Assembly (NCBI GenBank): GCA_016191645.1
Contig: JACPVQ010000123.1
Location: forward strand, 1-60,898
Source: Candidatus Solibacter usitatus
GTDB taxonomy: Bacteria; Acidobacteriota; Terriglobia; Bryobacterales; Bryobacteraceae
Length of the DNA stretch: 60,898 nucleotides
Direction: 5' to 3'
The notes beneath the pieces are model-generated. The model was given only the letters and a program-made list of their open reading frames with translations, was not told the origin of the DNA and did no database searches. Made by a program: the position numbers and the translations under genes. This document shows positions 1 to 60,898 of this stretch, piece after piece (positions within the stretch are counted from its first letter, which is position 1; each line of letters opens with the position of its first letter).

Positions 1-2525
1 ACAATGATGTTATCCGTCGCGGCGTAGGCATGCCTCTTGCGCATGTTCTCAACGATGGGCGCGCGCTCATTCGAGGGCGTGAACACCATCGCCTAGCTGC
101 AATGTGTGGAGATGTGATCGGAACTCGCATGCACCCCAAGCTTCAAACCTTTCGCCAGCGCGTTCCACCAGAATCCGGCGGGCTGCAGCGGACCGTGCAT
201 GGTAAGCCGGCTCGATTCCGATTCGGCGCGCGGAGCTCCGGCGTATTCGTAACTCGCATGATAGCCCTGGTAAATCTCCACCAGCGGCTCCAGGTCCGGA
301 TCGTTGTCGCGATAATCCGTGCCCTGATTCGTGGCCAGCGAATGTTCCATGCAGATGCCGCGATTCTGACGCAGATAGGGATACAGAATTCCGCCGCTGT
401 TCACGACGCCCTGATTCTCTTGCGGTGAGATGGGCAGCGTGCGCACGCCGCGGTGATCGAAGATGACGTTGCGGTGTCCGTTTGGAAAACGCACACTGCG
501 CTCATACCCGAACAGCGGTGTGAAGCGCCCGGGAATATGGAACAGGTCGTACGATTTTTCCGTGCGCCACCAGTTGTATTCCATGTCGCCGCCCATGTTG
601 TGATCGCCCATGATGCCCGTGTCCATGTCCGCGCCGTCCAGCATGTAGCGGTAGTAATCTTCCAGCGAACCATCGCCCGCGCCATCGAATGAAATCTCCG
701 TGTGGCGATGAAAGTCGCCGCGGACGATCCGGTATTCGGCGTTTTGCACGATGCTGCGGTAGGCCCGAATGCGCGCGACGTCTCCACGCTCATCGAGATG
801 AATTGTTTGCTGCCGCACGACGGGCTCGGTCAGTTCGCTGAGTTGCACACGCCCGCTCACCGCCCGCGCTGAGGCCGATGCCGTGTATATGTCGTAATGC
901 GACATGGTTGGATGTTCATGATTGCCGGATTTGCCGCTATAGCTTCGTCCGCCGGTTGCCCAGGCGAGCGACACACCACTCCCAGCGGCCTTGAGTTCGA
1001 ACGGCGCTTCCGGGCGCGTGGAGGAATCCGGAATCATCGACGCGGGCAGCCATTCGCGGCCATCAAACGAGGTGAGGTAGAGATCCCACAATCCGCCGGT
1101 GGCCCACACGTCGTCATGCGTGCTCTCCGCGCTGGTGCGGATTTGAAACAACGCCCACACACGTCCTGACGAATCAGCGGCGAGTTTGGGCAACTGTGCG
1201 TATCTCGCGATACGCTCCGGAACGGCGGTGGCAAATTCGCCCGCTTGCATCCACGTTCCGTTGTGCCGCACCGCCACGCGAACTCCGCGATTCGCATATA
1301 ACGTGGTGGCGCGATTCTGATCGGCGTGATTGAAGTCTTTGCCCCAGTTGCTTCCCGATTCATCCCACGCAAGCCACGGTCTGCCTTCGCCGTCAATGGT
1401 GATGGAGGCATGCGCTTCAAACAGCGGCGACTTCGTCACCATCTCGATCGCGCCCAATTCTCCGGATCGCGAAACGACGCGGTAGTTGATATCGTAGTTG
1501 CCCTTGGCGTAACTGTCCCATGAGACGTGAAGATTCCCTTGTGCGTCAATGGCCGCGTCGGGACTCCACACGCTGGGGCCGCCGATTTGCCGCGCCGATG
1601 TCCATTGCCCGTTTCGCAGAGACGAATGATAAAGGAAGGACTTGCCGCCCTCGTGGCCAACCCAAATCAGTTGAAGCGCGCCGTCCTTAGACGCGATCAA
1701 TTTGTGATAGAAGTTCGGCGTTCCGGCGGATGGCCCTTTTCGTTTCGGTCCCCAAACGCCGTTCTGCCAGATGCGCTCCTGCAACTCCCAGTGGCTTTCC
1801 TGGCGTTCGGCCCACATCACATGGATGCGGCCGGCTTCGTCCTCAGCAACCGCGGAGCGAAACACGTCGGCCTTCTCCGGTGTGACTCGTGCAATCGCAC
1901 CATCCGGCGATCGCGCGTAGATGTGATCGCCGTTGTTTCGATAGGCCTGCCACAGCAGCCACGTTCCCCCGCCACGCGTGACGCAGAAAGAAGGATAGTC
2001 GTGTTCCTCTTCCGCCGCGGTGCTCACACGAAAGGAATCCGGGACTCGTTCCACGCGTACGTCTCCCCGTAGAAAAGTCAGCGGCGCACCAAATGCAAGG
2101 CCGCCAACGCCGACGCTGAACGTTCCTTGCGCCGTTTGGAAATCGAGCGATTCGGTACCGGAAGAGACCGAAACAAACAAACCCGCGGGGACAAAAGTCC
2201 GGGGCACTACCGCTCCGTCGGCAAGCATCACGGGCCGGTCCGGTTGATTCTCCATCGGACCGCGCTTAATGGTGAGCTTCCAGGATGTCGTGGAAAGAAT
2301 GGCGTCGTTCTCAAAAAATCGCCACGGCCGGAGGCGGAGCACACGTCCACCGCGCGCCGCCACGGAGCCATCGTACGAAAGAGTGCCGCTTCTCCTTTCG
2401 CCGAAAGTCACGCGCAGTGCGACACTCGCATCCGAACCTTGGATGGCCACGGGCACCCGCTGCTGCGGCATCGCGAGCCACAGCACCAACGCACAGAAAA
2501 TAATTACCGTGATGGTTCGAGTCAT
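1..2525 (-). pseudogene. Secreted beta-propeller plus PHP/DUF3604-like protein, amber-interrupted and cut by the window edge
   Basis: Starts at the ATG at 2525, one base after the stop of the upstream propeller gene. Residues 1-20 are a signal peptide (MTRTITVIIFCALVLWLA). Residues about 150-550 hold repeated propeller-like strands (LLWQAYRNNGDH, IHVMWAERQE, LHVSWDSYAKGN). The C-terminal third has a PHP-like metallohydrolase signature (GDFHRHTEISFDGAGDG, MGDHNMGG, CMEHSLATNQG, HASSDHISTH), close to DUF3604 proteins. A TAG at 93-95 interrupts the frame, yet the same frame stays open to the window edge and continues the family sequence (AMVFTPSNERAPIVENMRKR, then a His-Ala-Tyr tail). The stop replaces an expected Tyr codon, so one base change (TAC to TAG) explains it. 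Either a pseudogene or a sequencing error; the N-terminal 810 residues are intact. Substrate unknown. Confidence 0.75.
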
Positions 2526-2526
2526 C

Positions 2527-4035
2527 TCAATCCGCGAATTGGAACGCGAACAGTTTCGCATTTGCCAACAGGAACCGCAGCGCTACCGGTTTCCCTTGGA
2601 GCGTAGAAAGTTCCTTGCCGCCCGTCCACTTCACGGGGAATGCCACGTCGTTCGCGGTGATAGGAGCGCAATCTTCGAGTTCGAATCCCTTTACCGGACG
2701 GCCCTCCGCATCCAGAATCTCTACCATTGCCGTGCCCAAAGCGGAGGCGTCGATATTCAGATGCAAAGACTTTCCGCGGAAAATCAGCGGAGGGGTTGTG
2801 AAGGCGCCGCCGGAGCGCGTCGCATCCACTGAAACAAATCCATCCAGCCGTTGCTTCGCCCGCATCAGCGCGCTGCGGCCTTTTAGACTGGCGGCGTGAT
2901 CCGTGGAACCGCCCGCGTAGTATTGATAAAGGTACGCGCCTCTTCGGATAAGGCCGAGTCCCATATAGATGCTGTGGCTGTCGGCGTCGCCTGGCAGTCC
3001 GCGCGAAACGTACGACCGCCGGTCCTCGCGCAGGAAAGTGATTCCGTCGCGGCTCACCGCCAATTGCACGTCCAACACTCCGGCCATCGGAATTCCATTC
3101 GATCCCGGAGGCGCAGTGTGACGGAACATCGATGGAAACGCCAGATAAACATCATCCGCCCATGGATACGGCTGCACGTTGGGAGTGTAGATGTCGCAAT
3201 TTTTCGGGTCCGACGAATCCGCGGCGATCACCGTAGGCATCTCCTTGGTAATGGCGGGGGGCCACACTTCAGTTCCTTTTGTGAGGAAACTCCACAGATA
3301 CCGTGGCGTCACGCCACTCTGAAACGGCCAAGTATTCCAAACTTGATCACGCGCGATCTCCGCGCGCACCGCCACACGCAGCGGATTCCATCCGCGCAAA
3401 TACGCGGCGTACTTCCCGATGCGCTGGTCCCAGAACAGCGTGTTCATCGAATCGGGATGAAACGGCAATACCTGTCTCTCGCGGTTCCAATGAATACCAT
3501 CCGGCGACGACATTAGCATCAGGCTGCCAATGGTACTGACGCCCAGCGCACTTGGCCGCTTCCCTCCGTAGGAGGCCAGCGTCTTGAATCGCTCCTGGGG
3601 CGGCGCAACCGGATCCAGCATCACCGCGCCTTCCCGAAAACTTCCCAGAACGATATTGTTCTCGCGAGATCCCTGAAACTCCACCAATCCCAATTTCGGG
3701 CGTTGCCAGTGAACACCGTCGCTCGATGTCGCGTAGCAGAGCCGCCCGCCGCCCTTCCCGGCGAAGGCCATGTACCACATCCTCAACATGCCCTCATGCT
3801 CAATCACAGAGAGGTAGCTGCCGATGTGCTCTTTTTCCCAATCCACCGTTCCTTCCAGAACGATGCCATCCTTTTGCGGCGGATTGACATTCAGCTGCAC
3901 GCCGCGTGCATTGCGAATCCATTTCCTGTCGATGAACAGCTGCTTGCGCGACCCGATATCGGCGGCGTCTGCCGCATGCGCGTTGCAAGCCGCTGCCGCG
4001 ATGGACCCCAGAAGCTGACGGCGGGAGAGCCTCAT
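2527..4035 (-). CDS. Tat-exported five-bladed beta-propeller protein, glycoside-hydrolase (GH32/43/130)-like
   Basis: 502 residues from the ATG at 4035, which sits one base after the TGA of the upstream receptor gene. The N-terminus MRLSRRQLLGSIAAAACNAHA carries a twin-arginine motif (SRRQLLG) and a cleavable signal. The body has repeated blade motifs of the type YATSSDGVHWQRP and MSSPDGIHWNRE, typical of secreted glycoside-hydrolase-like propellers of Acidobacteria and Planctomycetes. The last ~90 residues form a beta-sandwich-like tail (AMVEILDAEGRPVKGFELED). A homologous propeller is fused to the other receptor of the same operon (9865-14955), so the operon carries a duplicated receptor-propeller pair. 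Catalytic residues cannot be assigned by eye and the substrate is unknown. Confidence 0.7.
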   Translation of the reverse strand: MRLSRRQLLGSIAAAACNAHAADAADIGSRKQLFIDRKWIRNARGVQLNVNPPQKDGIVLEGTVDWEKEHIGSYLSVIEHEGMLRMWYMAFAGKGGGRLCYATSSDGVHWQRPKLGLVEFQGSRENNIVLGSFREGAVMLDPVAPPQERFKTLASYGGKRPSALGVSTIGSLMLMSSPDGIHWNRERQVLPFHPDSMNTLFWDQRIGKYAAYLRGWNPLRVAVRAEIARDQVWNTWPFQSGVTPRYLWSFLTKGTEVWPPAITKEMPTVIAADSSDPKNCDIYTPNVQPYPWADDVYLAFPSMFRHTAPPGSNGIPMAGVLDVQLAVSRDGITFLREDRRSYVSRGLPGDADSHSIYMGLGLIRRGAYLYQYYAGGSTDHAASLKGRSALMRAKQRLDGFVSVDATRSGGAFTTPPLIFRGKSLHLNIDASALGTAMVEILDAEGRPVKGFELEDCAPITANDVAFPVKWTGGKELSTLQGKPVALRFLLANAKLFAFQFAD

Positions 4036-4036
4036 A

Positions 4037-7000
4037 TCAGAACGTCGCCCGTACACCGAGTTGCACTGCGCGCGGGCTGGTTGCCGCCGTCGTCGTGCCG
4101 AATGCCGCGTTGGTCGGAGTAGTGTTCGCGCTCACAAAAAAATGCTGATTCCACCAATTGTAAGCTTCCGCGCGGAACTGTACTTGCAGTCTCTCGCCGA
4201 TGCGGTTGTTCTTGATAACCGAGAAATCGGTGTTCGTCTCGCGAGTATTGCGCACTCCGGCGAGCTTGCTGGGGAACGTACGAAGGTTCGACGCCAATTG
4301 TAGGGCGGTGGTTTTTTCGAACCCGGCATTTGTGTTGAACATCTGGTCGGGGCCTTGCGAGGATACGGGAAGGTTGTGCACATCGCCGCGAAAAAGCACG
4401 TTGCCCCACGCCAGCGGCGCGCCGCTTTGCAAAAACGAAAATGATTGTATCTGCCAACCGCTGATCAGATAGGAGGACGCGCCGCTCCATCCCGCGCCGT
4501 AACGGCGTCCTTTGCCGAACGGCAATTCGTAAAGAGCGAGGAAGCGGAAAATGTGCGGCCGGTTCGCCGCCGAAATCACACGTTCCGGAACAGGATCGCC
4601 TTCATTGAGATAGTCGAGGCCGTCTATGGTTTTGGCGAACGTGTACGACGTCTGCACCGTGAACCCGCGCGTCAGGCTTCGCTCCAATTCGACTTGCAGC
4701 GCGTGATACGTGCTCCATCCCTGGTTGTTGAAAAGCGTCAGCGCGCCGAACTCCGGATAGGGCCGCAGCAGTTGCGAGCGTGCGATAGTCCGCGATGTGC
4801 CGATGGTTCCGCCAACGCCGCTCACGCCGAAAAACGGATTGTTCACCAACCCCGTCAACTGATTGTTCACCGTGTTGTCGCGCTCCGGCGACCGGCTCAG
4901 ATAGCTGTTGGGAAGGGCATTCACATTGCTTGCGATGGGCATTTTCACCGTGTGGTTGCCGACGTAACGCAGATCCATCTTCCACACCCCAGCCATGCGC
5001 CGCTGCAAAGAGAACTGCCAGCGCTGGTTGTACGCATTGGGCATGTTCCCCAGTGCACGGAGATTGATTGCCTGGCCGGTAAAGGTGAGCGGTCCTAAGG
5101 TGCTGCCGGTCGGCTTGTCCAACCCAGCGGCGAAGGGATTGTCGAAAGTGCGGTTGAATGTCAGGCCGCTATCGGGCGTGGATAAGGACGTCGTAGTCAC
5201 ATCGAATCCCGGAACGCCGCCTTCGTTAGAGAAGAAGCGCTGCCCGTACGGAATGTAGAAGAGTCCGTAACCGGCGCGGATCACCATGTCCTGAGTCACT
5301 TGGTAAACGGCGCCGATGCGCGGCGCGAAGTTGTTGCGGTCCGTGGCGTAAGATGTTCGAGTCTGCCCCCCGACGCCGGAGAACAACACGCCGCCGCGAA
5401 CCAGGAATTGCGACGCCGCAATCTCCGGAATCGGACTGGCGGCATAATTCGCCCGCGCCGTCGCGCTCACCGGATTGGCCGAGTTGAAATCGAATCCGGA
5501 AAGTGAACGGTTGAAGCGCTCTGTCGGCGGGCCTTCGCGTTCGTAGCGCAATCCGATGTTCACGGTGAATCGCGGCGCGACCTTCCAATCGTCTTGAATG
5601 TAAAAGCCCTGATAAGTGGAGAGATTTGCCGCCTTCGAAGGCTGCGACGCCGTTGCCGACGCGAACCGGCCGAGCAGAAAATCCGACAGGCCCGCGCCGA
5701 TGGGCGGCGCAGGGGAATTGTCCAGCGGTCCATTACTATAGCTGCCCGGAAATTGATATCGAAAGAGATCTTCGTTGCCGCGGTTGTCGATGTACCAGCG
5801 CAATTCCGCGCCGAACTTGACGCCGTGCTGGCCCGCCACTTTCGTGAAATGAGCCGAGGCGTTGCGAATGTCCGAAATGTCGCGCGATCCGGCAGAGTTT
5901 GTGAACCCCGTGTAGCCGCCGACAACCACCGCCGGGAATCCCGTACGCGTTGTGTCCAGAAGCGATGTCAGGTTTCCCAGCCCGTAACTCTGAAAAGGCA
6001 AACCAAGACCCATCGGAGTGGACAGCCAATGAAAGCGCATGATGGAGGCGCGAAAATCCGCGATGAATGAAGAACTGATGGTCCACACATCGCTGAACGC
6101 AACGTCGCGATTCTTGCCGGTCAGGTCGATGCCGGGAATATCGGTGCGTCCGAAAAGCGTGTCGGAGGGAATGGTGCTCTGCGACAAGATCATGCGCCCA
6201 AACAAGCGGTGTTTATCCGTAAGGCTGTGATCCAGCCGCAGCGTGGAAGACCAGTATTTACGCGGGTTCGGAGCGTTGTTGTAACTGAAGTTGAGCTGGC
6301 CGTCGGCGGTGCCGGCGTTGTTCGGCTGCGGCCACAGAGCGCTCAGAGTTTTGGACATGGCATGAATCCTGCTGGCGGGAATGATATTCCCGGCAAGTGG
6401 CGTACGTTGGATGCGTCCGCCCGCAGCCGCGCGGCCCGTGTCCGGATCGTAGAGTTGATACAGACCGCCGATGCGCAGCAATTTCGAAAAATCTCCGCCG
6501 ATCTGTTCCGGCGAGGGAACGGTAATGAATGTTGGTGGATTGGGACTCAACGAACTCCAGCGTTCAAAACCGTAGTGAAAAAATGTGCGGTTCTTCCCGT
6601 TGAAGAGGCCGGGAATCCACACCGGCCCTCCACCCGTGAATCCGTAGCGCCGATAGGTGAAATCCTGACGAGGCACTCCGCCGCGATTCCCCGACCACGA
6701 ATTCGCATTCCATTCCGGGCTTCGGAAGAACCCGAGCGCGCTGCCGTGCAATTCGTTCGTTCCGCCTTTCAACACCAGGTCCACGGTCGCTCCGCCGGTG
6801 TGCCCGATACTCGAATCGAACGTGTTCGTTTGCACGCGCACTTCCTGCACCACCTCAGCGCTGGGGTTGAACGCCGAGCCGCCGCCCGCCAAGCTATTGC
6901 CGCGCTGCGTATTCGGCGTGCCATCCAGCGTGTACTCCGTGGTTCCCTGCGGCGATCCGTTGAATCGCGTTTGCGATGTGCCCTGCCGCTGAATAGGCTG

Positions 7001-7519
7001 CACGTCCATGCCGCTTCCACCGCGTCCGGCGGCGGACGCGGAATCGGCTCCCGGCAAGGCGAGAAAGAGGTAACTTGCGTGGCCTTGCCCAATTGGCAGA
7101 TCCATCACTTTACGCGTGCCGATGATCGTGTTCGTATCGGCATTCGTCGTATCCAGAAGTTGTTTTTCGGCCGTCACCGTCACGGTCTCTTTCAATTCGC
7201 CGATTTCGGCGCGCAAGTTGACTTCCACGCTACGGCCGCTGGTGAGCGCTACGTCGTCCACCACCGTTTTCTTGAAACCAGCACTGGCCGCCTCAATCCG
7301 GTAGGTGTCCGGGAAGAGTCCGGACACCTCGTAGTTGCCGCCGGCATTGGTGGTGGCAGTGCGTGTCGTGTTTGTGGATTTCGCGATCACGTGCACAGCC
7401 GCGCCCGGCACCGCCGCGCCCGACGCATCCGTCACACGCCCCAGGATCACAGAACGGTGCGCCTGTCCCCACAAATTCACAATCGCAGCAAGCGCCAGTA
7501 TCGACGTACGTAACCGCAT
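4037..7519 (-). CDS. Oar-like TonB-dependent receptor with carboxypeptidase-regulatory domain
   Basis: 1,160 residues from ATG 7519 (MRLRTSILALAAIVNLWGQ signal peptide). That start is one base after the TAA of the upstream esterase gene; an ATG-like start 21 codons upstream is not favoured because it lies inside that gene. Residues ~25-105 form a carboxypeptidase-regulatory beta-sandwich (VILGRVTDASGAAVPGA). A plug-like region follows (EYTLDGTPNTQ, TGGATVDLVLKGGTNELHGS), then a long outer-membrane barrel ending in the aromatic C-terminus GVRATF expected for BAM recognition. It probably imports oligosaccharides released by the enzymes of this operon. No SusD homologue is adjacent, as usual for Acidobacteriota. 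Function by family; ligand unknown. Confidence 0.88.
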   Translation of the reverse strand: MRLRTSILALAAIVNLWGQAHRSVILGRVTDASGAAVPGAAVHVIAKSTNTTRTATTNAGGNYEVSGLFPDTYRIEAASAGFKKTVVDDVALTSGRSVEVNLRAEIGELKETVTVTAEKQLLDTTNADTNTIIGTRKVMDLPIGQGHASYLFLALPGADSASAAGRGGSGMDVQPIQRQGTSQTRFNGSPQGTTEYTLDGTPNTQRGNSLAGGGSAFNPSAEVVQEVRVQTNTFDSSIGHTGGATVDLVLKGGTNELHGSALGFFRSPEWNANSWSGNRGGVPRQDFTYRRYGFTGGGPVWIPGLFNGKNRTFFHYGFERWSSLSPNPPTFITVPSPEQIGGDFSKLLRIGGLYQLYDPDTGRAAAGGRIQRTPLAGNIIPASRIHAMSKTLSALWPQPNNAGTADGQLNFSYNNAPNPRKYWSSTLRLDHSLTDKHRLFGRMILSQSTIPSDTLFGRTDIPGIDLTGKNRDVAFSDVWTISSSFIADFRASIMRFHWLSTPMGLGLPFQSYGLGNLTSLLDTTRTGFPAVVVGGYTGFTNSAGSRDISDIRNASAHFTKVAGQHGVKFGAELRWYIDNRGNEDLFRYQFPGSYSNGPLDNSPAPPIGAGLSDFLLGRFASATASQPSKAANLSTYQGFYIQDDWKVAPRFTVNIGLRYEREGPPTERFNRSLSGFDFNSANPVSATARANYAASPIPEIAASQFLVRGGVLFSGVGGQTRTSYATDRNNFAPRIGAVYQVTQDMVIRAGYGLFYIPYGQRFFSNEGGVPGFDVTTTSLSTPDSGLTFNRTFDNPFAAGLDKPTGSTLGPLTFTGQAINLRALGNMPNAYNQRWQFSLQRRMAGVWKMDLRYVGNHTVKMPIASNVNALPNSYLSRSPERDNTVNNQLTGLVNNPFFGVSGVGGTIGTSRTIARSQLLRPYPEFGALTLFNNQGWSTYHALQVELERSLTRGFTVQTSYTFAKTIDGLDYLNEGDPVPERVISAANRPHIFRFLALYELPFGKGRRYGAGWSGASSYLISGWQIQSFSFLQSGAPLAWGNVLFRGDVHNLPVSSQGPDQMFNTNAGFEKTTALQLASNLRTFPSKLAGVRNTRETNTDFSVIKNNRIGERLQVQFRAEAYNWWNQHFFVSANTTPTNAAFGTTTAATSPRAVQLGVRATF

Positions 7520-7520
7520 C

Positions 7521-9860
7521 TTATTTCCCTTTCGCCTCATTCAACCAATCGAATACGCGCTCCTGCAGCGGCCGCTTGAAATGATTGAAATCCGCCGGCG
7601 TGTCGAAGCGGAACGCTTCCTTTGCGCCCAGAACATCCCAGGCCTTTCTTGTTTCGGCGATCTCCGCCCTCACGTCGTCGATTCGTGCATAGCGATCCAG
7701 TTCCGGAGCAACCAGCAGTACGGAACGTGGAGCGGCCAGCGCAAGTGCGGCATCAAAGTCGAATGGCACTCGCGGTTCCTGCCCGGTGAAAAATCCAAGC
7801 CGCGGCATTAAACCGTGCAGATGAGAATAGTGGCGGATGCCTTCCACGCCGCGATCGGCGCTAGCCAAGCGCAGGGGGTCGAATCCGCTGACGGCTGCCA
7901 GCCCGCGCACACGGCTGTCCATGCCGGTCACCATCAGCCCGACTTTCGCCCCGAGCGAATAGCCCATTAGAAAAATGCGCGCGGGATCGATGAGATCAAG
8001 CGCCGCCGCGGCATCGATAGCGGCCACGGTATCGGCGGTCATCTTACCCATCAACGACCAGCGCGGATAGCGTTGATAGAACTCTTTCGCGTCGCGCACG
8101 CGCGTTCCGAATCCAATCTGATCGAAGGCAAGCACGGCGAATCCACGCTTCACTAAGCTCGGAAACGACGGGCGTTGATCCAATCGCGCTTCGGAACCGC
8201 GCGAGGACCACGGGCTCATGATGGACCACCCGTATTGATAGCTGTATCCGTGCAGCCAGATGACTAGAGGGAGTTTTACAGTCGTCTTCGCGGCAGGCAA
8301 AAACAAATCCGCCTTGAGTCCATCGCCGAACGGCAGTTCCTTCCACTCCATGCCTTCCTGACGAATAGCAGCTTGCACGGTGCGATCGCTCGAAGGTCGA
8401 TGAAATAACCCGGCCAGCCAGCCATCGCCGCCAGCTGTCTCTTCGGGCAAAATGTTGCGGCGTATGTTGCGCAGGAATGGAGGCTCTTCGCCCAAGGCCC
8501 ATTCCAGCTGCTTCCGAAGCGCGCCTCTCATAGCCGTAAATGCATCGGCTGACGATGGAATGCGGAATGTACGCGCCGTATGCGCGGCGGCATTCACGTT
8601 CTCCCCTGACAGCTTTTTCCAATTGTCGAAGCTGTAGCCGTGAATCCACGTCTCCGTTTTAGGACGCGGACGCCGTCCGAAAACCGCGTCGAAGAAGTCG
8701 ATGAAATTCTCAATGTCGCCGGCCGTGGTTTCGTGCTCTCCATCGCGCAGGTGGAGCCAGATGTTTTGTTCGCGGCCCAGGAAACGATAGACGCGCAGCG
8801 CGTCGCGATAGGCCTGCTCAAAGCCGAACGGGTTTCCCGCCGATTCGGCATAACCCGAATACAGCATCAGTCCGCGCGGGGCTACCAATGCGAGCAATGT
8901 GTTCTGATCAACGGGCAGTTTGTCTTCTCGACCGGCGAAAAAGCGCAGCCGCGGATGAAACCAGTGCGATTGCCCGCCAGCAAGCAATTCGATGCTCTCG
9001 TTGGCGAACGGCTCCGTCGTATAGCGCCACGGATCGCATTCACCGCTGTTGCCGCTGGAAGGAATCACCGCGCCGATGCGTTCATCGAATGCCGCCGCTA
9101 CTAATGCCTGCTTGCCATTGCGCGAATGTCCGGTCAATCCGATCTTGGCGCGATCGATCTCCGGCACGTTGTAGAGATAATCAATGGCACGCGATGCCGC
9201 CCAAGCCCATCGCGCGAGGCAGGAGAAGTCGAATTCCGGGTACACATCGATCCAGGCGTCCGAATCGTCGCCGTTGCCGTAACGCGGATCGGTGGCGTGA
9301 TAGATGCACACCGCATAGCCGCGACGAACGGCAGTATAAATCCACGGCCGGTTGCGCGCGTGATTCGTCAGAAACACCGGAAATGGCCCTTTGCCCTCAG
9401 GCAAGATGAGCTCGATTCGCAACGTTGCGCGATGCGATGGCCCGAAGCGCAGCGTCACTTCGCGGATGGTCGCGCGTCCTTCCTGGCGCGTTGCCGTGAT
9501 CTCCTCGGTGACGTTTCCGGGAGCGGGCGGCATGCGACCGAACATCCAATGTTCGATCTGCTTTCGCAGATACTCTTTCTGCTTGATCCACTGTTGCGGC
9601 GTGGCTACTCGTCCGCCGTCCCGCATCAATAAAGGATCGGGCAATCCCGGAATGGACGGCATTTTGTCAAAGTCAGGCGGCAGCTCTCCGGTTCTGCGCT
9701 GCCATTCCTCCAACGTCTTGTCGATGGCATTGATGCGGCCGTTCGCCGGGGGGCGGCTAGGGCGCAGCACCTGTAGCAGATGATGGAGAGTTTCTCGCTG
9801 ACGATCCTGGGGGAATGCGGGGACGGCGCAGGCAATGGCGATGCAGATGAGTGTTCGCAT
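7521..9860 (-). CDS. Secreted double alpha/beta-hydrolase: glucuronoyl-esterase-like domain plus acetyl-xylan-esterase-like domain
   Basis: 779 residues with signal peptide MRTLICIAIACAVPAFPQ. Residues ~100-400 resemble carbohydrate esterase family 15. The nucleophile motif is GHSRNGKQAL (family consensus G-C-S-R-x-G-K), followed by ERIGAVIPSSGNSGEC and a late His in LRDGEHETTAG. Residues ~480-779 form a second alpha/beta hydrolase with GYSLGAKVGL as nucleophile elbow, PELDRYA as a possible acid region, and DFNHFKRPLQER supplying the His. Both families remove ester decorations from xylan-type polysaccharides or lignin-carbohydrate ester links. Two esterase folds in one chain suggest successive deacylation of one substrate. 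It starts 4 bases after the upstream fusion gene and ends one base before the next receptor, so co-translation is likely. Confidence 0.72.
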   Translation of the reverse strand: MRTLICIAIACAVPAFPQDRQRETLHHLLQVLRPSRPPANGRINAIDKTLEEWQRRTGELPPDFDKMPSIPGLPDPLLMRDGGRVATPQQWIKQKEYLRKQIEHWMFGRMPPAPGNVTEEITATRQEGRATIREVTLRFGPSHRATLRIELILPEGKGPFPVFLTNHARNRPWIYTAVRRGYAVCIYHATDPRYGNGDDSDAWIDVYPEFDFSCLARWAWAASRAIDYLYNVPEIDRAKIGLTGHSRNGKQALVAAAFDERIGAVIPSSGNSGECDPWRYTTEPFANESIELLAGGQSHWFHPRLRFFAGREDKLPVDQNTLLALVAPRGLMLYSGYAESAGNPFGFEQAYRDALRVYRFLGREQNIWLHLRDGEHETTAGDIENFIDFFDAVFGRRPRPKTETWIHGYSFDNWKKLSGENVNAAAHTARTFRIPSSADAFTAMRGALRKQLEWALGEEPPFLRNIRRNILPEETAGGDGWLAGLFHRPSSDRTVQAAIRQEGMEWKELPFGDGLKADLFLPAAKTTVKLPLVIWLHGYSYQYGWSIMSPWSSRGSEARLDQRPSFPSLVKRGFAVLAFDQIGFGTRVRDAKEFYQRYPRWSLMGKMTADTVAAIDAAAALDLIDPARIFLMGYSLGAKVGLMVTGMDSRVRGLAAVSGFDPLRLASADRGVEGIRHYSHLHGLMPRLGFFTGQEPRVPFDFDAALALAAPRSVLLVAPELDRYARIDDVRAEIAETRKAWDVLGAKEAFRFDTPADFNHFKRPLQERVFDWLNEAKGK

Positions 9861-9864
9861 GACG

Positions 9865-12800
9865 CTAGATCGACGGCCGGTCCCGGAATTGAAACGCGTA
9901 AATGTCAGTGTCGCGCAGCACGAATCGCAGCCGGATGGTTTGGCTCGCCAACTTCGCCAAACTCGACATGCCGTTCCACGACACCGGCCGCGAGATTTCG
10001 TTGGTGGAATGAATGATGTCGGCGTCCGCGAGCGCGAAGCCGGGCACCGGTTTCCCCTGCTTGTCCTGCACCTCTATTTGAATCTCGCCCAACGCCGATG
10101 TGTCGGCATTCAACACCAGTTGCTCGCCGGTGAATGTCATCGGCGGCGTCACGAACTCACCGCCGGCGTGTCCTGCCCGTATGGAAACAAATCCGTCGCG
10201 GCGCAGAACCACGCGGCTGATGGCGCGTTCCAGCGGCTGCGGTTTCACACCGGCGGCCGTCAACAGCCGGTTGTTTTTGTCATCGCGATCCCAGCCATGC
10301 GTATCGTTGGTGCCCAGGTAGTACAAGTACAACTCGCGCCCGTTGAGCGACGGCACGATTCCATATGCCGGATAGACGCGCCGCGAATCAAATTCGCCTT
10401 GCATCCCCGTGGGAATGAACGGCCGCCAATCGTAGCGGTTCCATTCGATGCCGTCGCGGCTGGCGGCGAAGCGGCCGTCCAACACGCCGGCATTAATAGG
10501 AAGCTCTTTGCGGAACTCCGTCAAATGCGCGCCGTAGTGATAATAAACCGCCGGAAACAAAAAGTAGGCATCCTGTGCGTAGGGGTATTTGACGGCGCCG
10601 TTCGTGTAAATGTCGATCAATGTTGTCTCCGCCTTGCGCAGCGGATCGTAGTGCCGGATATTCACTGCATCTGAACCAAACACATATTGCGTCTGATCGA
10701 TGTGCCCGAACTTGGCGAGATCGGCGGATTCGGCGCGCGCGACCATTCTGCCTTGCGGGGCCGGCTCTCCCGGTATCCTGTTGTTGCGCCGGACATAGGC
10801 GACATATTTGCCAAGGCGATCGTCGAAGAATATGGAATTCAGGGTATCCAGATGGTGCGGTTTTTTCGAATCGTCAAACACCATCACATCGCGATGCGTA
10901 TGCTTCCAATGGATTCCATCCGGCGACGAGAAGACTTGCAGCATGCGGCGAAACTCTTCCGGATTCGCCACCAGACGGAAGCGTTCCGAGGGCGGCGCTT
11001 TGGGGTCGATGAACACCATCACACCGTGCGTGCCTTCCTTTACACCGCCCGCGCCGTAGCCGAGTACAACATTGTTTCGCGTGTTTCCGTCAATCTTCGC
11101 CAAATGCAGCGCCGGCCGTTCCCAATGAATGCCGTCGCGCGAACGTGCATAACAGATGGCGTCCCGCGCCGTGTAGTAGACATGATACGTTCCGCTATCG
11201 AAGAGCACGCTCGCGTAGCCGCCCAGCGGCCAACCTTCCTCATTTGGAATGGACAGTTCGCCTGTCTTGCGCGGCTGGTGCACGACGAATTGGACGCCCT
11301 TCGCCTCACGAACGAAGCGGTCGTCCAGAAAAAGCTGCCGTTGCGCGCCAACGTCGATGGCGGGCTGCGCGAAAACCGGCGAAGCCAAGAGAGCTGCGAC
11401 GAGCACTGTCTCAAGCCATGCACTACTCTGCGAAGATTTTCTTTGCTCTGTGGGGCCAGGTCTCCAGACCTGCCGCGGGATCTCCAGATCCCGCGTGGCC
11501 TCGTGAGAGGCCACCGGCTGCCGCGCAGCCGAATCAGGCTTGCGATCACTCCCGGCAGAGGCGGTCTGGAGACCGCCTTGCAGATCTGGAGATCTGCCCC
11601 ACAGGCCGGGGAAAATGAAGTTAGGTGTATTGGTCAGGTTGTACGCCTCGCCTCGAAACAGCGCGCTGAATCGTTCCGTGATGGGAAACTTCTTCGACAA
11701 TGCGAAGTTGTAGTTGCGCCGTCCGGGCCCACGCGTGTCGGGCAGCGCGCGGCCGGTATTGCCGAAAGTGAAAGTATCGGGGACGGTGAACGCCGAAGTA
11801 TCAAAGTAACGGCCCAACCGGTCCTGCACGTCGCCCGAAAGAGTAGCGGAGCGGCCAACGTTGTTCGGCCGCTGCACGGCGGAAAACACTCCGCTGTTTC
11901 CGATGCTGGTCAAACCCAATGGGAATCCAATTTGGAACGTGGCCTGCCCGCTCAGACTCCAACCGCCAATCATGAAATCCACCGGGCGCGAAGCATTGCT
12001 GAGAAACGATCTTCCACGACCCACCGGCACTTCCCAACTATGCGCCATGGCAAGCCGTTGCGAAACGTCCTGCTGGGAAAGCGATTTTTCCGATCGCAAA
12101 TCATATTGATTCTGGATGGGCGGCTGCAGTCCCGTGATGTCGATCACGCGGCCCGCTCCACTATCGATGGTCTTGCTGGTTGTGTAGGCCAGCAGCAGAG
12201 TCAATCCCCGGGAGAAGCGCTTCTCGGCGGTTAGATTCATGCCGTGATACTGGGAGTATCCGGCCGTCTGAATGAAGGTTGAAACATTCAGATACTGCGG
12301 GAACGGGCGTAGCAACTGCCCCTGCGTGACGGTGGCTGCCGCCAATGGCCCCGTCGATACCTGGCCGGCGAAAGGATTGGCGATGAGACGGTTCAGATCC
12401 GTGCCGAACTTCTGGTACATCGGATGCAGTTGGTCGAACTGCACGGCGAGCGGCAGCCGGATTCCGCGCGTTCCCACGTAGGCCGTTTCAATGGTCCAGT
12501 TCCCAGGCAGCGAGCGTTGAATAGTGAAATTCCATTGCTGCATGTACGTGTTGTTCCTGCTGTTGCGCGCCGTCACGGTAAGAGTCTGTCCCATCAAGCG
12601 GCGATCCGCTTCCTTGTCGCTGCGAATGAAAATGCCCGCGGGATAAGGATTGCTGAACGGATAGAGCGGCGTCGCGCCGTCCAGGCTGGAGACCCATTGC
12701 GTGGTCAACTCCTCTCCCGACGCCCCGAAATTGCGCGAGTTCGGATATCCGATGCGCGGGCTGTAAACGATTCCATACGCTGCGCGAATAGCCATGTTCG

Positions 12801-14955
12801 TGCGCACTCTGTATGCGATGCCGATCGAGGGTCCAAAATTCCTGCTCGCCACATCAAACTGTCCGCGCGGCGAATTCTCACGGCCCGCCTGTGTCAGAAC
12901 GCCTTTCGGAGTCGCGCCGAAAAGCGGCTTCACGGGAAACTCGCGGTTGAAGTCGAAGTTGGCGAAGCGGTCATACTTTTCCGTGCGCGGCTGCTCGTAC
13001 TCCCAGCGCAAACCAAGATTGACGGTCAGCTTGCCCAGGCGAATGTCGTCGCTGGCAAACAGTCCGTAGTAGGCGTTGCGAATACGGAACGCAGGCGAGT
13101 ACTGAATCATGCCCGTGCCGTATCCGGTGAGAAACGATGCAAAGCCGTCGCCAGACCCGCGCGTGGCGCGCAACGGGTCGGGCCCCTGAGTGAAAGTGTT
13201 GGCGAATGAGTAGGCGCCCGCCGCCGCCGACGCGTTAAACGGGTTCTGGTTGTAGACGCGAACATCGACCCCGTACTTGATGGTGTGACGGCCGTGTATT
13301 TCCGTCGCGTCGGCAACCCATGCATGAATGTCGTTGCTGACGCGGCGCGGCGGCGCGGTTCCAATGTCTGTGTATCCGCTCATCGATATCTGCGGAAAGA
13401 TCTGCAGTTGCGCGTTCTTGGCGACGGTATCGGGAAACCCGAGATCCGCCAGCCGGATGTCGTTTAGATAGGTAGGATGTGTGTTCTGCACTTTCCGCGT
13501 CAGACCGTAACGGTAGTTCACCAATCTGTGCGGGCTCAAAATGTACGTGCCGTTGATCACCGCGTTCACGTAGGCCTGTACCTGATCGTCTCCGCCGGTG
13601 TCGGCGATCGTGCCGAACAAGGCCGGACTGACGATGCGCGTCACGGTGCGCGTCCCGCGGCCGAAGATACTGTGCTTTTCCGAGAAACGATGATCGAGCC
13701 GCAGAGACCCCTGATCGCTGTTTACGTCGTTCTGGTTGTTGAAGCCCCAATTAAACAGCTTCGCCGGGCCCTCGCCGGGACGGTTCGGCACCGGAATGAA
13801 CTGCGTCAGCCGCGCCGCCACTCGATCAATGCGAGCGGCCGGAATTCGATTGCCCGCAAATGGCGCGCGTGTGAAAGTGCGGCCGTCAGCCGACAGCTGC
13901 GTCGTGGCCGGATCGTAGATGGTGATAGCGCGATTGTCGGAAGTAAGAGTGGTTGAGAAATCGCCGCGACGCTGCTCTTCCGTTGGGAATGTGTTTACAC
14001 CGCCTCCGCCGTTCACATGATTCCGCGAGGCCTGGTATTCGGCAAAGAAAAACGTGCGGTTGCGCCGGATGGGCCCGCCGAACGTGCCGCCGATCATCTG
14101 GAATTGGAATTCGCCGCGCTGCTGCCCGCGCGTGTTGGAGAAGAAGTCGTTCGCTTGAAAAAGCTGATTCCGGAAATACTCCCAACCGTTGCCGTGGAAC
14201 TCATTGGTGCCGCCCTTGGTGGCGACGTTGATGGTTCCGCCTCCCGTGCGGCCGAACTGCGAACCGTTGTTCCCCGTCATCACCTTCACTTCCTGCGTGG
14301 CTTCCGGAGTAGGAGTGATGGCGTGATTGTTGTTCTGCGGCAGCATGACGGTCACGCCATCGATCAGAAACTCGTTGGTTCGATAGCGACCGCCTCCGAT
14401 GGAGATGTCCGAACTGTCGAAACCGCCTTCAGCGACGTAGCGGCCATCGGCCGATGGATTGAGAATCACGCCGGCGGCAAGGCTGGCCAGTTCGAAAACG
14501 TTTCTTCCAGCAAGCGGGATCTCTCGCGCCATGTTGGACGAGATCGACTGTCCCAGCGACGCCGACTCGGATTGCACGGGAGCCATCTTGTCGTCCACCG
14601 AAATGGATGTCGTCACGTCTCCCACTTCCAGCGTGATGTCGAGCCTCGTGCGATCATCCACTGCCAGGTTGAACCGCGTGCGCTCCACGGTCTTGAAGCC
14701 TTCCTGACGCACGCGCAAAGAATACGGCCCCGGCTTTAGATAAGGGAACTCGTAGTAGCCGGATTCGTTGGTTGCCGCGCGCGCCGCAACATTGGTCTCC
14801 GTATTCGTAACAGTGACGTCCGCGCCGGCCACCAGATGCCCGGACGCATCGCGAATGGTGCCCAGCACGGTGCCCGAAATATTCTGAGCACACAGCGGCG
14901 GAAGTACAAGCAACACAAGCGCGGCAAAGCGAAGAACAGGCCAAGAGTGGTTCAT
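9865..14955 (-). CDS. In-frame fusion: TonB-dependent receptor / repeat-derived linker / beta-propeller protein
   Basis: A single open frame of 1,696 residues. Residues 1-23 are a signal peptide; ~25-110 a carboxypeptidase-regulatory domain (TVLGTIRDASGHLVAGADV); ~125-1117 an Oar-type receptor with TGGGTINVATKGGTNEF. At residue 1117 the receptor breaks off after NTPNFIFPG, about 34 residues short of the end seen in its relatives. Residues 1118-1169 are translated from a palindromic repeat (WGRSPDLQGGLQT to QVWRPGPT). Residues 1181-1194 are a buried signal-peptide core (LETVLVAALLASPVFAQ), and the rest is a propeller protein homologous to the one at 2527-4035 (RQLFLDDRFVREAKGVQF). The insertion thus removed the receptor's stop and the propeller's start. 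Reinitiation at GTG 11404-11406 is possible but its ribosome site is weak. Both halves may be impaired. Confidence 0.8.
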   Translation of the reverse strand: MNHSWPVLRFAALVLLVLPPLCAQNISGTVLGTIRDASGHLVAGADVTVTNTETNVAARAATNESGYYEFPYLKPGPYSLRVRQEGFKTVERTRFNLAVDDRTRLDITLEVGDVTTSISVDDKMAPVQSESASLGQSISSNMAREIPLAGRNVFELASLAAGVILNPSADGRYVAEGGFDSSDISIGGGRYRTNEFLIDGVTVMLPQNNNHAITPTPEATQEVKVMTGNNGSQFGRTGGGTINVATKGGTNEFHGNGWEYFRNQLFQANDFFSNTRGQQRGEFQFQMIGGTFGGPIRRNRTFFFAEYQASRNHVNGGGGVNTFPTEEQRRGDFSTTLTSDNRAITIYDPATTQLSADGRTFTRAPFAGNRIPAARIDRVAARLTQFIPVPNRPGEGPAKLFNWGFNNQNDVNSDQGSLRLDHRFSEKHSIFGRGTRTVTRIVSPALFGTIADTGGDDQVQAYVNAVINGTYILSPHRLVNYRYGLTRKVQNTHPTYLNDIRLADLGFPDTVAKNAQLQIFPQISMSGYTDIGTAPPRRVSNDIHAWVADATEIHGRHTIKYGVDVRVYNQNPFNASAAAGAYSFANTFTQGPDPLRATRGSGDGFASFLTGYGTGMIQYSPAFRIRNAYYGLFASDDIRLGKLTVNLGLRWEYEQPRTEKYDRFANFDFNREFPVKPLFGATPKGVLTQAGRENSPRGQFDVASRNFGPSIGIAYRVRTNMAIRAAYGIVYSPRIGYPNSRNFGASGEELTTQWVSSLDGATPLYPFSNPYPAGIFIRSDKEADRRLMGQTLTVTARNSRNNTYMQQWNFTIQRSLPGNWTIETAYVGTRGIRLPLAVQFDQLHPMYQKFGTDLNRLIANPFAGQVSTGPLAAATVTQGQLLRPFPQYLNVSTFIQTAGYSQYHGMNLTAEKRFSRGLTLLLAYTTSKTIDSGAGRVIDITGLQPPIQNQYDLRSEKSLSQQDVSQRLAMAHSWEVPVGRGRSFLSNASRPVDFMIGGWSLSGQATFQIGFPLGLTSIGNSGVFSAVQRPNNVGRSATLSGDVQDRLGRYFDTSAFTVPDTFTFGNTGRALPDTRGPGRRNYNFALSKKFPITERFSALFRGEAYNLTNTPNFIFPGLWGRSPDLQGGLQTASAGSDRKPDSAARQPVASHEATRDLEIPRQVWRPGPTEQRKSSQSSAWLETVLVAALLASPVFAQPAIDVGAQRQLFLDDRFVREAKGVQFVVHQPRKTGELSIPNEEGWPLGGYASVLFDSGTYHVYYTARDAICYARSRDGIHWERPALHLAKIDGNTRNNVVLGYGAGGVKEGTHGVMVFIDPKAPPSERFRLVANPEEFRRMLQVFSSPDGIHWKHTHRDVMVFDDSKKPHHLDTLNSIFFDDRLGKYVAYVRRNNRIPGEPAPQGRMVARAESADLAKFGHIDQTQYVFGSDAVNIRHYDPLRKAETTLIDIYTNGAVKYPYAQDAYFLFPAVYYHYGAHLTEFRKELPINAGVLDGRFAASRDGIEWNRYDWRPFIPTGMQGEFDSRRVYPAYGIVPSLNGRELYLYYLGTNDTHGWDRDDKNNRLLTAAGVKPQPLERAISRVVLRRDGFVSIRAGHAGGEFVTPPMTFTGEQLVLNADTSALGEIQIEVQDKQGKPVPGFALADADIIHSTNEISRPVSWNGMSSLAKLASQTIRLRFVLRDTDIYAFQFRDRPSI
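11450..11603 (-). repeat. Modular palindromic repeat, copy 1 (inside the fusion gene)
   Basis: 154 bp with terminal inverted repeats GTGGGGC / GCCCCAC. Inside are five consecutive hairpins: CAGGTCTCCAGACCTG, GGGATCTCCAGATCCC, GTGGCCTC-GTGA-GAGGCCAC, CGGCTGC-CG-GCAGCCG and GGCGGTCTGGAGACCGCC, plus GCAGATCTGGAGATCTGC at the end. The same modules in the same order appear at 37,830 and 40,960. It reads without stops in the receptor frame. No transposase is encoded; likely a REP/MITE-like element moved in trans. Confidence 0.85.
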
Positions 14956-14974
14956 GCTCTTGCATGCTATTTCA

Positions 14975-14994
14975 GATTGACTTCTCTGTCAATC
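14975..14994 (-). promoter_or_regulatory. Hairpin across the stop codon of the BNR gene, upstream of the receptor fusion
   Basis: GATTGAC-TTCTCT-GTCAATC is a perfect 7-bp stem with a 6-base loop. It covers the TGA of the upstream sialidase-like gene and lies about 20 bases before the receptor start. No T-tract follows on the transcribed strand, so it is more likely an attenuation or mRNA-processing element than a full terminator. Functional role inferred only. Confidence 0.35.
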
Positions 14995-16359
14995 CGTGGG
15001 GACCGTAAGCCCGCGCAGGAATTGCGGCGAAATGCGCTTCCCCAGAAGGAAGCACTTGCGGTCCGGATGCCATAAAACGTTATTGCCTTTTCGCGTCGTG
15101 AAACTGGTGTACAGACCGACTCCCGTTTGCACGCGGTTTTCCTTGCTCTCGCGCGAGCCATCCACTCCAATGCCGCCGCTATCGAGTAGCAACTTCGATT
15201 CACTGAACCACAGCGGCTGATCGGCACGCGGCCGGTATTCACCCACGGCGATAAAGGCCGGATTCCGCGGTCCCATTGTGGCCTCAGGCTTCGATTCGAT
15301 ATCACCGCGATTGTTGTGATGCAGCAGAAGGAAGCGGCCGCCGGCAAGTTGGTAAAGGGGCGCGCATCCCACTGGTTGCAAAATCGGCGCGCCATGATCT
15401 TTGCGCAGCAAAGGCCTTGTGTTGCTCCACGTTTCGCCATCGTCCTTCGATACGCTGTACCAGATCATTCCGCTATTGGTGCGCATGACGCAGAACAGGC
15501 TCTGATCCGGCAGGCGCGCGATGCTCGGTTCTTGCGCCACACTCAACAACGGATCTTTGAAATGGGGAACGCGCAGGGCTTTGCTTGACGCCGAAAAGCG
15601 GATCTTCAAATCCCGTGGCTGCGGATTCGCATCGACATTCTCGAAGCGCAGGAACTCCACAACCGACTCGATTTGCGTCCAGCTCTCGGTCTTCTTCCAA
15701 CGCGCCCGCGCCGGATGCAGCCAATGCGTGTACCCGGCAAAGTATTTGCCCCGCAGATCCTTGGCCGGCAATTGCCAAACAATCCACTCTCCCGGCACTT
15801 TGCCTTCCGGATCGTCGAATGGGCTAGCGGGCATCGGCACTTGTTGCGGTTGCGTCCACGTCTTGCCAAGGTCGTCACTGTACACACCGCCCATGCGTCC
15901 GGTGTGCATCTGAATCCAGCCCTTCTGCCCGTCGTTCCAATTAAAGAGCACATAGATGCGGCCGCTTTTTGAAACCAGCGGAAAACCCCAACTCGCCATC
16001 CCTTGCGGATCTTTCAAATTGGCGGGCCCGGCGATGAGCAAAGGCTGCGACCAAGTGACGCCATCGTCTTTCGATTGCGCGAACCGGATGCGGTTCTGCG
16101 GGCCAATCCCCTTGCGCCCGTGCGATTGCGTCCATACCGCCATCATGGAGCCATCGGGTCCGTCGAAAACCAGAAAATGTTCGTTGTGGCTGTCTTCCGT
16201 GGATCCATCGACGCTGCCGGGCACGAAGGCGATGTAGTCGGGTTTCGTCCGCTGCAATTCGGCGTGCTGCGCCGCGCCTGTTTGCGAAGAGAGGTTCAAT
16301 CCCAGAACGGGTAGCCCCAGAACAAGGCGTCGTGTCGCTTTCGTGTCTGACAATGTCAT
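14989..16359 (-). CDS. Secreted BNR-repeat sialidase-like (exo-alpha-sialidase family) protein
   Basis: 456 residues from ATG 16359, preceded by GGAGAAAGCG as ribosome site. The N-terminus MTLSDTKATRRLVLGLPVLG looks like a Tat- or Sec-exported signal. Three Asp-box-like motifs are visible (SKDDGVTWSQP, SDDLGKTWTQP, SKDDGETWSN), the hallmark of six-bladed sialidase propellers. Conserved pieces include NEHFLVFDGPDGS, GWIQMHTGRMGGVY and FCVMRTNSGMIWYSVS. True sialidase activity is not established: many such proteins in soil bacteria act on other sugars. It is the first gene of the minus-strand operon, 33 bases upstream of the receptor-propeller fusion and divergent from a sugar-acid dehydratase. 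Confidence 0.75.
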   Translation of the reverse strand: MTLSDTKATRRLVLGLPVLGLNLSSQTGAAQHAELQRTKPDYIAFVPGSVDGSTEDSHNEHFLVFDGPDGSMMAVWTQSHGRKGIGPQNRIRFAQSKDDGVTWSQPLLIAGPANLKDPQGMASWGFPLVSKSGRIYVLFNWNDGQKGWIQMHTGRMGGVYSDDLGKTWTQPQQVPMPASPFDDPEGKVPGEWIVWQLPAKDLRGKYFAGYTHWLHPARARWKKTESWTQIESVVEFLRFENVDANPQPRDLKIRFSASSKALRVPHFKDPLLSVAQEPSIARLPDQSLFCVMRTNSGMIWYSVSKDDGETWSNTRPLLRKDHGAPILQPVGCAPLYQLAGGRFLLLHHNNRGDIESKPEATMGPRNPAFIAVGEYRPRADQPLWFSESKLLLDSGGIGVDGSRESKENRVQTGVGLYTSFTTRKGNNVLWHPDRKCFLLGKRISPQFLRGLTVPTD

Positions 16360-16436
16360 CGCTTTCTCCACGTACAGATTATCAGCAGCGGGCGTTTGCC
16401 GGCGATGACGTTGTAATCTGTGGAAGGAGCGGCGAT
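16360..16436. promoter_or_regulatory. Divergent promoter region, BNR operon / dehydratase
   Basis: 77 bases between two divergently transcribed carbohydrate genes. It must hold promoter elements for at least one direction and is the natural place for a shared operator. I see no convincing -35/-10 pair. The dehydratase ribosome site GGAAGGAGC lies at its right end. Confidence 0.4.
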
Positions 16437-18161
16437 TTGAAATTACAAACACCAGAGGAATTGCGCAGCTACAAGTGGTTCGGCCTCGACACGATGAAAG
16501 GCTTCAGCCATCGTTCGCGCATGAAGCAACTTGGGCACCGCCGCGAGGACTTCACCGGCAAGCCGGCGATCGGCATCGTCAACACTTGGAGCGAGATCAA
16601 TTCTTGCCACGCTCACCTCAGAGAACGCGCCGAGGCCGTGAAGCGCGGCGTTTTGCAGGCAGGCGGGTTTCCCTTCGAGATTCCGGCGTTCTCCATCACG
16701 GAGACCTACATGAAGCCGAGTCCGATGCTCTATCGCAATCTGCTCGCGATGGACACTGAAGAGTATCTGCGTAGTCTTCCCGTCGATGGAGTTGTACTGA
16801 TGGGCGGGTGCGACAAGACAACCCCCGGCCTGCTGATGGGCGCGATCAGCATGAATCTCCCGGCAATCTACGTTCCCGCCGGACCTATGCTGCGCGGCAA
16901 TTGGAATGGCCAGCCGCTAGGTAGCGGAACCGATCTCTGGAAGTACTGGGCGGAACGCTGCGCGGGCAACCTTGGGATCGAGGAATGGGAAGAGATCGAA
17001 GGCGGCATTGCGCGCTCCCCGGGCTTTTGCATGACGATGGGCACCGCCTCCACCATGACGGCCCTCGCCGAAGCGATGGGCATGACGTTGCCCGGCGCGT
17101 CGTCCATCCCGGCCGTCGATTCCAACCACGTACGCATGGCCGTCGATTCCGGCAAGCGAATCGTCGACATGGTGTGGGAAGATCTGACGCCGGCTCGCAT
17201 CCTCACTCGCGAGGCATTCGAAAACGCCATCACCGTCGATATGGCCATCGCCGGATCGACCAACGCAATCATCCACCTTCCTGCTATGGCGGGACGCCGC
17301 GGCATCGGGTTGGAACTGAAGTCGTTCGATGAAATCTCGCAACGCGTACCCGTGCTTGCCAACATTCGTCCGTCCGGCGAATACCTCATGGAGGATCTCT
17401 ACTATGCCGGCGGGCTGCGCGCATTGATGGCGAACATTGGCGATCTGTTGCACCTCGATGCGCTCACGGTGAACGGCAAAACGGTGGGTGAAAATATCTC
17501 GGGCGCGACGGTGACAAATGCCGAAGTGATCCGTCCGCGCGACCGGCCCCTGTCCGCTACAGGTGGAACCGCCGTCCTTTATGGCAATCTTGCGCCCGAC
17601 GGGGCGGTGATCAAGACGTCCGCCGCCAGCGCCAATCTGCTGACGCATGCGGGACCCGCCGTTGTGTTCAAGAATTATCGCGATATGCACGAACGCATTG
17701 TCCGCGACGATCTCGAAGTGGAGGAGAATTCGGTTTTGGTATTGCAGCAGGCCGGACCCATCGGCGGTCCGGGGATGCCGGAATGGGGCATGCTTCCGAT
17801 TCCGCACAAATTGCTGCGACGCGGCGTGCGAGACATGGTGCGAGTCTCCGACGCTCGTATGAGCGGGACATCTTACGGGACGTGCGTGCTGCACGTTTCG
17901 CCGGAGAGCCACGCCGGTGGACCGCTTGCCTTTGTCCGCGATGGCGACACGATTCGGCTCGACGTTCCCAATCGAACGCTGGAATTGCAGATCTCGGAGG
18001 AAGAACTGTCGCGGCGGCGCGCTCAATGGGTGAAGCCCGCGCCCGTCTCGCCGCGCGGATATCTTTCGCTATATACGGAACGCGTCACGCAGGCGCATCG
18101 CGGTTGCGATTTCGATTTTCTGGAAACCGCCGCAGTTGTTCCTGAACCCGAAGTCGGATAA
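16437..18161 (+). CDS. IlvD/Edd-family dehydratase, probably sugar-acid (L-arabinonate-like)
   Basis: 574 residues from a TTG at 16437 placed nine bases after GGAAGGAGC; earlier in-frame starts would overlap the divergent BNR gene. Fe-S ligand motifs of the family are present: NSCHAHL, GGCDKTTPGLLMGA and SPGFCMTMGTAS. So is SDARMSGTSYGTCVLH near the C-terminus, where the family binds substrate. The N-terminus LRSYKWFGLDTMKGFSHRS matches the pentonate/hexonate dehydratase branch rather than the branched-chain amino acid enzyme. Reaction: dehydration of a sugar acid to a 2-keto-3-deoxy acid in the cytoplasm. Its divergent position beside the sugar-uptake operon suggests catabolism of the imported sugar. 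Exact substrate not determinable. Confidence 0.8.
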   Translation: MKLQTPEELRSYKWFGLDTMKGFSHRSRMKQLGHRREDFTGKPAIGIVNTWSEINSCHAHLRERAEAVKRGVLQAGGFPFEIPAFSITETYMKPSPMLYRNLLAMDTEEYLRSLPVDGVVLMGGCDKTTPGLLMGAISMNLPAIYVPAGPMLRGNWNGQPLGSGTDLWKYWAERCAGNLGIEEWEEIEGGIARSPGFCMTMGTASTMTALAEAMGMTLPGASSIPAVDSNHVRMAVDSGKRIVDMVWEDLTPARILTREAFENAITVDMAIAGSTNAIIHLPAMAGRRGIGLELKSFDEISQRVPVLANIRPSGEYLMEDLYYAGGLRALMANIGDLLHLDALTVNGKTVGENISGATVTNAEVIRPRDRPLSATGGTAVLYGNLAPDGAVIKTSAASANLLTHAGPAVVFKNYRDMHERIVRDDLEVEENSVLVLQQAGPIGGPGMPEWGMLPIPHKLLRRGVRDMVRVSDARMSGTSYGTCVLHVSPESHAGGPLAFVRDGDTIRLDVPNRTLELQISEEELSRRRAQWVKPAPVSPRGYLSLYTERVTQAHRGCDFDFLETAAVVPEPEVG

Positions 18162-18168
18162 TGGGGGG

Positions 18169-21100
18169 CTAAAAAGCCAGCCGCAACCCAAACTGAATCT
18201 GTCTTGCGGGGAACGTAGCGCGCACTTGCCCGAAACCGGCAGTAGAGCGGTTCAAGCCCGCGTTGCGGAAATTGCTGTGATTGAACGCGTTGAACATCTC
18301 TCCGCGAAACTGTACGCTCATCCCTTCGCGCGGCAGGCGGAATGATTTTCCGATGCCGAGATCCATTTGGTATAGCGCGTAACCTCGTGCCAGGTTCCGC
18401 CCGGCATTTCCGAACGGCTGCGTGGGATCGGTGGGAATCACCACCGTCTGCGGATTAATGTAGTTGTCGATGGTTCGCTCCGATGCCGGAGTCAATACCG
18501 GACCCGTTATGTTCGGCCGGTAGCTGATGCCGCCGCGAAAGTCCGATAGCGAAACGGATACTTGCTGTGCCGCCGCCGGATTGTAGGACAGATTCAGCGG
18601 CGGCCCGCTCCACATGTTGTGGATCGCCGATACCTGCCATCCGCCGATAATCGCATCGACAATTCCCGGCGCGGAGGCGGCGAATTTTTTGCCCTGCCCC
18701 AGGGGCAGCGTGTACATCACCGTCGTCGTGTTGTTCAACGTTTGGTCAAAATCGGCTACGGCTTTATCGGCTCGAAGATTATAGAAATTCTGCGGGCTCG
18801 GACGGCCCCCGGAGCCTTGTGCTTCCAGCGACTGGCCCACGTTGTCGATCGCCTTCGAATACGAGAAGGAGTTCAACAGATAAACGCCGCTCTTTCCGCG
18901 ATGTTCAAAGCGCGCCTGAAAGGCGTTGTAGTTTGCGAATGCATGCGGCCAAGTCACCGTAACGGGGCCGAACTTCTGGTAGGGCCTGCGCGATTGCAGC
19001 GAACTGGTGGCCAGTGTCTCACTGGAGGTCAGCGGCCGTGCCTGATTGTAATCGGCGATGGCGATCAAATGCGTGCTCTTGTTTCCCAGGTAGGCGATGT
19101 CGATCACCGTGTTCTTCGCAACCTCTCTTTGTAGGGAGAACACCCAGTTCTGCACATAGGCGGTTCGCGTGTCCACCGGCAAGTAGGCAAGGTTGGCCAA
19201 CAGCGGATTCAGTCTTTCCGGTGAGGTGAGTCCGGCGGGATATCCGTTCTGCGTGGGAATGAAATTGCTCTGCGTGATGGTTTGCGTAGTCAGAGCCGAC
19301 ACGACCTGTGGACCGTTGATGGAAAGGAGGTCGGCGCTGCCCACGCGGTTGAAGTGCGCGTAGCTGACGCCGTATCCGCTGCGGATCACCGTCTTCCCAT
19401 TCAAGCTGTAGGCGACGCCGATACGCGGCGCAAAGTTGTTGCGGTCCGGATTCACCAGCGCCTTGTCGAAGATGCCGCCGTTCTTGGCCTTGATGATCTC
19501 GCCCGTTGCCAGGTTCAAGTTCGTGAGCTGATTGTCCGCTTCCCAATAAGGCGAGGCGTATTCGTAGCGGACGCCGAGATTCAAAGTCAGCTTCTTGCTC
19601 ACCTTGAAATCGTCCTGCACATACAGAAAATGCATCCGCCGGCGCATTTGCGCCACGAACAAACTGGCGAGATGATATTCCGTGCGCGTGCCGAACATAA
19701 AATCAGCCAGATTGTATGTGGCGGCGTTCGTCCCCACTTGCGCGGCTGTGCACGTGGCGGCTGGAGCCGTGGGAATACAGGAGAAAGTCCCGCCGTAAAT
19801 GTCGCGGCCGTACAACGGATTCACGTCCTGCACTTCGGTGTGCGAAATCTGCATCTCATAGCCGGTCTTTAACCAGTGCCTGCCGCGAATGGTGGAGTAG
19901 ACAAACTTCGGATTGACGACAAACGGATGCTGCCATTGTGGATTGGTGGTTTGCCGGCCGAGCGCCGTAAATCCACTGATCTCCTGCCCGGTCAATCCGC
20001 CCGCGATGCGAGGATCGCTTGGCAAACCGATGATGCCGTACGCCGATCTCATATCCGGGCTTCCCAAAGCCACAGGCTCTTTGCCGGCTCGCGTCCGCGA
20101 GAGTCCCAGGCGCGCCTCGAACAGCGAGGTAGGTGTCACTGTGAACGTGTATGCGGCGGCCAGTTGCTGATTGAGCGCGCGAATGAATCCGTTGCCGCCA
20201 CCACCCGAAGGACCCGGAATGCCGGGAGATTGTAAGTAGTTACTTTTTCGCTGACTCAAACGAACGAAGGTGGTCATTTTGCTGTTGATCTGCGCATCCA
20301 GCTTGAGGTCGAACTTGTCGTTGAAATTCTTATCGCGCAGCAGCGTGTTGAAATTGCTGGCGCGTCCGGGTCCGGTGGGTGCGGGGAGTTCGCCCAAGAC
20401 TTTGCCCGCAAAGGCCGTCATCTTTGCGGTTGGAATAGGAGTGTTCGCGGCGAAAATCTCTCCTGTGAGAGGGTTTCGCACGGCTACCGGGAGCAGCCCG
20501 CGGCGGTCGTCGAGCGAAGGAATGGAACTGAACGAAGTCGCTTTTTGCAACTCGCGGAAGCCCTCGTAGTTGGCGAAGAAGAACGCGCGGTTCTTTGCCA
20601 GCGGCCCGCCTACGGTAGCTCCGAATTGATTTCGCTGCAGGCTGGGTTTCCCCGCCGATGGCTTGAAGAAGCCCGTCGCATTGAGACTCGTGTTGCGCAC
20701 AAATTCCCACGCGCTGCCGTGCAATGCATTCGTTCCACTTCGATAAGCGGCGTTGATGACCGCGCCGGAGCTGCGGCCATATTCGGCGCTCGGCAGTATA
20801 GTCACTACTTTGAATTCGGCCAATGCGTCCGGCGTCGCCTGCACAACCTGATTGGAGAAACCTTGATTCGAGGTTCCGTAGGCGTTGTTATCGATGCCAT
20901 CCATCAGGAAGTTGTTGAACACGGAGCGCTGCCCGTTGACGTTAAACGCTCCTTCCCGCGGAGGATTCGCGAAGGCGTAGTCGGAGCGGCGCACGCCCGT
21001 GGTCAGCAGCGCGAGGTCCGCGTAGTTGCGGCCATTCAACGGCAATTCGATGATTTGTTTCTGGCCCACCACTTGCCCGCGCTCGGTGGAATCCGACTCG

Positions 21101-21471
21101 ACGGCCATCACCGATGCCGACACCTGCACCGATTCGCTCACTTGTCCGACGGCGACCTGCAGATCGACGCGCTGTCTCGCGTTCACATTCACGTTGAAGC
21201 TCTCGGCCGTCGCCGAGGCGAATCCGACTTTTTCCGCGACAACTTTGTAGCGTCCGACTTTCACATTGCTGAAAAGGTAGTTGCCGTTGCTGTCGGTGGA
21301 TGCAGTGGCCAGGATGCCGGTATCCAAATTGGTAAGGCTGACTTTGGCGTCGGGGACAACGCTCTGCGTGGCGTCGCGAACGGTACCCAGCACGACGGCG
21401 GTTTCAAATTGCGCGAAGAGCGCCGTACAGGCGACCGCGAGAACAAGTGCAAATCGGCGAATGGAATCCAT
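18169..21471 (-). CDS. Oar-like TonB-dependent receptor
   Basis: 1,100 residues from ATG 21471, chosen because AGGGGGTGAAC precedes it and a signal peptide follows (MDSIRRFALVLAVACTALFA). Carboxypeptidase-regulatory domain at ~25-110 (LGTVRDATQSVVPDAKVSL); plug-like segment with LPLNGRNYADLALLTTGV and NFLMDGIDNNAYGTSNQG; barrel ending in QIQFGLRLAF with the terminal Phe expected for outer-membrane insertion. Ends 7 bases from the convergent dehydratase stop. Ligand unknown. Confidence 0.88.
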   Translation of the reverse strand: MDSIRRFALVLAVACTALFAQFETAVVLGTVRDATQSVVPDAKVSLTNLDTGILATASTDSNGNYLFSNVKVGRYKVVAEKVGFASATAESFNVNVNARQRVDLQVAVGQVSESVQVSASVMAVESDSTERGQVVGQKQIIELPLNGRNYADLALLTTGVRRSDYAFANPPREGAFNVNGQRSVFNNFLMDGIDNNAYGTSNQGFSNQVVQATPDALAEFKVVTILPSAEYGRSSGAVINAAYRSGTNALHGSAWEFVRNTSLNATGFFKPSAGKPSLQRNQFGATVGGPLAKNRAFFFANYEGFRELQKATSFSSIPSLDDRRGLLPVAVRNPLTGEIFAANTPIPTAKMTAFAGKVLGELPAPTGPGRASNFNTLLRDKNFNDKFDLKLDAQINSKMTTFVRLSQRKSNYLQSPGIPGPSGGGGNGFIRALNQQLAAAYTFTVTPTSLFEARLGLSRTRAGKEPVALGSPDMRSAYGIIGLPSDPRIAGGLTGQEISGFTALGRQTTNPQWQHPFVVNPKFVYSTIRGRHWLKTGYEMQISHTEVQDVNPLYGRDIYGGTFSCIPTAPAATCTAAQVGTNAATYNLADFMFGTRTEYHLASLFVAQMRRRMHFLYVQDDFKVSKKLTLNLGVRYEYASPYWEADNQLTNLNLATGEIIKAKNGGIFDKALVNPDRNNFAPRIGVAYSLNGKTVIRSGYGVSYAHFNRVGSADLLSINGPQVVSALTTQTITQSNFIPTQNGYPAGLTSPERLNPLLANLAYLPVDTRTAYVQNWVFSLQREVAKNTVIDIAYLGNKSTHLIAIADYNQARPLTSSETLATSSLQSRRPYQKFGPVTVTWPHAFANYNAFQARFEHRGKSGVYLLNSFSYSKAIDNVGQSLEAQGSGGRPSPQNFYNLRADKAVADFDQTLNNTTTVMYTLPLGQGKKFAASAPGIVDAIIGGWQVSAIHNMWSGPPLNLSYNPAAAQQVSVSLSDFRGGISYRPNITGPVLTPASERTIDNYINPQTVVIPTDPTQPFGNAGRNLARGYALYQMDLGIGKSFRLPREGMSVQFRGEMFNAFNHSNFRNAGLNRSTAGFGQVRATFPARQIQFGLRLAF

Positions 21472-21544
21472 GTTCACCCCCTTGGATCGATTTGGATACC
21501 ATAGCGCATCGACGCGCCGATTGCAGGGATGCCGGCGGTGTATT

Positions 21545-21755
21545 ACCGAAGACGGTGCGCGGTCCTGGAACTGCATTCGCGGCGCGCAGCAGGCTGAATC
21601 CATAGACGCCATCGCCGGCCGCGCCGTCGCCCGACTTGCCGTCGTCCAGCATCACCGGCCCATCGATCTCGCGGTCGGGCAGACCTTCATTCAAGATGAG
21701 CGCGCTCACTCTGGTAATCGTGTGCGGCGTTTCGACGCGGGCGCGGGCATTCGGT
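21545..21755 (-). pseudogene. Gene remnant with a calcium-loop-like GDGAAGDGVYGF segment
   Basis: The frame reading VETPHTITRVSALILNEG then VMLDDGKSGDGAAGDGVYGF resembles the D-D-G-x-x-G-D-x-x-x-G-D-G-x-Y loop of choice-of-anchor type secreted domains. It has no proper start and degenerates after about 55 residues. It is offset by one frame from the end of the neighbouring amber-interrupted frame, so the two may be pieces of one decayed secreted gene. Confidence 0.4.
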
Positions 21756-21953
21756 CACCATGATTTCAGCCCCCGCGCACGACACCGAGTGGTTGAATTT
21801 GTAATCGAAGGATGGGTCTTTCTTGTGGAATTCTGCACCCGGGCAATTGCTGTAGAAGTCGATTGCCGTGTGATCGAATTCGTAAACCTGCTGCTATTGG
21901 GCAAATGCGCCTGAAAGAAACAGTGCGAATAAAGAGGCAGGTATGAGTGACAT
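21687..21953 (-). pseudogene. Small secreted protein interrupted by an amber codon just after its signal peptide
   Basis: ATG 21953 opens a textbook signal peptide (MSLIPASLFALFLSGAFAQ). It is followed at once by TAG (21894-21896) and then an open frame of 68 more residues (QQVYEFDHTAIDFYSN..., DPSFDYKFNHSVSCAG) to a TGA at 21687. The stop sits in a CAA-TAG-CAG-CAG run, so a single C-to-T change of a Gln codon accounts for it. Located 11 bases after the metalloprotease gene on the same strand. Function of the intact form unknown. Confidence 0.5.
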
Positions 21954-21964
21954 GTACTCCTCGC

Positions 21965-24900
21965 TTATTGGGGCGATACCACCGCCCGGATTCCGAAATT
22001 ACCTCCCGGCGAAATTGAATCGATGAGCAGGAAGTTCTGGCCGTTGGCGGACACATACGACCGGCGTTGCGACGGCGGTATGTCGTCGAGATCGGCCGGA
22101 AAGCTCCCGGCTGGATTAGCCGAGACAAAACCCACCACGAAATCTCCGCCCCGGATGGTGAGCGGCGTCACCGCGAACGTGTGGAAATCGCCCAGCCGTG
22201 TAACTTGCGCCGCGGTTCGCTGCAGCGCCACGCCGTCAATGGTGGTTGTGCCAGCGGGGTTTGCACCTGCCACGATGGTGATGGGATCACCAACATACAG
22301 CCCATCCATGCGGTTGCCGAAGTAGACCTGGACGCTCTTCAGCGTTGCGGGATAACTGGGCGGCGTGAGGCGAACCGTGAAATAGACGTTTGACATGGCA
22401 GTCGCTGCGCCGAAGGCGTTATCGAAGCGGCCCGAATCGGCTCGTAAGATGATGTCGGCGGCAGCCGCCGGAGTGGCCGTGCCGCTCAGAGGCACCGTGA
22501 TCGTGGAGGCGCTGCCGGCGATGGTGAGGGTGCCTGTCTGCGCCCCCGCGGCAAGCGGGCTGAAGCGCACGGTGACCGTGGTACTCGCGCCGGCCGCCAC
22601 CGTCAACGGGGCCGACGGCGAGACTACGGAGAACACACCGGTGGCGCTGAGAGTATTCACCGTCAGCGCACTACTGCCAGTGTTGGTGAGGGTCAACGTC
22701 TTGTCGGCCCTCTGTCCTGCCGCAATGCTGCCGAAGTCGAGCGCGGTGGGACTCACGGAAACGACCGGACCCGTGACCGGAGGCGAGGCGCTGTAAACCA
22801 CGCGCACGGTCATCGTGGCCGTATTGTCGTCTCCAAAACGCAGCGTCGCGGTGATGTTGAATGCGATTTCTCCCGCCGCATCCGGTTGCGGCGCGGTGGG
22901 CGAAGCGCTGGTAGTGAACTCGTGGTGGAAAGTTCCCGAGGGCGCATCGGTGAAGCTGGCCTGCCCGGATCCTGCGTCTCCGGCAAGCCGGATGGTGTGA
23001 TCGCGGTCCACGCCGTACCCGCTCGTGTTCCAATCGCCTGCCATTGTCGTGGCTAGTGGCGCGCTGGTGCCGGAGGTCACGGTTGCGGGAAGCTGCGTGA
23101 ACGTCACCGTGGCGCTGGTCTGGTTGATGTTCGGGCCCGTGTTGTTGTCAGGCCATTTGAAATTCCAACCGAACGGGAAAGCGCGCTGCGCCGCGGGCGC
23201 GGTCTGTTGCACCGGCGCGATGGTCCAGGGAAGCAAGCCGTCGTTGAGGAAGGTTCGGCGCACTTCGAAGCGGTTCAAGGAGTACGTGACCGCCGCCGCC
23301 ACTCCAACTCCTGTCAACGAAACGGTTGCCGTGGGCCGCGCCGCATCATTGCTTGTGATGGTCAGCGCTGCCGTGCGTGTGCCCGCGCCGGTTGGCCGAA
23401 AGATCACGGCTACCGTCAACTGGGCGCCCACGGTAATAGTCTGCGGCAGTGTTTGCGCGATGGTGAATTGCGAATCGCTGCTGGTGATGGCACTGACAGT
23501 GAGATTCGCCGCACCTGTATTGCGGATGGCCACATCGATGCTCTTGGTCTGCCCCACGGTCACGCTGCCGTAGTCCACCGGCGCGGTGGGCAGCGAGATG
23601 GTGGGCCCGCTGATGCCGCCGGTTCCCGTTCCGGTAAGGTTGACACGCGTGGTGGGATTGGTAGGATCGTTGCTCGCGATGGTCAGTTGCCCGCTGGCCG
23701 CGCCGTTCGACGTGGGCGCGAACCGAACCTGCGCCTCAATCGCCGCATGCGGCTCAATCACGAAGGATCCCGCGGGGCTCACCACGGTGAACGGAGCCCC
23801 GCTAGATGTGATCGATGTGCCCAACACGCGTGCGTTGCCCACATTCAGAAGGGCAAGGGTGAGCGTGGCCGGACGGCTGACATCTACATTTCCAAAACCC
23901 AGCACCGCGGGCGACACCTGCAGGTTCGGCGCGGCAGTAGCCACGCCGCGTCCGCTGAGGGGGACCAACATGGCTTCCCGGTCCGCATCGCTGCCGACGA
24001 TGGTGAGGGCCGCAGTCTTGCTTCCCAACGAGTCGGGCCGGAAACTTACCGGGATGGAGACCGAGCCGCCCGCGGGCACCATCGTTCTCGTTCCGTTGAA
24101 CGTCGCGGGGAACATCGGCGAATCGGAAGAGACGGACTTGATCGCGCCCATGCCGTCGCCTGAGTTGGAAACAGTGATGCTCAGCTGCCCCACTTGTCCC
24201 ATCACGATGTCGCCGAAGTCCGCCTTCGCCGGAGAAACCGCCAGCACGGCGTTTTGCGTGATCCGCACATCATTTAACGTGGCGAATGACGTGTGAATGC
24301 CGTCGCTCGCCAACACGCGGAAACTGAATTGCCGGCCATTCGCAACCGTTCTGGTGTCGGTGGTGTAACTGGTGCCCGTCAGTCCATCCGCCAGCGGATA
24401 GAATGGATTGTCGTCGCCGGGTGAGTACTGCACCATGTACCAAACAGGATCATTGTCGGGATCGAAGCCCGACCAAGTGAGCGTAAGCGATCCGCCAGGA
24501 AGGCTCGCGCCCGGCGCGGGACTGGTGATGTCTATCGAAGGCCGCCCCAATCCCGCCGAGAGGGAACCAATCTCCGCTCCTTTCCGCCGCACGACAATGC
24601 GCGTAATGTCGTCGCTGGTCGGCATCATTACGCTAAAGCTCTGGCGCAGCAATCCACTACCGGTTTCCGGATCCTTGAAGGAAAGCGGGAAACAATTGGT
24701 GGCGAATACCCCGGCCGCGGTCACGAGCTGGACGCAATAGTCTCCCTGTGGATCGGAAGGAGTGTAGCTGGCGAACCCGGCGGTTTCGAAGGCGGGAAGC
24801 AGCGTTGCGCTTCCACCGTCGTTCGTCACGGAGCCGGAAACGCTGATGCCGGGGCCGATGGGCGGCGGCAATGGGTAGACTCCCTTGGCTCCGCGCAGCG

Positions 24901-26773
24901 ACACAAGATTGTTGTACTGGAAAGGGGTGATCCATGTATCTCTGCCAAGCGGAGAACAATAGGTCATCAGGTCGAACGGAAGAAAATGCTTCGTCGCCGG
25001 ATCGAGTTTAGATGCGGGAATCAGGCGGCGGGCCTCCGGATCGTACCCGGTCTCCTGGCTGCCGCCGTCGGGATACGGCCAGTCCGGGATGAGCCCGACC
25101 GCGCCGCAAGCTCCCGGTACCAGTTGCGGCACGCCGTCGGCGCCCGCCGCAAGCGGATGCTGTAGGCCGAGATTGTGCCCAATCTCGTGCGCGAGTGAAT
25201 TGGACGCGTCCAGAAAGTCGATGACGCGATCCGCACCGGCCGCCTCCTGCGTGTCTTGTATGAAAACCACGTGCCCCTGCCCACCTCCCCAGACAGGGTC
25301 GGAACTGCCGAGGATGGAGACGCCGGGAAGGACCGGAACCCAACCAACCAATTGATCCAGGCGCGGCACCGCACCGCCCGCTTTGGAAACGGTCGCGAAC
25401 TGAAAGACCCGGTTGAGTTCGGCCTTGAGCGCCTCAATGTCCTCGCCGGAGGCCAGCGGCTTGGTCCAGATCAAAGGCGGAATCAGCAGCGGGTAGTACC
25501 AGATGCCGTCGTCTGGCAACGGATAAAGTTTTTGCAGAAACTCCGAGCGGAAGCGCACGCTATCGTGTGGACACTTGGGCCGGGCGTCGTCCGGCCCTTG
25601 CAAGCAAACCAGCACACTGCCGATGAATAGTGGGTACGGCCAGTCCTTGGAAGGCATCTGAAACCGCACCGGCGCGCGCAACTGCCCTTGCGCGCTGAGA
25701 CCGTTGGGTCCTTGCAAACTGGCGGCCACCTGAAACTCGCCCGCGTCGGTCCAGCCGATCGGCAGCAGAAAATCGAGCGAGTCGAACTCGCTGTTCCGGT
25801 TCGGATTCGCCTTTGCCGTGATGGGCCCATTGAAGGGAGACAGCGGCGAGAAGCTTTGCAACGCCGTGCCGTCCTTGAACCCGCGCAGTGTACCCGTTAT
25901 GTTCTCCACGAACGGCGCGTTGGTGACCTTGGGAAATACGCGCACCACGGTGCTTTTCTTCGCGATCAGCGGTACGGCGTCGTTGGCGGCGTTCTGCACC
26001 ACCTGCACAACTTCGATGTGATCCACGGACAGCGATGGAGGAGGCGGTGGCGGTGCGGCGGCGGTGAGGTTGTAGCGCAGGAATACGTCATAACGAAGGG
26101 TGCCCACATCTCCATTAGGTATGAGAGTGAGATGGATCACGAGCGCCTGGATGGTGGAAAGACCCTGCATCAGGATTCCGCCGAAGATGATGTCGGGCTT
26201 TTCCGTAACATCGAAGGAAGCCATGCGCGGGAATAGAGTGGGATTGCATGTTTGTGAGTGGGATTGAGTGGATGCGTGGGTTGTCGAATAGATGCTGCAA
26301 CTGTCGCGTCCAGGCTGTTCGGTAATGCCTCGTACCCAATAGTTCACCACGCCGGTTAAGGGCTGGCCGCCCGTCACCTGCGTATATGCCATCGTGATGG
26401 AGGTTTGTATAGGCATCGGGGCCGAGGCGAGGAAGCGTTGCGGCGGAGCTGCGCCGCGGTCCTGCAACTGAAGGTTGAACGGCGACGCCGGGGCAGTGAT
26501 GGTCCAAGAGCCTGTGGCCTTTCCGCACTGTGCGGCGCTCCCATAGAACACGCTAATCGGGATGGTGAGCGTGGTTGCCCCAAGGGGTGTATTGGGGATT
26601 CCAAAGGGAGGTGTGCCGCTGCAGTTCTGGCTGCCAACGGTAGCATTCCAAAAAGAGCCGTTCGGGTCGAGCGTCGCGGTGTAGTTGTCGAACTGCGCCG
26701 CCGCCCGCGGACTGAAGAGAAGCACGCCCGTGCATGCTGCCACAAGTGCGCACGCGCTCCGTAAGGGGAGCAT
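21965..26773 (-). CDS. Secreted metzincin-type metalloprotease with tandem ASH (choice-of-anchor D) domains
   Basis: 1,602 residues. ATG 26773 is preferred to the ATG five codons upstream because GGAGG lies eight bases before it. Signal peptide MLPLRSACALVAACTGVLLF. Around residues 530-550 the zinc motif AHEIGHNLGLQHP fits HExxHxxGxxH of metzincins. After a fibronectin-like stretch come four ASH/HYDIN-like repeats, each with the pattern DFG-x-V-x-G, N-x-G and a closing V-x-L-x-G-x-G (FGDIVMGQ; FGNVDVS; YGSVTVGQ; FGSIAAGQ). The C-terminus is a lectin-like sandwich. Probably an extracellular or surface protease. The ASH arrays act as spacers or adhesion modules in other secreted bacterial proteins. 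Downstream of the sulfatase on the same strand with a 74-base gap. Confidence 0.75.
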   Translation of the reverse strand: MLPLRSACALVAACTGVLLFSPRAAAQFDNYTATLDPNGSFWNATVGSQNCSGTPPFGIPNTPLGATTLTIPISVFYGSAAQCGKATGSWTITAPASPFNLQLQDRGAAPPQRFLASAPMPIQTSITMAYTQVTGGQPLTGVVNYWVRGITEQPGRDSCSIYSTTHASTQSHSQTCNPTLFPRMASFDVTEKPDIIFGGILMQGLSTIQALVIHLTLIPNGDVGTLRYDVFLRYNLTAAAPPPPPPSLSVDHIEVVQVVQNAANDAVPLIAKKSTVVRVFPKVTNAPFVENITGTLRGFKDGTALQSFSPLSPFNGPITAKANPNRNSEFDSLDFLLPIGWTDAGEFQVAASLQGPNGLSAQGQLRAPVRFQMPSKDWPYPLFIGSVLVCLQGPDDARPKCPHDSVRFRSEFLQKLYPLPDDGIWYYPLLIPPLIWTKPLASGEDIEALKAELNRVFQFATVSKAGGAVPRLDQLVGWVPVLPGVSILGSSDPVWGGGQGHVVFIQDTQEAAGADRVIDFLDASNSLAHEIGHNLGLQHPLAAGADGVPQLVPGACGAVGLIPDWPYPDGGSQETGYDPEARRLIPASKLDPATKHFLPFDLMTYCSPLGRDTWITPFQYNNLVSLRGAKGVYPLPPPIGPGISVSGSVTNDGGSATLLPAFETAGFASYTPSDPQGDYCVQLVTAAGVFATNCFPLSFKDPETGSGLLRQSFSVMMPTSDDITRIVVRRKGAEIGSLSAGLGRPSIDITSPAPGASLPGGSLTLTWSGFDPDNDPVWYMVQYSPGDDNPFYPLADGLTGTSYTTDTRTVANGRQFSFRVLASDGIHTSFATLNDVRITQNAVLAVSPAKADFGDIVMGQVGQLSITVSNSGDGMGAIKSVSSDSPMFPATFNGTRTMVPAGGSVSIPVSFRPDSLGSKTAALTIVGSDADREAMLVPLSGRGVATAAPNLQVSPAVLGFGNVDVSRPATLTLALLNVGNARVLGTSITSSGAPFTVVSPAGSFVIEPHAAIEAQVRFAPTSNGAASGQLTIASNDPTNPTTRVNLTGTGTGGISGPTISLPTAPVDYGSVTVGQTKSIDVAIRNTGAANLTVSAITSSDSQFTIAQTLPQTITVGAQLTVAVIFRPTGAGTRTAALTITSNDAARPTATVSLTGVGVAAAVTYSLNRFEVRRTFLNDGLLPWTIAPVQQTAPAAQRAFPFGWNFKWPDNNTGPNINQTSATVTFTQLPATVTSGTSAPLATTMAGDWNTSGYGVDRDHTIRLAGDAGSGQASFTDAPSGTFHHEFTTSASPTAPQPDAAGEIAFNITATLRFGDDNTATMTVRVVYSASPPVTGPVVSVSPTALDFGSIAAGQRADKTLTLTNTGSSALTVNTLSATGVFSVVSPSAPLTVAAGASTTVTVRFSPLAAGAQTGTLTIAGSASTITVPLSGTATPAAAADIILRADSGRFDNAFGAATAMSNVYFTVRLTPPSYPATLKSVQVYFGNRMDGLYVGDPITIVAGANPAGTTTIDGVALQRTAAQVTRLGDFHTFAVTPLTIRGGDFVVGFVSANPAGSFPADLDDIPPSQRRSYVSANGQNFLLIDSISPGGNFGIRAVVSPQ

Positions 26774-26847
26774 GAGATCCACCTCCATCGGTGCATCCCC
26801 AGTCCCCTACGATCTTGATTCTACGCCTATCTGTTCGCTTTGAAAAG

Positions 26848-28287
26848 CTAAAATCTAACTGCTTCCACATCCGCAATCGCCGGGTCCTCAATCTTCTTCA
26901 TCTCCGCCAACAGTTTTCCTCGCAGGTCGGAAAGCACCGCGCGGTTCCCCGAGTCGGCCAGATTCTTCATCTCTTGCGGATCGGTCTTGAGATCGTACAA
27001 CTCCGGCTTATCTCCGGGATTCAGGTTGAGAATCAGCTTGTAGCGATCTGTCCGCAGCGCCTTTACGGTCGGATGCGCCGCCTCCGCTCCATGCATTGTG
27101 TAAACAAAACTGTCACGCCGCGGCGCATTCTTCTGCCCCGTCACCAGCCCTTTCCACGATTGGCCTTGCATGGGGCGCGGCGGTTTGATTCCGCACAAAT
27201 CGAGAATGGAAGGCGCAAGATCGACGTTCGACACAAAGGCGTCGCAGCGCTGTCCCGCGGCGATCGCCCGCGGATAGCGCACCATCATCGGCACGCGCAG
27301 AGCCTCTTCATAAGCTTCCATCTTGCCGTGCAGACTGTGCTCGCCGTGAAAGAATCCGTTGTCGCCGGAAAAGAAAACGATCGTGTCCTCCAAAAGCTTC
27401 TCCTCTTCCAGGAACGCAAAAATGCGCCCGATGTTATCTTCCGCACCCATCAGGCAGCGATGGTAGTTGCGCTCGCGCTCCGACCATGCGGCGACGCTTC
27501 CCGGCGGATCGCCGGCGGCCTGCTTCTTCTTGTTCTTCTTCTTTCCGGCGCGCGCCGCCCGCGACCCGCTGTTTTGACTCTTCTGCCGCACGCGCTGCGG
27601 CTTTCCCGTATCGTCCAGGAAGAACGAGGACGGAGGTTGGAACGGAAGATTCGAAAAATCCTTCTCGTGACCGGGGGCGGGAGTGAACGGCCCGTGGCAA
27701 GCCTTGAATCCGATCCATGCGCAGAAAGGCTGACTCTTGTTGGCGCGCAGGAACGAGATTGCCTGATCGGTGACGATGTTCGTGTCGTAGCCCACGAGAT
27801 CTTCCCACTTGCCGTTGACGTTCTTACGCGGATTTACATATTGTCCCTGGCCAACCTGCGCCGCCCAGTAATCGTATCCGGGCTGCACGCGGTCGTCTCC
27901 ATCCATATGGAACTTCCCCATGTGCGCCGTGCGATAGCCGTTCTGGTGCAACACGCCGGGCAGCGTCTGCAACTGCTGATTCCATCGAATTTGATTTCCG
28001 ATGATGCCATTCTTATGCGGATATAGACCGGTAAGAAAACAAGCCCGGCTCGGCGCGCACAGCGACATGGCGACAAAGCCGTTCGTGAACAAGACGCCTT
28101 CGCGTCCAATGCGATCCATGTTCGGCGTCTTCATGAACGCGCTGCCGGTGAGGCTGGTGGTCGCGTAACTTTGATCGTCGGTGAGCAGAAACAGAAAGTT
28201 TGGGCGTCGTCCCGGCGTGCGCGACGTTTGCAGAAAAGGTGCGGCGGCAATTGTGATCGCTTCGCGGCGGGATAGTATCTGGCTCAT
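26848..28287 (-). CDS. Tat-exported sulfatase
   Basis: 479 residues from ATG 28287. MSQILSRREAITIAAAPFLQ is a Tat signal (SRREAI). The formylglycine motif C-x-P-S-R is seen as LCAPSRACFLTG, followed by LYPHKNG, and metal ligands are suggested by LLTDDQS near the N-terminus and SGDNGFFHGEH near the middle. It hydrolyses sulfate esters, most likely of sulfated glycans, outside the cytoplasm, and needs a formylglycine-generating enzyme not seen here. A basic insert (GKKKNKKK, residues ~250-260) interrupts the fold and may bind polyanionic substrate. Divergent from the fourth receptor gene, which probably imports its product. Confidence 0.9.
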   Translation of the reverse strand: MSQILSRREAITIAAAPFLQTSRTPGRRPNFLFLLTDDQSYATTSLTGSAFMKTPNMDRIGREGVLFTNGFVAMSLCAPSRACFLTGLYPHKNGIIGNQIRWNQQLQTLPGVLHQNGYRTAHMGKFHMDGDDRVQPGYDYWAAQVGQGQYVNPRKNVNGKWEDLVGYDTNIVTDQAISFLRANKSQPFCAWIGFKACHGPFTPAPGHEKDFSNLPFQPPSSFFLDDTGKPQRVRQKSQNSGSRAARAGKKKNKKKQAAGDPPGSVAAWSERERNYHRCLMGAEDNIGRIFAFLEEEKLLEDTIVFFSGDNGFFHGEHSLHGKMEAYEEALRVPMMVRYPRAIAAGQRCDAFVSNVDLAPSILDLCGIKPPRPMQGQSWKGLVTGQKNAPRRDSFVYTMHGAEAAHPTVKALRTDRYKLILNLNPGDKPELYDLKTDPQEMKNLADSGNRAVLSDLRGKLLAEMKKIEDPAIADVEAVRF

Positions 28288-28359
28288 TGGCGGCTGTGGT
28301 GATTGTATTCTTCTTCGCCTGGCGAATTCAAACGGGGTAGAATCGCTCAAGGGGGCTGT
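28288..28359. promoter_or_regulatory. Divergent promoter region, sulfatase / receptor
   Basis: 72 bases between two divergent starts. On the plus strand GGTAGAATCG at 28336 offers a TAGAAT -10-like hexamer upstream of AAGGGGGC (ribosome site) and ATG 28360. A shared promoter would coordinate desulfation and uptake. No clear operator palindrome was seen. Confidence 0.4.
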
Positions 28360-31300
28360 ATGAAACTACTTCTTTCTTTGTGTCTGTTTACAATCTCGGC
28401 GATCGCTCAGGTTTCCTCCGGGACTATTGTAGGCATCGTCACAGATCCTTCCGGAGCGGCACTGCCAAACACCCGGCTCAGCGTGCGTCATTTGGCTACG
28501 GGCGACGTGCGCGAACTCACCGCCAACGAGCGCGGCGAATTCAATGTGCCATTCCTCCGCATCGGCGATTATTCTATCAGCGCGGCGGTGCAGGGTTTCA
28601 AAACGAAGACCATCACTCCCATCGCCGTGCGCGTCGATCAGACCGTGAACCTGACGGTCGGGTTGGAGATCGGCGCGGTTTCGGAAACAGTGGAAGTCAC
28701 CGCGGCTACGCCCCTGATCGATTCCACTACTTCCTCTCTCGGCCAGGTGATCGAGAACAAGAAGATTGTCGAACTGCCGCTCAATGGCCGTAACGTCTTT
28801 GCGTTGGGATTGCTTGCGGGCAATACGATCCCGGTCAGCGGCATGGGCACCAATCTGCCGTTTGTTGCCGGCGGCGGCCGCTTCTCTACCAATGACGTCA
28901 TGCTCGACGGCATCGATAACAACACCTCGGTAAACAACAACAGCATTGGACGCAACGGAATCAACTACACCCCCAGCGTCGATGCCGTAGCGGAGTTCAA
29001 GGTCAAAACGAACAACTACAGCGCGGAGTTCGGCCGGTCCGCGGGCGCCATTATCTCCGCCAATACCCGCAGCGGCGGCAACGATTTTCACACCAGCGCG
29101 TGGGACTTCCTGCGCAACGAAAAACTCGATGCGAACAACTTTTTTTCCAATGCCGGGGGAGTGAAGAGGCAGCCGTTCAAGCAGAATCAGTTCGGTTTCG
29201 CTGTAGGTGGACCGGTATTGATTCCCAAGGTGTACAACGGCAGGAATCATACGTTCTTCTTCGTGGATTATGAAGGGCTGCGGCGTCGCACATCCGCCAG
29301 TTCGAACATTCAGGATATTCCCCCCGCCGACTACCGGCAGGGCGATTTTTCGCGCTACCGCCCCATCATTTTCGATCCGCGAGCGCGCCGACTTGGGGCC
29401 AACAATCTGGTGGTTTCCACTCCATTTGCGGGCAACCGGATTCCGCAGGCGCAACTGAATCCGGGGTCCGTGGCGGTGATGGGCCTGCTTCCGCCGACCA
29501 ACTTCGGCGCTGCCGGAGCCGACACGCGAAACTATCTCCGCACCGCGTCGAACCCGTTCAGCAACAATCAGTACGACATCAAAGTGGACCAGCGAATCGG
29601 CGAGAAGAACACATTGTTTGGGCGCATTTCGCGCAGCATGGCCAACGATCCGAATCCGGGAAGTTTCGACGGCTTCATCGGCGGCGGCGGCGTGAATGTT
29701 CGCAACGCGGTCAACTCGGTGGTCAACGACACGCATATCTTCTCGCCAGCCGTGGTCAATGAAATCCGCGCCGGCTACACGCGCCAGAACGGAAGCTTCG
29801 CGGGGTTAGGTCCCTCCGGCGCCGACTTCGCGCGCAAGAATAATATTGCCCTGTTCCCATTTCCGGTGCAGAGTTTCCCCAGCCTCGCCTTTAATTTTTC
29901 CGGCCTGATCAATACCCAGAGCCAGTTTGCGGGGCTCGGCGGTGGAGATCCCAACTTCAATATCGAGAACTCATTTCAGCTCACCGACAATATTTCTATT
30001 TCGAAGGGCACGCACAACTTCAAGGCCGGCATCGACGCGCGCAATTACCGCTACGACGTAATCCGCGGCGGCGGCCAATACATCTTTGGATCCATCGTCA
30101 GCTCCTCGTCCGACACTTCCGGCTCCGGCGCGCCGCTGGCCGATTTTCTGATGGGTTTTCCCTCAGGCACGCAAGGCACGCAACTGCTCGATTGGTCGCG
30201 CCAACGTGATACCTACATCGGCAGCTTTTTCCAGGACGATTGGAAGGTTTCCCGCAAGTTGACGCTCAACATCGGCATTCGTTATGACCTCTACACGCAG
30301 CCCATCGACTTTCGCGACCGCGGCGGTTTGTTCGACGCCCGCACGGGAAAATATGCCTTGCCGGGGAAAGACGGCTTCACCCGGGCCATTGTCGCCGGCG
30401 ATCACAATAATTGGGCTCCGCGCTTCGGCTTCGCCTACAGCGTCAACCGCAAGCTGACCACTCGCGGCGGTTTCGGTATGTTCTATTCGCGGCGCGAGAT
30501 GAATCAGGAGGTGACGCAATTCGGCGGCAACATCCCCAATACGCCGAGCATCGTCTTCCCATCCATCAGCGCCAGTGGAACTGTCGCCCCTCCCGTATCG
30601 CTCAGCACCGCCTTGGTTGCGCAGCCGACCGATCCCACGCTTTCCAACTTTACGGCGGCACGCCCGCTAGCCACGCTCATCCGCTCCGCCGACTTTGCAA
30701 ATAGCGCCAACCCCTATACCTACCAGTGGAACTTCAGCATTCAGTACGAGCTGTTTCGCAACTCCGTGTTCGAGATTGCCTACTCTGGTTTGCGCGGCGT
30801 TCGTTTGGTGAGCCGCGTCAACCTCAATCAGATTCCTTGGGAAGATGCGATTGCCGGGCGGAATCTCCAAGCGAACCGCAAGTACCCCCATGTGAACAAC
30901 GCTGTCGGGTTGGATTCGGCTACCGGACGTTCCGCCTACGACTCTCTGCTGCTTCGTTATGAGAAGCGTATGAGCAACGGCCTCAACTTCCTGGTGAATT
31001 ACACCTATTCAAAGAACTTCGACATCAATGGCACCGGCGGGTCGAGCGCGTTCAGCCAGAACGGAGGAACCACATTCCCCGTCGATTCCTGGAATCAGCA
31101 CAACGAGAAGGCGCTTGGGTCGCTGGACGTTCCTAAGGTTTTCGTGGCCAGCGCCGGATACGAACTCCCCTTTGGACGCGGCAAGAGATTCCTCAGTCAA
31201 AATGGCCCGGCCGCATACATTCTGGGCGGCTGGCAATTGAACGGAATCTTCTATCACCGCAGCGGATTCACCACTGACATCCGCACGACGCGCATTCCGG

Positions 31301-31716
31301 CCGCCAATCAACTCTTTGCGACGATCAACGTTCCGGACCGGGTTTCCGGCCAGTCCACGATTCTCCCCAACGCGGGTGTGGACGGCTATTTTAATCCCAA
31401 CGCCTTCGCGCAACCCGGTACTGCCACCAGCGCAACGGGAGTGCCGCTGATCCGGTTTGGGAATTCCCAACGCCGCGTCGGCCGCGGTCCCGGTTCGGAC
31501 AACATGGACTTCTCGCTATTCAAGAACTTCCATATCCGCGAGCGCGTGAACCTGCAATTCCGCGCCGAGGCATTCAACCTGACCAACACTCCGACGTTCT
31601 TCCTGCCGGGAGCGACCAATACGGCGCTCACCATCGGCAACGCGAACTTCGGGCGATTGTCGAGTTCTTCCGCCACGGGCCGGCAGCTCCAGATGGGATT
31701 GAAGTTTCTGTTTTGA
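28360..31716 (+). CDS. Oar-like TonB-dependent receptor, paired with the sulfatase
   Basis: 1,118 residues from ATG 28360 after AAGGGGGC, with signal peptide MKLLLSLCLFTISAIAQ. Carboxypeptidase-regulatory domain (IVGIVTDPSGAALPNTRLSV), plug-like region (LPLNGRNVFALGLLAG, VMLDGIDNNTSVNN), long barrel and terminal aromatic signal LQMGLKFLF. Its last 139 bases recur at 32,354-32,492 with about a dozen differences that all leave the protein unchanged. That shows a functional paralogue once lay next door. Confidence 0.88.
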   Translation: MKLLLSLCLFTISAIAQVSSGTIVGIVTDPSGAALPNTRLSVRHLATGDVRELTANERGEFNVPFLRIGDYSISAAVQGFKTKTITPIAVRVDQTVNLTVGLEIGAVSETVEVTAATPLIDSTTSSLGQVIENKKIVELPLNGRNVFALGLLAGNTIPVSGMGTNLPFVAGGGRFSTNDVMLDGIDNNTSVNNNSIGRNGINYTPSVDAVAEFKVKTNNYSAEFGRSAGAIISANTRSGGNDFHTSAWDFLRNEKLDANNFFSNAGGVKRQPFKQNQFGFAVGGPVLIPKVYNGRNHTFFFVDYEGLRRRTSASSNIQDIPPADYRQGDFSRYRPIIFDPRARRLGANNLVVSTPFAGNRIPQAQLNPGSVAVMGLLPPTNFGAAGADTRNYLRTASNPFSNNQYDIKVDQRIGEKNTLFGRISRSMANDPNPGSFDGFIGGGGVNVRNAVNSVVNDTHIFSPAVVNEIRAGYTRQNGSFAGLGPSGADFARKNNIALFPFPVQSFPSLAFNFSGLINTQSQFAGLGGGDPNFNIENSFQLTDNISISKGTHNFKAGIDARNYRYDVIRGGGQYIFGSIVSSSSDTSGSGAPLADFLMGFPSGTQGTQLLDWSRQRDTYIGSFFQDDWKVSRKLTLNIGIRYDLYTQPIDFRDRGGLFDARTGKYALPGKDGFTRAIVAGDHNNWAPRFGFAYSVNRKLTTRGGFGMFYSRREMNQEVTQFGGNIPNTPSIVFPSISASGTVAPPVSLSTALVAQPTDPTLSNFTAARPLATLIRSADFANSANPYTYQWNFSIQYELFRNSVFEIAYSGLRGVRLVSRVNLNQIPWEDAIAGRNLQANRKYPHVNNAVGLDSATGRSAYDSLLLRYEKRMSNGLNFLVNYTYSKNFDINGTGGSSAFSQNGGTTFPVDSWNQHNEKALGSLDVPKVFVASAGYELPFGRGKRFLSQNGPAAYILGGWQLNGIFYHRSGFTTDIRTTRIPAANQLFATINVPDRVSGQSTILPNAGVDGYFNPNAFAQPGTATSATGVPLIRFGNSQRRVGRGPGSDNMDFSLFKNFHIRERVNLQFRAEAFNLTNTPTFFLPGATNTALTIGNANFGRLSSSSATGRQLQMGLKFLF

Positions 31717-31736
31717 TGAAGCGGTAGAATGTGGGA

Positions 31737-31958
31737 ATGACGCGCAAGGTCAGTGTCGTGATCGAGCAGGATGAGCGTGGGTGTTACGCTTGGTGCCCGG
31801 AACTAAAGGGTTGCCAGTCCCAAGGAGCGTCGGTTGAGGAAGCTCTCGTCAACATCCGTGAAGCGATCGAGCTGTTTCTGGAGACCATGACCGCAGAGGA
31901 GCGTTCCGCAACACTCAGCAAGGAGATTCTGACCACGGCGGTCGAAGTTCATGCCTAG
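31737..31958 (+). CDS. hicB: HicB-family antitoxin
   Basis: 73 residues (MTRKVSVVIEQDERGCYAWC). ATG 31737 is used; a GTG two codons earlier is also possible. The partial RNase-H-like HicB fold is recognisable: a first strand (VSVVIEQDERGCYAW), CPELKGCQSQGASVEEAL and a helix ending in REAIELFLETM. It neutralises HicA-type mRNA endonucleases and often represses its own promoter. Lies 20 bases after the receptor stop and overlaps the next frame by 8 bases. Here the antitoxin gene precedes the toxin, as in many HicB-first modules. Confidence 0.75.
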   Translation: MTRKVSVVIEQDERGCYAWCPELKGCQSQGASVEEALVNIREAIELFLETMTAEERSATLSKEILTTAVEVHA

Positions 31959-32085
31959 ACCTCCGCGCCACCGGATCTGTGCCAAGGGGAATCGCCGAGT
32001 GGTGGTTCCGTTTCACGGCGGTACGACGCTGCACCCAAAGATTGTGAAGCAGGTAATTGAGGCAACGGAGGAAGAATCCTCCTAG
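31951..32085 (+). CDS. Short HicA-like toxin, N-terminal part missing
   Basis: 44 residues: MPRPPRHRICAKGNRRVV..., then VPFHGGTTLHPKIVKQVIEA. The second half matches the HicA core strand and helix (V-x-V-P-x-H, L-x-P-x-x-x-K-x-I), while the usual first helix of about 20 residues before the catalytic His loop is absent. The frame has a stop at 31930, so no longer version can be read. Either a deleted, inactive HicA or a mini-toxin. Overlaps hicB by 8 bases. Too short for standard gene callers. Confidence 0.55.
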   Translation: MPRPPRHRICAKGNRRVVVPFHGGTTLHPKIVKQVIEATEEESS

Positions 32086-32116
32086 CCGCAAGCCGTGTTC
32101 AGCACCACTCATCTAC

Positions 32117-32353
32117 CTTCGCGATAATAAAAAGGCTGCGTATTATTGTGTCTGTTGGCGCGGCACCGCGTTTGCAGCTCGCCAGTTGGATCCACTTACC
32201 TGAACTATGTTCGAGAACCCCTCGGAAAAGCTGCAACGGGTCTTCAAAAACCTGCGCGGCGAAGGCAAGCTTACCGCTGAGAACATGGAGGCGGCTCTCA
32301 AAGAGATCCGCGTTGCCCTGTTGGAAGCGGACGTGTATTTTCGCGCCGTCAAG
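32117..32353 (+). pseudogene. Truncated duplicate of the ffh promoter and first ~49 codons
   Basis: 237 bp nearly identical (6 mismatches by eye) to 33144-33380, in direct orientation 1,027 bp upstream. It includes the -10 region (GATAAT here, TATAAT in the intact copy), the leader, and ATG 32207 for MFENPSEKLQRVFKNLRGEG. It stops exactly after ...FRAVK and runs into a receptor tail in another frame. A chimeric reading frame continues to 32614 but is not expected to be functional. Confidence 0.85.
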
Positions 32354-32492
32354 CCTGACCAATACCCCTACGTTCTTCCTGCCGGGAGCGACCAATACGG
32401 CGCTCACCATCGGCAACGCGAACTTCGGGCGGCTGTCGAGCTCCTCCGCCACCGGCCGACAGCTCCAGATGGGTTTGAAGTTTCTATTTTGA
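32354..32492 (+). pseudogene. 3' remnant of a second TonB-dependent receptor gene
   Basis: 139 bp matching 31578-31716, encoding the same final 45 residues (LTNTPTFFLPGATNTALT to LQMGLKFLF and TGA). The differences are all synonymous, so this copy evolved as a working gene before being beheaded. It is fused directly to the ffh fragment, marking a deletion junction. Confidence 0.85.
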
Positions 32493-32537
32493 TAGGCAGT
32501 TCCGCGGTAAGGCGCTACGATGGAAGGAGGACAGAAC

Positions 32538-32804
32538 ATGACAACTCTCGATTGGTCGCAATGTCCCGCCGTGGAGAGCATACCCGGCAAAGTCAGCGGC
32601 GCGTGGGTCTTTAGAGATACCCGGCTGCCGGTAGCAACGGTGTTCGAGAATTTGGAGGCCGGTTTGACGGTGGAAGAGGTCATGGAGGAATTCTCCGTTA
32701 CGCGCGAACAGATCAACGCTGTGCTGCGTTTCGCCGCAAAGAGTTTGGCGGCACCTTCCCCGCCTCCAGTGCACGCAACTACTGCGGATGCTCATTCTCT
32801 TTGA
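32538..32804 (+). CDS. DUF433-family antitoxin-like protein
   Basis: 88 residues from ATG 32538 after GGAGGACAGAAC. The DUF433 core is clear: GAWVFRDTRLPVATVFENLE, then TVEEVMEEFSVTREQINAVL, a winged/homeodomain-like DNA-binding fold. Such proteins pair with DUF5615 PIN-like proteins as probable type II antitoxins. The last 17 bases overlap the start of that partner. Confidence 0.85.
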   Translation: MTTLDWSQCPAVESIPGKVSGAWVFRDTRLPVATVFENLEAGLTVEEVMEEFSVTREQINAVLRFAAKSLAAPSPPPVHATTADAHSL

Positions 32805-33114
32805 CCACGGCACACCCCGAAGCATAGCGCGATGGCTTCACGGTCACACCGTTGTCGAAGCGATCGCAAGAGGCTGGGAGAGATTGTCCAACGGAGCCTT
32901 GCTGAATGCTGCTGAAGAGGCCGGCTTCGATCTCTTGTTATCTACGGACAAGAACATCCAGTACCAACAGAACCTCAAAGGCCGCCGGATTGCCGTGGTG
33001 ATATTGGGAAATTCGCAGCGGCCTGCCGTACACCGCTACATGGATCGAGTGATCGCGGCGGTGAACGCCGCCACACCCGGCAGCTATGCCGAGGTGGACA
33101 TCCCTTATGAGTAA
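32788..33114 (+). CDS. DUF5615 PIN-like toxin
   Basis: 108 residues, ATG 32788, overlapping the DUF433 gene by 17 bases. MLILFDHGTPRSIARWL places the first acidic residue (Asp6) of a Mut7-C/PIN-like nuclease fold, and FDLLLSTDKNIQYQQNL supplies the second acidic cluster. Likely the RNase toxin of the pair. It ends 36 bases before the -10 box of the intact ffh gene. Confidence 0.82.
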   Translation: MLILFDHGTPRSIARWLHGHTVVEAIARGWERLSNGALLNAAEEAGFDLLLSTDKNIQYQQNLKGRRIAVVILGNSQRPAVHRYMDRVIAAVNAATPGSYAEVDIPYE

Positions 33115-33143
33115 TGAGGCCCTCGCCGGCATTCGGAACGCCG

Positions 33144-33380
33144 CTTCGCTATAATAAAAGGGCTGCGTATTATTGTGTCTGTTGGCGCGGCACCGCGTTT
33201 CCAGCTCGCCAGTTGGATCCACTTACCTGAACTATGTTCGAGAACCTCTCGGAAAAGCTGCAACGGGTCTTCAAAAACCTGCGCGGCGAAGGCAAACTTA
33301 CCGCTGAGAACATGGAGGCGGCTCTCAAAGAGATCCGCGTTGCCCTGTTGGAAGCGGACGTGCATTTTCGCGCCGTCAAG
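33144..33380 (+). repeat. Direct repeat (intact copy) covering ffh promoter and 5' end
   Basis: Second copy of the 237-bp unit at 32117-32353. It spans the promoter, the leader with TATTATTGTGTCTGTTGGCG and the first 49 codons of ffh. Homologous recombination between the copies would delete the DUF433/DUF5615 module while keeping ffh intact. Confidence 0.9.
33150..33155 (+). promoter_or_regulatory. Probable -10 box of the ffh operon
   Basis: A perfect TATAAT in the AT-rich patch CTATAATAAAAGG, 79 bases before the ffh ATG. No good -35 was found at 16-18 bases. The broken duplicate carries GATAAT at the equivalent place, so its promoter may be weakened. Confidence 0.5.
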
Positions 33381-34598
33381 CAACTGATCGAGGCTGTCAA
33401 GGAAAAAGCGATGGGGCAGGAAGTGCTCGATTCGCTTTCTCCGGCGCAACAGGTGGTCAAGATTGTCCGCGACGAGATGATCAAGACTCTTGGCACACAC
33501 CAGGCGAAATTGCGCCTGGCGAACGAGCCGCCCAGCGTTCTCATGATCGTAGGCCTACAAGGCTCGGGTAAAACCACCAGCGCGGGCAAACTGGCGAAGT
33601 TTCTGGCCAAGCAAGGCCACCGTCCGCTGCTTGTCTCCGTGGACGTCTACCGCCCCGCCGCGCGCCAGCAATTGAGCATAGTCGCCAAGGGAATTGGAGT
33701 CCCGGTCTACGAAGGCACGCCTGAGGCCGCCAATCTTCCGCTCGAACTCGCCCGTGCCGCAAAAGTAGAAGCTACGCAAGGCAACCGCGACATTCTCCTC
33801 GTTGATACCGCCGGCCGCCTCCATATCGACGACGAGTTGATGGTGGAGTTGCAGCAGCTGAAGGAACTTCTGGGGCCCGCTGAAATCCTGTTTGTCGCCG
33901 ACGCCATGACCGGGCAGGACGCCGTACGTTCCGCCGACGAATTCCACAAACGGCTGGGCATTACGGGTGTCATCCTCACCAAGATGGATGGCGATGCGCG
34001 TGGCGGCGCGGCGCTTTCCATTCGCGCGGTAACGGGCCAACCGCTGAAGTTCATCGGCACCGGCGAAAAGTCCGATGCCTTCGAGTCCTTCCATCCCGAC
34101 CGCGCTGTCTCGCGCATTCTCGGCATGGGTGACGTCATGTCACTGATCGAAAAGGTGGAGCAGAACATCGATCAGAAGGACGCCGAGGAGATGCAGCGCA
34201 AGCTCATCGAGAACGACTTCTCGCTGGAGGATTTCCGCGATCAATTGAAGCAGCTGCGCAAACTGGGCCCGTTGGAATCGCTGCTCGGCATGATGCCGCA
34301 GATCGGGCCCATGGCCAAAGAGTTGAAGAACGCCAAAATCGACGAAAAAGAGTTTACGCGTATTGTCGCCATCATCGATTCGATGACGCACCGCGAGCGC
34401 GACAACCACATGATCATTAACGGTTCCCGCCGCCGCCGCATCGCCATGGGCAGCGGAACAACCGTGCAGGAAGTGAATCAGCTTCTGCGTCAATACACCG
34501 ATGCCCGCAAGATGATGAAGAAACTGTCAGGCGGGTTTTTGGGCAAGAAAATGGGCAAGTTTAAGTTCCCCGGATTTGGGGACTTTGGAATCCGATAA
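33234..34598 (+). CDS. ffh: Signal recognition particle protein Ffh
   Basis: 454 residues, the usual length. N-domain helices at 1-90; G-domain with GLQGSGKTTSAGKLA (G1), DTAGRLHID (G3) and TKMDGDARGG (G4 region); methionine-rich M-domain with GSRRRRIAMGSGTTVQEVN, the 4.5S RNA-binding signature. It binds signal sequences at the ribosome and, with 4.5S RNA and FtsY, targets membrane proteins. First gene of the operon with rpsP and the tRNA/ribosome maturation genes. Confidence 0.98.
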   Translation: MFENLSEKLQRVFKNLRGEGKLTAENMEAALKEIRVALLEADVHFRAVKQLIEAVKEKAMGQEVLDSLSPAQQVVKIVRDEMIKTLGTHQAKLRLANEPPSVLMIVGLQGSGKTTSAGKLAKFLAKQGHRPLLVSVDVYRPAARQQLSIVAKGIGVPVYEGTPEAANLPLELARAAKVEATQGNRDILLVDTAGRLHIDDELMVELQQLKELLGPAEILFVADAMTGQDAVRSADEFHKRLGITGVILTKMDGDARGGAALSIRAVTGQPLKFIGTGEKSDAFESFHPDRAVSRILGMGDVMSLIEKVEQNIDQKDAEEMQRKLIENDFSLEDFRDQLKQLRKLGPLESLLGMMPQIGPMAKELKNAKIDEKEFTRIVAIIDSMTHRERDNHMIINGSRRRRIAMGSGTTVQEVNQLLRQYTDARKMMKKLSGGFLGKKMGKFKFPGFGDFGIR

Positions 34599-34632
34599 AC
34601 TGATAGAAACGTTTGAAAGTAGGTAGAGCAAC

Positions 34633-34884
34633 ATGTTGATGATTCGATTGGCGCGTTTTGGCGCCAAGAAAAAACCGGTATACCGCGTCGTGGTCATAGA
34701 GAAGGAACGCGCGCGCGACAGCCGCGCGGTGGAAGTGGTCGGGCATTACAACCCGATTGTCACGCCCTCAGCGGTGAGACTGGATCACGATCGCATCTCG
34801 CATTGGGTCAAGAACGGCGCGCAGCTTTCCGATACGGTTGCCCGCTTGTTGCGGAAGAACCCCGCACCCACTCCCGCCGCTTAA
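34633..34884 (+). CDS. rpsP: 30S ribosomal protein S16
   Basis: 83 residues. [20 protein letters not shown] and [18 protein letters not shown] are the S16 signature. A second ATG two codons in is an alternative start; AGTAGG upstream is a modest ribosome site. Located 34 bases after ffh, as in many bacteria. Confidence 0.97.
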
Positions 34885-34939
34885 GACACCGCTTCGCGCG
34901 GCTTTTGTTCGAGTTCGCGGAATTGGCAGGAGGGTGCAA

Positions 34940-35176
34940 ATGGAGATCAAATCTTTAGTTGAAGAAATCGCCAAGGCTCTGGTGGACATTCCCGATGAGG
35001 TGAAGGTCCACGAAGTGGCCGGCGAACACGCAACCGTTCTCGAATTGAAGGTGGCGCAGAGCGACCTGGGCAAGATCATCGGGAAGCAGGGCCGTACGGC
35101 AAGGTCCATTCGCACTCTGCTGGGCGCGTGCGGAATGAAGTTGGACCGCCGCTATACGCTGGAGATCTTAGAGTAG
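34940..35176 (+). CDS. khpA: KH-domain RNA-binding protein (KhpA/YlqC family)
   Basis: 78 residues from ATG 34940, selected because CAGGAGGGTGCAA precedes it. The KH motif is [19 protein letters not shown] (G-x-x-G loop). Partners such as KhpB bind RNA with it and influence cell division in Gram-positives. Here it sits in the canonical slot between rpsP and rimM. The last codons end 5 bases before rimM. Confidence 0.93.
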
Positions 35177-35181
35177 CCGCC

Positions 35182-35676
35182 ATGATGACGCTGGCCACCA
35201 TCGTGCGGCCGCGCGGCATCAAAGGCGAAGTTGTTGCCGAACCCGGCGCGTGGCAGGCTTCGCGCCTCACCGGTTTTTCCGGTTTGACGCTGGAGCCCGG
35301 CGGCAGGGCCGTCGAACTGGAAAACGCCTGGGATCACAAAGGACGGCTGGTGCTGAAGTTTCGCGGCATCGATTCCATGACGGCCGCCGAATCTCTTCGC
35401 GGCCTCCAACTGCAAGCCCCTCAAGAGGAACGTCCACCCGCTCCGGATGGAGAATTCTACGTCAGTGATCTCACAGGATGCCGTGTCGTGGAACACGGCA
35501 AAGAGATTGGCGAGGTGACAGGTGCGGTGGAATACGGCGGACCGATGCTGCTGACCGTGAAATTGGCGGATGGACGCGAGGCGATGATTCCTTTCACCAC
35601 TACCATCTGCGTTCAAATCGATATGCAGGCAAAACGCATTGACGTGCGTCTGCCGGAAGGTTTACTCGATCTGTGA
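35182..35676 (+). CDS. rimM: Ribosome maturation factor RimM
   Basis: 164 residues from ATG 35182 (an adjacent ATG at 35185 is equivalent). The N-terminal barrel starts LATIVRPRGIKGEVVAEPG. The PRC-like barrel holds DGEFYVSDLTGCRVVE and MIPFTTTICVQIDMQAKRID. It assists 30S head assembly by binding S19. The stop overlaps the trmD start by 4 bases (GTGA). Confidence 0.94.
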   Translation: MMTLATIVRPRGIKGEVVAEPGAWQASRLTGFSGLTLEPGGRAVELENAWDHKGRLVLKFRGIDSMTAAESLRGLQLQAPQEERPPAPDGEFYVSDLTGCRVVEHGKEIGEVTGAVEYGGPMLLTVKLADGREAMIPFTTTICVQIDMQAKRIDVRLPEGLLDL

Positions 35677-36377
35677 TCTTCCACATCGTCACCATCTTTC
35701 CCGAATTTTTCAAAGGCCCCTTGCAGCACGGGGTTGTTGGCAAGGCTATCGAGAACGGCGCGGTGGAAGTACGCATTCACAATCTTCGCGATTGGACTTC
35801 CGACCGCCATAAGACCGTGGACGACCGGCCATTTGGCGGCGGCGAAGGCATGGTGTTCAAGGCGGAACCGTTATTCTTGGCGGTGGAGTCCATTCTTCCC
35901 CAGCGCGACCCGCGCAGTCGCGTGGTGCTGACGTCGGCGCAAGGAAGATTGTTCCATCAGGGAATCGCCCGCGAGATGGCGGCGTTGGAGCAAGTGGTGA
36001 TTCTCTGCGGCCGCTACGAAGGAGTCGATGAACGCGTGGTGGAGAACCTCTGCGACGACGAACTGTCGATTGGCGATTTCGTTTTGAGCGGCGGCGAACT
36101 TGCGGCGGCCATCATTGTCGATTCCGTGGCGCGTCTGCTGCCGGGTGTGTTGGGAAATGAGGCGTCGTCCATCTACGAATCGTTCAGCGAAGGGCTGCTC
36201 GATTGCCCTCATTGGACGCGTCCGGCCGATTTTCGTGGCTGGAAAGCGCCGGAGGTTTTGTTGAACGGCAATCACGAACAGATCCGGCAATGGCGTGCCA
36301 GCGCGGCCTTGCAAAAGACCCGCAGCCGCCGTCCGGACCTGCTGAAAGCGAAACCCGACCCAAACGCGCTAAAATAA
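35673..36377 (+). CDS. trmD: tRNA (guanine-37-N1)-methyltransferase
   Basis: 234 residues from GTG 35673, overlapping rimM by four bases. SPOUT-class knot motifs: LCGRYEGVDERVVE and SIGDFVLSGGELAAA; substrate region RPFGGGEGMVFKAEPLF; C-terminal domain with CPHWTRPADFRGWKAP and VLLNGNHEQIRQW. It methylates G37 next to the anticodon to prevent frameshifting. Translational coupling with rimM is implied. Confidence 0.97.
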   Translation: MIFHIVTIFPEFFKGPLQHGVVGKAIENGAVEVRIHNLRDWTSDRHKTVDDRPFGGGEGMVFKAEPLFLAVESILPQRDPRSRVVLTSAQGRLFHQGIAREMAALEQVVILCGRYEGVDERVVENLCDDELSIGDFVLSGGELAAAIIVDSVARLLPGVLGNEASSIYESFSEGLLDCPHWTRPADFRGWKAPEVLLNGNHEQIRQWRASAALQKTRSRRPDLLKAKPDPNALK

Positions 36378-36494
36378 AAAGTCGGTTTATCCTCCACGGC
36401 ACGCCCGTTCTGGAAATCGCAAGGGGCGGGGCCAACCCCGAGTCCTGTCTCGCGGCTTCCTTGTGAGGCAAAGGTATTTTTTGAGGTACATGCA
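36378..36494 (+). promoter_or_regulatory. Structured leader of rplS
   Basis: A 117-base gap inside an otherwise tight operon. It contains CGGGG-CCAA-CCCCG, a five-pair stem with a tetraloop (around 36427-36440), then GAGGCAAAGG and TTTTTTGAGG before the ATG. It may be an attenuator or L19 autoregulatory leader. This is inference from spacing and the hairpin only. Confidence 0.4.
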
Positions 36495-36842
36495 ATGACG
36501 AATTCCATTTTGACCAAAGTTTTCAACAACAATAAGCGGGCCGTTGTTCCCGAGTTTGAGATTGGCGATACGATCCGTGTTCAGGTAAGAATCCGCGAAG
36601 GCGACAAAGAACGTCTGCAGGCCTTTGAAGGCACTGTCATCGCGCGAAAGAACACCGGGTTGGGTGAGAACATCACGGTCCGCAAAGTCAGCTTTGGCCA
36701 CGGCGTGGAGCGTATTTTCCCCATTCACGCCCCCGTCATCGATTCCATCTCCGTGGTTCGTACGGGCCGCGTGCGCAGATCGAAGCTCTATTACCTGCGC
36801 AATCTGCGAGGCAAAGCGGCTCGACTGCGCGAACGCGAATAG
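36495..36842 (+). CDS. rplS: 50S ribosomal protein L19
   Basis: 115 residues. Typical L19 blocks: [50 protein letters not shown] and [20 protein letters not shown]. It sits at the 30S-50S interface. Follows trmD as in most bacteria. Confidence 0.98.
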
Positions 36843-36863
36843 CGGCGGAACAAAGGATCATCT

Positions 36864-37508
36864 GTGGGTGCGCCGGCCGCGAAAAAAGATTGCCTTCGAA
36901 GCACCTATGAGCGCCGTGTGCGCCAGCAGGGATTTCAATGCATCGCCGGAGCCGATGAGGCCGGCCGCGGATCTTTGTTCGGACCCGTGTTTGCGGCGGC
37001 CGTCGTTTTGGATTTTGCCGTACCCATCCGGGGACTGAGGGACAGCAAGCAATTGACTCCCGAACGCCGCGAGGTTCTTTCGGCGCGCATCCGCCAGCGG
37101 GCGCGATGTTGGGCCGTGGCCACAGCCGACGCCTCCGAGATCGACAGGATCAATATTTATCAGGCTTCGCGGCTGGCCATTTTGCGCGCCGTGCAAAAAC
37201 TCAATCCACCGCCGGACTACCTGCTCATCGACGCGCTGGAAATCGATCTGCCCATCCCGCAGCGTGGCATCATTCGCGGCGATTCGTTGTGCCCTTCCAT
37301 TGCCGCGGCTTCTATTCTGGCGAAGGTGGATCGCGACGCCTGCATGCGTGAAATGGACGCGCTCTATCCCCAGTATGGGCTCGCGCGGCACAAAGGCTAT
37401 CCCACGCCGGACCATATCGACGCTCTGGCTGAGTTCGGCCCGACGCCGCTGCACCGCATGTCCTACGCGCCGGTCCGCCAGCTGCCTCTGTTCGGACGTG
37501 AGCAATGA
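36864..37508 (+). CDS. rnhB: Ribonuclease HII
   Basis: 214 residues from GTG 36864. GADEAGRGSLFGPVFAAAVV is the RNase HII signature with catalytic Asp-Glu; further acidic residues lie in LLIDALEID and KVDRDACM; GLARHKGYPTPDHIDAL is the conserved C-terminal block. It removes ribonucleotides from DNA. The usual Leu in the GPLAGP motif is replaced to give GSLFGP, a mild variation. The end overlaps the next gene by 4 bases (ATGA). Confidence 0.95.
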   Translation: MGAPAAKKDCLRSTYERRVRQQGFQCIAGADEAGRGSLFGPVFAAAVVLDFAVPIRGLRDSKQLTPERREVLSARIRQRARCWAVATADASEIDRINIYQASRLAILRAVQKLNPPPDYLLIDALEIDLPIPQRGIIRGDSLCPSIAAASILAKVDRDACMREMDALYPQYGLARHKGYPTPDHIDALAEFGPTPLHRMSYAPVRQLPLFGREQ

Positions 37509-37768
37509 CGCCGCACATGGAGTACCGCTGGTATCACAAGGTGGCTGCGGTCGTGTTTGCGATTTTCGTTTTCGATCTCGGACTGTTTCTGCTGATCTTT
37601 CCCTGGATGGAAGGATGGGAGCACAACTTCTTTGCCACGTGGAGAGAGCCGTTGCGCGCCTTGTGGATGAACTCCTATTTTCGCGGCACCGTGAGCGGCG
37701 TCGGGCTGGTCAACATTTTTCTTTCCTTCGTCGAAGTGGCCCGGCTACGCCGTTTCAGCGGCTCCTGA
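37505..37768 (+). CDS. Small two-helix membrane protein
   Basis: 87 residues overlapping rnhB by four bases, so translated with it. Two hydrophobic helices (VAAVVFAIFVFDLGLFLLIF and VSGVGLVNIFLSFVEVA) flank an aromatic loop (PWMEGWEHNFFATWREP). I do not recognise a family. Probably an inner-membrane accessory protein closing the operon. Confidence 0.7.
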   Translation: MTPHMEYRWYHKVAAVVFAIFVFDLGLFLLIFPWMEGWEHNFFATWREPLRALWMNSYFRGTVSGVGLVNIFLSFVEVARLRRFSGS

Positions 37769-37779
37769 CTTCTGACTCT

Positions 37780-37806
37780 GAAATCTTCCCAGGCTGCAAA
37801 GATTTC
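37780..37806 (+). terminator. Possible terminator after the trmD-rnhB operon
   Basis: GAAATCTT and AAGATTTC form an 8-bp stem around an 11-base loop, followed by TTTGG. The loop is long and the stem AT-rich, so it is weak. The AAGATTT-CTTTG motif also flanks repeat copy 1, so it may instead be part of the mobile repeat's outer arm. Confidence 0.35.
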
Positions 37807-37829
37807 TTTGGTTGCGGCTGTGCTGCTCT

Positions 37830-37964
37830 GTGGGGCAGATCTCCAGATCTGCGAGGCGGTCTCCAGACCGCCTCTGCCGGGTGTGACTGTGACATCGGAT
37901 CTGGCTGCTACGCAGCCATGCGGGATCTGGAGATCCCGCGGCAGGTCTGGAGACCTGGCCCCAC
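37830..37964 (+). repeat. Modular palindromic repeat, copy 2
   Basis: 135 bp with GTGGGGC / GCCCCAC ends and the modules AGATCTCCAGATCT, AGGCGGTCTCCAGACCGCCT, GGCTGC-TAC-GCAGCC, GCGGGATCTGGAGATCCCGC and CAGGTCTGGAGACCTG. It lacks the GTGGCCTC/GAGGCCAC hairpin of copies 1 and 3. Lies just upstream of wecB and leaves a stop-free frame running into it. Confidence 0.85.
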
Positions 37965-37993
37965 AAATCTTCAAGGTACAGAAGGAGGGTTTC

Positions 37994-39091
37994 ATGGTTA
38001 AGGTTCTTCTCATCGCAGGGACCCGCCCGGAAGTCATCAAACTATGCCCCGTTGCCATTCATTTGCGGGAATTTGCGGACAAGTTCCAGGTTTCATTCTG
38101 CTCCACAGGCCAGCATCGCGAACTTTTGGAGCCCGTTCTCGATGCGTTTGGAGTGAAGCCGGATTTCCACCTGGACCTCATGCAACCGGGTCAAACCCTG
38201 TTTCAGCTAACCGGACGAATCCTCGCGGCGTTGGAGGAAGTTCTTAGCGCAGCACGCCCCGATATCATCCTGGTGCAAGGCGATACGACCACTTGTTTCT
38301 GCGGAGCGATGGCCGGCTTCTACGCCGGAATCCCCGTGGGACACGTGGAGGCCGGACTCCGTACCGGGGATATGCGCCAACCCTTTCCCGAGGAGATGAA
38401 CCGCGTGCTGGCCACACGATTGACAACATTACACTTCGCCCCGACCGAGGAGTCCGCCGCCAACCTAATCCGGGAGGGCATTTCCGCCGAATATATCCAT
38501 GTGACCGGAAATACGGGAATCGACGCCTTACTGCACGTCAGCCGTACCTTGAAGGCTGAGCCGGCAAAACCTTCCGCGCGCAAAACCATCCTCGTGACCG
38601 CCCATAGACGCGAAAGTTTCGGCGAAGGGTTCTCCCACATCTGCACGGCTTTGCGCACGATTGCGGAACGCTCCGACGTCGAAGTGATCTACCCTGTCCA
38701 TCCGAACCCCAACGTCAGAGGACCTGTTTACGAAAAGCTGGATGGCGTGCCCAACATCCGTTTGATCGAACCTCAGGATTATGTTCCCTTCGTCGGCCTC
38801 ATGATGCGCAGCCATCTGATCCTGACCGACTCCGGCGGCATTCAGGAAGAAGCGCCGTCCCTGGGAAAACCGGTTCTGGTGATGCGCGAAAAGACGGAGC
38901 GCCCGGAAGCGGTAGCGGCGGGTACGTCCCGACTGGTGGGCGTGGATCCTGACAAGATCGTGACCGAAACGAACCTCCTTCTGGACGACGCAGCGGAGTA
39001 CGACCGCCGGCGGCGCATCCACAATCCTTACGGCACCGGCGACGCTTCCGCCAAAATCCGGCAAGCCATCGAGAAGCACTTCCATAGGTGA
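37994..39091 (+). CDS. wecB: UDP-N-acetylglucosamine 2-epimerase (non-hydrolysing)
   Basis: 365 residues from ATG 37994, just after AGGAGGGTTTC. A 62-codon in-frame extension is discarded because it is translated repeat. Family motifs: IAGTRPEVIKLCPVA, STGQHRELLEP, VQGDTTTCFCGA, GHVEAGLRTGDM, HPNPNVRGP and TDSGGIQEEAPSLGKPVLVM. It converts UDP-GlcNAc to UDP-ManNAc for surface polysaccharide. Followed 10 bases later by a sugar-phosphate transferase. Confidence 0.95.
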   Translation: MVKVLLIAGTRPEVIKLCPVAIHLREFADKFQVSFCSTGQHRELLEPVLDAFGVKPDFHLDLMQPGQTLFQLTGRILAALEEVLSAARPDIILVQGDTTTCFCGAMAGFYAGIPVGHVEAGLRTGDMRQPFPEEMNRVLATRLTTLHFAPTEESAANLIREGISAEYIHVTGNTGIDALLHVSRTLKAEPAKPSARKTILVTAHRRESFGEGFSHICTALRTIAERSDVEVIYPVHPNPNVRGPVYEKLDGVPNIRLIEPQDYVPFVGLMMRSHLILTDSGGIQEEAPSLGKPVLVMREKTERPEAVAAGTSRLVGVDPDKIVTETNLLLDDAAEYDRRRRIHNPYGTGDASAKIRQAIEKHFHR

Positions 39092-39101
39092 GCGCGGTGC
39101 G

Positions 39102-40469
39102 ATGACCCATCTTTTTCGTGTCTTCATCCCCACCAGCATCGTCGGACTCGTGATCTCCGAAGTCCTGGTGGTGTTTGTGCTGTTCACTGCGGCGATCGCG
39201 GTACAGGGCACGATCTCCTGGCAGGCCGACCACACCTACTTGATCTTCTTTTTGACACAGGAGGGCGGACTGGCCAGCGTCACCATCGTGACGGGGGTCC
39301 TCATTTTCGGGCTGTACCTGAACGATTGCTACACACGGCTGCGCATGCGTTCACGCACCGTCTTCCTGCAACAGCTTTGTCTGGTCATTGGGGTGGCTTT
39401 CCTGTTGCAGGCGCTGTTTTCCTACGCCCGCATGGATATCCGCATGCCGCGCCAGTCGATGTTGCTGGGGAGCATCTTCTGCATGTTTCTGCTGCCCGCC
39501 TGGAGAACCGCCTACGGCAAAGTCTCTTTGATGGTGCTGGGCGCGGAGAGGCTCTTATTCGTTGGGACGCATCCGCTGCAAATGAAGCTGGCGCAATTTC
39601 TCATCGACCATCCGGAATTCGCCATGCAAACGGCCGGGTTTATCCCCGAAGCGGAATTGGGGAGTCTCGAATCCTATCTTCGATCTCATCGCGTGGACAG
39701 GATGATTGTCGGATTGAAGGAGGAGGATCCGCGCGCCTTGCTGGAAATCGCGCGGCTGCCGGCAACCGGCGCTCGTACGGAGAGCTTGACCGATTTGCAC
39801 GAGCAGGTCTTCGGGCGCGTGGCCATTGCGCAACTCAATCCGCTGCAGATTCTGTTCCGGAAGGGCCTTGTTCCCGCGGGTTACCGGCTTCAGTTGCAGT
39901 TGATTTACTCCTGGGCCATCGCCGCCATTGCCGTGATTCTATTGCTTCCGGTAATTCTGGCCACCGCGATTGCCGTCAGAATCAGTTCCCCTGGACCAGT
40001 TTTGTTCCGGCAGGTTCGCACGGGGCGTAATAACAAACCATTCACGCTTTTCAAATTTCGATCGATGCGGCAGGATGCCGAAGCAGCCACGGGCGCCGTT
40101 TGGGCGCAGGAAAACGACCCGCGGGTGACAAAACTCGGCAAGTTGCTGCGCAAATACCGTTTGGATGAGCTGCCTCAGTTGTTCAACGTGCTGCGATGCG
40201 AAATGGCCATCGTCGGGCCAAGGCCGGAGCGGCCCGAATTCGTAAACGTGCTGGCGGAGAAGATTCCGTTCTACAACCATCGCCACACCGTGCGCCCCGG
40301 CATCACCGGATGGGCGCAGATCAACTACCGCTACGGGAATACGATCGAGGACACCGTGTTCAAGCTGGAATACGATTTGTACTACATCAAACACTTCGCG
40401 CCTTCGCTCGATTTCTATGTCATGTTCCACACGGCGAAAACGATGTTACTAACCCGCGGCGCGTACTAG
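39102..40469 (+). CDS. Polyprenyl-phosphate glycosyl-1-phosphate transferase (exopolysaccharide initiator)
   Basis: 455 residues. N-terminal membrane helices at ~8-35, 50-75, 88-110 and 120-135, then a CoA-binding-like Rossmann region (LLFVGTHPLQMKLAQFL). One more helix (YSWAIAAIAVILLLPVILA) leads into the catalytic bacterial sugar transferase domain: GPVLFRQVRTGRNNKPFTLF, KFRSMRQDAE, LRKYRLDELPQLFNVLRCEM, VGPRPERPEFV and RPGITGWAQINYRYG. It loads the first sugar phosphate onto undecaprenyl phosphate at the inner membrane, starting exopolysaccharide or O-antigen repeats. Close to the EpsB/PEP-CTERM type. Confidence 0.93.
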   Translation: MTHLFRVFIPTSIVGLVISEVLVVFVLFTAAIAVQGTISWQADHTYLIFFLTQEGGLASVTIVTGVLIFGLYLNDCYTRLRMRSRTVFLQQLCLVIGVAFLLQALFSYARMDIRMPRQSMLLGSIFCMFLLPAWRTAYGKVSLMVLGAERLLFVGTHPLQMKLAQFLIDHPEFAMQTAGFIPEAELGSLESYLRSHRVDRMIVGLKEEDPRALLEIARLPATGARTESLTDLHEQVFGRVAIAQLNPLQILFRKGLVPAGYRLQLQLIYSWAIAAIAVILLLPVILATAIAVRISSPGPVLFRQVRTGRNNKPFTLFKFRSMRQDAEAATGAVWAQENDPRVTKLGKLLRKYRLDELPQLFNVLRCEMAIVGPRPERPEFVNVLAEKIPFYNHRHTVRPGITGWAQINYRYGNTIEDTVFKLEYDLYYIKHFAPSLDFYVMFHTAKTMLLTRGAY

Positions 40470-40585
40470 CACTAGTGACAATGAAGTAATCCGGCGCTTT
40501 CGAACGGTAAGTAAGCGTTTCCGCTCGCTGCCCTTTTTGATGGTCCAGGTTAGGCTGAGTACAGCGCGACTTTTGCGCTGATCTT

Positions 40586-40960
40586 ATGCTGGCACCACAG
40601 GCGACCTTTACCATGACGGTGCTCGGCCACCTGCTGAGCACGGGAACCGCCTTGCTTCTGCTGCGGCGCGGTTCGTCGAAGCGTCTGCGGTTGCTGACCT
40701 TGACGGTGGCGCTGATGTCGCTTTCGCAAACTCTGTTCCTGCTGGAAGCTGTGGGTCAATGGGGACAGGGTGCGTCGCTGAGCGGATTCGTCCACCAATT
40801 CATGATGGTGGTGCTCCCGCTCATCGCCTTGTACCTGCTGCGTTTGGAAATCCGCGACCGCTACTACTCCAACAAGAGCCTGCAGGTTGTGGAATACGTG
40901 GCACCCTCCGGGGACGAAGCCCCGGTGGAAGACAAGCCCGCGGCAAAAGCCTTGGCCTAG
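40586..40960 (+). CDS. Small membrane protein of the polysaccharide cassette
   Basis: 124 residues, three hydrophobic helices (TVLGHLLSTGTALLLL, LTLTVALMSLSQTLFLLEAV, FMMVVLPLIALYLLRLEI) and a charged tail. No family recognised. Its TAG stop at 40958-40960 ends on the first G of repeat copy 3, so the element abuts or created the stop. No strong ribosome site is visible. The 116 bases between it and the transferase show nothing else. Confidence 0.6.
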   Translation: MLAPQATFTMTVLGHLLSTGTALLLLRRGSSKRLRLLTLTVALMSLSQTLFLLEAVGQWGQGASLSGFVHQFMMVVLPLIALYLLRLEIRDRYYSNKSLQVVEYVAPSGDEAPVEDKPAAKALA

Positions 40961-41113
40961 TGGGGCCAGGTCTCCAGACCTGCGAGGTGATCTCCAGATC
41001 GCCTCTGCCCGGAGTCCGATAAATCCCGACTTGGCTGCATAGCAGCCGATGGCCTCTGGCGAGGCCATGCGGGATCTGGAGATCCATTAGCAGGTCTGGA
41101 GACCTGTCCCCAC
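40960..41113 (+). repeat. Modular palindromic repeat, copy 3
   Basis: 154 bp in the same orientation as copy 2. Modules: CAGGTCTCCAGACCTG, GGTGATCTCCAGATCGCC, TTGGCTGC-ATA-GCAGCC, ATGGCCTC-TGGC-GAGGCCAT, GGGATCTGGAGATCC and CAGGTCTGGAGACCTG, between GTGGGGC and a slightly diverged GTCCCCAC end. Relative to the others the inner arms have changed in matching pairs (GGTCT/AGACC versus GATCT/AGATC), as expected for selected stems. Confidence 0.85.
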
Positions 41114-41129
41114 ACAGAAACCTTTTGAG

Positions 41130-42236
41130 CTAGGACGTTTTGCGGAATAGCTGCGGAGCCAATTCAGCCAGATAGGTTCTCCACAGCCACCAGACGTGCG
41201 CGCCGTCCGTCTCGCGATAGACATGCTTGACGCCATTGGCCTTCAAGGTTTCGGAAAGCTTCCTTGCCCCTTCCACCAATCCGTCTTCTTTCCCGCAGCC
41301 GATCCAGAAGAGTTGCAGATTCTTGTTCAGTGCCTGGTTTTTGAGTTGATCCATCAGCGCCGCATTGGAATTGCGTTCGTTGATTCCCATGCTGAAAACA
41401 CCCAAATGCGCAAATTTGTCCGAATGCTTGGTGCCCACCGCCAAGGTCTGGCCGCCGCCCATCGACAGGCCCGCCAAGGCTCGGCTCGATGCTTCGCGGC
41501 GAATGCGGTAAATCCGCTCGGCCATCGGCATTACGTCTTCCACCAGGTCCCGTTCAAAAAGCGGTGTGTTCTGTCCGCGCGCGGCGGGATCCGCGGAGTT
41601 CGGATCCACCGGATGCCCATCCGGCATGACGACAATCATCGCTGTGGCTTTCTTTTGCGCGATCAGGTTGTCGATGATCCAGTTGGCGCGTCCCACCGTG
41701 GTCCATTCGCGATCCGTGTCTCCCGAGCCGTGCAACAAATAAAGCACCGGGTAGGTGGCGCGCGGATCCATGTCGTAGCCCGGAGGCGTGTAGACGTGGA
41801 AGCGGCGCGTCTTGCCGACGGCCTTGGAAGAATACCAGTGTTCATGCACCGCACCGTGCGGAACGTCCTGACGGGCGTGAAACGCCACGCCTTCGCCCGG
41901 CACATCGAACAAACTTGCAGGGCCGCCGCGTACGGCTTCCTTGATCAACGAATTCCTTGGATCGGCTACGGTAACTCCGTCCACCGAGAACGAATACGAA
42001 TACATGTCGGGGCGCACGGGACCGATGGTGAAAGACCAAACGCCCTTTTCGTCCTTCTCCATCTTGGCGGGCTGCATGGATTCCGCGCGAAGCATCACTT
42101 GCGTCGCTTGCGGCGCGAGTAAGCGGAAGGTGACGCGTTTATCCGCGTGAACCTCCGGCGATACGATGACGGGTCCGGCAGCGGGGCGCTGTGCCCAAAT
42201 AGACGCCGCGCTCAGAAAGAAGGCGAGGATTCTCAT
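41130..42236 (-). CDS. Secreted esterase, enterochelin-esterase/feruloyl-esterase-like
   Basis: 368 residues with signal peptide MRILAFFLSAASIWAQ. Residues ~25-120 are an Ig-like E-set domain (KRVTFRLLAPQATQVMLRAE; SYSFSVDGVTVADPRNS). Residues ~125-368 are an esterase domain of the CE1/Esterase-D type with YPVLYLLHGSGDTDREW, nucleophile elbow AGLSMGGGQTLA and the likely catalytic His in TDGAHVWWLWR. Candidate roles are hydrolysis of feruloyl or other sugar esters. It lies 11 bases after cobA-hemD on the same strand, so it may ride on the haem operon. Confidence 0.82.
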   Translation of the reverse strand: MRILAFFLSAASIWAQRPAAGPVIVSPEVHADKRVTFRLLAPQATQVMLRAESMQPAKMEKDEKGVWSFTIGPVRPDMYSYSFSVDGVTVADPRNSLIKEAVRGGPASLFDVPGEGVAFHARQDVPHGAVHEHWYSSKAVGKTRRFHVYTPPGYDMDPRATYPVLYLLHGSGDTDREWTTVGRANWIIDNLIAQKKATAMIVVMPDGHPVDPNSADPAARGQNTPLFERDLVEDVMPMAERIYRIRREASSRALAGLSMGGGQTLAVGTKHSDKFAHLGVFSMGINERNSNAALMDQLKNQALNKNLQLFWIGCGKEDGLVEGARKLSETLKANGVKHVYRETDGAHVWWLWRTYLAELAPQLFRKTS

Positions 42237-42247
42237 GGCAGTTCAGT

Positions 42248-43720
42248 CTATCGCACTGAGAGAATGGCGGCAAGCAATCCGGCCGTGGTGTGTTCCTTGG
42301 CTTCGACGGTGACTTCCAATCCATGCCTGCGCGCCGTATCCGATGTCACCGGGCCGATGGAAGCAATCTTCACGCCTCGCAGCGATTCCGCGCCTGCCAG
42401 GGAGAGGAAGTTCTTGACGGTGGAGGAACTCGTGAATGTTACCCAATGCGGAGGCCGCGAAAACACGTCCGCTACCAGGCTCCGGCTCTCTCCCGGAACA
42501 ATGGTTCGATAGGCTTCCACGACATCGACACGCGCGCCGCGGGCGGCGAGTTCACGCGGAACAACGTCTCGCGCCACTGCTGCCCGTGGAAGTAGAATGC
42601 TTCGCCCTTGTAAATCAAATGGAGCAAACGCTTCCACCAAACTCTCTGCAACGTACTCCGCCGGCATCAAGTCAACTTTCAGATGCAATGCCTCCAATGC
42701 CTGGCGCGTCGCCGGTCCTATGGCGCAAATGCGTCCGCGCAGTTGCCGCAGGTCGAACGCCGAAGCCGTCAGACGCTCCAGAAAAAAGCGCACGCCATTC
42801 ACGGATGTGAAGATCAGCCAGTCGTAGGAAGCAAGGCGCGCGATCGCCTCATCTAACGGCGCGGGATCTTCCGCGGCAACCGTGGCAATGACAGGAAGCG
42901 CCACGGGCTCCGCGCCAAGCGCTCTGAGTCTCGCGCTGAACTCGCCCGCCTGTTCTCCGGCGCGCGTGACTAAGATGCGCTGGCCGAATAGCGGCAGGCG
43001 TTCGAACCAGTTCAGCTTTTCGCGCATGGACACGACATCGCCAATAACAATGGAAACCGGAGGCCGTAAATGAGCCTGCCCGGCGAGGTCCTCGATGTCG
43101 GAAAGAGTTCCGGCAACCGTTTGCTGATCGGGCCGCGTCGCCCAGCGCACGGCAATGGCGGGCGTTTGCGGATCCTTTCCGTTGGCGATCAACGCCGACG
43201 CAATTTCGCGCACGTGCGTCAATCCCATGAACAGCACCAGCGTTTCGGCGTGCCCGATTTTTCCCCAGTCGATGGCTTCCACGCTGTGCCCGGTGACGAA
43301 TGTGACCGCCGACGTATGTTCGCGATGCGTGAGAGGAACGCCGCAATAGGCGGCGATTCCCAGGGGAGTCGTCACGCCGGGAACAACCTCGAAAGGAATT
43401 CCGGCATCCGCCAGCACTTCCGCTTCCTCGCCGCCGCGCCCGAAGATATACGGATCTCCACCCTTCAGCCGCACCACGGATTTGCCTGCGCGCGCCTTGC
43501 TCAGCAGCAGATCGCAAATCTCTTCTTGCGTCAGAGCGTGACTCGACTTTTTTTTGCCGACGTAGATTCGTTCCGCCGCGCGAGGCGCATATTCCAGAAG
43601 GGCTGCATTAGCCAGGTTGTCGTAGAGGACGCAATCGGCCTGTTCCAAAGCGGAGCGTCCTTTCAGAGTCAGAAGGCCAGGGTCCCCGGGCCCGGCTCCC
43701 ACCAGATAGACCGTCTTCAT
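42248..43720 (-). CDS. cobA-hemD: Fused uroporphyrinogen-III C-methyltransferase / uroporphyrinogen-III synthase
   Basis: 490 residues. Residues 1-240 are CobA/SUMT: VYLVGAGPGDPGLLTLKG, VVRLKGGDPYIFGRGGEEAE, and an SAM-binding VLFMGLTHV region. Residues ~250-490 are a HemD domain (GQRILVTRAGEQAGEFSARL, WLIFTSVNGVRFFLERL, VTFTSSSTVKNFL). The synthase makes uroporphyrinogen III, and the methyltransferase diverts it to sirohaem or cobalamin. Fusion of the two is common in Acidobacteriota, Clostridia and others. Start overlaps hemC's stop by 4 bases. Confidence 0.95.
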   Translation of the reverse strand: MKTVYLVGAGPGDPGLLTLKGRSALEQADCVLYDNLANAALLEYAPRAAERIYVGKKKSSHALTQEEICDLLLSKARAGKSVVRLKGGDPYIFGRGGEEAEVLADAGIPFEVVPGVTTPLGIAAYCGVPLTHREHTSAVTFVTGHSVEAIDWGKIGHAETLVLFMGLTHVREIASALIANGKDPQTPAIAVRWATRPDQQTVAGTLSDIEDLAGQAHLRPPVSIVIGDVVSMREKLNWFERLPLFGQRILVTRAGEQAGEFSARLRALGAEPVALPVIATVAAEDPAPLDEAIARLASYDWLIFTSVNGVRFFLERLTASAFDLRQLRGRICAIGPATRQALEALHLKVDLMPAEYVAESLVEAFAPFDLQGRSILLPRAAVARDVVPRELAARGARVDVVEAYRTIVPGESRSLVADVFSRPPHWVTFTSSSTVKNFLSLAGAESLRGVKIASIGPVTSDTARRHGLEVTVEAKEHTTAGLLAAILSVR

Positions 43721-44628
43721 AGCTGGCTGACCTGATCGAGAATTGCCCTGGCTCCGGACGCCAGCAACTCATCGGCTAACAAGCGGCCCAACTGTTCCGC
43801 GGACGCAACTGGTCCCTGCGACTCGCGTTTCACTAGCAGTGAGCCATCCGGCGCGGCTACGGCAGCCCTCAGATGCAGCGAAGATCCAACGATCAACGCG
43901 TGCGCGCCCAGCGGCACCTGGCATCCGCCTCCCATTGCAGCAAGCACCGCACGCTCCGCCGTAACGGCAGCACGAGTCATCGCATCGTCCAGCTTGCATG
44001 CCGCCGCGAAACCGGGGCCGCCATCGTCGCGGGTTTCCACCGCCAGCGCGCCTTGTCCAACCGCCGGACACATCGTTTCCGGCGCAAGCAGTTCCGCAAT
44101 CCGGTTCTGCCACCCTAACCTACGCAATCCGGCGGCGGCCAGCAGAATGGCATCGTACTGGCCGTCGTCCAGTTTTCGCAAACGAGTATCGAGATTCCCG
44201 CGCACGCTGACTACTTCCAAATCGGGACGGATTGCTTTCAATTGCGCGGATCGCCGCAGGGAGCTGGTGCCCACTCTCGCCCCGTTCTGCAGCGCCGCCA
44301 GCGTTCGGCCAATCAGCGCGTCGCGAGGATCTTCGCGTTCGGGAATCGCCGCCAGAACCAATCCCGCGGGAAGCCCGGTTGGCATGTCCTTCAACGAATG
44401 CACGGCAAGGTCGATTTGTTTGGAAAGCAGCGCCTCCTCGATCTCCTTGGTAAAGAGGCCCTTTGTTCCTACTTTCGAAAGCGGTACATCGGTAATCTTA
44501 TCGCCCGTGGTGTGGATGATCTCGATGCGCGATTCGATGCCCATCGAGGCGAGCTGCCCCTGAACCCAACGCGCCTGCCACAAAGCGAGTTGTGATCCGC
44601 GGGAGCCTACTATCAGCGTGGAACTCAT
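43717..44628 (-). CDS. hemC: Porphobilinogen deaminase
   Basis: 303 residues. IVGSRGSQLALWQARWVQ at the N-terminus; DLAVHSLKDMPTGLP; VVSVRGNLDTRLRKLDDGQ; and MGGGCQVPLGAHA with the Cys that carries the dipyrromethane cofactor. It polymerises four porphobilinogens to hydroxymethylbilane. Overlaps hemA by 4 bases and the next gene by 4 bases. Confidence 0.97.
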   Translation of the reverse strand: MSSTLIVGSRGSQLALWQARWVQGQLASMGIESRIEIIHTTGDKITDVPLSKVGTKGLFTKEIEEALLSKQIDLAVHSLKDMPTGLPAGLVLAAIPEREDPRDALIGRTLAALQNGARVGTSSLRRSAQLKAIRPDLEVVSVRGNLDTRLRKLDDGQYDAILLAAAGLRRLGWQNRIAELLAPETMCPAVGQGALAVETRDDGGPGFAAACKLDDAMTRAAVTAERAVLAAMGGGCQVPLGAHALIVGSSLHLRAAVAAPDGSLLVKRESQGPVASAEQLGRLLADELLASGARAILDQVSQL

Positions 44629-45896
44629 GAATCTCGCCCAGGCAGACGAAACAGGCGGCGCACCAGATCGATCATGTGCGAGGATTCGCCGCTGTTGGCA
44701 TGACGGCGCATTTCCGCAATCGGGCCGTGTGCCACCTTCGCCACAATCCCTTTCGTCAACGCCTCAATCGCTTCCGTTTGTTGCGGCGTCAACGCTCCCA
44801 GCTTTCCGCGGACGCGCTCCATCTCGATGCATCGAATCTGCTCCAGTTGATCCTGCAGGCTGACAATGGCCGGGGCCAGTTCCCGCTCCCGCAGACGGGC
44901 CAGCATCTTGTCGACTTCCTCCTCGATGATGCGCTCGGCTTCGCGCGCCTCCTCTTGTCTTGCCTGGCGATTGCCTTCGATCACCTTTCCCATATCGTCA
45001 ATGTCATAGAGAAATACGTTATCGAGTTCATTCACCGACGGCTCGATATTGCGCGGCACGGCGATGTCGATGAGGAAGATGGGGCGGTTGCGGCGCTGCT
45101 GAAGGACAGAACGCATCTGTTCCCGAGTCAGAATATGATGCGGCGCGGCGGAAGAAGTAATCACGATGTCCACGCCCGCAAGAGACTGGAGGAACATGTC
45201 ATAGGGAACCACGGTCCCGTCGAACAATTTTGCCATCTCCGTGGCGCGCTCCAATGTCCGATTGGTGACCAGGATCCGTGTCGCTCCGGCACGATGCAAG
45301 TGGCGGGCGGCGAGTTCAGACATCTTGCCCGCGCCGGCAAGCAAAACGGACCGGCCGGAGAGCGAACCGAAAATCTCGCGCGCCAGTTCCACCGCGGCAT
45401 AGGATACACTCACCGCGCTCTGGCCAATCTGCGTTTCCGTTCGCACACGTTTAGCAACGGAAAATGCTCGCGAGAGAAGCCCGTCCAGAAAGCCATTCAC
45501 GGCGCCGATGGATTTCGCGGAAGAATAGGCGTCCTTCAACTGCCCAAGAATCTGTGGTTCACCCAGCACCATCGAGTCGAGGCTGGCGGCGACGCGGAAC
45601 AGATGCCGGATGGCTTCGCGGCCTTCCAGATGATAGAGGTGCGGCGCAAGTTGCTCGTGCGGCATCTGGCGGGTGCTTTCCAGGAACTGCTCCACCAGCG
45701 CGCGCGCATCGGCGGCGTCGCCCGAAACCACAACTTCCACGCGGTTGCACGTAGAAAGAATGAGACCTTCGTTGACCCCTTCCTGGGCAATCAAATGCTG
45801 CACGGCGGCATCCAACTGGCCGGACGGATAGGCCAGCTTCTCGCGCACCTCGACAGGCGCGGTGCGGTGATTGATGCCTGTAATATGCAGTTTCAT
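44625..45896 (-). CDS. hemA: Glutamyl-tRNA reductase
   Basis: 423 residues from ATG 45896 (MKLHITGINHRTAPVEVREK). A 266-codon in-frame extension is rejected because it lies in another frame of the upstream gene. ILSTCNRVEVVVSG holds the catalytic Cys; NADPH site VLLAGAGKMSELAARHL; ITSSAAPHHILTREQM; C-terminal dimerisation helices. It reduces Glu-tRNA to glutamate-1-semialdehyde, the first step of haem synthesis. A tRNA-Glu gene lies in the same window at 58,285. Confidence 0.96.
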   Translation of the reverse strand: MKLHITGINHRTAPVEVREKLAYPSGQLDAAVQHLIAQEGVNEGLILSTCNRVEVVVSGDAADARALVEQFLESTRQMPHEQLAPHLYHLEGREAIRHLFRVAASLDSMVLGEPQILGQLKDAYSSAKSIGAVNGFLDGLLSRAFSVAKRVRTETQIGQSAVSVSYAAVELAREIFGSLSGRSVLLAGAGKMSELAARHLHRAGATRILVTNRTLERATEMAKLFDGTVVPYDMFLQSLAGVDIVITSSAAPHHILTREQMRSVLQQRRNRPIFLIDIAVPRNIEPSVNELDNVFLYDIDDMGKVIEGNRQARQEEAREAERIIEEEVDKMLARLRERELAPAIVSLQDQLEQIRCIEMERVRGKLGALTPQQTEAIEALTKGIVAKVAHGPIAEMRRHANSGESSHMIDLVRRLFRLPGRDS

Positions 45897-46714
45897 TTTT
45901 GCAACAACACCGAGCGCAAACCCACATGAGCGGCCCACGTAACAGCGGCACAGCCGACCAGAGCGAGCGAGAGCATCGCCGCTCTGCGCCCGCGCCATCC
46001 CGCCATATTGCGCAGAAAAACGCCTCCCAGACATAGCGCCCAGGTAATCATGGCGACGTGTATGCGCGCATCGCCCACCCAGCGCGTCCCGGATTCGATA
46101 AAGGCCCACGTGAGTCCGGTGATCATTCCCAGCGTGAGCAGCACGAAGGCGAACGAAAGGGAGCGCGTAATCAGCGAATCGAGAGTCCCCAGCGGCGGCA
46201 GCCGGTCCATCAGCGCCACCGGGCTTTTGCGTTTGAGCTGCCGTTCGCGAATGAGATAGAAGAACGACGCGCCCGCCGTCAACAGCAACGCCGCGTATCC
46301 GGAAAGGACGCTCAGAATATGGGTCAGCAGCCAGCCTTCGCGCAGTCTCGGTGTCGACCAACCCGCCACAGGCATCTCCATCGCCCCTACAAGCGTCATT
46401 ACGAAAATGATGGGAAACAGGAAGACGCTCAGCGGAACGAATTGATATCGCCACCAGACATACAAGAAAACCAATGCGAACAGGAACGCACAAAGAGAGA
46501 TGGTCTGGTAGAAGTTGGCGATGGGGGGGTGACCCTCGGCCTGCGTCAACTCGACAAGGGAAACCAGATGCAGCGTGACAGCCGCCACAAATGCCGTGAG
46601 GGCCGGACGCAGCAAATGCGCCCGCCTGGCAAACAAGGAATACAAGGAGTGCAAGAGGCCGAGAGAATACAACACCGCGGCCACCCGCAGCCAAAATACG
46701 CTGGATTCGTGCAT
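45893..46714 (-). CDS. hemX: Cytochrome c assembly-type membrane protein (CcsA/HemX family)
   Basis: 273 residues, about eight transmembrane helices. PPIANFYQTISLCAFLFALV, WWRYQFVPLSVFLFPIIFV, THILSVLSGYAALLLTAGA and GTRWVGDARIHVAMITWALC match the CcsA/HemX family and its conserved His positions. Directly upstream of hemA with a 4-base overlap, as HemX is in Bacillus. There HemX influences HemA level; in other taxa relatives handle haem for cytochrome c. The exact role is open. Confidence 0.87.
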   Translation of the reverse strand: MHESSVFWLRVAAVLYSLGLLHSLYSLFARRAHLLRPALTAFVAAVTLHLVSLVELTQAEGHPPIANFYQTISLCAFLFALVFLYVWWRYQFVPLSVFLFPIIFVMTLVGAMEMPVAGWSTPRLREGWLLTHILSVLSGYAALLLTAGASFFYLIRERQLKRKSPVALMDRLPPLGTLDSLITRSLSFAFVLLTLGMITGLTWAFIESGTRWVGDARIHVAMITWALCLGGVFLRNMAGWRGRRAAMLSLALVGCAAVTWAAHVGLRSVLLQK

Positions 46715-46772
46715 TGCGCCGCTACGTGCTTATCTCATTGTAACCAAGGGAGTAATGCCGGGGGTAAGAAGT

Positions 46773-46799
46773 TGCAAAAACTGCAATGATTGCAATGTT
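46773..46799. promoter_or_regulatory. Three 9-bp iterons in the hemX/SDR divergent region
   Basis: TGCAAAAAC, TGCAATGAT and TGCAATGTT follow each other without a gap, so TGCAA recurs every nine bases. They sit in the 122-base gap between two divergent genes, about 37 bases before the SDR start. This could be an operator; the binding protein is unknown. Confidence 0.35.
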
Positions 46800-46836
46800 G
46801 CTCAGATAGTATCAGAAGGAAAGGAGATTCTAACCG

Positions 46837-47562
46837 ATGGGAAGTATAGAGGCCGGAATTCGCGGTAAGAAGGCGATCGTCACTGGAGGAACAAAGGGCA
46901 TTGGCCGGTCCATTGTCTCCATGTTGCTGGAGGAAGGTGCGCAAGTTGTCTTCTGCGGCCGGACGCAGAGTGGCGTGGATCAGGCTTTGGAACAGCTACG
47001 AAAGGAGCAAGGGAGTGACGCAAAGGTGTTCGGACAGGCCTGCGACGTGACTCGTGCGGAGGACATCATAAGATTTTTCCGGTATTCAGACGATAGCTTA
47101 ACCAGCTTAGACATTTTGGTTAACAACGCCGGAATCGGCATTTTTCGCCCGGTAGCAGAGATGACGCCGGAGGATTGGGAGCGGGTGATTGCCACCAATC
47201 TAACGGGTGTGTTTCATTTCAGCCGCTTGGCGCTGGAACGGTTTCGGAGAAATGGCAGCGGGTTCGTGGTGAACATTTCCAGTCTGGCGGCGAAAAACAC
47301 CTTCGCGGGAGGGGCGGCCTACAACGCCAGCAAGTTCGGGCTGAACGGTTTTGCAGAAGCCATGATGCTGGATCACCGGCGCGAAAATATCCGCGTTTGT
47401 TCCGTGATGCCGGGAAGCGTCTCCACTGAGTTTGGCGGCGGGTTGGCGGACTGGAAGGTACAGCCGGAAGATGTGGCGGCAGTGGTGCGAATGGTTCTCA
47501 CCATGCCGGAACGAACTATGGTGAGCCAAGTGGAAATGCGCCCGTCGAAGCCAATGAAGTGA
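46837..47562 (+). CDS. Short-chain dehydrogenase/reductase
   Basis: 241 residues preceded by AAGGAAAGGAG. Classical SDR motifs: TGGTKGIGRSI (cofactor loop), NNAGIGIF, catalytic Ser in VNISSLAAK and YNASKFGL (Tyr-x-x-x-Lys). The residues after the glycine loop (FCGRTQSG) suggest NADP(H). Substrate unknown. Followed on the same strand by the AAA+ gene, with 115 bases between. Confidence 0.92.
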   Translation: MGSIEAGIRGKKAIVTGGTKGIGRSIVSMLLEEGAQVVFCGRTQSGVDQALEQLRKEQGSDAKVFGQACDVTRAEDIIRFFRYSDDSLTSLDILVNNAGIGIFRPVAEMTPEDWERVIATNLTGVFHFSRLALERFRRNGSGFVVNISSLAAKNTFAGGAAYNASKFGLNGFAEAMMLDHRRENIRVCSVMPGSVSTEFGGGLADWKVQPEDVAAVVRMVLTMPERTMVSQVEMRPSKPMK

Positions 47563-47677
47563 TGAGGATACGTAAGGATTGGAAGTCCGGTTGCTACAGG
47601 ATTACGTCGGAAGCAACTGGCGGAGATCGAAGGGAGCCACGGGTTCGGGAAAGCCCGCGGCAAGAGAAGAGGGATAT

Positions 47678-48859
47678 ATGGTGAGGTTAGGGATACCGCT
47701 GGATGCCACCCGTACTGGGAGGGAAGCGGATACACTCGACCGCCGTCTGCGGCAGTTGATCGTGGGGCAGGCCGAGGCAGTCGAGCAAGTGGTGAACATC
47801 TATCAACTGCACTTGACCGGCATGACGGCGCCGGGCAGGCCCATCGGCAATTTCCTTTTCCTCGGTCCCACCGGCACTGGGAAGACCCGCATTGTGGAAG
47901 CCACCGCCGATTGTCTGTTGGGCAATCCACGCGGCGTGATCAAGATCGATTGCGCCGAATTCCAGCACAGCCATGAAATCGCCAAATTGATCGGATCGCC
48001 TCCCGGATATCTGGGGCATCGCGAAACACATCCTTTGCTGAGCCAGGAAGTTCTGGGCAGTTATCACACCGATGCCTGCAAGATCAGCTTCGTGCTGTTC
48101 GATGAAATCGAGAAAGCCAGCGACGCGCTGTGGAATCTACTGTTGGGGATATTGGACAAGGCTACGCTCACTTTGGGAGACAACCGCCGCGTCGATTTCT
48201 CCAAGGCGATGATCTTCATGACCAGCAACCTGGGTGCGTCCGAGATGAGCACGCTGCTCTCTCCCAGGCTTGGCTTTAATGCGCTGAACCGCGCGGATTC
48301 GGCGAAGCCCGTGTCGCTGGACGACAAAATGCAGGATAAGATTTCGAGGGCCGGCATGGAAGCTGCCCGCAAGAAATTTACACCGGAGTTCATGAACCGG
48401 CTGGACAAGATTGTCGTGTTCAAGCCGCTTGGGGAATCGGAACTGCGCCGCATTCTAGATATCGAATTGACCATGGTGCAGCGGCGTGTTCTGCAAAACT
48501 CCGGTGACAAGCCGTTCGTTTTTACGGCCACGGAAGGCGCGAAAGAAGAACTGCTGCGCGACGGCACGGACACCAAGTACGGCGCTCGCCATCTCAAGCG
48601 CGCCATTGAGCGGACCATCGTGCAACCCATGTCCAATCTTCTGGCAACGGATCAGGTTCGGCGCGGCGATTGGCTGCGCATCGATTACGATTCGTCGGAC
48701 AAGCGCATGGTGTTCTACAAGGACGCCGAAGGATTGCCTCTGCATGCCATGGCCGAGTTGATGGACACTTCCTTGATCAACTTGAATCAGGCGCTCGGCG
48801 CCGCGATAAGCATCGAGACTCCGCGCCTGGCGAACGCCAAGACACGCGGCCGCACTTAG
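47678..48859 (+). CDS. Single-ring Clp-type AAA+ ATPase (ClpB D2-like)
   Basis: 393 residues from ATG 47678 after AAGAGAAGAGGG; a TTG 33 codons upstream is less likely. Walker A GPTGTGKTRIVE, pore-loop region GSPPGYLGH, Walker B FVLFDEIEKA, sensor-1 MTSNLGASE, arginine-finger region FTPEFMNRLDKIVVF and a C-terminal small domain with YGARHLKRAIERTI. It corresponds to the second ATPase ring of ClpA/B proteins alone. There is no N-domain or first ring, and I see no ClpP-binding loop. Likely an unfoldase or remodelling factor. Convergent with the FG-GAP gene, 6 bases apart. Confidence 0.88.
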   Translation: MVRLGIPLDATRTGREADTLDRRLRQLIVGQAEAVEQVVNIYQLHLTGMTAPGRPIGNFLFLGPTGTGKTRIVEATADCLLGNPRGVIKIDCAEFQHSHEIAKLIGSPPGYLGHRETHPLLSQEVLGSYHTDACKISFVLFDEIEKASDALWNLLLGILDKATLTLGDNRRVDFSKAMIFMTSNLGASEMSTLLSPRLGFNALNRADSAKPVSLDDKMQDKISRAGMEAARKKFTPEFMNRLDKIVVFKPLGESELRRILDIELTMVQRRVLQNSGDKPFVFTATEGAKEELLRDGTDTKYGARHLKRAIERTIVQPMSNLLATDQVRRGDWLRIDYDSSDKRMVFYKDAEGLPLHAMAELMDTSLINLNQALGAAISIETPRLANAKTRGRT

Positions 48860-48865
48860 GCGGAA

Positions 48866-50566
48866 TCAATAGTGCGTGTGATTCGCCATGCGTAGGCGCT
48901 TATACTCCGCATCCCGAACAAGCGCTTTTTCCTTCACGCTTTTCGCCCCATAAACGCGAATGACACCGCCTTGCGTGGCGATCACCTCTTCCGCGCCGCG
49001 TCCCATGAAGTCGAACATGTGATAGACGGGCTCTTGGAAATAGACAGTGCCGCGCCCATCGCTTCCCAAGCGAAACTTGAACCAAAAAAGCGCTTCCGTG
49101 CCGTCGCCGCGCCAATCGCCTTTGACGAAATCCGGATTGCCGTTGAGCGGGCTGGCGGGCCAAATGGATAAGAGATTGCCGCCCGGATCGAACCAGTGCA
49201 CCTGCGCGGCCAACCCCGGTTCGCCGCGCCGCCGATCCCCGTAGATGCGCCCGTTCACCGCCACTTGCGGGCCAGGTTTTCCGCTCAGAATCCGCGTGAA
49301 GTTGATCTGCTGCGAATGCGCCGCCATGTTGTGCCAGAGGATCTCGCCGGTCAGGGCTCTCGAGACAACGACGCCGATATCACTGACTCCCGCCAATATT
49401 TCCAACTTCCCGTCCCCGTCAAGATCCGTAAACTGCATATTGTCCGCATGGTCGTGATTGTCGGCGAACACGTCGAAGCGATTCCACAGAGTCTCGCCCT
49501 TCGCGTTTAGCGCAAGATGGCTCACTACCACTTCGTCGATGCCGTCTCCATCCAAATCGACCGGATAAATGTAGTGGCCAAGGTGATCTTTCTTCTTGTG
49601 CTCCACGTGCTGCCAAAGCTGCTTCAGCTCTTTCGTATAAGCGGTCATGGAGATGGTTCCGCCCGAATCGGTGAACACGATGAGGTTGCTGGGGTAGCCC
49701 TTCTGCATGCGGCCAACGGCGAGCCGGAAGTTGTTGTAGACGTGCGGGCGGGGAATGGTTGGCCACTCGACGCGATGCTTGATGACGCCCGTTTGTCCAT
49801 CGGCAATGACCAGCCATTCCCTGTTGTCAATCAATCGCCAGTGCGCTACTTCCGCTTTGCCGTCTTGATCGAAATCCCAAACAATTCCCGGCGGTTCGAA
49901 TTCGGCGCGCAGGCGTGTTTCCTCGACGGGCGCGGTATAACTCCACAACTCCTTGCCGCCGTTGTCGAAGACATGCGCGCTCCAGTTCGGTTCAATGACG
50001 AACAGATCCGTCTTGCCATCCCCGTTGACGTCGCCAAACTTGACGGCCGCGGGACGAGGCGTCCGGTATTCTTTCAGCAGTGCGACGTCTTCGGGAAGTT
50101 CGTAGGATTTCAAATCTTCTTCGCGAAAGTCGGTGTTCTGCGTGAGCACGATCGCGTCGAGCGCGGGCGCGGGTGTAATGCCGGTGAGCTTCACTTCCAA
50201 GGCCCCGGCGGCAAGTTTGTAGGAAGCACCGCGTTTCCACTGCATCGCGCCATCGCCGTAAGTTCCCGCGTCGGACTTGCCGCCGACTACAATCCGAAAG
50301 GACGACCCATCCGCCGCGCCCTGACTGCGCACGAACAAATGGTACTCACCGGTCGCGGGCACATGGATCTTCGCCACGGCGTCGGCTTTCGAACGCAACA
50401 CAACTGCCGTATTGCGATGTAGCCACGGCACACGCAAGGAAAGCGCATCGCCCATTAAATCTCCGCGCGGCATCGCATGATAGAAATCTTCCGCGTCGAC
50501 AATGACGGTTTGCGGCGCGGCGCTCCACGCTGGAAAGGAAGCCAGTAGTAGGAGAATGGATCGCAT
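48866..50566 (-). CDS. Secreted FG-GAP/VCBS-repeat protein with N-terminal carbohydrate-binding-like domain
   Basis: 566 residues, signal peptide MRSILLLLASFPAWSA. Residues ~20-140 look like a CBM35-like sandwich (VIVDAEDFYHAMP, YHLFVRSQGAADGSSFRIVV). Then come calcium-loop blades: DVNGDGKTDLFVIEP, DFDQDGKAEVAHW, DLDGDGIDEVVVSH, DLDGDGKLEILAG and DWRGDGTEALFW. Similar D-x-D-G-D-G-x-x-E loops occur in rhamnogalacturonan lyases, which would suit the upstream rhamnosidase gene, but lyase activity is not shown. Its ATG overlaps the TAA of that gene by one base (TAATG). Confidence 0.7.
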   Translation of the reverse strand: MRSILLLLASFPAWSAAPQTVIVDAEDFYHAMPRGDLMGDALSLRVPWLHRNTAVVLRSKADAVAKIHVPATGEYHLFVRSQGAADGSSFRIVVGGKSDAGTYGDGAMQWKRGASYKLAAGALEVKLTGITPAPALDAIVLTQNTDFREEDLKSYELPEDVALLKEYRTPRPAAVKFGDVNGDGKTDLFVIEPNWSAHVFDNGGKELWSYTAPVEETRLRAEFEPPGIVWDFDQDGKAEVAHWRLIDNREWLVIADGQTGVIKHRVEWPTIPRPHVYNNFRLAVGRMQKGYPSNLIVFTDSGGTISMTAYTKELKQLWQHVEHKKKDHLGHYIYPVDLDGDGIDEVVVSHLALNAKGETLWNRFDVFADNHDHADNMQFTDLDGDGKLEILAGVSDIGVVVSRALTGEILWHNMAAHSQQINFTRILSGKPGPQVAVNGRIYGDRRRGEPGLAAQVHWFDPGGNLLSIWPASPLNGNPDFVKGDWRGDGTEALFWFKFRLGSDGRGTVYFQEPVYHMFDFMGRGAEEVIATQGGVIRVYGAKSVKEKALVRDAEYKRLRMANHTHY

Positions 50567-53280
50567 TATTCTCTTCTTTCCGCCGCAGCAATGCGAACCG
50601 CGCTCAGAATGCCGGACGGAACCGGCTGCAAGTTGTTCATGTCCTGCGGTTGGAAACGATCGCCATATTTTGCCTTCAGCGCCGTGTAATCCGGCTGGGG
50701 CCCTTTGGCAAGCAGATTGATCGCGGTATTGGCCACGATGATGCGGATGTTGTTCTCACCGGCCTTGATGGTTCGCGTCACATCCACGGAATAGGGCGGC
50801 TGCCAAACGACTCCTGCTCTTTTGTTGTTGACGTAAACTGTGGCGGCTTCGCGAACGGGCGACTCGATCCACGCTTTCATCCCGGGCTTCGATTCCGGCT
50901 GCGTGCCCGAGAGAGGAGTGCCTTCACCGAACTGCAACTCCACCTTTGCCGCCCGTGCAAGCGCCGGCGGAATGACCGCTGTTCGCTCATAGGCCGCGGT
51001 TCCGGAATAAAAACGCGTCGCGGGGTCTTCCGTCCATGAGCGCGGCACATCCGCCGTTGTCATGTGGCCGTTTGCAAAGGTCACCTTCCAGCCGGTATTC
51101 AACAGTACCGGCTGAGGCGGCGGCGGGCCAGTGGTGTTCCCTACACCAATGGATCTGCGTGTGAAAGCAATGATGCGCGATTCGTAGGGAGCAAGGGTCA
51201 TTCTGACAGTTGTGGTGCGATCGCTCTTTCCAACAATCTTCATGCCGCTCACTTCTCCGGTGAATGGATTCCACCATTCCGGCTGCATGCCTGCGATTCG
51301 AAATGCGGGCTCGATAACGTGTGTTTGGTTGCCTGTGTTTGCCACGAAGTAAATTTCCGCCGCGGGCGTTGAGCGATGCAGGAAACCGATATTCGCCGCG
51401 GACTGTGGAAATTCCACGTCAGGCGTGCGCAGACGGCGAAGAGTATCCCGCAGCCCCGCTTCTTCTTTCAAGAGATGTGCCGGCGGTGAGGCTCCTTCGA
51501 ACAGCTTCCTGGAGATTTCCTGAATCGCGGCGGTCTCGGCTTCCGCGTTCCGCAAGCCTGGAGCAAGAGAGGGTGCGCGCTTGGTGGCAACTAGGATTCC
51601 ACCTTGGCGCACGTAAGATTCCAGACGCCGGTAGGTGGCTAGGGGAATCCGCTCCACCCCTGGCAAAACCAGGATCGGGTACCTGGCGGCACGTTCGCTG
51701 GTGCCATCGTCGAAGAGATCGTACTGGTAGCCGGATTCCAGAATTCGCGGAATCAGAGTCGCGCCGATTTGGGCGTTGATGCCGCGGTCGATGGTCGCTC
51801 GGCCTAAAGTGAAACCTGCGCGGATATCCGCTGTTGGGATGTAGAGGGCTACGTCGTTTGCAGGTTTTCCTTCGCGCATGAGAAAGCTGACGCGCTGCAA
51901 GTACGAAGTCACTTCCGGCATCACCATCCACCACGGATTGTGATGGTTGAAAACCCCTGAGGCATAAAACCGCCAGCCCGGCTCCCCCGCTTCGGGAGGC
52001 GAATAGGGCCAACCGTGCCCTATCAACTGATTGACGCCGATGAGGAAATGCCGGTCGGCCTCAACCTTCATGTCCAACGGAGTGGCGCGGAAAGACGGCG
52101 AGTGAAGCCACGTCCAAGTTTCGGATGAGGTGACGGGGCGGCCAAACAGATGATTGGCCGAAGATGCCCATCGTGTTGGAGTGAACTGCTTCCAATGCGG
52201 CTCTTCGCCTTCGGGAAGATCGACGTAGGCTTGGCTGGAAAATGTGACGGGCGGCGTTCCGTAGGTTTGCGCACGGAGTTTCGTTCCATGTTGATGAGCC
52301 CACTGTTGCAAGGGTTTGAGGAAGCGCTCTTCGGCAAGCTCGGAAAGCGTCATCGCCCAATCGTTGCGAATCGCGCCGGTCTTATGCCCCAGATTGATCG
52401 CAAGCGCGGGGAGGAAGGGCTTCAAATCGTATCCGCGGCGGCGGCGGAATTCGTCGAGAAGATCGCCTGTCCAGTCGGAGCCGAAGACCTCCAGGCTGTC
52501 GCAGAACAAAGCGTACGGCGGAGTGCCAGCCAGCGTGCGCAGCAGCGGCTCCGCAACGTTGCGCAGATGATTGTCGAGCGCGGCACGGTTGTAATGATCG
52601 TGCACCCAGCCTTCGCCCCCCACCCCCGCCCGCTTCACGGCTTGCCGCGTGCGGCCTTCCATAAAGAAGAGAACACTCTGCGAACCTTCGCGTGTCGCGG
52701 GCAGAGCAATCCTGCCTTCTTTCGGCGCAGGCAGTTCCACGGCGGATGCCGGTTCGGCTCCGCTCAACAGGAACGCCGCGAGAAACTTTTCTCCCTCGGC
52801 TTCTTTCGGTGCGGCAACCTCTCTTGCACCGGCAGCTACCGCCGTGCGTTGCATCTTCAAACGCGGAGCGGCTTCCGTAATGGGAGTGTTGGGACCGCCA
52901 TAAGGCCACCCGCTGCCGAGAGTAAGGTCCATACGCAGGCCCAATTCGCGGCTTTTCGCGGATGTGAATTTGAGAGCGTCCAGGAATTCCGGCGAGAGGT
53001 ATTTCTTGCTTCGGACGCCGGGGATCTCATCGTCCAAGACCAGCGGATAGACAGGCTGAACTTCGAAGCCGCCGATGCCGCCCTCCTTCATCAGCTTCAT
53101 CTCGCGTTCCAGCTCGACAGGTTCTACCGCTGGTCCGAACCACCACCAGCGCATCATGATGCGGGTGTCATCGGGCGGAGTACGAAATGCTTTCTCCAGG
53201 TCGCGGATGGAATCGCTTGGTGCGAACGCACCCGCCAACACCAGAAAGGGAGCGGTTGCGAACAGTATGCGGCGCGGCAT
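50566..53280 (-). CDS. Secreted GH106-like alpha-L-rhamnosidase
   Basis: 904 residues with signal peptide MPRRILFATAPFLVLAGAFA. MMRWWWFGPAVEPVELERE then MKEGGIGGFEVQPVYPL is the typical start of GH106 enzymes. TLGSGWPYGGPNTPI, LFCDSLEVFGSDWTGD and SSETWTWLHSPSFR follow, the latter two supplying acidic and aromatic residues of the barrel. The C-terminal ~150 residues form a galactose-binding-like sandwich (MKAWIESPVREAATVYVNNKRA split across the strand end). It would release terminal rhamnose from pectic or surface glycans in the periplasm. Gene-pair partner: the FG-GAP protein. Confidence 0.78.
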   Translation of the reverse strand: MPRRILFATAPFLVLAGAFAPSDSIRDLEKAFRTPPDDTRIMMRWWWFGPAVEPVELEREMKLMKEGGIGGFEVQPVYPLVLDDEIPGVRSKKYLSPEFLDALKFTSAKSRELGLRMDLTLGSGWPYGGPNTPITEAAPRLKMQRTAVAAGAREVAAPKEAEGEKFLAAFLLSGAEPASAVELPAPKEGRIALPATREGSQSVLFFMEGRTRQAVKRAGVGGEGWVHDHYNRAALDNHLRNVAEPLLRTLAGTPPYALFCDSLEVFGSDWTGDLLDEFRRRRGYDLKPFLPALAINLGHKTGAIRNDWAMTLSELAEERFLKPLQQWAHQHGTKLRAQTYGTPPVTFSSQAYVDLPEGEEPHWKQFTPTRWASSANHLFGRPVTSSETWTWLHSPSFRATPLDMKVEADRHFLIGVNQLIGHGWPYSPPEAGEPGWRFYASGVFNHHNPWWMVMPEVTSYLQRVSFLMREGKPANDVALYIPTADIRAGFTLGRATIDRGINAQIGATLIPRILESGYQYDLFDDGTSERAARYPILVLPGVERIPLATYRRLESYVRQGGILVATKRAPSLAPGLRNAEAETAAIQEISRKLFEGASPPAHLLKEEAGLRDTLRRLRTPDVEFPQSAANIGFLHRSTPAAEIYFVANTGNQTHVIEPAFRIAGMQPEWWNPFTGEVSGMKIVGKSDRTTTVRMTLAPYESRIIAFTRRSIGVGNTTGPPPPQPVLLNTGWKVTFANGHMTTADVPRSWTEDPATRFYSGTAAYERTAVIPPALARAAKVELQFGEGTPLSGTQPESKPGMKAWIESPVREAATVYVNNKRAGVVWQPPYSVDVTRTIKAGENNIRIIVANTAINLLAKGPQPDYTALKAKYGDRFQPQDMNNLQPVPSGILSAVRIAAAERRE

Positions 53281-53307
53281 ACTGTGATTCTACGCCGATA
53301 CGGGTAG

Positions 53308-54009
53308 TTAGGAAGACGCGCGGCTCATAGGTTGCACCAGGCCGCCGAACCTCCGCTCCCGGGCTGCGAACGTATTAATGGCGCTGGCCATCAGCTTCTC
53401 ATCGAAATCGGGCCAGTACTCGGGCAGGAAGACCATCTCCGCGTAGGCGCATTCCCACAGCAGGTAGTCGCTGATGCGTTGTTCGCCTGCCGTGCGGATG
53501 AGCAGATCCACGTCGGGACCAAGCGCGGCCGAAAACTCCTCATGCGTCCGGGCTGTTGCGGCGGCGCGGACGATGGCTTCGCGGGAAGAATAATCGACGG
53601 CCAGGCGCAAGTGTAATCTCTCGCCGCGAGCGGTTTCCCGTTCGGCGTCTTCGATCAGTGGGATCAAGTGCTCCGAAAGCCGGTCTCTGCGGCCGATGAC
53701 GCTGAGACGAATTCCCTCGCGCACACATCCGGCAACTTCCGACATGAGGAATTTGCGAAACAGCAGCATCAAAGCCTGTACTTCCGTCTTCGGACGTTTC
53801 CAGTTGTCCGATGAGAAGGCATAGACGGTGAGAGTCCGAATGCCGAAGCGGCAGGCGGCTTCCACCGCGCGCCGCAAGGCCTTCGCGCCCTGGCGGTGCC
53901 CCTCGGTCCGCGGAAGCCCGCGCTGGTTGGCCCAACGGCCGTTGCCGTCCATAATGATGGCGAGATGTCCGGGCGCGGGTCGATTATTTGGAAAAGTGCT
54001 TACGTTCAT
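53308..54009 (-). CDS. uppS: Isoprenyl (undecaprenyl) diphosphate synthase
   Basis: 233 residues. [20 protein letters not shown] carries the catalytic Asp; [19 protein letters not shown] and [19 protein letters not shown] are signature blocks. It makes the C55 carrier lipid for peptidoglycan and the polysaccharides encoded elsewhere in the window. Its start overlaps the regulator gene by 4 bases (ATGA), an unusual partner; cdsA or frr are more usual neighbours. Confidence 0.95.
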
Positions 54010-54371
54010 GATTTGGCGCTAGGGTCTTTCATCGCTCGAATGAGCGCTTCCATATGACTGAGGTATTGTTGAAGCGCTTTGCGGCCATCCTCAGTAATGC
54101 GAAATTGAGTTTTCGGGATTCTGCCCTGGAAGCTTTTTTCGCATTCGATATAGCCGGCATCTTCGAGCTTGCGGGAATGTATGCTCAGGTTGCCGTCGGT
54201 TGTGTCGAGGAGTTTTTTCAGATCGGTAAAAGTGAGCGAATCATTCGCCGCCAGCGCGCTCACAATCGCCAGGCGGATGCGTTCGTGAATGATCCGATCC
54301 AGATCTTTCGCACGTCCGCCGGTCAGCGGCGTGGGATTGAGTTGGTGTTGGTTTGCCCCGGATCTAGCCAC
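54006..54371 (-). CDS. Winged-helix transcriptional regulator
   Basis: 121 residues from GTG 54371, chosen because AAGGAGG precedes it; a TTG 7 codons upstream is possible. The wHTH is visible as [40 protein letters not shown] (recognition helix) and [20 protein letters not shown] (wing), close to ArsR/PadR-like 'HTH_34' regulators. The upstream membrane-protein gene overlaps by 8 bases. Regulators of this type often act with a cotranscribed membrane protein. Confidence 0.82.
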
Positions 54372-54960
54372 CGTACCTCCTTGCGATGACAACGCCGAAG
54401 ATCATGTGGACAATTCCGAAGCCGACCAACAGAAACCAGTTTCCCCACGAAGGAGGCGCGAACAGGCTTACTCCTCCCAGCCCGATGAAGAATGCCCCCA
54501 TCGCGGGAACAATCCGTGCTGAGAAGGCCCCGCCCGTCATTACGCCTGTGCCATAAAGCAGAAGCCAAATACCGGGCAATAGATCGGAATGACCGGTTGG
54601 AAAAAGTGCCGCGGTCAGCACGGCGCCGGCGAACAGCGGCGGCACAAAACTGAGCGCGAATTTGCGAGCGGGAGGATCCATGACGCTGGAACCGGCCGCC
54701 ACCGCTTTCCGGTGCATGGCGTAAAGGCCGATCGCGATTGCCAGGAGTGCTTCGCTGAGCCAGACGGACAGCCACTGGCGTTGATCCGTCTGAAATGCTG
54801 CGATGATGGCCGCGCAGATGGCGGTGCCGCCCATAATCGCACCACCCCAGCCCGGGACTGCCGTGAAGCTGCTGGCTCGCTCCATCGTTTCCCTGATGAA
54901 ACGGAGGTTCTCAATGGCGTGCTGCTGAATAGAAACGGGTTTTGGGGGCAGCGGCGACAT
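54364..54960 (-). CDS. Polytopic membrane protein cotranscribed with a wHTH regulator
   Basis: 198 residues, about six hydrophobic helices ([91 protein letters not shown]) after a soluble head (IQQHAIENLRFIRETMERAS). The head-plus-membrane layout is common in Acidobacteriota next to this regulator type. Function unknown; possibly a sensor or partner for the regulator. Confidence 0.72.
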   Translation of the reverse strand: MSPLPPKPVSIQQHAIENLRFIRETMERASSFTAVPGWGGAIMGGTAICAAIIAAFQTDQRQWLSVWLSEALLAIAIGLYAMHRKAVAAGSSVMDPPARKFALSFVPPLFAGAVLTAALFPTGHSDLLPGIWLLLYGTGVMTGGAFSARIVPAMGAFFIGLGGVSLFAPPSWGNWFLLVGFGIVHMIFGVVIARRYGG

Positions 54961-55008
54961 AGAGCCATTGTAAACGGGGTCAAGTACTTTGTAATGTAAA
55001 GTGGATGA

Positions 55009-56805
55009 CTAATGGCTGTGCCTTGGGATTTCCTTGGCCACCTCCCGATACTTGACGGCGAACTCAAGCACTGCTCCGGTCGATTGCTGGCTAACGTGCG
55101 CGCGGAACATTTCCTGCCAAGGTGTCTGGCTGGCAGGGATGTCGATTATCATTTTGGAACGGCGGCGCGCGATCTCCTCGTCGCTGATCAGAATATCGAC
55201 GCGCCGTGTATTGAGGTCCACATGAATCCTGTCGCCTGTTTGAAGGATGGCCAGATTACCTCCGACGCCTGACTCCGGCGATGCATTCAGGATGGAAGGA
55301 CTCGCCGAGGTGCCGCTTTGCCGGCCATCTCCAATGCAGGGCAACTGATTGACCCCCTGCTTGACGAGCGCGTCGGGGGGGAGCATGTTGACCACTTCGG
55401 CCGCACCGGGATAGCCCACGGGTCCGACGCCCCGGATGACCAGGATACAGGTTTCGTCGATTTCCAAGGCGGAATCATTGACGCGTTCGTGGTAATCTTC
55501 GGGCCCTTCGAAAACAATGGCCCGGCCCGTGAAGGTGTTTTCGCTGCCCGGCGTCGCCAGAAACCGCTTGCGGAATTCCGTACCGATCACCGATGTTTTC
55601 ACCAATGCGGAATCGAACAGATTGCCGCTGACGACGAGGAAACCGGCTTCTTCCATGAGCGGCTTGTCGTAGGTCCGGACCACTTTTTCATCCTGGCTGC
55701 GTGTATGCGTGTAGTTTTCCCCCATGGTCTTACCGTTGACGGCGAGCGCCGAGGTATGGATTTTTCCGGCCGCGATCAACTCGCCGATGACGGCGGGAAC
55801 CCCGCCCGCCAAATGGAACGTCTCGCCCAAATACTCGCCTGCCGGCTGGCAGTTCACCAGCAAGGGGATGTCGTGACCAACGGTTTCCCAGTCCTTGATG
55901 TCCAGGTCGACGCCGATATGACGGGCAATGGCGATGATGTGCGTGGGCGCGTTCGTCGATCCGCCGATGGCCGAATTGACGACGATCACATTCTCGAATG
56001 CTTCGCGGGTCAGAATTTTCGAAGGCGTAAGATCCTCGAGAACCATTTCGACAATGCGTCGGCCGGTGAGGTAAGCCATCTGTGTGCGCTCGCGGTATGG
56101 CGCCGGAATGGAGGCGCATCCCGGCAAGGACATGCCAAGCGCCTCCGCCAGCGAATTCATCGTGAGCGCAGTGCCCATCGTGTTGCAGTGACCCGGGCTG
56201 GGCACGCTCGACGCGACCATTTCAAAGAATTCCTGCAACGAAATCTCGCCTGCCGCGTGAAGACGGCGTGCTTCCCACACGGCCATTCCGGAACCGGCCA
56301 GCTGCCCCTTGAAATAGCTGTTCAGCATTGGACCGCCTGATAGTACAATCGACGGGATGTTTGTAGTAGCGGCGGCCATGAGGCATGCGGGAGTCGTTTT
56401 GTCACAGCCGGTGGTGAGGACGACGCCATCCAAAGGGTTGCCATGCAGGATTTCCACAAGGCCCATGTAGGCGAGGTTGCGATCGATGGCGGCCGTTGGG
56501 CGGCGGCAACTCTCCTGAATGGGATGCACGGGGAATACGAACGGAATACCTCCGGCATCGCGAATCCCATCGCGAATGCGCGACTCCAATTGCAGGTGGT
56601 GCCGATTGCAGGCGGAGATGTCGCTTCCGGTTTGAGCGATGCCGATAATGGGCTTGCCGCCCTGCATCTCCTCGCGCGTCAGCCCGTAGTTGGGGAAGCG
56701 CTCGATGTAAATGGAAGTCATCCCCGGGTTGCAGGGATTGTCGAACCAGCAGCGGCTGCGCAGCCGGCCGGCGCATTCGTTTTTTGCGGAGGAATAATTG
56801 CTCAT
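55009..56805 (-). CDS. IlvD/Edd-family sugar-acid dehydratase (xylonate/arabinonate-like)
   Basis: 598 residues from ATG 56805 (MSNYSSAKNECAGRLRSRCW). A 300-codon in-frame extension antisense to the next gene is rejected. Fe-S motifs CNRHH, TTGCDKTTPACLMAA and SPGHCNTMGTALTM; NPGMTSIYIERFPNYGLTRE is typical of the xylonate/arabinonate branch. It dehydrates pentonates or related acids. Only ~34% similar in motif context to the enzyme at 16437 by eye, so a different substrate is likely. Divergent from a secreted D-2-hydroxyacid dehydrogenase with 54 bases between. Confidence 0.82.
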   Translation of the reverse strand: MSNYSSAKNECAGRLRSRCWFDNPCNPGMTSIYIERFPNYGLTREEMQGGKPIIGIAQTGSDISACNRHHLQLESRIRDGIRDAGGIPFVFPVHPIQESCRRPTAAIDRNLAYMGLVEILHGNPLDGVVLTTGCDKTTPACLMAAATTNIPSIVLSGGPMLNSYFKGQLAGSGMAVWEARRLHAAGEISLQEFFEMVASSVPSPGHCNTMGTALTMNSLAEALGMSLPGCASIPAPYRERTQMAYLTGRRIVEMVLEDLTPSKILTREAFENVIVVNSAIGGSTNAPTHIIAIARHIGVDLDIKDWETVGHDIPLLVNCQPAGEYLGETFHLAGGVPAVIGELIAAGKIHTSALAVNGKTMGENYTHTRSQDEKVVRTYDKPLMEEAGFLVVSGNLFDSALVKTSVIGTEFRKRFLATPGSENTFTGRAIVFEGPEDYHERVNDSALEIDETCILVIRGVGPVGYPGAAEVVNMLPPDALVKQGVNQLPCIGDGRQSGTSASPSILNASPESGVGGNLAILQTGDRIHVDLNTRRVDILISDEEIARRRSKMIIDIPASQTPWQEMFRAHVSQQSTGAVLEFAVKYREVAKEIPRHSH

Positions 56806-56828
56806 GGGAAGAGACCATTCTAACCTGA

Positions 56829-56834
56829 TACAAT
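56829..56834 (+). promoter_or_regulatory. -10-like box for the 2-hydroxyacid dehydrogenase
   Basis: TACAAT in CTGATACAATCTTTTA, 26 bases before the ATG, in the short gap shared with the divergent dehydratase. No clear -35. Confidence 0.4.
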
Positions 56835-56859
56835 CTTTTATCTCTTGAAAGGAAAAACC

Positions 56860-57864
56860 ATGCTTCGCACTCTGATTCTTTTCGCGCTGGCCACGGCGGC
56901 GCTTTCGGCTCAGGTCAAGATTCTTGGCTGGAATATGTCTCCCGCCGATGTCAAGGACTATCAGGCTGTAACCGGCAAGGCCCGGATTGTCTCCGTAACG
57001 AAGGAAAACGTCATGAAGGAATTGGCGGATGCCGACGCCTTCATCGGTGAGATTACACCGCAGATGGTTCGTGCCGGAAAAAAACTGCGCTGGGTGCAAC
57101 TGCGCAGCGCCGGTGTGGAGCGGGTACTGCATCTTTCCGGAGGAAGCGATCTGCGGGATTCCCAAATTGTATTGACTAACAACCAGGTGGTGCAAGGACC
57201 GGAAATCGCCGACCACGCCATGGCGATGCTGCTTTCGTTGACGCGCAATATTCCGAATTTCATCGAGATGAGGAAAGGCGGAAAGTGGACTGCCCGGCGC
57301 GACAACCTTTTGGAATTGAACGGGCGGACCGCCGTAGTGATTGGCGTGGGTGGGATTGGATTCAACATTGCGATTCGCGCGTGGGCACATGGAATGAGAG
57401 TCATCGGCGTGGATCCCGAAGACATGCCTTACAATCCTTTCGTCAGCCGCTACGTGAAGCCGGATCAGTTGGACGAGGTGATCCCGTTGGCCGACGTGGT
57501 GTTTATTTCCGCGCCGCACACTCAGCTTAGCCATAAGATGATGGGTCCCAAGCAATTCGACCTCATGAAGAAGGATTCCTTTTTTATCGCCGTCAGCCGT
57601 GGAGGCATCTACGACTTGCCGGCTCTGGTCAAGGCTTTGGATTCGAAACGGCTTGCCGGCGCCGGGGTGGACGTCACCGATCCCGAGCCATTGCCGGAGG
57701 GCCACTCTTTATGGAAGTTCGATAACGCCATCATTACTCCGCATATTGCGGGACGCTCCGACAAGGACAATGCGCGCATGAACGATACCGTGAAGGCGAA
57801 TATCCAACGATTCGTTGACGGGAAGCCGCTCATCAATGTGGTGGACAAACAGAAGGGTTACTAG
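56860..57864 (+). CDS. D-2-hydroxyacid dehydrogenase with an N-terminal signal peptide
   Basis: 334 residues from ATG 56860 after GAAAGGAAAAACC. The first 18 residues (MLRTLILFALATAALSAQ) are a Sec signal peptide, odd for an NAD-dependent enzyme. The fold is otherwise normal: RWVQLRSAGVERV, NAD loop VIGVGGIGFNIAIRA, catalytic Arg in AVSRGGIYD, Glu in DVTDPEPLPEG and His in ITPHIAGRSD. Length fits the family with the signal added. If exported it would need a periplasmic cofactor, as in glucose-fructose oxidoreductase. Followed by a cytochrome c gene. Confidence 0.83.
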   Translation: MLRTLILFALATAALSAQVKILGWNMSPADVKDYQAVTGKARIVSVTKENVMKELADADAFIGEITPQMVRAGKKLRWVQLRSAGVERVLHLSGGSDLRDSQIVLTNNQVVQGPEIADHAMAMLLSLTRNIPNFIEMRKGGKWTARRDNLLELNGRTAVVIGVGGIGFNIAIRAWAHGMRVIGVDPEDMPYNPFVSRYVKPDQLDEVIPLADVVFISAPHTQLSHKMMGPKQFDLMKKDSFFIAVSRGGIYDLPALVKALDSKRLAGAGVDVTDPEPLPEGHSLWKFDNAIITPHIAGRSDKDNARMNDTVKANIQRFVDGKPLINVVDKQKGY

Positions 57865-57932
57865 CAGGTTTTCAATCCTCTGGTGTAGAATAAAGGAGAC
57901 GACTGGAATCGGCTACCCCTACAAAAAGGAAC

Positions 57933-58268
57933 GTGATTGTTAGCATGTTGAAGAAAGTGATCCCTGCTGGCGTTGTGGCTGTGCTCACCGCCAATCTATT
58001 GTCCGGGTTCCAAAAGGCGGACGCCGCCAAGGGCAAGGAGTTGTTTGAACAGTGTGGTGTCTGTCACAACGCCGATAGCACGGAAAAGAAGATGGGTCCC
58101 GGGCTCAAAGGCCTTTACAAAAAAGGGAAACTGACTAACGGTAAGCCCGTCAACGACGCGAATGTGAAGGCCGTTCTGAATGCGGGCGGAAACGGCATGC
58201 CAGCGTACGAGAGCATCCTCAGCGAAGAGGAAAAGGCTCACGTTTTGGCCTATCTGAAGACCCTGTAA
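57933..58268 (+). CDS. Mono-haem c-type cytochrome
   Basis: 111 residues. GTG 57933 is spaced 5 bases after AAGG; ATG 57945 is an alternative. Signal peptide up to LLSGFQKADA. Haem motif CGVCHN at ~47-51, then KMGPGLKGLYKKGKL and the axial Met in NGMPAYESILS. A small periplasmic electron carrier. TAGAAT at 57886 may be its -10 box. The placement after an exported dehydrogenase suggests it could take electrons from a periplasmic oxidation. Confidence 0.9.
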   Translation: MIVSMLKKVIPAGVVAVLTANLLSGFQKADAAKGKELFEQCGVCHNADSTEKKMGPGLKGLYKKGKLTNGKPVNDANVKAVLNAGGNGMPAYESILSEEEKAHVLAYLKTL

Positions 58269-58284
58269 GGTACTTTCACCTCTA

Positions 58285-58359
58285 GTCCCTATCGTCTAGC
58301 CCGGCCTAGGACATCGCCCTTTCACGGCGGTAACGCGGGTTCGAATCCCGCTGGGGACG
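58285..58359 (+). tRNA. tRNA-Glu (anticodon TTC)
   Basis: Acceptor stem GTCCCTA pairs with TGGGGAC; D-arm with TAGCCCGGCCTAGG; anticodon stem CGCC/GGCG around loop CTTTCAC; T-arm GCGGGTTCGAATCCCGC. Discriminator G and an encoded CCA follow (58360-58362). It charges glutamate for translation and for haem synthesis through hemA. Confidence 0.95.
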
Positions 58360-59455
58360 CCATTCTCTTGTCGGCGGCTACAGCCAAAGCCCCGACGAAT
58401 ATCACCCAACCCATGATCCCAAGCCTTTGCAGAGGATAATCAACAAGTGCGTGCAGCAATACGGCAGGTACGCCTATTGCCCAACGGATAGGCATGCACT
58501 TGATAGACAAATAGACTGCAAGTGCGGCGAAGACCGCGAGAAACAGGAGTCCACCTCCCGCGGCGAACTCCAAATAGTCGTTGTGGGCATGATTGACGAA
58601 GTGACCGCTGTCGAAGCTGGCAAAGCCAGGGTAGACGAGCGGGAAGCTACCAGCTCCGAAACCCATCAGGGGTGCAGCCAGAAACATGGCGAAAGCAGAA
58701 CCGGCCATCTCCAAACGGTACGGAAATGGGGCCGGCCCGAAAGCCTTGGCTGCGAGCAGTTCCCAGCCGAAGATCGCGACTGCCAGAAGCGGCACTGAAA
58801 CGAGGAGGCTCCGTCTGTTGGCGCGAGTTCCGAGAACCAGTAGTTCACACACGGCCAATGCAGATCCGGCGCGTGAACCTGTTGCGGCAATAGAGGCGAA
58901 AGAAAGGACCGCCGCCAGCCACCAAACCCACGCCGGCGTGCCAACCGCGGCAGAGGCTTTCCAAATGATGATTGGCATCATCAGCAAACTGAACGATGCC
59001 AGGTTGTTGCGGCTCAGGAAAGGCCCGACAGCATAAGGCTCCGGGCCCGGCCACATCCAGAAAATCTTACCGGATGATGTAAAGAACTGTGCCAACGCCA
59101 AGCCTGCGATCAGCGATCCTAGGGTTGCCAACCAATTGAGTACGGCGTCCTGTGAACCCGATAATGTTGCGATATAGGAAATGCCACACAGGGTAATCCA
59201 GTAGATGACGCCTTTCCCTGTTTCCAAAGGAACACTTGTTGCGCCACAAATCAACTGAGCCACACAAAGTGCCGCTATTAAAGAGAGGCCACCCAAAAAA
59301 TGATTCTCAGGTCGTCGGCCGATAACCACCATTACAAAGGCGGTAAGGATAATGACTAACTCCGCCACATACACCTGCATCGTAATAGGACACCAGAGAG
59401 TGAAGGTCGCGAAGGTGAGTGCGGCGAAGAGCGTCGCAAGGTTAGCGGAGAGCAT
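58322..59455 (-). CDS. O-antigen ligase-family membrane protein
   Basis: 377 residues, roughly ten transmembrane helices. The Wzy/WaaL-type loop contains SRNNLASFSLLMMPII and HFVNHAHNDYLEFAAGGG (the HNDYLE motif), with GSRAGSALAVCELL before it. It ligates or polymerises lipid-linked glycans at the periplasmic face. The last residues (MASPAGFEPALPP and stop) are the antisense of the tRNA-Glu 3' half, so the gene has no stop of its own. Overlaps the epimerase stop by 14 bases. Confidence 0.85.
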   Translation of the reverse strand: MLSANLATLFAALTFATFTLWCPITMQVYVAELVIILTAFVMVVIGRRPENHFLGGLSLIAALCVAQLICGATSVPLETGKGVIYWITLCGISYIATLSGSQDAVLNWLATLGSLIAGLALAQFFTSSGKIFWMWPGPEPYAVGPFLSRNNLASFSLLMMPIIIWKASAAVGTPAWVWWLAAVLSFASIAATGSRAGSALAVCELLVLGTRANRRSLLVSVPLLAVAIFGWELLAAKAFGPAPFPYRLEMAGSAFAMFLAAPLMGFGAGSFPLVYPGFASFDSGHFVNHAHNDYLEFAAGGGLLFLAVFAALAVYLSIKCMPIRWAIGVPAVLLHALVDYPLQRLGIMGWVIFVGALAVAADKRMASPAGFEPALPP

Positions 59456-60515
59456 GGCTGACCACCCGGCTCAAAGGTTGATCGGCGGAACGGACCGCCG
59501 AAGCGAACGCCGCCATCACTCTGGCATCCACTTCTCTCTGGGCGGCCAGACTGCCCGACGCCAGCAGGAATCTCTGGTTGTGGTAGATGGGCAGGTTGTA
59601 GTCGCGCACACTGCCGGAATGAATTGCATCGCAGATGCCCTGAACACCGTCTGCCAAGGTCGTTTCGCAGTGGAAACCCAGATCCCGTTCGATCTTGCGA
59701 AACGAAACCCGGTAGTTTCTTCGATCCGGGTTGTCGACATATTCCACTCTGGTTCCCGGGACGAGCTGTTGGATGACGTCAGCGACTTGAGACAACGTAA
59801 AATTCATGTTGGATCCTCCCAGGTTGAATATCTGGCCGCCGGCTAGTTTTGCCGGAGCATGAAGAGCCATGATAAAACCGTCGGCGGCGTCCGTGACATT
59901 AATAAAAGGACGCCACTGCTCACCGTTATAGATGGTGATGGATCCGCCTTGGCAGGCCCGTGCAGTCAATAGATTCACGGCTAAATCAAACCGGGGCCGG
60001 TAGGAGTGCCCAAAAACGGTCGCCAGTCTGAGAACAGTTGGATGGAACGAGCTTGACCCTTGCAGCAGCAGCGCTTCTTCGCCTTCGAGCTTGGTCCGCG
60101 CGTAAAGCGACAAAGGGTTTACAGCCGACTTTTCATCGACAACATACCCTGCTTCGCCATATACGCTACACGACGATGCAAACAGAAACCGCTCCACTCC
60201 ACAGCCGGCGGCAATCTCCGCAATCATACGGGTTGCCGAATAGTTGATCTCCCGTGCCGCGTGCCGGTCCTGCTCACAAGCCGGATCGCCGACAATGGCC
60301 GCAAGATGGATCACGGAACTAACTCCACGCATTGCGGCAACGACAGTTTGGAGGCTCCTGCAATCGCCGCGAACGACCTCGAAACGCGGGTCTTTAAAGA
60401 GGCTCCGGGTTGCGATTTCCCCATACAGAAACTTCTCAAGGACACGAACCTGGTGACCGGATTGCAGCAGCCTGCGGCAGATGATCGAGCCAATGTAGCC
60501 GCCCCCGCCAATCAC
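59442..60515 (-). CDS. NAD-dependent sugar epimerase/dehydratase (extended SDR), 5' end uncertain
   Basis: 357 residues from GTG 60515. The family's first strand clearly continues upstream (VENRAVLVIGGGGYIGS), so the real start lies beyond 60542, near or past the composition break. NAD loop GGGGYIGS, HLAAIVGDPACEQ, FASSCSVYGEAG with catalytic Ser, YARTKLEGE (Tyr-x-x-x-Lys), VLRLATVFGHSYRPRFD and EQWRPFINVTDAADG. It acts on a nucleotide sugar, supplying the O-antigen pathway. Product unknown. Confidence 0.85.
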   Translation of the reverse strand: MIGGGGYIGSIICRRLLQSGHQVRVLEKFLYGEIATRSLFKDPRFEVVRGDCRSLQTVVAAMRGVSSVIHLAAIVGDPACEQDRHAAREINYSATRMIAEIAAGCGVERFLFASSCSVYGEAGYVVDEKSAVNPLSLYARTKLEGEEALLLQGSSSFHPTVLRLATVFGHSYRPRFDLAVNLLTARACQGGSITIYNGEQWRPFINVTDAADGFIMALHAPAKLAGGQIFNLGGSNMNFTLSQVADVIQQLVPGTRVEYVDNPDRRNYRVSFRKIERDLGFHCETTLADGVQGICDAIHSGSVRDYNLPIYHNQRFLLASGSLAAQREVDARVMAAFASAVRSADQPLSRVVSHALR

Positions 60516-60584
60516 GAGAACAGCCCTGTTTTCAACGTCCGGTCGTCGAGCCTTTGAGGAAATGCAAACGGTAGTGGATCTTGA

Positions 60585-60898
60585 GTTAGACCTCTTTCGC
60601 CACTGTCACAGAAAGTTGTGACCAATAAAAAAGTTGAAGATGAAAAACAAGAGGCTATTTTTAAATCAACTTTGTTGATTGTTCTAAATGCCTTGTGTAA
60701 TTTCTTACTTAAACTTCCAATGACAATAAACTCAATTTTTGAATTTATTGTTAGTGTAAGTTATTTTGAACAATATTTAGTCTCTTATGAAGATTTAAAT
60801 TATTTTTTATATTTTATGGAAGAACTTAATGGTGGGGAATTTTTTGAAAATCTTTGCAATTTCCTCTATTTTTTGTCTCTTTCGCTTAATTTTGTGTT
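60585..60898 (+). other. AT-rich, eukaryote-like segment with a 7TM-receptor-like open frame; probable chimeric join
   Basis: From about 60,590 base composition changes abruptly from GC-rich to strongly AT-rich. One plus-strand frame stays open from 60585 to the window end: VTNKKVEDEKQEAIFKSTLL, then LIVLNALCNFLLKLPMTINS, and near the end CNFLYFLSLSLNFV. Helix-loop-helix spacing resembles TM6-TM7 of an invertebrate peptide-type GPCR. Not bacterial in look. Likely contamination joined by the assembler. Identity is inference. Confidence 0.6.

Follow-up and report, generated by a model that had tools for sequence, protein, structure and literature searches.

REPs are recognized by a 5'-terminal GT(A/G)G tetranucleotide followed by a palindrome (PMC3686654), and published descriptions of REPs and REPINs speak of inverted pairs that occur in hundreds of copies, mostly in extragenic positions, and of RAYT genes flanked by inverted REPs (PMC3116915, PMC2817692, PMC3686654). 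Acidobacterial RAYTs have already been mentioned, and ~600 copies of transposase-associated structures have already been published for Solibacter usitatus (PMC3733652, PMC6006769). The repeat described here has in common with the published REPINs and RAYTs the head, the palindrome, the inverted pair, the copy number, the RAYT flanks and the extragenic bias, but the copy on which we report lies inside a long reading frame and its host is an acidobacterium.

Palindromic repeats have been found in reading frames before. In other bacteria, REP dimers within ORFs, some of them at ORF ends, encode tens of residues (PMC3733652); our copy resembles these as a dimer in an ORF and differs in joining two genes after the loss of a stop, and the section of that paper on REP dimers in ORFs does not describe a two-gene join. 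Rickettsia palindromic elements (RPEs) are likewise palindromic repeats in frame within genes, although this is true of many RPEs (PMC3733652), whereas a gene reads into 2 of 47 REPINs of the present family. The enterobacterial RU-1/2/3 elements are MITE-like and have open frames that add residues to proteins, as here, but they are a different repeat, and the abstract mentions neither a link to RAYTs nor a two-gene fusion (Delihas 2007, PMC2759123). Among the titles and abstract openings of the open-access literature searched, none names a REPIN that fuses two genes. The event is most likely a further instance of an already described kind of repeat, and an accidental break rather than a two-in-one protein.

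The window, by which we mean the whole 60,898-nt stretch of DNA that was analysed, is the entire contig C146 of a draft genome, G000 (4.47 Mb in 267 contigs, 79% complete). Its relevant features are given below, where G004 stands for a same-genus genome, probably the Acidobacteria MAG SZAS-6, with a syntenic operon on its contig C169.

9865..14955, minus strand: continuous frame of receptor, REPIN-encoded stretch and PropB
11605..14955, minus strand: TonB-dependent-receptor-like outer-membrane barrel gene without its last 28-29 codons and stop (Pfam; 72% identical to the G004 orthologue)
11450..11602: REPIN core of 153 nt, two inverted GTGG-headed palindromes around internal hairpins, stop-free in the fused frame
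11422..11449: probable diverged and shortened copy of a module that otherwise flanks many REPIN copies (short-mer recurrence)
9865..11406, minus strand: PropB, 513 codons from a plausible GTG start of its own at 11404-11406, with a short hydrophobic leader
7521..9860, minus strand: esterase-like gene (Pfam GCE_fung and alpha/beta-hydrolase matches), 4 nt past PropB
4037..7540, minus strand: second receptor, intact, 62% identical to the member of the G004 operon
2527..4056, minus strand: PropC, a PropB paralogue (40% identical) and the next operon gene
37830..37964: REPIN copy of 135 nt
40960..41113: third REPIN copy of the window, with no gene-like frame reading into it

The original prediction held that a single open frame leads from the receptor through a repeat into a second gene, and this agrees with the ORF list of the window, in which the minus-strand frame 9865-14955 starts with ATG and continues for 1,696 codons without an internal stop (1,707 residues when counted stop-to-stop). 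A repeat does lie at the junction as well, its 153-nt core at 11450-11602 abutting the end of receptor homology, which stops at residue 1116-1117, around position 11605. This repeat is not a product of chance, since its end motif, GTGGGGCAGRTCTCCAGAYCTGC, has 211 + 215 (426) matches in the draft genome at up to 3 mismatches and the reversed control has 0.

The assignment of the repeat to the REPINs is firm, because it shows the features by which REPs, REPINs and RAYTs are defined in the literature. Each end has a 5' GTGG followed by the palindrome GGCAGATCTCCAGATCTGC, full copies are inverted pairs of the end motif around further hairpins, and the count of end motifs in the draft genome is as high as expected for such elements. 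A DNA search of the same genome found the window copy and 39 others at 82-90% identity (40 scored of 310 first-look candidates). From 76 paired entries, among them register duplicates and pairs of other lengths, 47 copies measuring 145-160 nt were kept; these were the best-scoring or first-listed and not a random sample, with genes recognized by a codon-usage model in frames of at least 100 codons. A gene-like frame reads into only 2 of these 47 copies, as expected for mainly extragenic elements. Folded as DNA, the draft consensus reaches -65 kcal/mol (z -11.7) and the window copy -61.5 (z -8.9).

A cognate RAYT flanked by inverted REPs is found on contig C62, where a forward REP at 18-40 and a reverse REP at 714-736 enclose a RAYT frame at 3-650 (locus L136), and its tyrosine transposase scores 83.2 bits against NF047646 (REP-associated tyrosine transposase; equivalog cut-off 80). 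A second RAYT gene, on contig C167 (L144), has an NCBIfam score of 89.3, and its locus has no REP of the window family; similar sequence is present at both ends of that gene and is perhaps its own REP family. The ES(F/Y)DR motif has F in the C62 RAYT and Y in the C167 RAYT. The end motif of the window family was present in 16 of 101 genomes, the source genome included, with 1 to 33 matches in each of the other 15, and palindromes in other genomes are often altered on both sides, e.g., GGCCTCCAGGCC. Of the 11 further genus members, 9 lacked it, including G004.

REPIN cores have neighbours that recur with them. Three recurrent modules, AGAGCAGCACAGCCGCAACCAAAG..., ACAAACTCGGGAAATGTCCAAACT... and ATCGGTTTTCATCACGATTCG..., adjoin REPIN cores, which thus lie in larger mosaics. 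Either of two module motifs matched 36 of 110 outward flanks, a set outside which the PropB-side flank of the window copy falls owing to an extra base in its REP end. Of 72 loci, 2 share a 15-mer with the stretch at 11422-11449, 1 shares a 17-mer with it and 0 contain its last 16 nt. Read as 11449-11422, the sequence is suggestive of a shortened REPIN-flanking module. Elsewhere in the window, the REPIN at 37830-37964 falls among the opening codons of a frame that starts with TTG (37808-39091; UDP-GlcNAc 2-epimerase-like, by eye), and an automatic start call for this frame could take in the REPIN copy.

Upstream of the repeat, the fused protein has a CarboxypepD_reg Pfam match at the receptor N-terminus and an OMP_b-brl_4 match at residues 245-1118 (E 8e-199) that covers profile positions 1-816 of 838 and leaves the end of the model absent. 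The receptor had been predicted to stop about 34 residues early; the truncation is real, and the figure is slightly high, since the orthologue in G004 has 28 residues, the last of them F, beyond a shared FPG, the point at which the REPIN starts in the window. The compared receptors were drawn from the window, its genome and its genus, with the fused frame left out and with L068 and L069 sharing one C-terminus. After the last aligned position, all 21 of them retain 29-36 residues, ending in F (19), Y (1) or W (1), and the absence of the terminal aromatic residue from the window receptor is thus just as had been proposed. BAM-dependent assembly is expected to fail when the terminal strand and aromatic residue, the BAM beta-signal, are lost, and the window receptor, which lacks both, is probably not assembled. 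Compared with a functional OMP_b-brl_4-type TonB-dependent receptor, the gene has the barrel family match and lacks the complete C-terminus.

The rest of the receptor gives little sign of damage. Its frame is clean across 1,116 codons, with no other lesions. Its identity to four outgroups is 49.5-50.5%, compared to 51.3-53.8% for the G004 orthologue, i.e., lower in 4 of 4 comparisons but only slightly, and over the last 140-150 residues the window and G004 receptors are within five residues of each other when set against the outgroups. The intact frame and these identities do not show decay, and decay, if real, would have to be recent. The event itself would be recent if the receptor is broken, because the frame is clean and the rise in rate at most slight.

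Downstream of the repeat, PropB still has a plausible start codon. The original prediction had its signal peptide buried in the fusion, and the signal-peptide-like stretch TVLVAALLASPVFA does sit within the open fused frame; the length of the leader equals that of the G004 orthologue. By eye, the ribosome-binding site of the GTG is weak. PropB has no Pfam or NCBIfam match at E 0.01 and a single match among PDB sequences (E 0.044), and its AlphaFold2 model, with a mean pLDDT of 35, was unusable, as was a second AlphaFold2 model at 28. These results do not confirm the propeller enzyme of the original prediction, which would be a beta-propeller glycosidase/sialidase-like protein. The corresponding family hint for PropA, its neighbour in G004, is a BNR_2 match under the family cut-off.

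Comparison with the orthologous locus, which had been proposed as a check, shows separate genes and no repeat in G004. There, the order is receptor, PropA, PropB, second receptor and PropC, and the three joints read have gaps of 3-9 nt. The window has the receptor, the REPIN, PropB, the esterase-like gene, the second receptor and PropC, in this order. Identity between the two genomes is 72% for the receptor, 57-59% for PropB and 62% for the second receptor. One relative, G004, is informative for this locus. Five further receptors at ~50% identity had neither PropA nor PropB adjoining in the stretches fetched. No PropA orthologue was found in the draft genome (the best-scoring match has 28% identity, others 31-34% over part of the length) or in ten other members of the genus (matches of up to 41%, over part of the length), and the data would fit a loss of PropA here as well as a gain in G004. 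The glucuronyl-esterase/alpha-beta-hydrolase-like gene at 7521-9860 belongs to the window operon and is missing from this place in G004. The start of PropC looks twin-arginine-like by eye (SRRQLL), in contrast to the short Sec-like leader of its paralogue PropB.

This comparison also shows that the locus is not the plain repeat insertion that had been claimed. The 43 nt between the REPIN core and the start of PropB are too few for the lost end of the receptor, which with its stop takes ~87 nt in G004, and PropA, the third gene, is absent too; a simple insertion is therefore rejected. A random chimeric contig is rejected on the collinearity with G004. The explanation that we favour, and hold to be quite likely, is that a receptor-enzyme operon has undergone a small deletion at a place now marked by a REPIN, a short repeat of a kind that RAYT transposases mobilise; the receptor is then probably broken, and PropB is translated from its own start codon or produced as a tail. 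The REPIN would have inserted at, or close to, the receptor gene's 3' end, and the DNA up to PropB would have been lost at the time of insertion or later, possibly, for instance, between two REPIN copies. The nearly stop-free REPIN would then let the receptor frame continue into PropB by chance, and PropB would either be initiated at its GTG or form the tail of a fusion that misfolds. The locus is a clear example, with an orthologous locus available, of two genes that a relative keeps apart meeting at a REPIN. It also illustrates that, when a stop codon is lost, a stop-poor repeat can leave a long open frame, which would be annotated as one protein.

The openness of the repeat is central to this explanation. 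Full copies have a mean of 4.51 open frames of 6 (n=47), against 1.63 in composition shuffles. Since a frame of the repeat is open in about three cases in four and a join falls in register in one case in three, we estimate that a stop-replacing join of two same-strand genes gives such a frame about 1 time in 4, and an in-frame join needs no selection because the repeat is open in most frames. The window copy is the only one of the 47 with gene-like sequence on both sides in the same frame. On contig C89 (L013, 17138-18544, minus strand), an acetamidase/formamidase-like gene enters a REPIN and gains ~100 codons; most of its genus homologues can be aligned only as far as residue 362-376, three of them as far as 402, and the gene may also have lost part of its own end. 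It is a second gene without its own stop ahead of the repeat. Of the 6 frames of the REPIN consensus 5 are open, for which P is 0.012 under a first-order Markov model and 0.006 when the sequence is shuffled with its structure preserved. The copies are also more open than expected from random substitution, which was simulated in two versions with 0 of 300 runs as open in either. We nevertheless did not accept that the repeat is selected for translatability, given that column shuffles reached the observed openness in 14 of 500 cases, nearly all examined copies lie outside genes and the copies are related.

The join could also be an artefact, in which short reads bridged the repeat and the assembly skipped the DNA, e.g., PropA and the receptor end, between two REPINs. 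REPINs and contig ends do coincide in this genome: of 100 listed end-motif places, at least 21 lie <200 nt from a contig end, counting only contigs of known length, against 2.4 expected, and the assembly is in 267 contigs and 79% complete. These contig ends, however, are breaks and not joins, and the join in the window is collinear with G004. Against the other copies compared, a subset of those in the genome, 11381-11660 matches exactly over 46 nt at most, and common final assembly k-mers are longer than that. PropA has no orthologue in the draft genome, though ~21% of the genome is missing, and a skip would still place a REPIN in the receptor end. We therefore regard this reading as unlikely, while giving it more weight than any of those that follow. 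One of these is a regulatory arrangement, with the REPIN forming an mRNA hairpin that limits read-through, PropB starting at the GTG at 11404-11406 and the truncated receptor being dispensable. The very stable fold of the element (calculated as DNA, z -8.9) and the unchanged leader length relative to G004 would agree with it, but no stop precedes the PropB start, so that the stop-start spacing of the relative is lost, and the ribosome-binding site looks weak; we find this arrangement very improbable.

The remaining readings take the fusion as a working protein. The barrel tail, via the REPIN-encoded linker, would keep PropB on the periplasmic side of the outer membrane, and the frame open throughout, the at most slight increase in receptor rate and the tight spacing of the operon genes in G004 are all consistent with this. 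On the other hand, the protein would have lost the last strand and terminal aromatic residue retained in 21 of 21 other receptors, the hydrophobic leader of PropB would be buried, and by our estimate about one such event in four would yield an in-frame join. Receptor fusions were found at none of the 55 loci of PropB relatives (L166 in this set being the same place as L022), and the longest other frame with a PropB match, among the matches listed, has 833 residues. A working fusion thus appears improbable, and a little doubt more attaches to its bolder form, in which the nearly stop-free REPIN is a ready-made linker and the receptor-enzyme is expressed with a REPIN-encoded hinge and a periplasmic enzyme. 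If that were true, a stop-poor REPIN family would be a recurrent source of protein tails and fusions, the second copy tailing the amidase-like gene being another instance, and a functional fusion in general would mean that a non-coding mobile repeat can lead directly to a new multidomain protein. The original prediction left the choice between a new surface-tethered enzyme and a broken pair. The broken pair is the better supported of the two. A surface-tethered enzyme does not follow from the fusion, because TonB-type barrels have their C-terminus on the periplasmic side. The tail would lie there, and even a fusion that is produced would not bring PropB to the surface.

Another part of the window has a repeat structure of its own. 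The region at 31578-33381 contains two interleaved direct repeats, one of 238 nt at 97% identity and one of 140 nt at 92%, by which the 3' end of a receptor gene (28303-31716) and the start of an ffh/SRP54-like gene (33234-34598, by eye) are each present twice. The pattern is as if the junction segment had been tandemly duplicated.
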